From the IMG/VR virus record IMGVR_UViG_3300028571_000063, positions 1 to 34,147 of that record: 34,147 nucleotides of DNA; one strand, 5' to 3'. This document shows, in pieces, positions 1 to 34,147 of the stretch; positions within the stretch are counted from its first letter, which is position 1, and each line of letters begins with the position of its first letter. The DNA comes from a virus. A program made the position numbers and the translations under genes. The notes beneath the pieces are model-generated. The model was not told the DNA's origin, did not search any database, and saw only the letters and a list, made by a program, of their open reading frames with translations.

Positions 1-1
1 A

Positions 2-829
2 CCATCAACAGCACATAGGTTCCCAGCTAATCTTATTATTGATGAAACTGCTGCTGAATTATTGGACGAACAAAGTGGTATAGTAAAATCAACAAAATTT
101 CCTGAAACATATGAAGGTGGTTTTGGTGCTGGTGAAAATACTTATGGTGCTGGTAAAGTAAATAATACAAGAGGTTATAATGATACTGGTGGAGCAAGTA
201 GATTTTTCTATATCCCAAAGGTAAGTAAGAAAGAACGAAACTTGGGGTTAGATAATTTTGATGTTGATGGTAGGTTCCCTGCCAATTTTATTATTGATGA
301 AACTGCTGCTGAATTATTGGACGAACAAAGTGGTATAGTAAAATCAACAAAATTTCCTGAAACATATGAAGGTGGTTTTGATGCTGGTGAAAATACTTAT
401 GGTGTTGGTAAAGTAATTAATACTGATGGAGCAAGTAGATTTTTCAATACAAGAGGTTATAATGATACTGGTGGAGCATCAAGATTTTTCTACATTCCAA
501 AGGTTAGTAAGAAAGAACGAAACTTGGGGTTAGATAATTTTGATGATGTTGAAGATAAAGGTAGTAGTGAATTGATAAATACTCGTATAACCAAAAACAA
601 CCACCCCACAGTTAAACCAATCAATCTATTAACATATCTTGTTAGGTTAATAACACCACCAAATGGAATAGTTATGGACTGTTATATGGGTTCGGGTTCA
701 ACAGGGATTGCAGCAAGATTAGAGGGGTTCCAGTTTATAGGAATGGAAATGGACGAGGACTATTATAAAATTGCTGAGACAAGAATAAATAACTATGAGT
801 TATATAAAGATTTAATTAAAAAGAAATAA
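2..829 (+). CDS. DNA methyltransferase, C-terminal part (5' end outside window)
   Basis: The frame is open from base 2 to the TAA at 827-829 with no credible internal start, so the gene begins upstream. The last third carries HPTVKP, then MDCYMGSGSTG (the AdoMet-binding motif I of beta-class amino-methyltransferases), and ends GMEMDEDYYKIAETRI, a standard tail of these enzymes. The DPPY catalytic motif must lie upstream, as expected for the beta order IV-TRD-I. The product should transfer a methyl group to adenine N6 or cytosine N4 in DNA, probably to protect phage DNA from host restriction. The middle part (RFPANF, GASRFFY) is duplicated in tandem. Family identity is secure; target specificity is unknown. 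The present stop follows KKK directly. The copy of its 3' end at 1625-1723 reads four residues further (WKKD), so the stop was probably created by the adjacent insertion. Confidence 0.85.
   Translation, partial: PSTAHRFPANLIIDETAAELLDEQSGIVKSTKFPETYEGGFGAGENTYGAGKVNNTRGYNDTGGASRFFYIPKVSKKERNLGLDNFDVDGRFPANFIIDETAAELLDEQSGIVKSTKFPETYEGGFDAGENTYGVGKVINTDGASRFFNTRGYNDTGGASRFFYIPKVSKKERNLGLDNFDDVEDKGSSELINTRITKNNHPTVKPINLLTYLVRLITPPNGIVMDCYMGSGSTGIAARLEGFQFIGMEMDEDYYKIAETRINNYELYKDLIKKK
17..544 (+). repeat. In-frame tandem duplication inside the methyltransferase
   Basis: Unit 1 spans 17-271 (255 bp, 85 codons). Unit 2 begins at 272 and runs to about 544. The units are nearly identical; unit 2 carries an extra 27 bp (near 421-447) encoding a second GASRFF-like stretch. 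All length changes are multiples of three. The duplicated protein segment runs from RFPAN through GASRFFYIPKVSKKERN to GLDNFD, just before the HPTVKP/motif I region. This is where beta-class enzymes carry their target-recognition region. Confidence 0.9.
743..827 (+). repeat. 85-bp direct repeat, left copy
   Basis: Bases 743-827 are identical to 1625-1709 (offset 882). The left copy is the 3' end of the first methyltransferase; the right copy lies just before the zinc-ribbon gene. The repeats bracket the second methyltransferase. Confidence 0.95.
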
Positions 830-1609
830 ATGTTCAATAAACCACTTCCGCCCCACTATTGCAAAACCCTTGTTAGCGGTAGTGCTTTGATTAATGCGGA
901 TTGTTTCGATATTTTCCCTTACATAAAAGATAAGTCAGTTAATCTTATTTTGGCTGATTTACCTTATGGCACAACTGCTTGTAAATGGGATAGTATTTTG
1001 CCTTTTGATAAACTTTGGGAACAATACGAAAGGATAATTACAGATGATGGTGCAATAGTTTTAACCGCTTCACAACCTTTTACAAGTGCATTAATAATGA
1101 GTAACCCTAAACTATTTAAGTATGAATGGATTTGGGAAAAATCAAAAGCGAGTAACTTTTTACAAACAAGTTATATGCCTTTAAAAGCACACGAAAACAT
1201 AGTTATATTTGGTAAAGGTAAAACTAAATACAACGCCCAAAAAGTACAAGGAAAACCTTTTAATAAAGGGAATAGAAAACACGATAACGGAATAGTTACC
1301 GAAGTTTATAATAAAATACCAAATGCAGGAATTGAAATTGTGAATGAAGATGGTTTAAGAAATCCAAGAACTGTGCAATACTTTACAACTGCTGAAAGCG
1401 AGGGAAAATACCACCCAACACAAAAGCCAAAAAAATTGATGAAATATTTTATTTCCACTTACACAGATGAAAACGATGTTGTATTGGATAATACAATGGG
1501 TTCAGGAACTACTTGTTTAGCATCAAAAGAACTTAATCGTTTTTTTGTCGGAATAGAAAAAGAGAAGCAATATTATGAAATTGCAGTCAGTCGGGTATGC
1601 GGTTCGTAG
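830..1609 (+). CDS. Inserted beta-class DNA methyltransferase
   Basis: A complete 259-residue enzyme. DLPYG at about residues 43-47 is a DPPY-type catalytic motif, HPTQKP lies near 195-200, and NTMGSGTT (about 221-228) is the AdoMet motif I. The order IV-TRD-I is beta class, so it should make N6-methyladenine or N4-methylcytosine. The ATG at 830 touches the preceding stop, but family members usually start close to the sequence LINADCFDIFP, here at residue 20. The first 19 residues may therefore be read from the insertion flank, and a TTG at 887 is an alternative start. It is the only gene in the window that ends in TAG, it looks less AT-rich than its neighbours, and the second copy of this region lacks it. 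It sits between 85-bp direct repeats and imperfect inverted repeats, so recent acquisition as a unit is likely. It might work as a solitary anti-restriction enzyme. Confidence 0.85.
   Translation: MFNKPLPPHYCKTLVSGSALINADCFDIFPYIKDKSVNLILADLPYGTTACKWDSILPFDKLWEQYERIITDDGAIVLTASQPFTSALIMSNPKLFKYEWIWEKSKASNFLQTSYMPLKAHENIVIFGKGKTKYNAQKVQGKPFNKGNRKHDNGIVTEVYNKIPNAGIEIVNEDGLRNPRTVQYFTTAESEGKYHPTQKPKKLMKYFISTYTDENDVVLDNTMGSGTTCLASKELNRFFVGIEKEKQYYEIAVSRVCGS
872..885 (+). repeat. Left inverted repeat of methyltransferase cassette
   Basis: GTTAGCGGTAGTGC here matches the reverse complement of GCATTACCGCTAAC at 1609-1622 in 13 of 14 positions. The two arms frame the conserved body of the second methyltransferase: the left arm lies within its first 19 codons and the right arm begins at its stop codon. 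They resemble the ends of a mobile unit or the paired core sites of a gene cassette, although they do not fit the integron core GTTRRRY. Confidence 0.6.
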
Positions 1610-1622
1610 CATTACCGCTAAC
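1609..1622 (+). repeat. Right inverted repeat of methyltransferase cassette
   Basis: GCATTACCGCTAAC, the partner of 872-885, begins at the last base of the TAG stop. Three bases after it, the second 85-bp direct repeat starts at 1625. Confidence 0.6.
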
Positions 1623-1624
1623 GG

Positions 1625-1723
1625 ATGGAAATGGACGAGGACTATTATAAAATTGCTGAGACAAGAATAAATAACTATGAGTTATATAAAGATTTAATTA
1701 AAAAGAAATGGAAGAAGGATTAA
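1625..1723 (+). pseudogene. Duplicated 3' remnant of first methyltransferase
   Basis: Bases 1625-1709 repeat the 3' end of the first methyltransferase exactly. The frame continues through WKKD to a TAA at 1721-1723, overlapping the start of the next gene (ATG 1708) by 16 bases. This looks like the original end of the first methyltransferase, left behind when the second one entered. It could still be translated as a 32-residue peptide, but I see no reason to expect a function. Confidence 0.7.
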
Positions 1724-2019
1724 AAAACGAAATAATTAGATTAATTAATCTAAAAAAAACAAATAAATATGATGTTCAGAGTATGAGTAATATTATTAGA
1801 GAACATATAGATAAAAAAATGTCTATTTGTTCCCACTGTGCTGCTCAAATTAGATTTGCACAAAAACAATTATTAAATTGGTATAATAGACAAGAAACAA
1901 CAGAAGAAAAAATAACAATATCAGAACCACCACAAAAAGTGGGGTGTCAATCCTGTAAACAGAAAACAACACAAAGTAAAAAAGGTGTTGTGATAAATAC
2001 ACAAAGAACAAAGAAATGA
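1708..2019 (+). CDS. Small zinc-ribbon-like protein upstream of terminase (copy 1)
   Basis: A 103-residue protein. The N-terminal 60 residues are probably helical; CSHC (41-44) and CQSC (80-83) form two CxxC pairs that could bind one zinc ion. The tail is basic (KKGVVINTQRTKK). A close homologue lies at 29647-29958 in the same place before the small terminase, so it belongs to the packaging module. Its stop overlaps the next start (ATGATG), suggesting coupled translation. I do not recognise a named family. A role in packaging or late regulation is a guess from position only. Confidence 0.75.
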   Translation: MEEGLKNEIIRLINLKKTNKYDVQSMSNIIREHIDKKMSICSHCAAQIRFAQKQLLNWYNRQETTEEKITISEPPQKVGCQSCKQKTTQSKKGVVINTQRTKK

Positions 2020-2411
2020 TGGCAAAAAACAAAGGTGGAAGACCCCTAATATGGACTGAAGAAAAAGTTATGAAATTGGGGAATGATTTATTTAACTGGA
2101 TGTTAGAAAGTCAAGACAATATATGGATGGAAACATTTTTATATGAAAATGGTGATATATACCCACAGTTTATTAGTGAAATGTGTATTAAATATCCCAA
2201 GTTTACCGAATTAATAAAAAAGGTAAAAAAAATACAGGAGGGTAAAATAGTAAATGGTGCTTTAAAACACAACCTAAACCCAACGATGTCCATATTTTTA
2301 TTAAAAAATCATCACGGATATAGAGACAAACAAGAACAAGACATCAACCACAAGGGGGAGAATATTGTTATTAATGTTATTAAACCAAATAAAAATAATA
2401 ATGGAGATTAA
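2016..2411 (+). CDS. Terminase small subunit, type A
   Basis: A 131-residue protein immediately before the large terminase and overlapping it by 11 bases. It starts MMAKNKGGRPLIWTEEK, typical of small terminases, and contains NPTMSIFLLKNHHGYRDK, close to a motif common in them. Small terminases recognise the packaging site and pass DNA to the large subunit. Its counterpart at 29958-30371 has a different body, but both share a C-terminal tail (here NIVINVIKPNKNNNGD). Family assignment rests on motif and position. Confidence 0.75.
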   Translation: MMAKNKGGRPLIWTEEKVMKLGNDLFNWMLESQDNIWMETFLYENGDIYPQFISEMCIKYPKFTELIKKVKKIQEGKIVNGALKHNLNPTMSIFLLKNHHGYRDKQEQDINHKGENIVINVIKPNKNNNGD

Positions 2412-3711
2412 TTTTTCCCCATCGTTAAAACAAGATTTAATTTTTGACTATTTTAATGATGAAATAACAACAGAGGTATTATATGGAGGTGCCGCTGCTG
2501 GTGGTAAATCATATGGTATGTGTGCTTTTATGATACTTAAATGTCTAGAATACCCCAAGATAAGAATTGGTTTAGCCAGAAATGAGCTAACCACCTTAAA
2601 AAAAACAACTGTAGTTTCTTTATTTGAGGTAATAAATAACTGGGGGTTAAAGACAGAAGAACATTACAAGTATAATTCAACCACAGGTGAAATTACATTT
2701 ACAAATGGTTCAAAGATAGTTTTATTGGAATTAAGATATTTACCATCAGACCCCAATTATACAAGGTTGGGGGGACAATTATTAACGATGGGTTGTATTG
2801 ATGAGGCTGGTGAGGTAGATGAAAAAGGAAAACAGATATTACAATCACGACTTGGTAGATGGTTAAATGGTGAATTATCAATCAAACCCTTCTTACTAAT
2901 GACTTGTAATCCATCTAAAAACTTCTTGTATAGGGATTATTATATACCAAGTCAAGATAATACATTACCCGAACATAAAAAGTTTATTACAGCTCTTGTT
3001 TTAGACAACCCGTTCATTACAGACGTATATGTTGAGAACCTACAAAAGGCATTATCAAATACAGATAAGGAAAGATTGATAAATGGGAATTGGAATTACG
3101 AAACCTCACCTGATGCATTGATGGATTATGAAACCATATTAAATATCTTCATTAACAAAAAACCTCAAGTTGAAAAAAGTAAAAAATATATCAGCTCCGA
3201 TGTTGCGTTCACAAGTGATAATGCCGTGATTATGGTGTGGGAAGATTTAACTATAGTAGAAATAATAGTTAATCCAGAAGAAAAGATTGAAGACGTAATT
3301 AGGGATAAAGCAAAAGAATATAAAATACCCCCATATAATATTACTTGGGATAGTGATGGGGTTGGTAAATATTTAGAAGGATATTTAAGGGGTGGAAAAC
3401 CAATAGTAAATAATGCAAGAGCACTCGGAGGGGAAAATTACCAAAATCTTAAAACACAATTATACTTCAAATTAAGTGAAGTGATTAACAAAGGTGATTT
3501 AAAAGTGGTGAAAACAAAATATGATGATAAAATTATTGAGGAATTACAAGAAGTAAAACATAAACCAACAGATAAAGTAAGTAAAATACAGATGGTAGAT
3601 AAAGGTGAGGTTAAAAGGATGTTAGGGCGTTCTCCCGATTTTTCAGATGCAATGGCTTATAGAATGATTTTTGAGATTAAGAAAGCACCAGTTAAAACTT
3701 TCCGTATTTAA
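2401..3711 (+). CDS. terL: Terminase large subunit (copy 1)
   Basis: The packaging motor ATPase and nuclease, 436 residues from ATG 2401. I chose this start because MEINFSPSLKQDLIF is matched by MEINFTPSLKQDLIF in the second copy. Walker A is GGAAAGGKS (29-37), Walker B is CIDEAGE (132-138), and the coupling motif is TCNP (168-171). The C-terminal RNase H-like nuclease shows candidate metal-binding aspartates D267 (ISSDVAF), D317/D319 (WDSDG) and D416 (FSDAMAY). All domains appear intact. The start lies inside the end of the small terminase gene in another frame, so translation is probably coupled. The homologue at 30361-31674 is similar along its whole length, by eye about four-fifths identical in protein. 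Confidence 0.95.
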   Translation: MEINFSPSLKQDLIFDYFNDEITTEVLYGGAAAGGKSYGMCAFMILKCLEYPKIRIGLARNELTTLKKTTVVSLFEVINNWGLKTEEHYKYNSTTGEITFTNGSKIVLLELRYLPSDPNYTRLGGQLLTMGCIDEAGEVDEKGKQILQSRLGRWLNGELSIKPFLLMTCNPSKNFLYRDYYIPSQDNTLPEHKKFITALVLDNPFITDVYVENLQKALSNTDKERLINGNWNYETSPDALMDYETILNIFINKKPQVEKSKKYISSDVAFTSDNAVIMVWEDLTIVEIIVNPEEKIEDVIRDKAKEYKIPPYNITWDSDGVGKYLEGYLRGGKPIVNNARALGGENYQNLKTQLYFKLSEVINKGDLKVVKTKYDDKIIEELQEVKHKPTDKVSKIQMVDKGEVKRMLGRSPDFSDAMAYRMIFEIKKAPVKTFRI

Positions 3712-3729
3712 TGTACAAAACACAACAAT

Positions 3730-3746
3730 AAAAAATATATTTATTA
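3730..3746 (+). promoter_or_regulatory. AT-rich leader motif (late promoter candidate)
   Basis: AAAAAATATATTTATTA lies 20 bases before the next start codon. Near-identical strings precede genes at 10710, 17272, 18706 and 31722. TATATTTA resembles the Bacteroidota -7 element, but I see no TTTG at the usual upstream distance. It is followed by AAAAAAAGGATAAT, a probable ribosome-binding region. Confidence 0.45.
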
Positions 3747-3765
3747 AAAACAAAAAAAGGATAAT

Positions 3766-4356
3766 ATGATAAATTTAAAATTAGAAATTGATGATGAGGT
3801 AAAGGAATTTAATTTACCCCAATCGTGGGATGAAGTTACTATTGGTGATTTTGTTAAATTATTCTCTTTTGAAAGAGAGGGGTTAAATTCAGTAGAGTTA
3901 TCTGTAAAAATAATAAATGTATTGACAGATATTGATGAAAATTTAATTATGATGATGGATGTAAAGGATTTTGAAAAATTGGCTGAAGTATTTGCGTTTA
4001 CAAGTAAAGAATTAAAACCCACCAATGTTGAGAGTGTTGAGTTGGAAGGTGAAACATATTATTTAAAAAATGATTTTTCTAAACTAACAATGGGGGAGGT
4101 TATTAGTATTGAGACGATTTTACAATCAGCAGATGGTAATTTATTTAAAGTGATGGATAAGTTACTATGTATATTTTTGAGAAAGAAAAAAGAAAACGGA
4201 AAGTTAGAAGCCTTCAAAGGTGAATTTATGGATAGGGTTAATTTATTTAGAAATGCCCCAATTTCAAAAGTATATAACATATTCAGTTTTTTTTTAACTG
4301 GCGGGACTACATTAGAGGACAATACGAAGGACTATTTGGAAAGCCTGCCAAAATAA
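3766..4356 (+). CDS. Tail assembly chaperone-like protein, short form (copy 1)
   Basis: A 196-residue, acidic, mostly helical protein (N-terminus MINLKLEIDDEVKEFNLP). I call it gpG-like because its 3' end carries a slippery site in register and the -1 frame continues into a 90-codon extension. That is the hallmark of tail assembly chaperone pairs, which coat the tape measure protein during tail building. The homologue at 31722-32312 has the same length and the same site. Its position straight after the large terminase, over 10 kb before the tape measure gene, is unusual for this role, so another frameshifted structural protein remains possible. Confidence 0.6.
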   Translation: MINLKLEIDDEVKEFNLPQSWDEVTIGDFVKLFSFEREGLNSVELSVKIINVLTDIDENLIMMMDVKDFEKLAEVFAFTSKELKPTNVESVELEGETYYLKNDFSKLTMGEVISIETILQSADGNLFKVMDKLLCIFLRKKKENGKLEAFKGEFMDRVNLFRNAPISKVYNIFSFFLTGGTTLEDNTKDYLESLPK

Positions 4357-4568
4357 AAAAAGAGAAAAAAAGTAAATTTGATACTTTAAATAAAAAGACG
4401 GATGTTGATGATAGATTTAAATGGTTGGAGATGGTTTATTTATTATTAACCAAATTAAATACAACTGATGAAATGATATACAAGAAGAACTATATTGGAT
4501 GTTTGAATTGGTTGTCTTATTTCTATCAAAAAAATAAAGTAGAACAAAGTAAAAACGGCAATATATGA
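3766..4568 (+). CDS. Tail chaperone-like long form by -1 frameshift (copy 1)
   Basis: Tandem slippage on T TTT TTA (4290-4296) moves ribosomes into the -1 frame from 4296, giving NWRDYIRGQYEGLFGKPAKI and continuing 90 codons to TGA at 4566-4568. The fusion would be about 267 residues. The extension has no start codon of its own near its beginning, yet codes for a coherent protein (FKWLEMVYLLLTKLN, NYIGCLNWLSYFYQ) that is conserved in the second copy. Its stop overlaps the next start as ATGA, which supports real translation of this frame. It is equivalent in layout to lambda gpGT. Confidence 0.75.
4290..4296 (+). promoter_or_regulatory. Slippery heptamer T TTT TTA for -1 frameshift
   Basis: Nine T bases (4287-4295) followed by A place T TTT TTA exactly in the zero frame (codons TTT 4291-4293, TTA 4294-4296). 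This is a known efficient slippery heptamer (the HIV-1 type). The sequence around it is unchanged in the second copy at 32246-32252. Confidence 0.8.
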
Positions 4569-6469
4569 GTGTAAATATAATTTCATTAAATCAAATGGTG
4601 GATTTGTTCAGTGGGTTCGCTGACAGACATTTTTTTTTAAATGATTTTGGTTTTGGACCAACAAGTGAAATAGGGACCTCAAGACAAATGGACTTCCCCT
4701 ATATGTGGGTATCATTAAATGAAAATAGTTTAATCAACCCCCAAAATAGAACGGCAATACCAGAGTTGTCTTTTTCTGTTTTATTTATGGATAAGACAAA
4801 TATTCAGTCAAATTATTTGGAAATAAATGGAGATAATAGCGACAACATCCAGGAGATATTGAGTGATATGTTACAAGTCCTACAAGATTTTATAACAGAG
4901 GTTCAGGTAGATTGGGGGAATTATGGTATTATATTTCAAGATGTAATTAATTGTTTCCCTGCAACAGATGAAACACAAGATAAAGTTAATGGATGGGTGG
5001 GACAATTTAGTTTTAAATTAAAACATTCAAATTGTATTTTACCAACCGGCGATATTACACAGACAAACTTATCCCCAATTAACCCTATGACGAGGTATTT
5101 GACTTGTGATACAGTAACCGCTTGCACCACATTACAACAATACATAACTCAACAAATATCAAATTTTACAGGAAACACAGGAACAAGTATTACAGGTTTC
5201 ACATATCAAGATAATACCTTCACAATTACTGATGATAATGGTGGGGTATTTAGTGCCACTATTAATACTATGACTGGACTTACTGTAAATGGTGATATAT
5301 CAGGAACAACTTTTTATGGGGATGGTTCAAATCTTACAGGTATTGTATTTAATGATATCTTCGTAACAGGGGGGACATATGATAACTCAACTGGAACAGC
5401 AACATTCACCAATAATAGTGGGGGGACATTTAACGTAAGTGGTTTTTATACTGGTTCAACTGATAATAACCAATTCGTAACGGGATATACCTATTTAAAT
5501 AATACATTCACTATTGCTGATAATAGTGGTAACACATTCAACGCCACCATCAACACGATGACTGGTTTAACCATCAACGGGAACTTGGATGTAACCACAA
5601 TAGATGATGTTGATTATATTGATTTTAATACATCTGCGGCACAAGCAGGGGATATTGGTAGATTGATATGGAATGATACAGATGGAACATTAAATTTAGG
5701 TTTAAAAGGTGGTAATGTGACATTACAAATAGGACAAGAAGAAGTTGTAAGAGTAGTTAATAAAACTGGTTCAAATTTACTTGAAAGTCAATATAAGGTT
5801 GTTAGAATAAGAACACAAGCAGAAGGTGGGGCACAAGGACAAAGGTTAGCAGTTTTATTAGCACAAGCAGATACTAAACACAACCATTCTGGTATATTGG
5901 GTGTTGTTACTGAAAATATTAACAACAATCAAGAAGGTTTTATTACATCATTTGGTAATGTTAATAACATAAATGCAACAGGTTCACTTCAAGGTGAAAC
6001 TTGGTTAGATGGTGATGACTTATGGTTATCAGATACAGTTGCTGGTGGTTTAACCAATATAGAACCAACAACCCACCCAGTAAGAATTGGTTATGTATTG
6101 TATTCACACGCAGTAAATGGTAAAATATTTGTATCGTTAGATAATGGTGTTGATGAATTAGGTGAATTACACGATGTAACAATTACATCACCAATTGGGG
6201 GTGACACATTACAATATAATTCAACATTATCTGTTTGGGAAAACTCAAATCCATTTTGGACAATCGATTTAATGGATAATTCATCGGTTGAATTTTATGC
6301 TGTTGATGATGTTAAAATAAATACAATAACAAATATTGTTGGTTCCCCAACTATAACTATTGCTGATGATGGAGCACCCTATACATTAACAAATACTATT
6401 TTATCTGGAAGTAAAATAACTGTAACATCTGACATACAAAGTGTTATAAAATTAAATATTGAATACTAA
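4565..6469 (+). CDS. Tail fibre / adhesin with repeated beta modules (copy 1)
   Basis: A 634-residue protein. Residues 1 to about 190 form a distinct N-terminal domain, probably the virion anchor (GFGPTSEIGTSRQM; DWGNYGIIFQD). Next come Gly/Thr/Asn-rich repeats of the form TGxTYxxNTFTIxDNxG...INTMTGLTxNG, typical of trimeric beta-structured fibres. A conserved domain from about residue 378 (LGLKGGNVTLQIGQEEVVRV to about 545, IDELGELHDV-like) is of a type seen in many phage fibre proteins. The start overlaps the stop of the frameshifted frame (ATGA). Likely a host-binding or baseplate fibre. A longer variant lies at 32521. Confidence 0.75.
   Translation: MSVNIISLNQMVDLFSGFADRHFFLNDFGFGPTSEIGTSRQMDFPYMWVSLNENSLINPQNRTAIPELSFSVLFMDKTNIQSNYLEINGDNSDNIQEILSDMLQVLQDFITEVQVDWGNYGIIFQDVINCFPATDETQDKVNGWVGQFSFKLKHSNCILPTGDITQTNLSPINPMTRYLTCDTVTACTTLQQYITQQISNFTGNTGTSITGFTYQDNTFTITDDNGGVFSATINTMTGLTVNGDISGTTFYGDGSNLTGIVFNDIFVTGGTYDNSTGTATFTNNSGGTFNVSGFYTGSTDNNQFVTGYTYLNNTFTIADNSGNTFNATINTMTGLTINGNLDVTTIDDVDYIDFNTSAAQAGDIGRLIWNDTDGTLNLGLKGGNVTLQIGQEEVVRVVNKTGSNLLESQYKVVRIRTQAEGGAQGQRLAVLLAQADTKHNHSGILGVVTENINNNQEGFITSFGNVNNINATGSLQGETWLDGDDLWLSDTVAGGLTNIEPTTHPVRIGYVLYSHAVNGKIFVSLDNGVDELGELHDVTITSPIGGDTLQYNSTLSVWENSNPFWTIDLMDNSSVEFYAVDDVKINTITNIVGSPTITIADDGAPYTLTNTILSGSKITVTSDIQSVIKLNIEY
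5748..5870 (+). repeat. 123-bp stretch identical to the right end of the window
   Basis: Bases 5748-5870 equal 34025-34147, the last 123 bases. The first upstream mismatch is 5747 versus 34024. It lies in the conserved fibre domain (KTGSNLLESQYKVVRIRTQA). Confidence 0.95.
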
Positions 6470-7641
6470 TGGAAGAAAGATATATTAAGGCAATAGACCC
6501 AAATAAATGGATAAGACCAGCAGGTTGGTTACAAATGCCAACTATAACATCTGCTGATAATAAAATTGCTATATTACACGCAGTATATAATAATAAAGAA
6601 AATACATTCGCATTAAGTCACGCATTATCAACAACTACTTGGAATATAGATTGGGGTGATGGAACTAATAATAATTACACAACAAACGTTACTCAACAAA
6701 AATCATATGTTTACTCCGCAACGACATCACCAATATTAGTTGATGAATGGGGTGAAAACTATAAACAAGTTTTAATTGTTATAACATATATTTCTGGAGT
6801 TCTAACAAATAATTGGAATTTTAGTCCAACTACGGCTGTTCGTCCAGGAACACCTCAACTTTTAGAAATTGTATTTAGTTGGAACTCGTTATTTCTATCA
6901 AATAGATATATGCCACTACTAAAATCAATTAATATTGTAAAAGGTATTAGTAATGGTAGTGCAATAAATTATTTTTCTTTTTTTCCAGCATTAGATAATT
7001 TAAATTTAGATAATATTGTAACAAATACCAACACTACCTCGCAAACTTTTCTATCAAATTCAGGTAATATTAGTTTAGGTAATTTAAATTGGAATACAAC
7101 AGGTATTATTACATCATTTTTTAGTGGTTCTAATATTAGAAAAATAGGGGATTTAAATTGTCCAACAACAATATCAATGGGTTCAATGTTTTTGAATTGT
7201 TCTAACTTAACAGAAATAGGGGATATAAATTGTCCTTTATCTACTAATTTAAGTGTAGCATTTCAGAATTGTAAAGAACTAATTTCAATTGGTGATATAA
7301 CTTTAAGTCCTGGATTAACAACAATATCCGCGACATTTCAAGGTTGTTATAAACTAAGAAGAATTGTTTTTTTAAGTGATTTAAGTTCATTAACTACTAT
7401 CACTTCTACTTTTACAAATTGTCAATCTTTAGAATATGTTAGATTACCAAATATTATTATATCCATTACAACTTTAACAGATAAAAATCTTGAACGTCCA
7501 GCAATAATAGATTTATTTAATGATTTAGGAACACCTGGAACAACAAGAACAATTGCTTTAACTGGTAATCCAGGAGTTCCTAATTTAACTGCTGCTGATT
7601 TATTAATTGCAACATCAAAAAATTGGACGGTTACCTTATAA
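6469..7641 (+). CDS. Surface protein with PKD-like patch and BspA-type leucine-rich repeats
   Basis: A 390-residue protein whose ATG overlaps the previous stop by one base. About residue 60 reads WNIDWGDGT followed by a short aromatic strand (YVYSA), as in PKD-like beta sandwiches. From about 227 to 330 come repeats such as MFLNCSNLTEIGDIN, AFQNCKELISIGDIT, TFQGCYKLRRIVF and TFTNCQSLEYVRLPN, the pattern of BspA-type (LRR_5) leucine-rich repeats. Such repeats mediate protein or surface binding in Bacteroidota adhesins. Sitting behind the fibre gene, it is probably a receptor-binding tail protein. No copy of this gene lies within the second module, which ends earlier. Confidence 0.7.
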   Translation: MEERYIKAIDPNKWIRPAGWLQMPTITSADNKIAILHAVYNNKENTFALSHALSTTTWNIDWGDGTNNNYTTNVTQQKSYVYSATTSPILVDEWGENYKQVLIVITYISGVLTNNWNFSPTTAVRPGTPQLLEIVFSWNSLFLSNRYMPLLKSINIVKGISNGSAINYFSFFPALDNLNLDNIVTNTNTTSQTFLSNSGNISLGNLNWNTTGIITSFFSGSNIRKIGDLNCPTTISMGSMFLNCSNLTEIGDINCPLSTNLSVAFQNCKELISIGDITLSPGLTTISATFQGCYKLRRIVFLSDLSSLTTITSTFTNCQSLEYVRLPNIIISITTLTDKNLERPAIIDLFNDLGTPGTTRTIALTGNPGVPNLTAADLLIATSKNWTVTL

Positions 7642-7658
7642 ATATAAAATAAAAAAAT

Positions 7659-7817
7659 ATGGAAAATACAAGTGGGTTTTATAAATATGATGAAGAGCAA
7701 TGGTTTTATGCTCCAAATGCTGTTTATGCCCCAACATACACATTACTGAAAGAATTAAAAGATACATACGATTACCCCGTTGATGAATGGGTATGGTATG
7801 ACGAACAACCTTATTAA
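7659..7817 (+). CDS. Small acidic tyrosine/tryptophan-rich protein
   Basis: A 52-residue protein beginning MENTSGFYKYDEEQWFYAPN and ending VDEWVWYDEQPY. It starts 17 bases after the previous stop, with an A-rich leader, and ends two bases before the next start. It has no membrane segment or signal. Its high aromatic content and place between the LRR fibre and the tail completion gene suggest a small virion or fibre-associated protein. I do not know a function. Confidence 0.65.
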   Translation: MENTSGFYKYDEEQWFYAPNAVYAPTYTLLKELKDTYDYPVDEWVWYDEQPY

Positions 7818-7819
7818 CA

Positions 7820-8269
7820 ATGGCAGAATTTAAACCAATATCAACCCAAAAGATGAAAGAATTTGGGAGGGACTATGTAAAGATTTTATGGAGAGAACTT
7901 CGTAGAGAGGGGAAAGATGCTACAGGTGCATTATTAAATAGTTTAGCATTTGAAGTAAGAGAAGAGGCACAACAAATAAAATTCTTTATTCTGGCAAACG
8001 ATTATTTAAAATATGTAGATAAGGGTAGGAAACCTGGAAAGTATCCCCCAATCAAAGCAATTGCTAAATGGGTAGAAGTAAAAGGTATATCACCAGAAGC
8101 GGTATTCCCAATTGCAAGGAGTATTTTTAAATTTGGGATTAAACCTACAAATGTAATACAGAGGGTTGTTAAAGAATTTGAAACATCCCCAACATTACAG
8201 AAAAAATATGAAGATGAGGTTGTTAATCAACTTATAAATATGATAAATAAAAATTATAAAGAAATTTAA
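7820..8269 (+). CDS. Tail completion / gp10-like protein
   Basis: A 149-residue protein. The central stretch DYLKYVDKGRKPGKYPPIKA followed by WVEVKGI and FPIARSIFKFGIKPT matches the signature of HK97 gp10-like head-tail or tail completion proteins (YxxYVDxGRxPGKxPP...I..W...KGI). These join the tail tube to the neck. It lies between tail fibre genes rather than next to the portal, another sign of the reordered late region. Confidence 0.7.
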   Translation: MAEFKPISTQKMKEFGRDYVKILWRELRREGKDATGALLNSLAFEVREEAQQIKFFILANDYLKYVDKGRKPGKYPPIKAIAKWVEVKGISPEAVFPIARSIFKFGIKPTNVIQRVVKEFETSPTLQKKYEDEVVNQLINMINKNYKEI

Positions 8270-8271
8270 TT

Positions 8272-10584
8272 ATGCCATACACAGCAATAACACAACCACA
8301 CGATTATATGGCAGCATATTCTGCTGTACCATTAAAATTATATGATACAGATTATAACGTAAGTGAATTTTATAAATACATTGTTAATATTACTTGGGAT
8401 AAAGTTACAATCACAGGACATACACCATATATAATTTATAATGAGATATTAACAAAATTTACATCCACAACCCCACATAATTATTCAAATGGAGATTTCT
8501 TATTTTTGAATGATGAAAATAATAGTGATTTATACACGGGGTATTATATTATAAGAAAAATAGTATCATCAACAGAATTTGTTGTAGATTTAACACCTCA
8601 ACAACCATTTGGAGTAAATAATTTTACAACATCAAGGTTTATTAAATATAAATTCAATCCTGATTTAGATGGATATGCTAAAATGGATTTATCAAATGTA
8701 TTAAAAGATTTTGTATCAGAAAATTTAACAGGACAAACGGTGGATTATTCTTTATCTTATCCTGGTGAAGATACAAGATTTTGTTATGAATTGGTATGTG
8801 GTTCAGAAAAACAATATAGACAACCCTTTTTAGATAATATATTTAGTGGGGGTTCACTATGTTTTATAAACTCAGGTATAACATCATTGAATGATACAGA
8901 ATTTCAAGTGGGAGACCAAATATTTATACAACAAGATTTATATGAGTGGCCCTATATTGATAATGTATTTGATGGTGCTTATGTTGGTTTTACTGGTTCA
9001 ACACAACCCCCATTCTATGTTGGTTCACAAGTCACCGTAACAGGACAAGAAACACATAATTATTACAATGGATTAACCTCAGTTGTTTCAAGTGGTTCTT
9101 CACCTAATATAATAGTTGTAGAAAAACTTTGGCAAGGTTCAACACCAGTAGAAGGGGGTAGTATATTTGGTGTTCCTCGTCCTGAATATAACGGATGTTG
9201 TGTAATTATAGGTATGACTATTGACCCAACATATGGTTTGGTAATTGTAACAGATAAATCATTTACACAACCAACACCAGCAATACCAGGTTTTATAACA
9301 TTTTGTGATAATAGATTAACTACAATACCAAATGAAATAACAATTACTGGATTGTGTGTTTATAATTCGCATATCAATTTACCTGATTATACATTAACCG
9401 CATTTGACCCCTATGTTATTCAAAATAGAAATGCTGATGAAAATAATTTATCAACAATTTTTGAACCTGATAGATTATATAGAGTTGAACCATCAACAAT
9501 AGGATTTGTCTTAACACATTTAGAAAATACAAATTTAGTATTGGGGACAGGATATGAATTTTATAATTCCAATGGTAATACATTGGGACAGATTTTATTA
9601 ACTGGTATGACTGAAGAAGATTATTATTCCCCAATAGGATTAAATCAAATATCAGGGTTAACACAAATAACTGAATTTGGGTTTCCATTTTCTGGTTACG
9701 TAAATGATATTAATAGTTATTGTGTATTTGCTGCAAGTCTTTGTGATTGTAATGCTATATCAGCAACAATGGTTTATAAACCAGGTTCAGGAACAACAAA
9801 CACCCAATTTGTTTTTAGAGAAGATACTTTTATAAATGGTAAACCAGTATTCTTAATAGATGTGGTTTTAACAGGAACAACCTATACATCACAATTAGCA
9901 TATTTAGTTGATAGTACAAATCCATTAAATGATGGTTGGTATTTAACTGAAATGGTTGGGGTTAGTGATTATAGTTTATTAACAGGTTTTACTTGGATGG
10001 TTGATAAAAATAATATTACCGATTGTCCTACATCAACTTCTTGGAGTATTCCAATTGGTTCCCCATTATCAGGTGGTACTGGTGTAGGAACATTTATATC
10101 AACCGACCCATCATCTTGTATTACACAATACTCAAATAAAATATGTTTTGAATTAAATAAAGATTGTTCAAAATATGAAATATACCATATAATGTGGAAA
10201 GATAAGTATGGTTCATTTATTTCTTATCCGTTTATCTACGTATCAAGAGACAATATGGAAGTTGATAGAAAGGGTTATTATAAACAAAATGGGACGTGGG
10301 ATAATAATACGTTTGGATATGATGATTATGGTAGAGGTGATAAGAACTTTTATCTACGTTCAAGAAAGTCAATTATAGTTAATTCAGGGTGGTTATATGA
10401 GTTTGAGAGAGATTTAATGGAAGATTTGATACAATCACCTTCCGTATATCTTCAAACCCCTGACAATCGTTTATTTGGTGGTTCTTTGGAAGAAAAGAAA
10501 ATAGAAGTTTACAAAAAAATAAATGATGATTTATTTTCATATTCATTTAATTTTGTATTTTCTAATAATGAGTACCGATTTTGA
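8272..10584 (+). CDS. Large tail/baseplate structural protein (770 residues)
   Basis: Starts two bases after the preceding stop. The protein is rich in Thr, Ser, Tyr, Asn and Gly with many predicted beta strands, no signal peptide and no membrane segments. The last 130 residues (RDNMEVDRKGYYKQNG, YDDYGRGDKNFYLRSRKSI, SIIVNSGWLYEFERDLMEDL) resemble the C-terminal region of tail proteins of Bacteroidota phages as far as I recognise them. It may be a tail hub or distal tail protein. It ends in TGA and is followed by a strong terminator, so it closes the transcription unit that began before the terminase. Structural role likely, exact role unknown. Confidence 0.65.
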   Translation: MPYTAITQPHDYMAAYSAVPLKLYDTDYNVSEFYKYIVNITWDKVTITGHTPYIIYNEILTKFTSTTPHNYSNGDFLFLNDENNSDLYTGYYIIRKIVSSTEFVVDLTPQQPFGVNNFTTSRFIKYKFNPDLDGYAKMDLSNVLKDFVSENLTGQTVDYSLSYPGEDTRFCYELVCGSEKQYRQPFLDNIFSGGSLCFINSGITSLNDTEFQVGDQIFIQQDLYEWPYIDNVFDGAYVGFTGSTQPPFYVGSQVTVTGQETHNYYNGLTSVVSSGSSPNIIVVEKLWQGSTPVEGGSIFGVPRPEYNGCCVIIGMTIDPTYGLVIVTDKSFTQPTPAIPGFITFCDNRLTTIPNEITITGLCVYNSHINLPDYTLTAFDPYVIQNRNADENNLSTIFEPDRLYRVEPSTIGFVLTHLENTNLVLGTGYEFYNSNGNTLGQILLTGMTEEDYYSPIGLNQISGLTQITEFGFPFSGYVNDINSYCVFAASLCDCNAISATMVYKPGSGTTNTQFVFREDTFINGKPVFLIDVVLTGTTYTSQLAYLVDSTNPLNDGWYLTEMVGVSDYSLLTGFTWMVDKNNITDCPTSTSWSIPIGSPLSGGTGVGTFISTDPSSCITQYSNKICFELNKDCSKYEIYHIMWKDKYGSFISYPFIYVSRDNMEVDRKGYYKQNGTWDNNTFGYDDYGRGDKNFYLRSRKSIIVNSGWLYEFERDLMEDLIQSPSVYLQTPDNRLFGGSLEEKKIEVYKKINDDLFSYSFNFVFSNNEYRF

Positions 10585-10638
10585 TGTAGTAGTCAAAATC
10601 ATAAACCTGTAATGAAGGGGGGTGTTCCAAATCTAAAG

Positions 10639-10662
10639 AAGGGGGTTTATTCCCCCTTTTTT
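10639..10662 (+). terminator. Rho-independent terminator after the 770-residue gene
   Basis: AAGGGGG (10639-10645), loop TTTATT, CCCCCTT, then a T run. It is a 7-bp stem with four further T bases, 54 bases after the stop. Confidence 0.85.
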
Positions 10663-10680
10663 CATTAAAAACACATTAAC

Positions 10681-10697
10681 AAAAAATATATTTAATT
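10681..10697 (+). promoter_or_regulatory. AT-rich leader motif (late promoter candidate)
   Basis: AAAAAATATATTTAATT lies between the terminator and the 1236-residue gene, followed by AAAAAAAGGATT and the start codon. Because the previous unit has just terminated, some promoter is needed here, which makes this the best placed member of the motif set. Confidence 0.55.
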
Positions 10698-10709
10698 AAA
10701 AAAAGGATT

Positions 10710-13700
10710 ATGAATAAATTTTCAGTAGTAGCAGATGGTAAACAATTAGATACCTATGATAATATATCAGTAAGTTTTAATTATCAGATAGAAGATATAT
10801 TAGATATTACAAAAAGAACGACCAATTATAGTAAGACAATAACATTACCAGGAACCCCATTTAATAATAAATTCTTCAAACAGATATTTGATGTTAATAT
10901 TGATACAATTACTTTCAATGTAAAAAAATCAATACCAGCATTTATTCAAATTGGGGAACAGAATGTAATGACTGGTGTATTACAACTTTTGAATATTATT
11001 GTTAATCAAAATTCAGTAGATTATGAAATTGTGATAATGGGACAATTAAAGAATATCCTAAATGAATTTGGTGAATTAACAATACGTAATGTTGATTTAA
11101 GTGAATTTAACCACACTCGTTCAAAACAAACTATTCAAAGTAGTTGGAATTATGATATATACAGGAATGGTTCATTAATTAATAATTCAGCAGGTGGACT
11201 TGGTTATGTTTATCCATATATTATATATGGTAATAATCAAGATATTGCTTATAGAATGTATGCAAGTGATTTATTCCCTTCTGTATATGTTAAAACGGTT
11301 ATTGATAAAATGTTTGATTTAGTTGGTTATACATATACATCAAAATTTTTTAATGGGGATTATTTTAGAAAATTAATATTACCATTTGTTGATGATAAAT
11401 TACAATTAACAGATGAAGAAATTAACGAAAGAACTGTAGCAATTGGTGTTGATGGGACACAACCTGAAACAACCGACCCATTACTTTATGAACCAGGAGT
11501 TGAAGATACAAGTGTTACTGGTTATAGAGCAATTAGTCCTGTTATGGAAGATACAATACCCGCTTGGTATCAAGGTAAATATTGGTTTTCAAATAAAGGA
11601 TTTTGGGTTCCATTATCAAAAGAAAGTGGGACAATTATTGATGTTTCATTACAAGATGTAAATAATGAATGGACATTTTCAGCACAAACAACACCATATA
11701 CCTCAGCAAATTCAGTTTTCCCACATACATATTCAAGATATAAGTGTCAAAAATCAGGTTATTATGATATTGACTTAACAGGTTATTTGATTGTTAAGTA
11801 TTGGGATTTAGGTGGTTCACCTAATATTGATTTACAAAGTGGTGATTTAAAATATTATGTAAGATTATATAGAAAAAGGGGTAATAGTGAAATATTATTA
11901 GCAGGACCTCCAGGTGGTAATGAATTATCTTTTACCCCCTCACAATCATTTAATTTTTCACCAGCATATGATAATAATAACCCATTAACATTAGATTTAT
12001 CTGCTTCAAATGTTTATTTAGAAGAAAATGATTTAATATATATTGATTTTGGTATTAGTATGTGGCAAACTAATTGGGATGGTAATGATAGTGATATAAG
12101 ATGTCAGGGATTAGTATTACCATCAAAAGATGATGTCCCTACGGTATTAAAAATTACACCATCAAACAATAATTTGGTTGGGGGTGATAGTGAAATTAAT
12201 ATGAACCAAATATTACCTGATATTAAATTAAAGGATATGTTTTTATCAATAATCAAAATGTTTAATTTGGTTGTGTTTGATAATCCAGAAATACCTAATA
12301 ATTTAATTATTGAACCTCGTGATGAGTTCTATGCCTCAAGACAAAGAGTTTTAGATTGGACAGATAAATTAGATTATAACCAAGATGTTAAAATAACCCC
12401 AATGTCAGAATTGGATGTTAAAACATTTTACTATACATATAAAGAAGATGGTGATTTTTACAATCAACAATATACAACTGAAGTAAAAAGAATATATGGT
12501 GATTATGAAATAGATGTTGAAAATGATTTTTCTGAAATTCAAAATAAATTGGAAGTTATTTTTTCCCCAACACCTGATGGACAATATGGTATTGGTGATA
12601 GAGTTGCACCTTTATTTTGTTCAATTGAAGATAATATCTTAAAACCAAAAAAGTTAAAACCAAGAATATTGTTTTATGGGGGTTTAAAACCTACAAGTTA
12701 TCCAATATTATTCAAAGATACATATGATAGTGCCACAGGGGTTACAATTAATAATTATGCGTATTGTGGAATGTGGGACGACCCATACCAACCTCAACAC
12801 GATTTAGGTTTTGGAACAACAAATAAAGTATATTGGAATGGTATAAATTATTATCCAACAAATACATTGGTTGAACAATTCCATAAAAATTCACTATTAG
12901 ATATTATTGATATTAATAGTAAATTATTGGAGGCAGATTTTCATTTAACACCAAAAGATATTGCTGATTTAGATTTTAGGGATATTATCTTAATAGATAA
13001 TGCTTATTGGAGAATTAACAAGGTAAAGGATTATAACCCAATTGGAACTGATAAAACAACTTCTGTTGTTCTATATAAAATAAATAACATTAATATCTTT
13101 GCCCCAGATAGAGTTGAGATATCATTAGCAAATAAAACTTGTCCAACTGATGTTGTTAAAAAATTTAGTTATTTAGGTTCATATTATGTTTCAGCATCAG
13201 GACAAATATTAGATGCAAATTGTTGTTCATCTTTAAATGGTGATTTTATTGGTGGTAAATGTTGGGTAAGAACAAGATTGGAAGGACAAAAAGGTGAAAA
13301 AGATGGATTTTTAAAGACATCAAATACCGTTATTCAAGGTGGTAGTGATATGACACCAAATCCACAAGACAGACCCGAAACATTAATGTCTGGTAATAAT
13401 ACAATTAATAGTCCAGGTATTATTGTTAGGGGACAATCAAATTATGTTGATTATAATGTAAAATCTGTAGAAATACTTGGGGATAATAATAGTATTATGA
13501 ATGGTTCAACCTCAAATCAAATAATGGGGAATGGAAATACAATTACAAACGACACAACAAACTCATTTATCTTTGGTGATAATAACTCTATTGAAATTGA
13601 TTTCTTGAACACAGGTTCAACCGCAAACACACTTTCTAATATATTCTTGATTGGTAATAATATGATTGCTTCATCAGGTAATACATTATATGCCGACAAT

Positions 13701-14420
13701 ATACAAATGTCATCAGGTTCAACATTTAATGGTATTCCAACTTCATTAGTTACAAACCCCACATTAAGTGATGTATTAACTAATGGTAATACAACAGGAC
13801 CTAATTTTATTGATGTAGATAGTGGATATGGATTACAAGCAATAGATACTATTAATAATATAACAGATACTGTATCACTTGACCCAGAAGGATTATTAAA
13901 TGGAACAGGTATATTTTCAACTGATGGGACTGATATTGGACAAATATTAATAGATAAAACAACAGTAAGTCTTGAAACAAATGATGGTAGTGGTTATGCT
14001 GCGGCTAGTTTCAAAACAAGTCCATCATACCAATTCGCTGTTGAAGTAACAGATGCAACTGATACAACAACTGAAACAATAACTGCAACACAATGGTTAG
14101 CACAGACAACTGATGGTGTTAATTATCAAGGTACAATAACAAATTTATACAGTTCTGGTGGGGGTTTTATTAGAATTTTAATGGAAACAAAAAATCTTGC
14201 AGGGATTGCCACTGGTACTGTAATTCTAAATACAGATTTAATTACAGACGAAAGTGAATTTCAAGTTGATACCGATAAAATTAAATTTAATAACACACCA
14301 GCATTTGCTGATGATGCTGCAGCTACCACTGCTGGTTTACTTCCAGGAGATGTTTACCAAACAGACGGAACGGGAGCAGCCCCACTAAACGTTGCAGGTA
14401 TTCTAATGATAAAACAATAA
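10710..14420 (+). CDS. Giant tail/baseplate protein with C-terminal beta-helix fibre
   Basis: A 1236-residue protein. The N-terminus (SVSFNYQIEDILDITKRTTN, NYSKTITLPGTPFNNKFFKQ) is a signature I associate with large baseplate or tail-tip proteins of Bacteroidota phages. The body to about residue 800 contains domains such as DWTDKLDYNQDVKITPMSEL. Residues about 890-1000 form a repetitive array (GNNTINSPGIIV, GDNNSIMNGSTSNQIMGNGN, GDNNSIEID, GNNMI) like a left-handed beta-roll/helix. The extreme C-terminus (AGLLPGDVYQTDGTGAAPLN) resembles a fibre tip domain. It likely combines a baseplate anchor with a host-contact tip. It precedes the tape measure gene. Confidence 0.7.
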   Translation: MNKFSVVADGKQLDTYDNISVSFNYQIEDILDITKRTTNYSKTITLPGTPFNNKFFKQIFDVNIDTITFNVKKSIPAFIQIGEQNVMTGVLQLLNIIVNQNSVDYEIVIMGQLKNILNEFGELTIRNVDLSEFNHTRSKQTIQSSWNYDIYRNGSLINNSAGGLGYVYPYIIYGNNQDIAYRMYASDLFPSVYVKTVIDKMFDLVGYTYTSKFFNGDYFRKLILPFVDDKLQLTDEEINERTVAIGVDGTQPETTDPLLYEPGVEDTSVTGYRAISPVMEDTIPAWYQGKYWFSNKGFWVPLSKESGTIIDVSLQDVNNEWTFSAQTTPYTSANSVFPHTYSRYKCQKSGYYDIDLTGYLIVKYWDLGGSPNIDLQSGDLKYYVRLYRKRGNSEILLAGPPGGNELSFTPSQSFNFSPAYDNNNPLTLDLSASNVYLEENDLIYIDFGISMWQTNWDGNDSDIRCQGLVLPSKDDVPTVLKITPSNNNLVGGDSEINMNQILPDIKLKDMFLSIIKMFNLVVFDNPEIPNNLIIEPRDEFYASRQRVLDWTDKLDYNQDVKITPMSELDVKTFYYTYKEDGDFYNQQYTTEVKRIYGDYEIDVENDFSEIQNKLEVIFSPTPDGQYGIGDRVAPLFCSIEDNILKPKKLKPRILFYGGLKPTSYPILFKDTYDSATGVTINNYAYCGMWDDPYQPQHDLGFGTTNKVYWNGINYYPTNTLVEQFHKNSLLDIIDINSKLLEADFHLTPKDIADLDFRDIILIDNAYWRINKVKDYNPIGTDKTTSVVLYKINNINIFAPDRVEISLANKTCPTDVVKKFSYLGSYYVSASGQILDANCCSSLNGDFIGGKCWVRTRLEGQKGEKDGFLKTSNTVIQGGSDMTPNPQDRPETLMSGNNTINSPGIIVRGQSNYVDYNVKSVEILGDNNSIMNGSTSNQIMGNGNTITNDTTNSFIFGDNNSIEIDFLNTGSTANTLSNIFLIGNNMIASSGNTLYADNIQMSSGSTFNGIPTSLVTNPTLSDVLTNGNTTGPNFIDVDSGYGLQAIDTINNITDTVSLDPEGLLNGTGIFSTDGTDIGQILIDKTTVSLETNDGSGYAAASFKTSPSYQFAVEVTDATDTTTETITATQWLAQTTDGVNYQGTITNLYSSGGGFIRILMETKNLAGIATGTVILNTDLITDESEFQVDTDKIKFNNTPAFADDAAATTAGLLPGDVYQTDGTGAAPLNVAGILMIKQ

Positions 14421-14442
14421 TAAAAATAAAATATTTAATAGT

Positions 14443-14613
14443 ATGCCAGTAAAAGAATGTCAGTTAGAAGGGAAACCAGGTTTTAAATGGGGAGATGAGG
14501 GTAAGTGTTATACTTATTCCCCCAATAATGAGGGTTCAAAAAGAAATGCAAAGAAGAAAGCAACAGCACAAGGGATTGCAATTGGTGATATAAAAATAAC
14601 TAAAGAAAAATAA
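14443..14613 (+). CDS. Small basic protein with conserved KPGFKWGDEGKCYTY motif
   Basis: A 56-residue protein, MPVKECQLEGKPGFKWGDEG, KCYTYSPNNEGSKRNAKKKA, then QGIAIGDIKITKEK. The pattern GKPGxKWGxxGKCYxY followed by a Lys/Ala-rich helix ending KKATAQGIAI recurs in phage structural proteins, as I recall. Function is unknown to me. It lies 22 bases after the giant tail gene and 3 bases before the tape measure start, so it is translated with tail genes. Confidence 0.7.
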   Translation: MPVKECQLEGKPGFKWGDEGKCYTYSPNNEGSKRNAKKKATAQGIAIGDIKITKEK

Positions 14614-14616
14614 GAT

Positions 14617-17235
14617 ATGGCAAGTACAGCACAGATTAATATTAGGGTTGATGAAAAACAGGCACAAAGTTCTGTTAATTCATTAAATAAATCAATTCAA
14701 GAAACTGAAAAATCAACCGCATCACTAAAATCACAATATAAAGAAGCAGTATTAGAAGTTCAAAGATTAGCAGAAAAATATGGTGAGACATCAGTTGAAG
14801 CAAGAAATGCCGCAAGAACCGCTGCGGATTTAAAAGATAGAATTGAGGATACTAATGACGCAATTGCTGCCTTCAAAGGTGAGGGGGCATTTGTTGCTAT
14901 GGGTAAAGCAGTAGGTGCTGTTGCAAGTGGATTTGCCGCAGTTCAAGGTGGTTTAGGATTATTGGGGGTTGAGAGTGAAAAAGTTGAAGAAACTTTATTA
15001 AGAGTTCAAAGTGCAATGGCATTAGCACAGGGACTTGCTGGATTAGAAGATGCTGGAAGAGCATTCAAACAATTAGGGGTAGTCGCATCAGAGGCATTAA
15101 AAGGAATACGAACTGGTGTTGCTGCAACTGGTATTGGTGTTTTATTAGTTGCTTTAGGTGCTGTTGTTGCTTATTGGGAAGAAATTAGTGCAACATTAGG
15201 AATAGTTACTGAGGAACAAAAAAAATTAAATGATGCACAAGAACAACAAAGAAAGATTGCGGATGAACAAACCCAAAGTGTAAAGAAAGAAAGTGCTGAA
15301 TTTGTTGGTTTAGTTTCTATGTTAAAAGCCACCAATGCTAATAGTAAAGAAAGAGAGATTTTAATAAAAAAGATTAATACACAATATGGAACTACTTTAC
15401 AGAATTTAAAAGACGAAAAAACATTTCAAAATCAGTTAAATTTAGCGGTTCAAGAATATATCCAACAAAAATATAATGAATTTTCTTTAAAGGCAAATGA
15501 AGAAGCATTAGTTGAATTATTTGAAAAGAAAAATAAAGCAACAAAAGAATTTAATAAACAAATAAATACATTAACTGATGGATATACTTTAATTGATGCA
15601 AAACAAGGACTTTATCTTAGTAATACCGCAAAATCAGATAAAGTTTTAGATAGTACAACTGGTAAATATGTTTCAGCAGCAGTTACTTTAGGACAATTAA
15701 GAGATGCTAATTCAACGGTAAATTCCGTTTTATTAAAGCAAGAAAAAATTATGAGAGATAGTGATAAGACTATTGAACATCTAAGTAAATCAAATCTAAA
15801 ACTTGGGGTTAGTAATAAAATAGTTTCTGAAACAATTGATGATGTAGGGGATAAAACAGATAAAACAAAAGAAACAATTAAAGATTATACCAAAGAAATT
15901 GTTGATGCACAAATTAATTTAATCGCAGATGAAAACCAAAGACAACAAACAAAATTAATAAGTGATGCTGAATTTAGAAAAAAAGATATAGAAAATTCAA
16001 ATGCTGATGAAAAACAAAAAGCCACCCTAATAAAGGCGATTAATGAACAATTATTGATTGATTTAGATAAACTTGATACTGAATATTATAATAAAAAATT
16101 AGAAAAAGAAAAACAATTAATATTAGCACAAGAAAATTCAGAATTAATTTATCAACAAATTGCTATGTCAAAAATTCAGTTTGATAAAGAAATGGCATTA
16201 AAAGATATTGATAATTCAAATAAAACTGAAGAAGAAAAAAAGAAATTAAGATTAGAAACATTAAAATATTATAAGAATATTGAAATAAAACAAGCAAATG
16301 AGTTATTATCAATACAATCACAAATGTTGTATAACAAATATCAAAATGATTTAAAACTTGCTAAAGAAAAAGGTGAAAGTACATTACAAATAGATGCCCA
16401 ATATCAAAAGGATTTATTGGACTTGGAACAAGATACCGCATTAAAAATAAAAAATATTCAAGGACAAATAACTCAGGAAAGGGAAAAAACATTTACAGAC
16501 AATGTTAAATTTGCTGAAGAACAATTAGCATTATGGGGTGGTAAAGTAATGGAGATTGCAGATGCAATAAATAGTTTACTTGCACAACAAACCCAACAAC
16601 AAATAGATAATATAAATACCCGTTATACTACTGAAAGTGATAAATTACAATCACTATACGACCAAAGAATATTAAGTGAAGAAGAATTTAATGCACAGAA
16701 AAAAGTTTTAGACCAACAAAAAGAACAAGATGAAATTGCATTAAAAAGAAAACAATTTCGTAGAGATAAAGCATTTAATCTTGCTAATGCGATTATGAAT
16801 GGGGCACAAGCGGTTTTACAAGCATTGTCTTCATCCCCACCACCAATTAACTTTATTTTAGCAGGACTTGCTGGTGTTGCCGCAGGTGTTCAAATAGCAA
16901 CTATTTCACAACAACAATTTAAAGCAGCAAGAGGGGGTATTGTTCCTGGTAATGGACCGAGTAATATTGATAGTGTACCTTCTTTATTAGCACCAGGTGA
17001 GGCAGTTATTAACGCAAATTCTGCTGCAATGTTCCCCAATACTTTATCTATGATTAACCAAGCAGGTGGTGGTGTATCATTAGCACCTGAAATGCCAACA
17101 CAAGGTTCATCAGGTTCAGGAACAATATTTACTGATAACAGAAGTAATCAACCTTTAAGAGCATATGTTGTTGAAACTGAAATAACAAGTAGTCAAAAGA
17201 GGGTAAATAGAATTGAACGTTCAGTTGAATTTTAA
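14617..17235 (+). CDS. Tail tape measure protein
   Basis: An 872-residue protein. The N-terminal 80 residues are coiled coil (KSIQETEKSTASLKSQYKEA). A hydrophobic segment near 165-190 (GIGVLLVALGAVVAYW) is followed by a long Lys/Glu/Gln-rich coiled coil (about 430-720). The C-terminus has a small-residue hydrophobic stretch (FILAGLAGVAAGVQIATI) and the typical tape measure ending GGIVPGNGPSNIDSVPSLLA with APGEAVINANSAAMFPNTL. The protein sets tail length and passes through the membrane during DNA entry. At about 0.15 nm per residue, the usual ratio, the tail would be roughly 130 nm, which fits a siphovirus. Confidence 0.9.
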   Translation: MASTAQINIRVDEKQAQSSVNSLNKSIQETEKSTASLKSQYKEAVLEVQRLAEKYGETSVEARNAARTAADLKDRIEDTNDAIAAFKGEGAFVAMGKAVGAVASGFAAVQGGLGLLGVESEKVEETLLRVQSAMALAQGLAGLEDAGRAFKQLGVVASEALKGIRTGVAATGIGVLLVALGAVVAYWEEISATLGIVTEEQKKLNDAQEQQRKIADEQTQSVKKESAEFVGLVSMLKATNANSKEREILIKKINTQYGTTLQNLKDEKTFQNQLNLAVQEYIQQKYNEFSLKANEEALVELFEKKNKATKEFNKQINTLTDGYTLIDAKQGLYLSNTAKSDKVLDSTTGKYVSAAVTLGQLRDANSTVNSVLLKQEKIMRDSDKTIEHLSKSNLKLGVSNKIVSETIDDVGDKTDKTKETIKDYTKEIVDAQINLIADENQRQQTKLISDAEFRKKDIENSNADEKQKATLIKAINEQLLIDLDKLDTEYYNKKLEKEKQLILAQENSELIYQQIAMSKIQFDKEMALKDIDNSNKTEEEKKKLRLETLKYYKNIEIKQANELLSIQSQMLYNKYQNDLKLAKEKGESTLQIDAQYQKDLLDLEQDTALKIKNIQGQITQEREKTFTDNVKFAEEQLALWGGKVMEIADAINSLLAQQTQQQIDNINTRYTTESDKLQSLYDQRILSEEEFNAQKKVLDQQKEQDEIALKRKQFRRDKAFNLANAIMNGAQAVLQALSSSPPPINFILAGLAGVAAGVQIATISQQQFKAARGGIVPGNGPSNIDSVPSLLAPGEAVINANSAAMFPNTLSMINQAGGGVSLAPEMPTQGSSGSGTIFTDNRSNQPLRAYVVETEITSSQKRVNRIERSVEF

Positions 17236-17252
17236 ACCATTAAACGAACTAT

Positions 17253-17268
17253 AAAAAATATATTTATA
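17253..17268 (+). promoter_or_regulatory. AT-rich leader motif (late promoter candidate)
   Basis: AAAAAATATATTTATA ends four bases before the protease start. If TATATTTA were a -7 element, the transcript would begin at or very near the ATG. The motif may instead act in translation initiation. Confidence 0.4.
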
Positions 17269-17271
17269 AGT

Positions 17272-18216
17272 ATGGAAAAATTACCAGTATATTATTTGGA
17301 AATTGACGAAGAAGATATGAAATCAGGGGTTGATGCAATTAGTTTTGTATATGAACCCGCAACTCAAATGGAATGGAGTATGTTTAGTGTAATGACTGAT
17401 ACATATAATGACTATCCAAAATCAGCAAGTGAAAATGCTTGTAGAGCACTTAAATTTAGAGATGAAAACCCCAAAGTAGATTGTGGAACATCTGTGGGTT
17501 GGAGACGTGCAAACCAGTTGTGTAACAGAGATAAAATAAGTGTTGAAACGATTGGACGTATGGCATCATTTAAAAGACATCAACAACATAAAGATGTTCC
17601 TTATGATGAAGGTTGTGGGGGACTTATGTGGGATGCTTGGGGTGGAACTGAAGGTGTTGAATGGGCAATTCGTAAAATGGAATGGGTTAATCACAATATG
17701 TGGAATAACAATATGTCCAAAGTAGAATTTAAAACCAATGATGAAAAAAGAATTATAACTGCCCCCGTTATGTTGGCAGAAACAGAAATTTTAAGATACA
17801 ATCCATCAATAGGAAAATACTTTGTAAAATTCAGTGAAGAAACCATTATGAAGATGATGAAAAAATACTTCAAAGACAATAAGATACATAGAGTAAATGA
17901 AGAACACGACCCAACAAGAGTTGCTAAAGGTGTTTATATGATTGAAAGTTTTATTGTTGGGGACAGAACCAAAAGTGAATTATACCCTGATTTACCAAAA
18001 GGTAGTTGGGTTGCATCATTCTATATTGAAGATGAGGACTATTGGGAAAAAATAAAAAAAGAAGGATTTACAGGATTTTCATTAGAAGGGTTTTTTGAAG
18101 AACAATATGAAATGGAAATGATTAATAAGGTATTCAACACTGTTAAGAATATTGTATTTTCAAATCTACCTGATAACGATAAAGAAGAACAAATAAAAAG
18201 AATATTAGGACTATGA
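17272..18216 (+). CDS. XkdF-like prohead protease with embedded accessory domain
   Basis: A 314-residue protein. Residues about 1-45 (LPVYYLEIDEEDMKSGVDAI) and about 150-290 form an XkdF-like serine protease fold: EEHDPTRVAKGVYMIESFIV, then GSWVASFYIEDEDYWE and GFTGFSLEGFF. The His of EEHD and the Ser of GFSLEG are candidate catalytic residues. Between them, about residues 46-145, sits a separate domain (YPKSASENACRALKFR, GWRRANQLCNR, RMASFKRHQQHKDVP, GLMWDAWGGTEGVEWAIRK) that I know from other phage protease or head proteins. The enzyme would mature the capsid by cleaving scaffold and capsid proteins. It is followed by a membrane protein (ATGA overlap), then scaffold and capsid genes, the usual head maturation order. 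Confidence 0.75.
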   Translation: MEKLPVYYLEIDEEDMKSGVDAISFVYEPATQMEWSMFSVMTDTYNDYPKSASENACRALKFRDENPKVDCGTSVGWRRANQLCNRDKISVETIGRMASFKRHQQHKDVPYDEGCGGLMWDAWGGTEGVEWAIRKMEWVNHNMWNNNMSKVEFKTNDEKRIITAPVMLAETEILRYNPSIGKYFVKFSEETIMKMMKKYFKDNKIHRVNEEHDPTRVAKGVYMIESFIVGDRTKSELYPDLPKGSWVASFYIEDEDYWEKIKKEGFTGFSLEGFFEEQYEMEMINKVFNTVKNIVFSNLPDNDKEEQIKRILGL

Positions 18217-18659
18217 AGACATTATTAAGTAATTTTTGGGTGGGGTTTTTAATGTTTATGTCCCCCTTATTTCCGTTAATATTAATTATTACAATAGCAA
18301 CAATCTTTGATACATTCGTAGGAAGATGGTATGCAAAAAAGAAAGGTGAAATAATTACCAGTGGTAAAACTCGTAGGGGGTTATGTATAAAATTACTTAT
18401 ATATCTATCAGTAATATTTTTTTCATTTTTAATTGATAGATATATGATTAACGATATCACAAGAAACTATGTTTGGTTTGATTTTGCATTCACAAGATTT
18501 TGGACTGCGTTTTTTGTTTGGATAGAATATACATCGGTTGATGAAAAAGTAAAATGGATATATGGTGAAGGTATTACAGATAAAGTAATTAAGTTTTTGA
18601 AGGGGTTTAAATCTATCTTTAATACCTCTATAGATATGAAAGATAAGTTAGGTAAATAA
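18213..18659 (+). CDS. Holin-like membrane protein
   Basis: A 148-residue protein with three to four hydrophobic segments: about 8-32 (FWVGFLMFMSPLFPLILIIT), 55-72 (LCIKLLIYLSVIFFSFLI) and 88-105 (FDFAFTRFWTAFFVWIEYTS). A charged C-terminus follows (EGITDKVIKFLKGFKSIFN). The layout fits holins of the family 4 type found in Bacteroidota phages, which open the inner membrane at lysis. The start codon overlaps the protease stop (ATGA), so the two are translationally coupled. It is placed between protease and scaffold rather than beside a lysis enzyme; a membrane role in head assembly is a weaker alternative. Confidence 0.65.
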   Translation: MKTLLSNFWVGFLMFMSPLFPLILIITIATIFDTFVGRWYAKKKGEIITSGKTRRGLCIKLLIYLSVIFFSFLIDRYMINDITRNYVWFDFAFTRFWTAFFVWIEYTSVDEKVKWIYGEGITDKVIKFLKGFKSIFNTSIDMKDKLGK

Positions 18660-18682
18660 AATTCATTAAACACAATAAAAAT

Positions 18683-18693
18683 AAATATATTTA
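18683..18693 (+). promoter_or_regulatory. AT-rich leader motif (late promoter candidate)
   Basis: AAATATATTTA lies 13 bases before the scaffold gene start. The context ATTAAACACAATAAAA upstream resembles the sequence before the motif at 10681. Confidence 0.4.
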
Positions 18694-18705
18694 AAAGAAA
18701 ATATT

Positions 18706-19443
18706 ATGGATAAAAAAGGTATTTTAACAAAAATAAAAGAATTATTTTCAACTGAAGTTGAGAAATTTGAAACAGATTATAAAACTCAAGATGGTAGAAT
18801 TATAAGATGTTACGGTGAAGGATTAGAAGTTGGTGAAATGGTAAAAGAAATTACTGCTGAAGGTGAGGTTGATATTGAAGATGGTGATTATATTTTGGAA
18901 GATGGAACAACTTTAATGATAGTTGGTGGTAAAATAGACGCAATCGGTGAAGTAGTTGGTGAAGAAGAAGAAATGGGTGATTATAAAGACAAAATGGCTG
19001 ATTACACAAATGAAATAGACACCAAATTAGTTGATGGAACTGAAATTAGAGTATTAACAAAAGGTGAAGCAATATCAGTAGGTGATATGGTATTAGTAAA
19101 AGTAGGTGAGGGTTATAAAGAAGCCCCAGAAGGAAGACACGAAGTAGAAGGGGGATTGGTAGTATATACTGACGCTGAAGGTAATATTAATGAAATAGAA
19201 ACCAAAGAAACAGAAGAAAAAGACGAAACGGGTTTATCAGAAGTATTTACAGCAATTTCAACATTAGTAGATGAGGTTAAATCTTTAAGAGGTGAATTAT
19301 CAACAATGAAACAAGAAAACGAAGTATTAAAATCAAGAGTTAATAAATTCGCTGCTGAACCATCAGTTGAACCCCTAAAAACAAAAGTAGAATTTAGAGC
19401 AAAATCTAAATCAGATATTTTGACATTTATGTCAAAAAGATAA
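18706..19443 (+). CDS. Prohead scaffold protein candidate
   Basis: A 245-residue, strongly acidic protein just before the major capsid gene. Two related segments (DGDYILEDGTTLMIVGGKID and GRHEVEGGLVVYTDAEGNIN) suggest an internal repeat of small beta units. Residues about 170-215 (TAISTLVDEVKSLRGELSTM then KQENEVLKSRV) form a coiled coil. The C-terminus is basic (KTKVEFRAKSKSDILTFMSK), as in scaffolds that bind capsid protein. It is probably cleaved by the protease upstream. Acidic body, coiled coil and position all agree; no enzyme motif is visible. Confidence 0.7.
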   Translation: MDKKGILTKIKELFSTEVEKFETDYKTQDGRIIRCYGEGLEVGEMVKEITAEGEVDIEDGDYILEDGTTLMIVGGKIDAIGEVVGEEEEMGDYKDKMADYTNEIDTKLVDGTEIRVLTKGEAISVGDMVLVKVGEGYKEAPEGRHEVEGGLVVYTDAEGNINEIETKETEEKDETGLSEVFTAISTLVDEVKSLRGELSTMKQENEVLKSRVNKFAAEPSVEPLKTKVEFRAKSKSDILTFMSKR

Positions 19444-19473
19444 TAAATAAACAAATTAAAAAAATTAAAAAAA

Positions 19474-20409
19474 ATGAGTTTAAACGTAGCAGGTCTAACG
19501 GCATATGTTGATGAAAACAAAATGGCGTTAATTAAAAAAGCAGTATTAGGTGGTAGAACTTTAAGATTTATCACAGTTCAACCTGATATTAAATCATCAG
19601 CAACTATCAATATCATTAATAGTGATTTAGTTGCACAGGCAGGTGCTTGTGGATGGAATGATGCGGGTGAGACAATCTTAACCCAACAAGTATTATCTGT
19701 GTGTCCAATCAGAGTAAATGAGGCTATATGTCTTGATACATTGGAGCAGTATTATACACAGAAATTAATGAACCCTGGTTCATATAACGAAAATATCCCT
19801 TTTGAAGAAATTTATGCTTCTGAAAAGGCGGATAAAATCAATGCACTTATTGATGATTTGTTATGGAAAGGTGATACTACATTGACAGGTACAACAAACC
19901 TTAATTTGTGTGATGGTATCTTGTACCAAACAGATAATGTATGGTCGGGTTCAACTGTTGATGGTAACCCTTCATCTGCAACAGCAATCACAGCAAATAA
20001 CATTGTTGGTTTAGTTGATGATATGGTTTCATTAATTCCAAGTGGTATTTTAGCATTAAATGACTTGTATTTATTCGTAGGGTATGATGTTTATAGAACA
20101 TACGCATTGGCATTAAGAAATGCTAACTTATTCCACTACACAGGTGCTGAAAATCAAGGTGAAGATTTTTCACAAATGGTTCCAGGTACTAACGTAAGAG
20201 TAGTTGCAGTTAGAGGTTTGAATGGTACAAACAGAATGATATTAACAAATGGTTCTAACCTTTACTTTGGAACTGACTTGTTATCAGACGCAGAGGAGTT
20301 CAAAATCTTCTACGATATGAATGATGACGAAGTTAGATTTAGAGCAAAATGGAAACAAGGTGTTCAAGCAGCATTCTTTGAATTTATCGTTCAATTTACT
20401 TTAGTATAA
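19474..20409 (+). CDS. Major capsid protein
   Basis: A 311-residue protein beginning MSLNVAGLTAYVDENKMALI, with LRFITVQPDIKSSATINI, QAGACGWNDAGETIL, CPIRVNEAICLDTLEQYYTQ and EKADKINALIDDLLWKGDT. These blocks match the major capsid proteins I know from Bacteroidota siphophages; the HK97 fold is expected. There is no long N-terminal delta domain, consistent with a separate scaffold. The leader is A-rich with no clear Shine-Dalgarno sequence. A strong terminator follows at 20426. It would form the shell together with the portal at 21500. Confidence 0.85.
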   Translation: MSLNVAGLTAYVDENKMALIKKAVLGGRTLRFITVQPDIKSSATINIINSDLVAQAGACGWNDAGETILTQQVLSVCPIRVNEAICLDTLEQYYTQKLMNPGSYNENIPFEEIYASEKADKINALIDDLLWKGDTTLTGTTNLNLCDGILYQTDNVWSGSTVDGNPSSATAITANNIVGLVDDMVSLIPSGILALNDLYLFVGYDVYRTYALALRNANLFHYTGAENQGEDFSQMVPGTNVRVVAVRGLNGTNRMILTNGSNLYFGTDLLSDAEEFKIFYDMNDDEVRFRAKWKQGVQAAFFEFIVQFTLV

Positions 20410-20425
20410 TAGTACTGAATTATAT

Positions 20426-20449
20426 GGGGGGTTAGTAAACCCCCCTTTT
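20426..20449 (+). terminator. Terminator after the major capsid gene
   Basis: A perfect 8-bp stem GGGGGGTT / AACCCCCC with loop AGTA, followed by TTTT. It may set capsid transcripts apart from the genes beyond. Confidence 0.85.
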
Positions 20450-20482
20450 ATAAAATAAAATTAAATAAAAAATAAATAAATT

Positions 20483-20995
20483 ATGAGTTGTATTATAAAT
20501 GAAGGATACACATTAGGTTGTTCATCAATCGGTGGTGTTGAAAAAGTTTGGATTGGTACATATGATGCCGACCAAGCATACAGTTATGATGTTGACAATG
20601 TTATTACCGCTGTTACATCAGGTGTTACAGTATATTTGATGGAACAAGATATGGAGTTCGCAGGATTAAATCAAACAGGACAATTCTCAAGAGAAAATGG
20701 TACTGTATTTTATGAAAGTGTATTGTCTATTAAGTTCATTGAATTAACTGCTGACTTAAGAAATTTGGTTATTGCATTAGGTAGAGCACCTATTTTCGCA
20801 GTATTAAAATCAAATGCTGGACATTATTATGCTTGTGGTGTTGAAAGTGCTGGTAGAGCAACAGCAGGTGTTGCATCTTTAGGTATTGCACAAGGTGATT
20901 TGAATGGGGCAACCTTTGAAATTACTTGGAAAACACCTAATGGAGTTTTCTTACTTGAACCAGCAGTATTAGGAACTGGTATTTTAATCGGTTAA
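20483..20995 (+). CDS. Major tail tube protein candidate
   Basis: A 170-residue protein with mixed beta content (VEKVWIGTYDADQAYSYDVD, VYLMEQDMEFAGLNQTGQF, FEITWKTPNGVFLLEP). The pattern of an early cysteine-containing segment, a central RENGTVFYESVLSIKFIELT stretch and a GxxxGDLNGATFEITWK ending resembles tail tube proteins in Bacteroidota siphophages. It is a single-gene unit flanked by terminators on both sides, which fits a highly expressed structural protein. A head decoration protein is the main alternative. Confidence 0.55.
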   Translation: MSCIINEGYTLGCSSIGGVEKVWIGTYDADQAYSYDVDNVITAVTSGVTVYLMEQDMEFAGLNQTGQFSRENGTVFYESVLSIKFIELTADLRNLVIALGRAPIFAVLKSNAGHYYACGVESAGRATAGVASLGIAQGDLNGATFEITWKTPNGVFLLEPAVLGTGILIG

Positions 20996-21003
20996 TATTT
21001 CTT

Positions 21004-21043
21004 TATAGGGTTTCAATTATCCTTTTATTCCTTATACCCTATA
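21004..21043 (+). other. Additional stem in the 3' region of the tail tube gene
   Basis: TATAGGGT (21004-21011) and ACCCTATA (21036-21043) are perfect reverse complements with a 24-base loop. They lie directly before the terminator at 21045 and could form a tandem hairpin at the end of the transcript. Confidence 0.45.
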
Positions 21044-21044
21044 G

Positions 21045-21071
21045 CCCCCTCCGTTCTGGTGGGGGTTTTTT
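21045..21071 (+). terminator. Terminator after the tail tube candidate
   Basis: CCCCC (21045-21049) pairs with GGGGG (21061-21065); an inner CC/GG pair extends it across a T-T mismatch. Six T bases follow. Confidence 0.8.
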
Positions 21072-21094
21072 ATATTCTAAACAAAAACAACATT

Positions 21095-21108
21095 ACAATA
21101 TTTAATTA
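21095..21108 (+). promoter_or_regulatory. AT-rich leader motif before portal unit (promoter candidate)
   Basis: ACAATATTTAATTA lies 9 bases before ATG 21118, just after a terminator. It is a weaker variant of the motif at 10681 and is almost the same as TTAATATTTAATTA at 28827. Confidence 0.4.
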
Positions 21109-21117
21109 AAAACTAAT

Positions 21118-21498
21118 ATGATATACATATCAGCAAATACAACAACGGATGTTCCATTCACTTTATTTGAAAAAACTACATATACAGGACTTACTGGTTA
21201 TGTTATGCAGTTATATTCAAATCAAAACCACGATAATACCTATTTTTGGTTAACTGGAGACACTACAAATAATAATGCGAGGTATAACTACTTCCCAATC
21301 AATATAAGTCCCTATAATCTAATTGGTGGAACATATGATTATTTTATTTATCAAAGTACGGGGAATACAGGAACCACCGTTGTAGTATCAGCACTTACAG
21401 TAAATAATGTTGTTGAGAGTGGATTATGTACAATAATAACAACTGGTTCAACATCTACAACATATAGTGACCCTAAACAAGAATTTACATTTAATTAA
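21118..21498 (+). CDS. Probable minor virion protein (126 residues)
   Basis: A beta-rich, Thr/Asn/Tyr-rich protein beginning MIYISANTTTDVPFTLFEKT and containing YFPINISPYNLIGGTYDYFI and STGNTGTTVVVSALTV. There is no signal peptide or membrane segment. Its composition is like that of head or tail decoration proteins, and it stands first in the portal-connector unit. I recognise no named family. Its stop is one base before the portal start. Confidence 0.6.
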   Translation: MIYISANTTTDVPFTLFEKTTYTGLTGYVMQLYSNQNHDNTYFWLTGDTTNNNARYNYFPINISPYNLIGGTYDYFIYQSTGNTGTTVVVSALTVNNVVESGLCTIITTGSTSTTYSDPKQEFTFN

Positions 21499-21499
21499 T

Positions 21500-22849
21500 A
21501 TGGAAAACACAGAAATAAAAAAAGATGGTATGAAACAACCATTCAAAATATATAATTTCAACCAAGCATATGTTGCCCCAACTTATAAATTTAATTTGGC
21601 GGCAGGATTTATAGAATGGGGGCAAAATAATAACTATCCAAGATTTTTATTGGATTTATATAATAACTATGGTTCAGCAACACATAAATCTATTATCAAT
21701 AAGAAAACAAGATTGACAACAGGGTTTGGGATTGAAGAAGTGGTTGATGTAAGATTAAGAGAATTTATTAAAAAAAATAAATTAGAAAAACAATTAAGGG
21801 CAATTGAAAAAGATTTTGAAATATTCAATGGTTTTTGTTTTGAGATAGTTTGGAATAGAGAAGGAACAAATTTTACAATGAAACATATACCAATTCATAA
21901 AATTAGAATTGGACTTGAAACAGAAGAATTAAACAACCCCCACTTTTGGTTTTCACACGATTGGACACAATATAAAAAGGACGAATATAAACCTGAATAT
22001 ATTAGAAGATACGACCCATCAATTAGAGAGGGAAGACAATTAGTTTATTATACAGAAGAAAACCCACAACAAGAGGGGTTATATCCAATACCAGGTTATT
22101 CAACTTCTATGAATTGGATAGAATTGGATTATGAAATATCTAAATTCCATTTAAATCAAGTTAAACAAGGGTTTGCCCCATCGTTCATCTTAAACTTTGC
22201 CACAGGTATTCCTACGATTGAAGAAATGGATGATTTTTATAGAGATTTTAAAAAGAATTATTCAGCAGCAGAAAACGCAGGTAAGATTATTATTACATAT
22301 TCAGAGGGACAAGAACAAGCACCTCAACTTACACCCATTCAACTTAACGATAGTGATGAAAGATTTATTATGTTACAAGATATGGTTGAAAAGAATATTG
22401 TAATGGGACACGAAATTCCCCCACAATTAGTTATATTAACACCAGGTAAGTTAGGTTCAACAACTGAAAGACAAGAGTTGTTAGATGAGTTCCAATCATA
22501 TTATATAACACCAAGACAACAACAAATAGAGGAGGTTGTAAATTATACTTTATTACCATTAGAATTTACATCAGAAGTAATTTTAAATAGATATGATGCT
22601 GAAGATGTAAACCAAGAAGAAGATTTGGGTATCCAAGAAAAAGCACAAGCAGAATTAAAAGGTTCTGTTGGTGGTGTTCAAGGTATTTTATCAATACAAC
22701 AATCAGTATCACAAGGTATAACAACCATTGATAGTGGTGCAGCAATATTAGAAATAATATATGGTATTGACCCAGTAACTGCAAGAAGAATGTTAGGGGA
22801 ACCAGTTGTAGTTCCACCAACTGATAACATACAAATAATTAATGAATAA
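21500..22849 (+). CDS. Portal protein
   Basis: A 449-residue protein. I chose ATG 21500 (MENTEIKKDGM) because it directly follows the upstream stop; a start at 21467 would add 11 residues read over the previous gene. Conserved features include NNNYPRFLLDLYNNYGSATH, KKTRLTTGFGIEE, FCFEIVWNREGTNFTM, HIPIHKIRIGLE and EIPPQLVILTPGKLGSTTER. These match the SPP1/HK97-type portal proteins of Bacteroidota phages. The dodecamer forms the DNA entry vertex and docks the terminase. It stands 18 kb away from terminase copy 1, whereas most phages keep them adjacent. The C-terminal segment is Gln-rich (GIQEKAQAELKGSVGGVQGI), as common in portal tails. Confidence 0.8.
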   Translation: MENTEIKKDGMKQPFKIYNFNQAYVAPTYKFNLAAGFIEWGQNNNYPRFLLDLYNNYGSATHKSIINKKTRLTTGFGIEEVVDVRLREFIKKNKLEKQLRAIEKDFEIFNGFCFEIVWNREGTNFTMKHIPIHKIRIGLETEELNNPHFWFSHDWTQYKKDEYKPEYIRRYDPSIREGRQLVYYTEENPQQEGLYPIPGYSTSMNWIELDYEISKFHLNQVKQGFAPSFILNFATGIPTIEEMDDFYRDFKKNYSAAENAGKIIITYSEGQEQAPQLTPIQLNDSDERFIMLQDMVEKNIVMGHEIPPQLVILTPGKLGSTTERQELLDEFQSYYITPRQQQIEEVVNYTLLPLEFTSEVILNRYDAEDVNQEEDLGIQEKAQAELKGSVGGVQGILSIQQSVSQGITTIDSGAAILEIIYGIDPVTARRMLGEPVVVPPTDNIQIINE

Positions 22850-23448
22850 TGGCAATACAAAAAGTTAAGTTTATAAGTACAATATACTTAAAAGAAAACA
22901 CAACAATAGAAGATAATGTTGATGATAATAAACTTGTTCCGTTCATTTATGCGGCACAAGATACACATATCCAACAGGCATTGGGTTCAACCTTTTATAA
23001 TAGATTAAGAGATGGTGTTGTTAATAATAATTTAAATCAAGATGAAGATGATTTTTTAAGAGATTATTTACAACCTTGTCTTGCACAATGGGTGTTCTAT
23101 GAGGTTTACCCTTTCTTAAACTATAAGGCAACCAATAAGGCAGTATCAAAAGAAAGTAGTGAATTTTCACAACCATCAGAATTGGATGAAATAAAATATA
23201 TGAGAAATTCTATTAGAGATTTAGCAGAGTTTTATTTAAAAAGATTAAATAGATACTTATGTGATTTTTCTAATTTATTTCCTGAATATGAAAATCCTGA
23301 TAGTAAAGAAAACTTGGTTGCTGATGGTAAATCATATTTTAGTGGGGTTTATACAGGAACAAGAACTGGTACAGATTGGGCATTAGGAACAATGCCTTGG
23401 TATAACCAAAGGAGAGAAAGTGGGTATTGTAATGGTTGTGATTATTAA
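22849..23448 (+). CDS. Head-tail connector-like virion protein (199 residues)
   Basis: Starts on the last base of the portal stop (TAATGG). The helical protein contains FIYAAQDTHIQQALGSTFYN, FLRDYLQPCLAQWVFYEVYP, TNKAVSKESSEFSQPSELDE and RDLAEFYLKRLNRYL. These are typical of a connector-like family placed after portal genes in Bacteroidota phages. It probably forms the adaptor ring beneath the portal. Assignment is from pattern and position. Confidence 0.65.
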   Translation: MAIQKVKFISTIYLKENTTIEDNVDDNKLVPFIYAAQDTHIQQALGSTFYNRLRDGVVNNNLNQDEDDFLRDYLQPCLAQWVFYEVYPFLNYKATNKAVSKESSEFSQPSELDEIKYMRNSIRDLAEFYLKRLNRYLCDFSNLFPEYENPDSKENLVADGKSYFSGVYTGTRTGTDWALGTMPWYNQRRESGYCNGCDY

Positions 23449-23462
23449 TAATATATAAATTT

Positions 23463-24044
23463 ATGTGTAGAATAAATTATACGATAGAAGAAATAATAAA
23501 TCACCCCAAATTAAGTGATGATTATAAATTTAACTTGGTTGAAAATATAATTGTTGAGGAATTTGTGTGTGATTGGTTAGATGAACAAAAAGAATTGGGT
23601 ATTTCACTTGAAGAACTTGGTTTAACATTAGACGATTTAAACGACTTTTATGACTTAGATGAAAGTGATTATACAGATGAGGTAGAAAAGTTTGCCTCAA
23701 CTAAAATAATCCCACTATATAGATACTTTGGTAAGTTAAGTGATAATAGTAGAAGGTTTTGTATATCTTTAGTTAATAGAACAAATTTATCATTAATGAG
23801 AAAACAAGATGTTGAAGCATTAAATTCATCAAATCCTGGATTTGGTAAAGGGGGTAGTGATACATATTCTGTCTTCAACTGGCGAGGGGGTGCTAATTGT
23901 AAACATAAATGGGTTAAATATTTTTATAATCAAGATACAATGAACTTGGTTAAGTCACCAGAACAACCAACTCAAGTTGAAGTAAATGGTAAAGTACCAT
24001 ATGCTAATGGAACAAATAAACCCCCATCAAGAAATAAAAAATAA
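23463..24044 (+). CDS. Minor head protein candidate (193 residues)
   Basis: The N-terminal half is acidic and helical (ELGISLEELGLTLDDLNDFY). The C-terminal half has SRRFCISLVNRTNLSLMRKQ, NPGFGKGGSDTYSVFNWRGG and ANCKHKWVKYFY. The arrangement SRxFC...NPGFG...WRGGxNCxHxW recalls the C-terminal motif of Mu F-like minor head proteins, and similar proteins follow portals in Bacteroidota phages. It is probably injected or sits at the portal vertex. A toxin-like ADP-ribosyltransferase activity is not supported by visible motifs. Confidence 0.55.
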   Translation: MCRINYTIEEIINHPKLSDDYKFNLVENIIVEEFVCDWLDEQKELGISLEELGLTLDDLNDFYDLDESDYTDEVEKFASTKIIPLYRYFGKLSDNSRRFCISLVNRTNLSLMRKQDVEALNSSNPGFGKGGSDTYSVFNWRGGANCKHKWVKYFYNQDTMNLVKSPEQPTQVEVNGKVPYANGTNKPPSRNKK

Positions 24045-24050
24045 ATAGAT

Positions 24051-25280
24051 ATGGCAATAATAAGTATGAACTCATTTTGGAGTGATTTAGGTGTGAGTTG
24101 TGGAAATCAAAACGCAAACAATTGGTATGATTGTTTTTATGGTTTAACATTTAGTGATGGATTTGTATGTGCAAATGCAACAGATTTTTTTAACCATCTT
24201 GGATATTCAAGATATGAGTTTTTTAGAAGTTACATTGGAATTGATAATGAATATGAATTTTATAAAAATACAGATGATGTAAATATATATGACTTTAAAA
24301 CATTTTATGAATACGCACCATCTTATATACCATCAAATTGTAGTAATCCCCCTAATACGAAGTTTATAATTGCATATAGGAATGGTTCAACACCATATAG
24401 AAGTGACGATGGTATTAATTGGACAACAATAACCACTAACTCAATGAGTGATTATTTAGTTAATACAAATTGTAATGCAAAAAGTAATACTTATTATCTA
24501 ATGGGTGGAACTAATAATGTTATTAGATATAATATGGTTAATAATACTTGGACTGATTTTGTAACAACCATAACACTTAATGATTTAGCATATAATTCTG
24601 ATACAGATGAATTTATTGGTATAACAAGGAATGCTTCAACAAATAATGTTCACATATCAAGTGATAATGGACAATCTTGGACAACTTATTCATCAGGATT
24701 ACTATTTGATTGTGTTGGTTATAGTACAAATAATACATTATACTATGCGTCATCATTTGTTGGTACTGGTAAAAAAGTTGCTACATCATCCGATGGTATT
24801 ACGTGGATTGGTGTAACTGTAGCGGGGGGTGCTTTTGCAGCATCAGATAATAGATATTTTGATAGTATTGACGTTAATGGTGATATTATATTTATACCTT
24901 CATCAGCAACAACTGGTAGCAAATATTTTATTGAAACATCAGATTTAGTTAATTTTAATGTTTACGCATATAATGACAGTATTAATTTAAGGGTTGGAAC
25001 ATATAACCCAAATAATTCAAAACAAGCATATTTGGGTGAAACAAATGGTGTAGGTTTACACGGTAGTGTTAATGGTTTAATACAATCTAACGCCCCAACT
25101 ACTTATCAATACACGGATGTTGAATATTTTAATAATGCAGATATTATGGTTGCAGGTACAAGAACATCAGATATTAATGATACTAATAGAAAATTATTAT
25201 ATTCACTTGATAATGGATTAACGTGGGTTAAAATAGATGATACAACTGGAAACATAAGTAATATATTAACAATAGAATAA
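24051..25280 (+). CDS. Asp-box (BNR) beta-propeller virion protein
   Basis: A 409-residue protein. Residues about 1-105 form an N-terminal domain (SFWSDLGVSCGNQNANNWYD, HLGYSRYEFFRSYIGI) that may attach it to the head. Four Asp-box motifs of the form SxDxGxxW follow: SDDGINW (about 118), SSDNGQSW (about 203), SSDGITW (about 246) and SLDNGLTW (about 385), as in sialidase-like propellers. No sialidase RIP arginine motif is evident, so binding rather than catalysis is more likely. Its position after head genes suggests a head fibre or decoration that sticks to carbohydrate or mucus. It is the last gene before the convergent terminator. Confidence 0.7.
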   Translation: MAIISMNSFWSDLGVSCGNQNANNWYDCFYGLTFSDGFVCANATDFFNHLGYSRYEFFRSYIGIDNEYEFYKNTDDVNIYDFKTFYEYAPSYIPSNCSNPPNTKFIIAYRNGSTPYRSDDGINWTTITTNSMSDYLVNTNCNAKSNTYYLMGGTNNVIRYNMVNNTWTDFVTTITLNDLAYNSDTDEFIGITRNASTNNVHISSDNGQSWTTYSSGLLFDCVGYSTNNTLYYASSFVGTGKKVATSSDGITWIGVTVAGGAFAASDNRYFDSIDVNGDIIFIPSSATTGSKYFIETSDLVNFNVYAYNDSINLRVGTYNPNNSKQAYLGETNGVGLHGSVNGLIQSNAPTTYQYTDVEYFNNADIMVAGTRTSDINDTNRKLLYSLDNGLTWVKIDDTTGNISNILTIE

Positions 25281-25290
25281 AAATTAAAAA

Positions 25291-25334
25291 ACCCCTAAAA
25301 ATTGAGAATGGGAGAAACTCAATAGGGGTTTTTT
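25291..25334. terminator. Bidirectional terminator between convergent units
   Basis: ACCCCT plus ATTGAG on the left pairs with CTCAAT plus AGGGGT on the right; an AAAA bulge and an 11-base loop complete it. T runs follow on the plus strand, and an A run before it gives T on the minus strand. It separates late genes from the minus-strand operon. Confidence 0.85.
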
Positions 25335-25381
25335 GTCTACAACTAATATAAATTTAAATATACATATAAATATAGTAAAGT

Positions 25382-25582
25382 TTATTCATCTACATTTTTT
25401 TTACTATTTTTTCTAACTTTTTTTGTAACTGCTTCTAATTTATCAACCTTTTCGTGTAAATCCATTATTACATTCAATAAGTAAATATATACCAATTTAT
25501 CGTTGGGGCAAGTATCTTCACTTGCTATTACTTGCATTACATCTGTAAATGTAATATTGATTAAATTTTGTTCGTTTTCCAT
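25382..25582 (-). CDS. Small hypothetical protein (66 residues)
   Basis: MENEQNLINITFTDVMQVIA at the start, then KLVYIYLLNVIMDLHEKVDK and a basic tail KKVRKNSKKNVDE. It is predicted helical, possibly with a short coiled coil (MDLHEKVDKLEAVTKKV). There is no signal or membrane segment. It is the last gene of the minus-strand group and has its own upstream promoter-like sequence (25616-25646) with a palindromic element. Function unknown. Confidence 0.6.
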   Translation of the reverse strand: MENEQNLINITFTDVMQVIASEDTCPNDKLVYIYLLNVIMDLHEKVDKLEAVTKKVRKNSKKNVDE

Positions 25583-25615
25583 CTTTTTAATTTTATTTTA
25601 TTTATTCCTATACTA

Positions 25616-25646
25616 ATAAATATCACGGACTTTTGAAAAAGTCACT
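25616..25646 (-). promoter_or_regulatory. Promoter candidate with palindrome (minus strand)
   Basis: On the minus strand AGTGACTTTTTCAAAAGT is followed by CCGTGATATTTAT. It is closely related to the sequence before the lipoprotein gene. GATATTTA approximates the Bacteroidota -7 element at a suitable distance from a -33-like GTGAC. GACTTTT-GA-AAAAGTC (25628-25643 on plus) is a perfect 7-bp inverted repeat that could be an operator. Confidence 0.5.
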
Positions 25647-25662
25647 TTTTGTTGAAAATATT

Positions 25663-25926
25663 TTAATTTATTGTACATTCATCATTTCTCCACTTAACCG
25701 CTTCTAACCATTTTTGTTCTAAAATTGATATATTATTATATAGTTCGGCTTGTTCCAATTCCTCAATTCCATTTGGTGAACTTTGTGCTGAAAAAAGATT
25801 GTCATAAGCAATATTAATTTCATTTTCTATTCTTATAACTTCTAATGTTGCTTCTTTACAATATTCTTTTTTATGACAAGATGTTATTGTAATTAATAAA
25901 ATTGATAGTGTTAAAATTGTTTTCAT
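25663..25926 (-). CDS. Small lipoprotein
   Basis: An 87-residue protein. MKTILTLSILLITITSCHKK is a lipoprotein signal with lipobox ITSC, so the mature protein would start at Cys17 and be lipid-anchored. The mature part is acidic and helical (EATLEVIRIENEINIAYDNL), with two further Cys residues. Small phage lipoproteins act as outer-membrane spanin subunits or as superinfection exclusion proteins. Here it lies outside the lysis region and in the operon-like group with the sigma factor under an early-type promoter, which favours exclusion or a host-altering role. This is inference. Confidence 0.75.
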   Translation of the reverse strand: MKTILTLSILLITITSCHKKEYCKEATLEVIRIENEINIAYDNLFSAQSSPNGIEELEQAELYNNISILEQKWLEAVKWRNDECTIN

Positions 25927-25945
25927 AATTATTTATTTATATATA

Positions 25946-25977
25946 ATAAATATCAATAAATTTTGAAAAAGTCAAAT
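25946..25977 (-). promoter_or_regulatory. Promoter candidate for lipoprotein gene (minus strand)
   Basis: On the minus strand TTTGACTTTTTCAAAA precedes TTTATTGATATTTAT. TTTG, an 18-base spacer and GATATTTA fit the Bacteroidota pattern TTTG/TAnnTTTG fairly well. About 24 of 31 positions match the element at 25616-25646. Confidence 0.55.
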
Positions 25978-25991
25978 TTAATCAAAAAAAT

Positions 25992-26669
25992 TTAATTTAT
26001 TTTTAATAACCCCTCTATTCGTTGAAGAATTATTTTATTTTTTTTAATTTTACCAATAATTTCTCTACTTATTTCTGATGCTCTTTGTTTGGTAAATCCA
26101 TTTTTTTCACCTATTTGAGTGTAATTAATTTTTTCATTAAAAATGTAATCTAAAAATACTTGAACTTTTTTATATTTCATATTTGGAATAGTCATTAATA
26201 AATCTTCTAGTTCCTGTCTTGAAATATTACTTTCAAAATAAACATCACTTTCATCTTGATAATCAAAGTTTGTTAAATCTTCTATATTGTATGTCTTTGG
26301 GTAACTATCTATTGTTTCTTGTGAAACATATTTAACTTTATTACCAGGTATTCTAATTAAATTTTTTACATCTCTAAAATATTCAAGTATTGCATAATTA
26401 ATATAATTTCTACAAGCAGTAATTATTGTAGCATTTTTATTAATATCAAATTTAGTTATACCTTTCATTAATCCTTCATTACCTATTGAAATTAATTCAT
26501 CAAAATCATATATCATACTATATTTACTAGCAATATTAATTACCAATGGTAGAAGAGAATTAACTAATTCATCAATTTTATTTTCATTATATAATTTAAT
26601 TAATTCTTCATTACTTAATTTCTTATATTTTTTTCTTACTTCTTTTTTATATCTGTATGTGTTTTCCAT
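25992..26669 (-). CDS. Phage-encoded sigma-70-family factor
   Basis: A 225-residue protein. Region 2 spans about 33-100: LVNSLLPLVINIASKYSMIY, DFDELISIGNEGLMKGITKF, then a 2.3/2.4-like helix ACRNYINYAILEYFRD. A short region 3-like IRIPGNKVKY follows. Region 4 near 160-210 has a helix-turn-helix, YTQIGEKNGFTKQRASEISR. Region 1.1 is absent. It should redirect host RNA polymerase to phage promoters, and the recurring AATATATTTA leaders are the obvious candidates. Its own leader contains AAATATATATAATAAAGGAT, similar to the leaders of late genes. It lies on the minus strand, divergent from the nuclease operon. Confidence 0.8.
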   Translation of the reverse strand: MENTYRYKKEVRKKYKKLSNEELIKLYNENKIDELVNSLLPLVINIASKYSMIYDFDELISIGNEGLMKGITKFDINKNATIITACRNYINYAILEYFRDVKNLIRIPGNKVKYVSQETIDSYPKTYNIEDLTNFDYQDESDVYFESNISRQELEDLLMTIPNMKYKKVQVFLDYIFNEKINYTQIGEKNGFTKQRASEISREIIGKIKKNKIILQRIEGLLKIN

Positions 26670-26739
26670 ATTATCCTTTATTATATATATTTATTTTTAT
26701 TATTTGTTTTTATTATATATTAATATCAACTATTTTGGG

Positions 26740-26803
26740 GGTGATAAAAAATAAGTCATACCCCCCTACCCCCCTAGAATGAAGATATGACTTACTTATC
26801 ACC
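26740..26803. repeat. Long inverted repeat enclosing C tracts
   Basis: Left arm GGTGATAA...TAAGTCATA (26740-26760) and right arm TATGACTTACTTATCACC (26786-26803) are reverse complements apart from three extra A in the left arm. The 25-base loop carries CCCCCCTACCCCCC (26761-26774). A G run (26737-26741) just outside could pair with a C tract in an alternative fold. There is no T run after it, so it is not a standard terminator. Confidence 0.75.
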
Positions 26804-27065
26804 AATTTATTAATTAACTATTTTGTGTGGCTGTTAGTGGTTACAAGTCTTAGAAAAACCAATCTAACATTTAAGATAATATTTACCAATTAACATTTAA
26901 TCTGTCCTAAGCCATCGGTTACACTTCATCCCTTCATCGTCTAGGTAAACTCTCAACGATTACATATATAAATATATTGAAGTTTAGCAAAAGACTAAAT
27001 AATTAAAAAAAAATTAAAATATTTTTATAAAATCACTTAATTAGAAAAAAAAATGAATAAGTAAA

Positions 27066-27100
27066 GTGTTTTTTTAACTTTTAATGATATTTATTATTAA
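27066..27100 (+). promoter_or_regulatory. Promoter candidate for nuclease operon
   Basis: GTGTTTTTTTAACTTTTAAT is followed by GATATTTATTATTAA and the ATG at 27110. The GATATTTATTA core is shared with the two minus-strand promoter candidates at 25616 and 25946. Confidence 0.45.
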
Positions 27101-27109
27101 AAGAATAAA

Positions 27110-27595
27110 ATGGGAAATAAAAAATGGTTAAATGATTTATCAGAAGGTAACAAAGGTGAACGAGTAGTTGCCGAACACTTCACAAGAAAATATCGTCTTA
27201 CAGACATTAAATTCAATGATGACTATAGATACGACTTCAAAGGAATTAGAAGTGGGGAAACAATCTCTTTTGAGGTTAAAACAGATAGATATGAATACTT
27301 CAAGGGACATAAAACATTTAATATGTTTATTGAAATTTCTTGTAGTGGAAATCCGTCAGGTATATCAAATTCACAAGCAGATAATTTTGTATATTATTAC
27401 CCCGATTTAGAACAAGCATTTATAATTCCCATGGCAAAATTAAGATTATTGGTAATGACTAATAATTTACAACTCACAGAACAATCTGGTGATGGGGGTA
27501 GAGTTCAGGGATATTTGGTTCATAGAAACTTATTTAAAGAGTGGTTTAATATAATCACAATAAAAAAAGATGAAAATATTTGGGTGGATAAATGA
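27110..27595 (+). CDS. PD-(D/E)XK-like nuclease
   Basis: A 161-residue protein. The N-terminal helix contains EGNKGERVVAEHF (candidate first acidic residue). YRYDFKG, then GETISFEVKTDRYEYFKG supply the D...ExK catalytic pattern, and SGNPSGISNSQADNFVYYYP lies after it. This order matches small PD-(D/E)XK enzymes such as phage resolvases or VRR-like endonucleases. It might cut branched or host DNA. It is first in a plus-strand operon that ends with a sigma-like protein. Fold assignment is fairly good; substrate is unknown. Confidence 0.65.
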   Translation: MGNKKWLNDLSEGNKGERVVAEHFTRKYRLTDIKFNDDYRYDFKGIRSGETISFEVKTDRYEYFKGHKTFNMFIEISCSGNPSGISNSQADNFVYYYPDLEQAFIIPMAKLRLLVMTNNLQLTEQSGDGGRVQGYLVHRNLFKEWFNIITIKKDENIWVDK

Positions 27596-27636
27596 CTTTT
27601 GCTAAAATCCAAGATATTTATATATAAATAAAGAAA

Positions 27637-27843
27637 ATGAATAGAATTTTAATGTCGTTGGAATTAATGGAAAATACAACAGAGGGGTATTTGATGGTTT
27701 ATAAAGGAACTAAATACGAAGTAACATATAAAGTTATAACTGATAAGATAAGACATCGTTTAAACGAACCTATGACATTAGATACATTAATAGAATTATA
27801 CGAAGAAATACCAAACTTCATAAAAGAACAAAAAAATAAATAA
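27637..27843 (+). CDS. Small hypothetical protein (68 residues)
   Basis: MNRILMSLELMENTTEGYLM at the start, then VYKGTKYEVTYKVITDKIRH and a helical end TLDTLIELYEEIPNFIKEQK. No recognised motif. A GATATTTATATATAAATAAA string (27613-27632) lies just upstream and might be a promoter. It stands one base before the next start, so it is part of an operon. Methionines at residues 6 and 11 are other possible starts. Confidence 0.55.
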   Translation: MNRILMSLELMENTTEGYLMVYKGTKYEVTYKVITDKIRHRLNEPMTLDTLIELYEEIPNFIKEQKNK

Positions 27844-27844
27844 G

Positions 27845-28219
27845 ATGGGATGTAATTTAACAGAACAAATACAAAATCAGTCACACCAAGACGTAATGAA
27901 AAATATAAAAGAATATAATGATGAACTTGAATTATCATTCCAACAATACACAGAGTATGAAGATATTGACGGAATAACAGAGGAAGAATATATAATTATG
28001 GAACAAGAAAATTTCTACACTATATTGGGGACGACATCAGCCCTCTTATTTGTTTATAATGAATTGGAAAAATACGAACAATCATCAGAATTATATACAG
28101 AAATGAAAAGGGGATTTTTAATGATATATGATAGAATATTTCCGTACACCGATAACGAAGAAAAATTCCGTGATTTAATGAATAAAACGTTTGAGACATT
28201 AAAAACAATCTATAAATGA
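27845..28219 (+). CDS. Acidic hypothetical protein (124 residues)
   Basis: A helical, acidic protein (NDELELSFQQYTEYEDIDGI, TEEEYIIMEQENFYTILGTT, RGFLMIYDRIFPYTDNEEKF). There is no signal peptide or clear membrane helix; TTSALLFVYNEL is weakly hydrophobic. It starts directly after the previous gene, and its stop overlaps the start of the sigma-like gene as ATGA. The tight coupling suggests it works with, or regulates, that protein. An anti-sigma role would be speculation. Confidence 0.55.
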   Translation: MGCNLTEQIQNQSHQDVMKNIKEYNDELELSFQQYTEYEDIDGITEEEYIIMEQENFYTILGTTSALLFVYNELEKYEQSSELYTEMKRGFLMIYDRIFPYTDNEEKFRDLMNKTFETLKTIYK

Positions 28220-28728
28220 TTAATGACATATTAAAACAAATAACAACACCTGGTAGTATCTATGATGAAATTATAGACAATATCATCCAACCAAGATTTG
28301 ACTTAAAACCAGAATTAATAAGTGAAATAGCAATATCATTTTTAGAAAATAGAGTAAAGGTTGAAGAAGCATATGAAAAAAACTACTTCAAATATTATTT
28401 TATCAATACCGTAAAAAATCAAATACACTCTAAAACCTCATCGTTTCATAAAAATGTAAGAATAAAAGATAATGAGTATTTTGAAAACTACGGGAATATG
28501 CAAGATGATACCACAATTGAAGAAAAGATTGAGTTTGAGGAACGATTAGAATTAATTAATAACTTATATATGAAAACAAAAAAGAGTTGGTTTGAAGCAA
28601 CATTATGGGATGAATACTTTATTAAAAATAAAACATACAGAGAAATAGGGAGTGAATATTCAATTAACCATTGTCTAGTATTTCACAATGTGGATAAATT
28701 AAAAAAAGAGATACGAAAAAAACTATAA
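28216..28728 (+). CDS. Sigma-like / HTH transcription regulator
   Basis: A 170-residue protein. The C-terminal part (about 120-170) reads SWFEATLWDEYFIKNKTYRE, then EIGSEYSINHCLVFHNVDKL and a basic end KKEIRKKL. This is a sigma-70 region 4-type helix-turn-helix (hydrophobic helix, YREIG turn, recognition helix). The N-terminal part (EEAYEKNYFKYYFINTVKNQ) may be a diverged region 2. Proteins of this type precede terminase genes in other Bacteroidota phages as I recall, and could be late activators. The following strong terminator and new leader at 28827 place it just before a late-type unit. Confidence 0.6.
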   Translation: MINDILKQITTPGSIYDEIIDNIIQPRFDLKPELISEIAISFLENRVKVEEAYEKNYFKYYFINTVKNQIHSKTSSFHKNVRIKDNEYFENYGNMQDDTTIEEKIEFEERLELINNLYMKTKKSWFEATLWDEYFIKNKTYREIGSEYSINHCLVFHNVDKLKKEIRKKL

Positions 28729-28764
28729 TTTTTACTTAGGACTATTACAGTTATGGTAATGTTG

Positions 28765-28798
28765 AAGGGGGACAATTCGCTACTGTTCCCCTTTTTTT
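28765..28798 (+). terminator. Strong terminator after the sigma-like gene
   Basis: AAGGGGGACA pairs with TGTTCCCCTT (10 bp with one G-T pair) around a 9-base loop, followed by five more T bases. Confidence 0.9.
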
Positions 28799-28826
28799 AT
28801 GTCCAAATTAAAACAAGATAGGGTGT

Positions 28827-28840
28827 TTAATATTTAATTA
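28827..28840 (+). promoter_or_regulatory. Leader motif before second packaging unit (promoter candidate)
   Basis: TTAATATTTAATTA lies between the terminator and the gene at 28869. It is nearly identical to the motif at 21095, which also follows a terminator. Confidence 0.4.
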
Positions 28841-28868
28841 TGAATAAAAGGTATTAAACAAAAAATTT

Positions 28869-29048
28869 ATGGATAACTTAGAAAAACTAATAGAAAGAAT
28901 AGAAGATAAGATTTTAGACATTCAATTAAAATTAGGATATTTAGAACTAAAAGTTGAAAAACTTAAAGAACAAAATGAAAATATTACTTATTTTACTGGT
29001 AAAAATCTTTTATTTTTATGTGATATAATAAATAAAATTAAAAAATAA
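28869..29048 (+). CDS. Small coiled-coil protein (59 residues)
   Basis: MDNLEKLIERIEDKILDIQL and LKLGYLELKVEKLKEQNENI give a clear heptad pattern over about residues 2-40. A short hydrophobic patch follows (NLLFLCDIINKI). It ends one base before the next start, so it is co-translated with the lysis candidate. It may be an accessory lysis protein, but the hydrophobic segment is too short and late to call a holin. Confidence 0.6.
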   Translation: MDNLEKLIERIEDKILDIQLKLGYLELKVEKLKEQNENITYFTGKNLLFLCDIINKIKK

Positions 29049-29049
29049 T

Positions 29050-29631
29050 ATGGTTAAAAATTACACAGACAAAGAATTGTTAGGTAAGGTTAAATCCCTA
29101 CCATCATTCAAATCTATACCAAGTGGGTATTGGATATTGGGGGTTCGTTCATTAGAAGACATCCCAAATAAGTTTGACGACAAGTTCTACCTATTCAAAG
29201 GGGAAGAATTTGTAATGGTATTACAAGGAACAACAAATCCAGGAACACCCATATTAGAAAAAGGATATCTGAAATACAATAATGTTGGTGCAGCAGTTGT
29301 TAAATCTAACGAATGGTATTATGATGTATGGAAATATGGGTTACATCAAGGTAAAATGCCAGCATTACTTCAACTTGGTAATTCAATCAAAGTGTATAGA
29401 GATGGGGATAATGATAAAAAGAGTGAAGAAATAGGTAAGTTTATTGAGGGGTATTATGGTATTAACTTTCATTCAAATAATTATGACTTATCAACCAAAT
29501 TAAAAAAAGAAGATATAAACGGGTGGAGTGCTGGTTGCCAGGTAAGTAATGATATTCCAAAGTATGCAACCCTAATACAATTAGTTAAATCACAATCAAC
29601 AGTATCATACTGTCTAATAAAAGAATTTTAA
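29050..29631 (+). CDS. L,D-transpeptidase-fold protein, lysis candidate
   Basis: A 193-residue protein. YGINFHS (His141) and NGWSAGCQVS (Ser160, Cys163) reproduce the His...S-x-G-C layout of YkuD-type catalytic domains, with Ala in place of the His of SHGC. In cells YkuD enzymes cross-link or trim peptidoglycan peptides with the Cys nucleophile. In phages, related proteins with SAGCQ may cleave the wall. No signal peptide is seen, consistent with holin-dependent release. It lies directly before the packaging genes of copy 2, a place occupied in copy 1 by methyltransferases. The upstream half (SGYWILGVRSLEDIPNKFDD, FVMVLQGTTNPGTPIL) fits the start of the same fold. Confidence 0.65.
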   Translation: MVKNYTDKELLGKVKSLPSFKSIPSGYWILGVRSLEDIPNKFDDKFYLFKGEEFVMVLQGTTNPGTPILEKGYLKYNNVGAAVVKSNEWYYDVWKYGLHQGKMPALLQLGNSIKVYRDGDNDKKSEEIGKFIEGYYGINFHSNNYDLSTKLKKEDINGWSAGCQVSNDIPKYATLIQLVKSQSTVSYCLIKEF

Positions 29632-29646
29632 TATTAAAAAAATAAT

Positions 29647-29958
29647 ATGGAAGAAGGATTAAAAAATGAAGTGATTAGGTTAATCAATCTAAAAAAAACC
29701 AATAAATATGATGTTCAAAGTATGACTAACATAATCAGAGAACATATAGATAAAAGAATGTCCATTTGTTCTCATTGTGCAGCACAGATAAGATTTGCAC
29801 AAAAACAATTATTAAATTGGTATAACTCACAACAACCCACAGAAGAAATAAAACTACCAGAACCACCACCAGTAAAAGTTGGATGTCAGAGTTGTAAACA
29901 GAAGACAACACAACCTAAAAAAGGTGTGGTGATAAATACCCCCAAATCTAAAAAATAA
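29647..29958 (+). CDS. Small zinc-ribbon-like protein upstream of terminase (copy 2)
   Basis: The 103-residue homologue of the protein at 1708-2019, nearly identical through the first 60 residues. Both CxxC pairs (CSHC, CQSC) and the KKGVVINT tail are preserved, while the linker between them varies (here Pro-rich, KLPEPPPVKVG). Conservation of the cysteines in two diverged copies supports metal binding. Its last base overlaps the start of the small terminase (TAATG). Confidence 0.75.
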   Translation: MEEGLKNEVIRLINLKKTNKYDVQSMTNIIREHIDKRMSICSHCAAQIRFAQKQLLNWYNSQQPTEEIKLPEPPPVKVGCQSCKQKTTQPKKGVVINTPKSKK

Positions 29959-30371
29959 TGATTTACAAAACAAATTTTCAAAAAAAGAAACTCGTTGTTG
30001 ATGAGGCATTCCGTAATGGGTTTAATTGGACAAGAGCATATATGACTATAATGGGGGTTGAAAAACCTGATATGGCTAAAAGAGCAGTTTACAAGATGAA
30101 ACAATCTAAAGAGGTTGAAGATTATATCACCTTCAAAGAAAGTGAAATACAATTAAAATATGATATTGATAAGGATAAGATTATTCGTGAGTTGGTGGAT
30201 TTAATTGATGATTGTAAGACTGAAACTTCAACTGATAGACAAAATTTGATTAAAGGGTTGGATATGTTAAATAAAATGTTTGGTTATTATACACCTGAAA
30301 AACACGAACATAAACACGAGGGTATTACAATCAATATTATTAAACCAAATAAAGATACAGATGGAAATTAA
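29958..30371 (+). CDS. Terminase small subunit, type B
   Basis: A 137-residue protein. The N-terminal half (KKKLVVDEAFRNGFNWTRAY, then GVEKPDMAKRAVYKMKQ) is a helix-turn-helix of the Terminase_2 kind, and KYDIDKDKIIRELVDLIDDC supplies the oligomerisation helix. It bears little resemblance to the small subunit at 2016-2411 except for the C-terminal tail GITINIIKPNKDTDGN. It overlaps the large subunit start by 11 bases, as in copy 1. It should recognise a different packaging site from copy 1. Confidence 0.8.
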   Translation: MIYKTNFQKKKLVVDEAFRNGFNWTRAYMTIMGVEKPDMAKRAVYKMKQSKEVEDYITFKESEIQLKYDIDKDKIIRELVDLIDDCKTETSTDRQNLIKGLDMLNKMFGYYTPEKHEHKHEGITINIIKPNKDTDGN

Positions 30372-31674
30372 CTTTACCCCATCATTAAAACAAGATTTAA
30401 TATTTGAATATTTTGATGATGAAAAAACAACTGAAGTATTATATGGTGGGGCTGCTGCTGGTGGTAAATCGTATGGAGCAAGTGCTCTTGCTGTAATAAA
30501 ATGTCTACAATATTCAAATATTCGTGTAGGTTTAGCAAGAAATGAACTAACAACATTGAAAAAAACAACTGTTGTATCCCTATTTGAGGTAATAAATAAT
30601 TGGGGATTGAAGGTTGATGAACATTATAAGTATAACTCCACAAGTGGTGAAATAACATTTACAAATGGTTCAAAGATAGTTTTATTAGAATTAAGATATT
30701 TACCATCAGACCCCAATTATACAAGATTGGGCGGACAATTATTGACTTTTGGTATAATTGATGAGGCAGGTGAGGTAGATGAAAAAGGAAAACAGATATT
30801 CCAATCACGTCTTGGTAGATGGTTAAATGGTGAATTATTAATCAAACCCTTCTTACTGATGACTTGTAATCCATCTAAAAACTTCTTGTATAGGGACTTT
30901 TATATTCCAAGTCAAGACAATACACTACCCGAACATAAAAAGTTTATCACAGCACTTGTATTAGACAACCCATTCATTACAGATGTATATGTTTATAACC
31001 TACATAAGACATTATCCAATTCAGATAAGGAAAGATTGATAAATGGTAATTGGGATTATGATGACGACCCAAATACTCTTATGGATTATGAAACGATATT
31101 AAGAATATTCACAGATAAAAAACCTGATGTTGAAAAACCCACTTATTATATTAGTGCGGATATTGCATTCACAAGTGATAATGCAGTGATTATGGTGTGG
31201 GAAAATCTAACATTAGTAGACATTATAGTAAATCCAGAAGGGAAAATAGAAGATGTAATTAAAGATAAGGCAAAAGAATATAAAGTATTCCCCAATAATA
31301 TCAGTTATGATAGTGATGGTGTGGGGAAATATTTAATGAATTATCTAAAATCAGCAAAACCTATTGTAAATAATGCGAAACCATTAAAGGATGAAAACTA
31401 CGAAAACCTAAAAACACAATTATATTTTAAACTTGCTGAGGTAATTAACAAGGGGGAATTAAAAGTATTAAATACAAAATATCAAGATAAAATTATTGAA
31501 GAACTACAACAGGTTAAACACCGTCCAACAGACAGAGTAGGTAAAATAGCTATGGTTCAAAAAGGTGATGTAAAACGAATGTTAGGACGTTCCCCAGACT
31601 TTAGTGACGCAATGGCATATAGGATGGTATTTGAAATTAAAGTTGGTGTAACCAAGACATTTCGTATAATGTAA
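30361..31674 (+). CDS. terL: Terminase large subunit (copy 2)
   Basis: 437 residues from ATG 30361 (MEINFTPSLKQDLIFEYF). Walker A GGAAAGGKSYG, Walker B IIDEAGEVDE, TCNP, and nuclease residues ISADIAF, YDSDGVG and FSDAMAYRM are all intact. It aligns with copy 1 over its whole length with scattered substitutions and many synonymous changes, so it is a diverged homologue under purifying selection rather than a recent duplicate or an assembly copy. Confidence 0.95.
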   Translation: MEINFTPSLKQDLIFEYFDDEKTTEVLYGGAAAGGKSYGASALAVIKCLQYSNIRVGLARNELTTLKKTTVVSLFEVINNWGLKVDEHYKYNSTSGEITFTNGSKIVLLELRYLPSDPNYTRLGGQLLTFGIIDEAGEVDEKGKQIFQSRLGRWLNGELLIKPFLLMTCNPSKNFLYRDFYIPSQDNTLPEHKKFITALVLDNPFITDVYVYNLHKTLSNSDKERLINGNWDYDDDPNTLMDYETILRIFTDKKPDVEKPTYYISADIAFTSDNAVIMVWENLTLVDIIVNPEGKIEDVIKDKAKEYKVFPNNISYDSDGVGKYLMNYLKSAKPIVNNAKPLKDENYENLKTQLYFKLAEVINKGELKVLNTKYQDKIIEELQQVKHRPTDRVGKIAMVQKGDVKRMLGRSPDFSDAMAYRMVFEIKVGVTKTFRIM

Positions 31675-31691
31675 TTTAAAAACATAAAGAT

Positions 31692-31708
31692 AAAAAATAT
31701 ATTTATTA
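31692..31708 (+). promoter_or_regulatory. AT-rich leader motif (copy 2)
   Basis: AAAAAATATATTTATTA is the same 17-base string as at 3730, although the surrounding intergenic bases have changed between the copies. It is followed by AAAAAAAAAAGGAT and the start codon. Confidence 0.5.
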
Positions 31709-31721
31709 AAAAAAAAAGGAT

Positions 31722-32312
31722 ATGATAAAAATAAATTTAGAAATTGACGATGAGGTAAAAGAATATTCTTTACCCGAAAGTTGGGATGAACTTACCATTG
31801 GTGATTTTGTTAAGTTATTTTCATTTAATAGGGATGGTTTAACAAGAGTAGAATTATATGTAAAGATAATAAATATCTTAACAGATATTGATGAGGAATT
31901 GGTTATGATGATGAATGTTGAAGATTTTGAAAAATTGATGGAAGTATTTAAATTTACAACAAAAGAATTAGAGGCGATTAATGTTGAAAGTATTGAATTA
32001 GAAGGTGAGGTATATTATTTAAAAAGTGACTTTTCCCAACTTACGATGGGGGAAGTAATTAGTATTGAAACAATATTACAATCAGCGGATGGTAATTTAT
32101 TCAAAGTAATGGATAAGTTATTGTGTATATTTTTAAGAAAGAAAAAAGAAAATGGAAATTTAGAAGCATTCAAAGGTGAATTTATGAATAGGGTTAGTAT
32201 ATTTCAAAAAGCCCCAATCACAAAAGTTTATAACTTATTCAGTTTTTTTTTAACTGGCGGGACTACATTAGAGGACAATACGAAGGACTATTTGGAAAAC
32301 CCGCCAAAATAA
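31722..32312 (+). CDS. Tail assembly chaperone-like protein, short form (copy 2)
   Basis: A 196-residue protein of the same length as copy 1, with substitutions spread through it (for example EYSLPESWDELTIGDFVKLF). The 3' end, where two frames overlap, is almost unchanged. Role as in copy 1: the gpG-like product of a frameshift pair. Confidence 0.6.
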   Translation: MIKINLEIDDEVKEYSLPESWDELTIGDFVKLFSFNRDGLTRVELYVKIINILTDIDEELVMMMNVEDFEKLMEVFKFTTKELEAINVESIELEGEVYYLKSDFSQLTMGEVISIETILQSADGNLFKVMDKLLCIFLRKKKENGNLEAFKGEFMNRVSIFQKAPITKVYNLFSFFLTGGTTLEDNTKDYLENPPK

Positions 32313-32524
32313 AAAAAGAAAAGAAAAGTAAATTTGATACTTTAAATAAAAAGACAGAAGTAGATGATAGATTTAAATGGTTAGAAATGGTTTATACATT
32401 ACTAACAAAATTAAATACAACTGATGAAAAAATATATGAGAAGAATTATATTGGATGTTTAAATTGGATGTCCTATTTCTATCAAAAAAATAAAGTAGAA
32501 CAAAGTAAAAACGGTAGTTTATGA
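31722..32524 (+). CDS. Tail chaperone-like long form by -1 frameshift (copy 2)
   Basis: The same T TTT TTA site (32246-32252) leads into NWRDYIRGQYEGLFGKPAKI in the -1 frame and on to TGA at 32522-32524, again 90 codons and about 267 residues in total. The extension differs from copy 1 by amino-acid substitutions only, without indels or stops. That shows the frame is translated. The stop overlaps the fibre start as ATGA. Confidence 0.75.
32246..32252 (+). promoter_or_regulatory. Slippery heptamer T TTT TTA (copy 2)
   Basis: Nine T bases (32243-32251) then A, in the same register as copy 1. Confidence 0.8.
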
Positions 32525-34147
32525 GTAGTGTAAATATAATTAGTTTAAATCAAGTAGTTGACTTATTTGAGAATTTCTCAGAAAGACATTACTTCTTAAA
32601 CGATTTTGGTTTTGGACCAACAAGTGAAATAGGGACTTCAAGACAAATGAATTTCCCCTATATGTGGGTTTCATTAAATGAAAATAGTGTAATCAATCCA
32701 CAAAATAGAACCGCAATACCTGAATTGTCTTTTTCTGTGTTATTTATGGATAAGACAAATATTCAATCAAATTATCTAAATATCAATGGTAATAATAGTG
32801 ACAATGTCCAAGAGATATTGAGTGATATGTTACAAGTCCTACAAGATTTTATTACAGAGGTTCAGGTAGATTGGGGTAATTATGGTATTATATTTCAAGA
32901 TACTATTAGTTGTTTCCCCGCAACAGATGAAACACAAGATAAAGTTAATGGATGGGTGGGACAATTTAGTTTCAAATTAAAACATTCAAATTGTATTCTA
33001 CCAACGGGTGATATTGCACAGACAAACTTATCCCCAATTAACCCTATGACGAGATATTTAACTTGTGATACGGTAACTGCTTGTACAACGTTACAACAAT
33101 ATATTGCACAACAAGTATCAGGTAACACAGGAACACTTATAACAGGTTTTACATATCAAGATAATACATTTACAATATCTGATGATAATGGTGGGGTATT
33201 TAGTGCTACTATTAATACTATGACTGGACTTACAGTTAATGGTGATATATCAGGAACTACATTCTATGGGGATGGTTCAAATCTTACTGGTATCATATCA
33301 ACAGATACTTATGTTACAGGTGGAACATATAATAATTCAACAGGTACTGCAACATTTACAAATAATAGTGGTGGTACGTTTAATGTTACTAATTTCTTTA
33401 CTGGGTATACCTTTATAGATGAAAACACGACAACACCTTATTTTGATATTATAATCCCAAGTGGATTTGAAACCTCATCATTTAATATAACCCCAAGTAA
33501 TATTACAATAGAAAATAATGACGCAGCAACATTAGAAAATTCCCAAATATATTTAGATAATGGAACAATACAATTTATATGTGATGATGGTATTAACACT
33601 AATACAATTGAAATAAACCCATTTGGTATTATTGGGGTTCCTTATGTTGTAAGTGGGGTATATAATAATTCAACAGGAACTGCGACATTAACAACAGCAA
33701 CAGGAACACAAATACCTATAACAGGATTTACAACTGGTTCAACGAATACTTTTGTCACAGGATTTACAAATAATAACAACGTGTTCACTATTTCGGATAA
33801 TGGTGGACAATCTTATTCAACAACATTAAATACTTTAACTGGATTAACAATAAATGGTAATTTAGATGTAACCACAATTGATGAGGTTGATACAATAGAT
33901 TTTAATTTAACCGCAACAACAACAGATGCCATAGGACGACTTAAATGGAATGATACAGATGGTACATTAGATTTAGGTTTAAAAGGTGGTGATGTGACAT
34001 TACAAATAGGACAAGAAGAAGTTATAAGAGTAGTTAATAAAACTGGTTCAAATTTACTTGAAAGTCAATATAAGGTTGTTAGAATAAGAACACAAGCAGA
34101 AGGTGGGGCACAAGGACAAAGGTTAGCAGTTTTATTAGCACAAGCAG
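32521..34147 (+). CDS. Tail fibre / adhesin (copy 2, 3' end outside window)
   Basis: Open to the window edge (542 codons seen). The N-terminal 190 residues match copy 1 closely (GFGPTSEIGTSRQM, DWGNYGIIFQD). The repeat region is longer: after the GTATFTNNSGGTFNV segment an extra stretch of about 90 residues (33390-33660; FETSSFNITPSNITIENNDA, NGTIQFICDDGINTNTIEIN) has no counterpart in copy 1. The frame then rejoins the conserved GLKGGDVTLQIGQEEVIRVV domain. This is a fibre variant made by gain or loss of repeat modules between conserved ends. Confidence 0.8.
   Translation, partial: MSSVNIISLNQVVDLFENFSERHYFLNDFGFGPTSEIGTSRQMNFPYMWVSLNENSVINPQNRTAIPELSFSVLFMDKTNIQSNYLNINGNNSDNVQEILSDMLQVLQDFITEVQVDWGNYGIIFQDTISCFPATDETQDKVNGWVGQFSFKLKHSNCILPTGDIAQTNLSPINPMTRYLTCDTVTACTTLQQYIAQQVSGNTGTLITGFTYQDNTFTISDDNGGVFSATINTMTGLTVNGDISGTTFYGDGSNLTGIISTDTYVTGGTYNNSTGTATFTNNSGGTFNVTNFFTGYTFIDENTTTPYFDIIIPSGFETSSFNITPSNITIENNDAATLENSQIYLDNGTIQFICDDGINTNTIEINPFGIIGVPYVVSGVYNNSTGTATLTTATGTQIPITGFTTGSTNTFVTGFTNNNNVFTISDNGGQSYSTTLNTLTGLTINGNLDVTTIDEVDTIDFNLTATTTDAIGRLKWNDTDGTLDLGLKGGDVTLQIGQEEVIRVVNKTGSNLLESQYKVVRIRTQAEGGAQGQRLAVLLAQA
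34025..34147 (+). repeat. 123-bp right-end stretch identical to 5748-5870
   Basis: The last 123 bases of the window are identical to part of the first fibre gene, whereas sequence just to the left has scattered differences. Confidence 0.95.

Follow-up and report, generated by a model that had tools for sequence, protein, structure and literature searches.

The window analysed here, an IMG/VR virus record of 34,147 bases, carries a gene in two overlapping frames that starts 54 bp past the end (position 3711) of the large terminase gene. Its zero frame runs into a stretch of nine T (T9), in which two potential slippery heptamers overlap, and from there the -1 frame stays open beyond the zero-frame stop, until its own stop overlaps the start of the next gene. 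The same layout recurs towards the other end of the window (31722-32524), and we refer to the two occurrences as copies A and B (Table 1).

Table 1. Coordinates of the two-frame gene and its features in the window
Feature	Copy	Position	Strand	Details
Zero-frame gene	A	3766..4356	+	196 aa; likely chaperone-like, 'G'-type product
Slippery run	A	4287..4296	+	T TTT TTT (4287-4293) overlapping T TTT TTA (4290-4296), both in zero-frame register; T9 at 4287-4295
-1 frame extension	A	4293..4568	+	Putative 'T'-type domain, 90-91 codons plus stop (4566-4568)
Stop/start overlap	A	4565..4568	+	ATGA, shared with the next gene (4565-6469)
Predicted hairpin	A	4299..4350	+	TGGCGGG (4299-4305) / CCTGCCA (4344-4350), 5 nt after T TTT TTT
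Zero-frame gene	B	31722..32312	+	196 aa; 81% identity to copy A
Slippery run	B	32243..32252	+	T9 (32243-32251), then A
-1 frame extension	B	32249..32524	+	92% identity to copy A; stop at 32522-32524, ATGA at 32521-32524
Predicted hairpin	B	32255..32306	+	TGGCGGG / CCCGCCA

The initial annotation had proposed a programmed -1 frameshift at this gene, with a -1 frame of about 90 codons in both copies that ends in an ATGA overlap, and had described the copies as nearly identical between the start of the T run and the zero-frame stop. The coordinates bear out the former and a comparison of the copies the latter: the copies show 92 differences in 521 nucleotides upstream of the T run and 22 in 209 past the zero-frame stop, but only 2 in the 70 in between (Fisher P = 4e-4 versus upstream and 0.05 versus downstream). 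Furthermore, among the 114 in-register XXXYYYZ heptamers in the 30 genes of the window, a -1 extension that reaches at least 10 codons past the zero-frame stop or is at least 50 codons long was found only at this gene, in both copies. The next gene also contains a T9 run (4630-4639), in which T TTT TTA is in register. No long -1 extension follows this second run and copy B has no such run, making it a natural negative control. The last residues of the zero-frame product (179-196), which AlphaFold models with a pLDDT below 50, are likely disordered.

The two copies themselves, both of which are present as described, are probably strain variants rather than paralogues. All 12 relative contigs of 27-31 kb have one copy each, and the two copies in the window are spaced by about 27.95 kb. 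One separate contig of 5.1 kb (L006) matches window 28982-34126 exactly, and three others (L001-L003) show 98-99.9% identity to the left arm of the window; one of these, L002, extends left past window position 1, and the first 82 bases of that stretch resemble window 28790-28874. On the simplest reading, the window represents a circularly permuted genome of about 28 kb, with the assembly running on into a second strain, and its arms 1-6470 and 29638-34147 are probably two strain variants joined in one wrapped contig. Given the single-copy relatives, the copy spacing and the contig overlaps, copies A and B would therefore be better seen as alleles. The left arm also contains identical 85-bp direct repeats (743-827 and 1625-1709) on either side of a methyltransferase gene, and beside them an internal repeat (16-269 / 271-551); these repeats may reflect duplication or recombination.

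Scans of viral contigs yielded 264 overlapping loci, including the two window copies; two short partial matches without the gene (L008, L009), two loci that duplicate those of the window (L016, L017), and the loci of named phages were left out before this count. Both frames are present in 258 of these loci, the remaining 6 being cut by contig ends, and single-linkage clustering at 90% nucleotide identity groups the 258 into 56 clusters. In 56/56 clusters, the extension lies in the -1 frame. The initial annotation had named homologues with stops in the -1 frame as evidence against its proposal; the proposal passes this check, with the extension in another frame in 0/56 clusters, and no cluster has both parts joined in a single frame. 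One locus, L081, has an internal deletion in the extension and belongs to a cluster with T TTT TTT. These counts bear on the most trivial explanation, a single broken gene or a homopolymer sequencing error. Although the break falls in a T run, a kind of sequence prone to indels, all 258 two-frame loci are split at the homologous place, with a uniform -1 offset across the clusters, and the isolate phages P12024S and P12024L, described below, share the arrangement; we consider the chance of such an artefact negligible.

The slippery site is similarly widespread. A canonical heptamer is found in 54 of the 56 clusters: T TTT TTT in register in 53, and A AAT TTT, with only five T, in one (L044). 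The two clusters with neither (L043, L046) likewise have five T, in TCA TAT TTT TCA or CAC ATT-type neighbourhoods. Behind T TTT TTT, a second heptamer of the type T TTT TTA/G/C follows in 33 of the 53 clusters. Thus, T TTT TTA, on which the initial annotation had placed the slip, does exist in the window, where it overlaps T TTT TTT, but only T TTT TTT is common to most of the family. Likewise, the slippery site is correctly described as being in exact register, but this is weak evidence by itself, since any T9 run contains an in-register T TTT TTT, and the register is informative only for shorter runs. In a smaller, earlier set of 49 representatives, 38 have T9, 6 have T10, 4 have T8 and 1 has T7; in all five representatives with runs of 7-8 T, T TTT TTT is in register.

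Runs of this length also suggest a different route to the same product, in which RNA polymerase slips on T9-T10, and mRNAs with one extra U or two fewer yield the fusion by normal translation. The predominance of T9 and T10 (38 and 6 of the 49 representatives) is consistent with such slippage, whereas the five representatives with only 7-8 T, all with T TTT TTT in register, argue against it, as do L043, L044 and L046 with their T5, one of which (L044) has another canonical ribosomal heptamer instead. Further evidence on both sides comes from the sequence downstream.

There, a hairpin is predicted in part of the family. In the clade of the window, it consists of a 7-bp stem (TGGCGGG/CCYGCCA) with a 38-nt loop, 5 nt from T TTT TTT and 2 nt from T TTT TTA, and the hairpins of the two window copies have shuffling z values of -4.0 and -4.7. 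In a second group, the stem found at this spacing is compact (TGGAAGAG/CTCTTCCA). Stems of at least 7 bp that start from a TGG behind the slip site occur in 16 of 45 representatives and are absent in the other 29; from this count, 4 of the 49 representatives were dropped as having no TGG, and in L050, L052, L070 and L077 the matched TGG lies at a different offset (8). These stems begin 5 nt after T TTT TTT in 15 of the 16 cases, with L052 beginning elsewhere. The mean TGG stem is 5.24, compared with 3.97 in shuffled sequences (combined P = 1.4e-5, from representatives that are not independent), and the thermodynamic z is below -2 in 13 of 49 representatives. In consensus folds of the two hairpin types, covariation is slight, with two-sided changes at one pair in one group and at none in the other; the case for the hairpin therefore rests on its position and on the stem statistics. 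Stimulators of frameshifting are usually located some 5-9 nt downstream of the heptamer, and by this rule the observed spacing would favour T TTT TTT as the main site in the window clade. Hairpin strength does not differ between members with a single and with a double heptamer (P = 0.23).

The distribution of the hairpin offers polymerase slippage some further footing, as the T10 representatives have none (mean z 0.32) and hairpin strength weakly tracks run length (Spearman 0.35, P = 0.013, uncorrected for relatedness). Yet a downstream hairpin would still be untranscribed at the moment the polymerase slips. On balance, we regard polymerase slippage as an unlikely explanation for the family. 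The same low likelihood applies to a mixed scenario, in which lineages with U7-9 would use the hairpin and ribosomal slipping, those with U10 and no hairpin would use polymerase slippage, and both would keep the fusion, with a tail chaperone working from behind the terminase. A frameshift of ribosomal nature is, by contrast, well supported by the sequence comparisons.

For the analysis of selection, we used 14 disjoint pairs of cluster representatives, which we prefer over an earlier analysis of 135 overlapping pairs. The zero-frame synonymous difference decreases from 0.571 before the slip site to 0.193 in the overlap, and this drop, which the initial annotation had named as a check on the frameshift, is seen in 14/14 pairs (Wilcoxon P = 1.2e-4). 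Within the overlap, the zero frame has a pN/pS of 0.99, compared with 0.28 for the -1 frame; in the part of the extension beyond the zero-frame stop, the ratio is 0.13. The zero-frame tail also varies widely in length among homologues. These pN/pS values indicate that the overlap is held mainly by the -1 frame, and perhaps also by RNA structure, while the zero-frame tail is nearly neutral, so that the earlier view of two constrained frames applies to the -1 frame but not to the zero frame.

The constraint on the -1 frame also speaks to the possibility that the extension is a separate small protein, made from an internal start or by re-initiation at the zero-frame stop. This is how it is annotated in P12024S (gp39, 55 aa), and an ATG or TTG does occur about 93-120 nt after the slip site in some representatives. 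However, 28 of 49 representatives have no ATG, GTG or TTG in the -1 frame between the upstream stop and 40 codons past the slip site, and the same is true for the extension in the window. Moreover, conservation is already high at the first residues of the extension, and the overlap is constrained in this frame, making a separate protein very improbable. Conversely, the -1 extensions in 56/56 clusters and the synonymous drop in 14/14 pairs support the originally proposed programmed -1 frameshift, and we consider the joining of the two frames by such a frameshift as very well supported.

What the gene encodes is suggested by several distant similarities. The family alignments of the zero frame (A4) and the extension (A5) exclude 3 of 53 representatives (L081, L070, L029). 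The commonest Pfam match is PF10109 (Phage_TAC_7), with 12/50 members and a best E-value of 3e-4, where the individually inspected matches score 12.3-14.8 bits and thus lie under the Pfam cut-off of 25; phrog_166 (PHROG 166), a 'tail protein', matches 8/50 members. The AlphaFold model of the zero-frame product (pLDDT 83.5) matches 42 predicted viral proteins in BFVD at E <= 0.001; its matches to Mu FS-gp41 and to several entries that carry the name tail assembly chaperone are weak. The zero-frame and extension models have two BFVD matches in common, of 243-260 aa, and some distant relatives may, judging from these models, carry both parts in one frame. For the extension model, all BFVD matches are above E 0.01. 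Fold searches of the PDB gave no significant match for the zero-frame model, with two weak rows on a second look, and a second look with the extension model gave one candidate but no match. An hhalign comparison of the family profile with Mu gp41 was not significant, a tblastn search of 50,697 phage records found no close relative of the P0001, P0002 and L080/L126 proteins or of the downstream gene, and no relative was confirmed in genome contigs.

The genomic position is less typical. Tail assembly chaperone genes usually lie immediately ahead of the tape-measure gene and behind that of the major tail protein, as is the case in P2 and Mu. In the window, about 10 kb separate the end of the extension (4568) from the start of the tape-measure gene (14617), which places the gene outside this usual position. 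A tape-measure gene was found in 11 of 12 relative contigs; it lies 8.3-13.5 kb downstream in 6 that can be read directly, and at a similar distance in the other 5 only if the contigs are wrapped. The nearest named terminases, at 32-40% identity among the phages listed at >=80% coverage, belong to Flavobacterium, Cellulophaga, Bacteroides and Polaribacter phages, so that a Bacteroidota host is likely.

Given this position, the gene could be a frameshift gene with another role, for instance as a terminase or head-completion partner. It is preceded directly by the large terminase gene wherever BLAST detects one, and the downstream g634 gene follows in 53/53 clusters. Nevertheless, TAC_7 and 'tail protein' lead the family matches, and the tape-measure gene is part of the same gene block; we find another role improbable and a tail assembly chaperone-like product, as suggested by these sequence matches, likely. 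As for the neighbouring gene at 4565-6469, its N-terminal part is present behind the frameshift gene in 53/53 clusters. It has no clear family match, and its product may be a tail component.

Among cultured phages, one of the BFVD matches of the zero-frame model, I6R9M9 of Nonlabens phage P12024S (175 aa, E = 9e-9), was identified by its protein length as gp38. The gp38 gene is located directly behind the terminase and contains a T9 run, with T TTT TTT in register; it is followed by an 81-aa -1 extension, which the record annotates only partly, as gp39. Of the 115 ORFs of P12024S, gp38 scores best against the zero-frame profile A4 (36.2, the next being 22.7), and the extension ranks fourth against the extension profile A5; the A4 model, when searched against the P12024S record, yielded nothing at E 1. 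The link to gp38 rests on the BFVD fold match, the frame layout and the 115-ORF ranking. P12024L carries the same proteins at 98.8-99.4% identity. Like the gene in the window, those of P12024S and P12024L are terminase-adjacent, with T9, an in-register T TTT TTT and a -1 extension; unlike it, they show no strong downstream hairpin, their sequences are very distant, and their products are annotated as separate hypothetical proteins.

In its own right, gp38/gp39 of P12024S (L134, 23136-23830) looks like an unannotated -1 frameshift gene. Similarly, Flavobacterium phage 11b (L018, 17854-18528) has an A AAA AAA at the end of its gp38 gene and a 115-aa -1 extension over gp39, directly before gp40, a possible unannotated chaperone-type frameshift judging from its sequence. 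A gene of Flavobacterium phage 6H (10352-10927, BFVD rank 30) was considered as a relative and rejected, as it has no clean -1 extension.

Among known systems, the closest parallels are lambda G/GT and P2 E/E+E'. In lambda, as described in a review (PMC5009743), one gene gives a short product and a -1 extended one through a slippery heptamer, with the second domain in the -1 frame, as we propose here; the role of the short product is to coat the tape-measure protein, and that of the T domain to bind the tail protein. The two differ in that the slip site here is a U run and the gene lies behind the terminase, and they are likened by architecture. In P2, E+E' is annotated as a -1 frameshift; besides the -1 extension, the zero-frame family shares with it the weak match to TAC_7, a Pfam family naming E, 41 or 14. 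In contrast to the present gene, which is 8-14 kb away from the tape-measure gene, E+E' directly precedes the tape-measure gene T, with an 8-nt overlap in the record. We conclude that the gene probably works like G/GT, as a diverged member of that class. Within this class, different phages use shifts of -1, -2 or +1, and in E. coli constructs A AAA AAG was far more shift-prone than U UUU UUU or U UUU UUA (PMC5009743). Accordingly, the slip rate of the present gene may be low, or its hosts may differ from E. coli. Predictions with PRFect place such genes widely across phage genomes, where they are often unannotated (PMC10885494). In the literature open without subscription, we found no description of such a frameshift gene for such phages. 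The mechanism is already known; the phage group, the site and the gene position are new.

The sequences themselves show the reading frames and their conservation, the slippery site, the constraint on the -1 frame and, for part of the family, a predicted hairpin; from these comparisons we infer ribosomal slipping, its rate and the chaperone role. The reading we hold to be quite probable is that of a chaperone-like gene of the lambda G/GT or P2 E/E+E' type, with a -1 ribosomal slip on a U run whose rate sets the product ratio for tail assembly. On this model, the majority of ribosomes would produce the 196-aa protein, while a minority would slip back by one base on U UUU UUU, and possibly also on U UUU UUA, to yield a longer fusion bearing the 90-residue helical domain; in the window clade, the hairpin 5 nt downstream would aid the slipping. 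By analogy, the short form would coat the tape-measure protein, the long form would recruit the major tail protein, and the slip rate would set the ratio of the two that is needed for tail assembly.

If so, the phages known to use a frameshift in a tail chaperone gene would be joined by a large uncultured group, with probable hosts in the Bacteroidota, and the gene order in this group suggests that such a gene need not precede the tape-measure gene. Furthermore, the family offers naturally occurring differences in run length, hairpin and heptamer with which the determinants of the slip rate could be tested.

Follow-up and report, generated by a model that had tools for sequence, protein, structure and literature searches.

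The late genes of a small uncultured phage are preceded by a two-box element, AAACA-N14-ATATTTA, and the sequence evidence strongly supports its prediction as a dedicated late promoter. We propose that it belongs to a two-step programme in which a short ECF-like sigma factor of the phage (P0002), acting with the host polymerase, is probably the protein that reads it. The window, i.e., the whole stretch of DNA analysed, comes from IMG/VR, where it is a virus record of 34,147 bp; its GC content is 30%.

Two versions of a terminase module with about 83% identity are present at 1700-5870 and 29638-34147. Since the contig ends in 123 nt that match 5748-5870 exactly, two strains were most likely joined in the assembly, rather than the module being duplicated. 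The simplest reading is most likely a circle of 28,277 bp (5871-34147) plus an arm of the second strain (1-5747). An exact end repeat of the same length, 123 nt, is found in a related genome of 28,132 bp (G003), which is therefore probably a complete circle. The major capsid protein, used as a scan query, yielded 28 related loci, the larger contigs being taken whole. No relatives of the capsid protein or of P0001, a sigma-70-type protein of the window, were found among named phages by tblastn, P0002 and capsid profiles scanned against genome contigs for host identity gave no match, and a literature search for promoters of this phage group found no paper. The left end of the window also carries an exact 85-nt direct repeat (743-827 and 1625-1709) around a DNA methyltransferase gene (830-1609), as if a cassette had been inserted, and an internal tandem duplication of about 280 nt, 85% identical (16-551), within a second methyltransferase ORF (62-829).

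The first-pass annotation had noticed leaders with AAAAAATATATTTA or close variants before several genes and suggested a dedicated late promoter. These leaders are the downstream part of the two-box element. Among 54 non-redundant related phage contigs (739 kb, including 687 kb of coding sequence), in which spacers of 3 to 32 nt were compared, AAACA and ATATTTA occur 106 times in non-coding DNA at a spacer of 14 nt versus 0-6 times at each other spacer, whereas dinucleotide-shuffled non-coding DNA contains a mean of 0.3 copies (maximum 2 in 200 shuffles). The element is far from equally frequent inside genes, with 5 copies per 687 kb of coding sequence. Similarly, the core string AAATATATTTA is found 30 times in 31 kb of non-coding versus twice in 405 kb of coding DNA in the window and the relatives from the capsid scan. 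Against a shuffled background the loose string is unenriched (14 occurrences of AAAAAATATATTTA at two mismatches versus 11.8 in shuffles), but its exact form is enriched (4 non-coding copies versus 0.012 expected), as is the two-box element, with 6 copies versus 0.02 expected in the non-coding segments of the window as cut for the shuffle test. Direct listing gives 7 exact copies in the window, all before late genes. A matrix trained without the window recovers 8 window sites at ≥9 bits, of which 7 precede late genes and the eighth, weaker, precedes the P0001 gene (Table 1); at this threshold it finds no site in coding sequence. As expected of late promoters, the sites of the late genes lie 5' of structural genes, downstream of the early region and outside coding sequence.

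The leaders described earlier were recovered in the window with AAAAAATATATTTA exact at 3730, 10681, 17253 and 31692 and with one mismatch at 18680. Those called weaker, before genes 14443, 21118 and 28869, are present but not weak, as all three are full two-box matches, and the site before 28869 sits further upstream, at 28811-28836. The deviating member of that list is instead the site before 17272, where relatives carry the same combination of AAACG and a 13-nt spacer. Several leaders had been placed directly after terminators, and genes 10710, 21118 and 28869 do follow hairpin/T-run terminators. A 17-base string had also been reported as identical in both module copies; the string is common to both, but it is 23 bases long, and the copies most likely being two strains, it would represent conservation across strains. 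Separately, a conserved A-rich leader with AAACA and without ATATTTA, also present in relatives, precedes the capsid gene (19474) and the next gene (20483), and possibly serves as a translation signal.

The same leaders could in principle be A-rich translation-initiation sequences or AT-rich chance matches, given that A-rich starts occur in Bacteroidota-type mRNAs and that the loose 14-mer is unenriched at two mismatches. We reject this explanation, whose probability is minimal, on the fixed spacing, the shuffles and the contrast of coding and non-coding DNA. Indeed, the boxes hold their 14-nt mutual spacing while the distance from ATATTTA to the ATG varies over 1-33 nt, which rules out a signal anchored on the start codon; the median distance is 13 nt, and a group of sites clusters at exactly 5 nt. 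A purine is present 6 nt 3' of ATATTTA in 105/106 sites and fits a transcription start site, which is plausible because the -7 box of Flavobacterium psychrophilum is placed at -12 to -5, in a species where leaderless mRNAs amount to 5.5% (PMC9723704). If transcription starts at this purine, leaders would mostly be 0 to about 10 nt long; a near-leaderless transcript is predicted for gene 14443, as its -10 box ends 5 nt from the ATG.

The first-pass annotation attributed the late promoters to P0001, described as a complete sigma-70-family protein with regions 2 and 4. Its ORF is complete, and it matches the PHROG 351 family "RNA polymerase sigma factor" over residues 7-210 (E 2e-16) and solved SigA/RpoD chains across region 2 (residues 31-116, E 2e-7), the Pfam Sigma70_r2 match being just under the cut-off. 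Region 4 is indicated only by the PHROG span to residue 210 and by the fold match of a low-confidence model (pLDDT 66), with no Pfam region 4 match. On its sequence P0001 is thus a genuine sigma-70 relative; its gene lies in the early region and has a weak late-type promoter of its own, which is compatible with feedback. However, we consider it very unlikely as the reader of the late promoters. Homologues are present in related genomes G001, G004, G005, G007 and G008, and G012 has a remote one. They are absent from G002, G003, G009 and G010, which nonetheless have 4, 8, 4 and 6 exact late promoters, respectively, with a consensus identical to that of genomes encoding P0001. A single-sequence scan of viral contigs found no P0001 relatives and an own-profile scan of IMG/VR with the P0001 family only 4 contigs, versus 56 related loci for P0002. 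Moreover, P0001 identity between genomes drops to 36-47% while the promoter is unchanged. P0001 was therefore set aside as the leading reader, being absent from relatives that keep the promoter while P0002 is present throughout. Profile comparison found no direct homology between the two proteins (probability 5%), and we propose that P0001 is a second, lineage-specific factor.

The gene of P0002, previously unannotated as a sigma factor, closes the rightward early operon and is followed by a terminator and then by the first late promoter. Nearly every contig that encodes a close relative of P0002 also has the two-box promoter. The AF2 model of P0002 (pLDDT 86, pTM 0.46) shows two helical domains joined by a disordered linker (84-96), which corresponds to the ECF layout of sigma-2, linker and sigma-4 without regions 1 and 3. 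Nearly all of its top PDB matches by Foldseek are sigma factors, with ECF-type sigma-E and AlgU first (E 0.07, prob 0.95); the ECF matches mostly span both domains, and no PDB match reaches E ≤ 0.001. The C-terminal domain superimposes on region 4 of sigma-E bound to -35 DNA (TMt 0.71, 2.1 Å). Among viral predicted structures, 7 matches at E ≤ 0.001 are all without named function, and annotated phage sigma factors are lower in the list. By sequence, 20/36 P0002 family members match the PHROG sigma family phrog_1740 (best 1e-5; P0002 itself E 0.54) and 4 match Sigma70_r4 (best 0.003), while P0002 itself has no Pfam family. Although the Foldseek E-values are weak and known sigma factors are only marginally similar in sequence, the model leads us to infer an ECF-type fold. 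The promoter agrees in part: AAC, typical of ECF -35 elements (PMC4153023), is contained in the AAACA of the 106 sites and in the AACGA of G012, whereas the -10 boxes ATATTTA, CTGTTTTA and ATATAT(A/T)A lack the CGT of ECF -10 elements, a rule that is general rather than strict. For want of CGT, we call P0002 ECF-like and do not place it in a named ECF group. No anti-sigma partner gene was identified.

Three more distant genomes (G011, G012 and G013) have related capsids (53-63%), but their P0002 homologues are remote (E 1e-7 to 1e-10). The exact element is absent from them, and the spacer of 14 is kept while one box differs, the -10 in G011 (AAACA-N14-ATATAT(A/T)A, 4 non-coding and 1 coding copies) and G013 (AAACA-N14-CTGTTTTA, 6 on the plus strand and 0 coding), and the -35 in G012 (AACGA-N14-ATATTTA, 3 non-coding and 1 coding). 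The variant -10 boxes were picked after inspection, which does not apply to AAACA at exactly 14 nt, and these are single genomes with few sites each, whose hosts may differ too. A constant spacer with one box altered alongside a diverged P0002 favors a phage factor reading both boxes over the host sigma factor aided by a phage activator, as in T4 MotA/AsiA. Such an activator, perhaps P0002 itself, would bind AAACA in place of the -33 box and leave the -10 box to the host. This arrangement is unlikely in our view, despite the fact that the late and early promoter classes share ATATTTA and differ only in their upstream box, and that ATATTTA is one base off the flavobacterial -7 box TAnnTTTG (PMC9723704), a consensus that may not be the host's. 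Indeed, P0002 is predicted to have both sigma-2-like and sigma-4-like domains, and an unchanged host sigma factor does not explain the altered -10 boxes of G013 and G011 at the same spacing, a point that is not decisive.

A second promoter class has ATATTTAT without AAACA; most of its sites carry TTG(N)CTTTT where AAACA would be. Its five window sites (three minus, two plus) flank only the early region, and such sites occur alike in relatives with and without P0001. The sequence of this class looks host-type (TTG + TAnnTTT). It resembles the Bacteroidota sigma-A promoter (-7 TAnnTTTG) in its TTG box and in a similarly placed -7 box like TATATTTA; it differs by an extra conserved CTTTT, and both phage classes have A where the Bacteroidota -7 box ends in G. 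A sigma-70 consensus scan was uninformative for the window (116 found versus 121 in shuffles). P0001 was considered as the early-class reader and not favored, the early site of G010, which lacks P0001, being almost identical to those of genomes that have it. Between the divergent early operons, a conserved structured RNA, transcribed from a predicted early promoter, ends in a long hairpin whose loop is rich in G. Among its 16 distinct sequences, 11/24 pairs changed on both sides (45 cells versus 17 in shuffles); its DNA is 82% identical to that of G007, where the neighboring sigma protein is 45% identical, and no Rfam match was found.

Table 1. Predicted promoters, proteins and RNA elements of the window.
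Feature	Position	Strand	Remarks
Late promoter before 3766, on the arm of the second strain	3718..3743	+	Two-box element exact
Late promoter before 10710, directly past a terminator	10669..10694	+	Exact
Late promoter before 14443	14412..14437	+	Exact; -10 box ends 5 nt 5' of the ATG
Variant late promoter before 17272	17238..17266	+	AAACG-N13-ATATTTA
Late promoter before 18706	18668..18693	+	Exact
Late promoter before 21118, past terminator 21048-21065	21079..21104	+	Exact
Early-class promoter before 25382-25582	25617..25645	-	TTGNCTTTT-type with ATATTTAT
Early-class promoter before 25663-25926	25947..25975	-	
P0001, sigma-70-type factor, proposed as lineage-specific	25992..26669	-	Complete ORF, 225 aa
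Weak late-type promoter of the P0001 gene	26684..26709	-	AAACA-N14-ATATATA; held-out score 16.7 bits
Conserved structured early RNA between divergent early operons	26731..26963	-	Transcribed from predicted early promoter
Early-class promoter of leader RNA and P0001 operon	26969..26997	-	
Weak early-class promoter before 27110 (site also listed as 27087)	27065..27093	+	9.3 bits
Early-class promoter before 27637 (site also listed as 27614)	27592..27620	+	
P0002, ECF-like two-domain sigma factor, proposed late-promoter reader	28216..28728	+	Last gene of early operon
Terminator following P0002	28767..28791	+	GC hairpin and T-run, read directly in the sequence
First late promoter, before 28869, past the P0002 gene and terminator	28811..28836	+	Exact
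Late promoter before 31722	31680..31705	+	Exact

In the programme that we propose, the phage would have a circular map of about 28.3 kb. Its early genes, on either side of the divergent region at 25.4-28.7 kb, would start from the TTG(N)CTTTT box and ATATTTAT, probably through the main sigma factor of the host. The final gene of the rightward early operon would provide the small ECF-like sigma factor, which would join the host RNA polymerase and read AAACA-N14-ATATTTA(T), its region 4 contacting AAACA, with the ECF-typical AAC, and its region 2 the -10 box. Late promoters, several of them just past terminators, would then drive the packaging, head and tail genes.

In some relatives a second factor may act besides P0002, since genomes without P0001 often carry another sigma-like early gene (G003 647-1372, G009 11987-12673, L088 7302-7967, G002 27646-28485 and G010 27934-28737); a variable second factor may therefore be common. 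The genes of G003 and G009 are the clear cases and match phrog_1740. A region-2 motif of the KGYxFIxxRN type is conserved among these sigma-like genes, those of G002, G010 and L088 carrying a similar motif, and the G002 gene also has a weak match to an HNH endonuclease family.

More broadly, the chances are about even that P0002 represents a new ECF-like phage sigma clade without a Pfam model, which switches on late transcription throughout a group of small uncultured phages, and that in this clade the -10 specificity was rewritten at least two times while the spacer of 14 and AAACA (AACGA in one relative) were kept, and late mRNAs are nearly leaderless. If so, a single short gene and a single promoter of strict spacing would define how a widespread group of uncultured phages turns to late expression, and relatives with altered -10 or -35 boxes would offer natural sigma-promoter pairs for testing the evolution of specificity. 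In metagenomic members of the group, late genes and transcription units could then be predicted directly from the promoter, which together with P0002 would also be a candidate for an orthogonal sigma/promoter pair usable in AT-rich hosts.

P0002 resembles bacterial ECF sigma factors (sigma-E, AlgU, SigW) in the two helical domains and linker of its model, in the region-4 fold match and in the AAC of the -35 box, and differs from them by its very low sequence similarity, the lack of a Pfam family and a -10 box without CGT. Phage ECF-type sigma factors for middle and late genes are already known: phiEco32, 7-11 and Kuravirus-type phages encode ECF-family members (PMC7881722), and that of phiEco32 directs middle and late genes with the host polymerase, with late promoters before structural genes and host promoters for early genes (PMC4331800). 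What is new here is the unrelated phage group and the two-box promoter. A phage ECF-type sigma factor with late promoters before structural genes, proposed here from sequence alone, recalls phiEco32, but phiEco32 uses a single 9-bp box, TAATGTATA, as opposed to AAACA and ATATTTA at fixed spacing, and the present genome is much smaller (about 28 kb), with no anti-sigma gene identified. Phage T4 also redirects the host polymerase by its own factors, gp55 and MotA/AsiA, as is proposed here. T4 late promoters, read by gp55, consist only of TATAAATA without a -35 box, and in T4 MotA promoters the upstream box alone is replaced. The late promoters described here have, instead of such a single box, two boxes at fixed spacing, and among distant relatives it is the upstream box that varies least.
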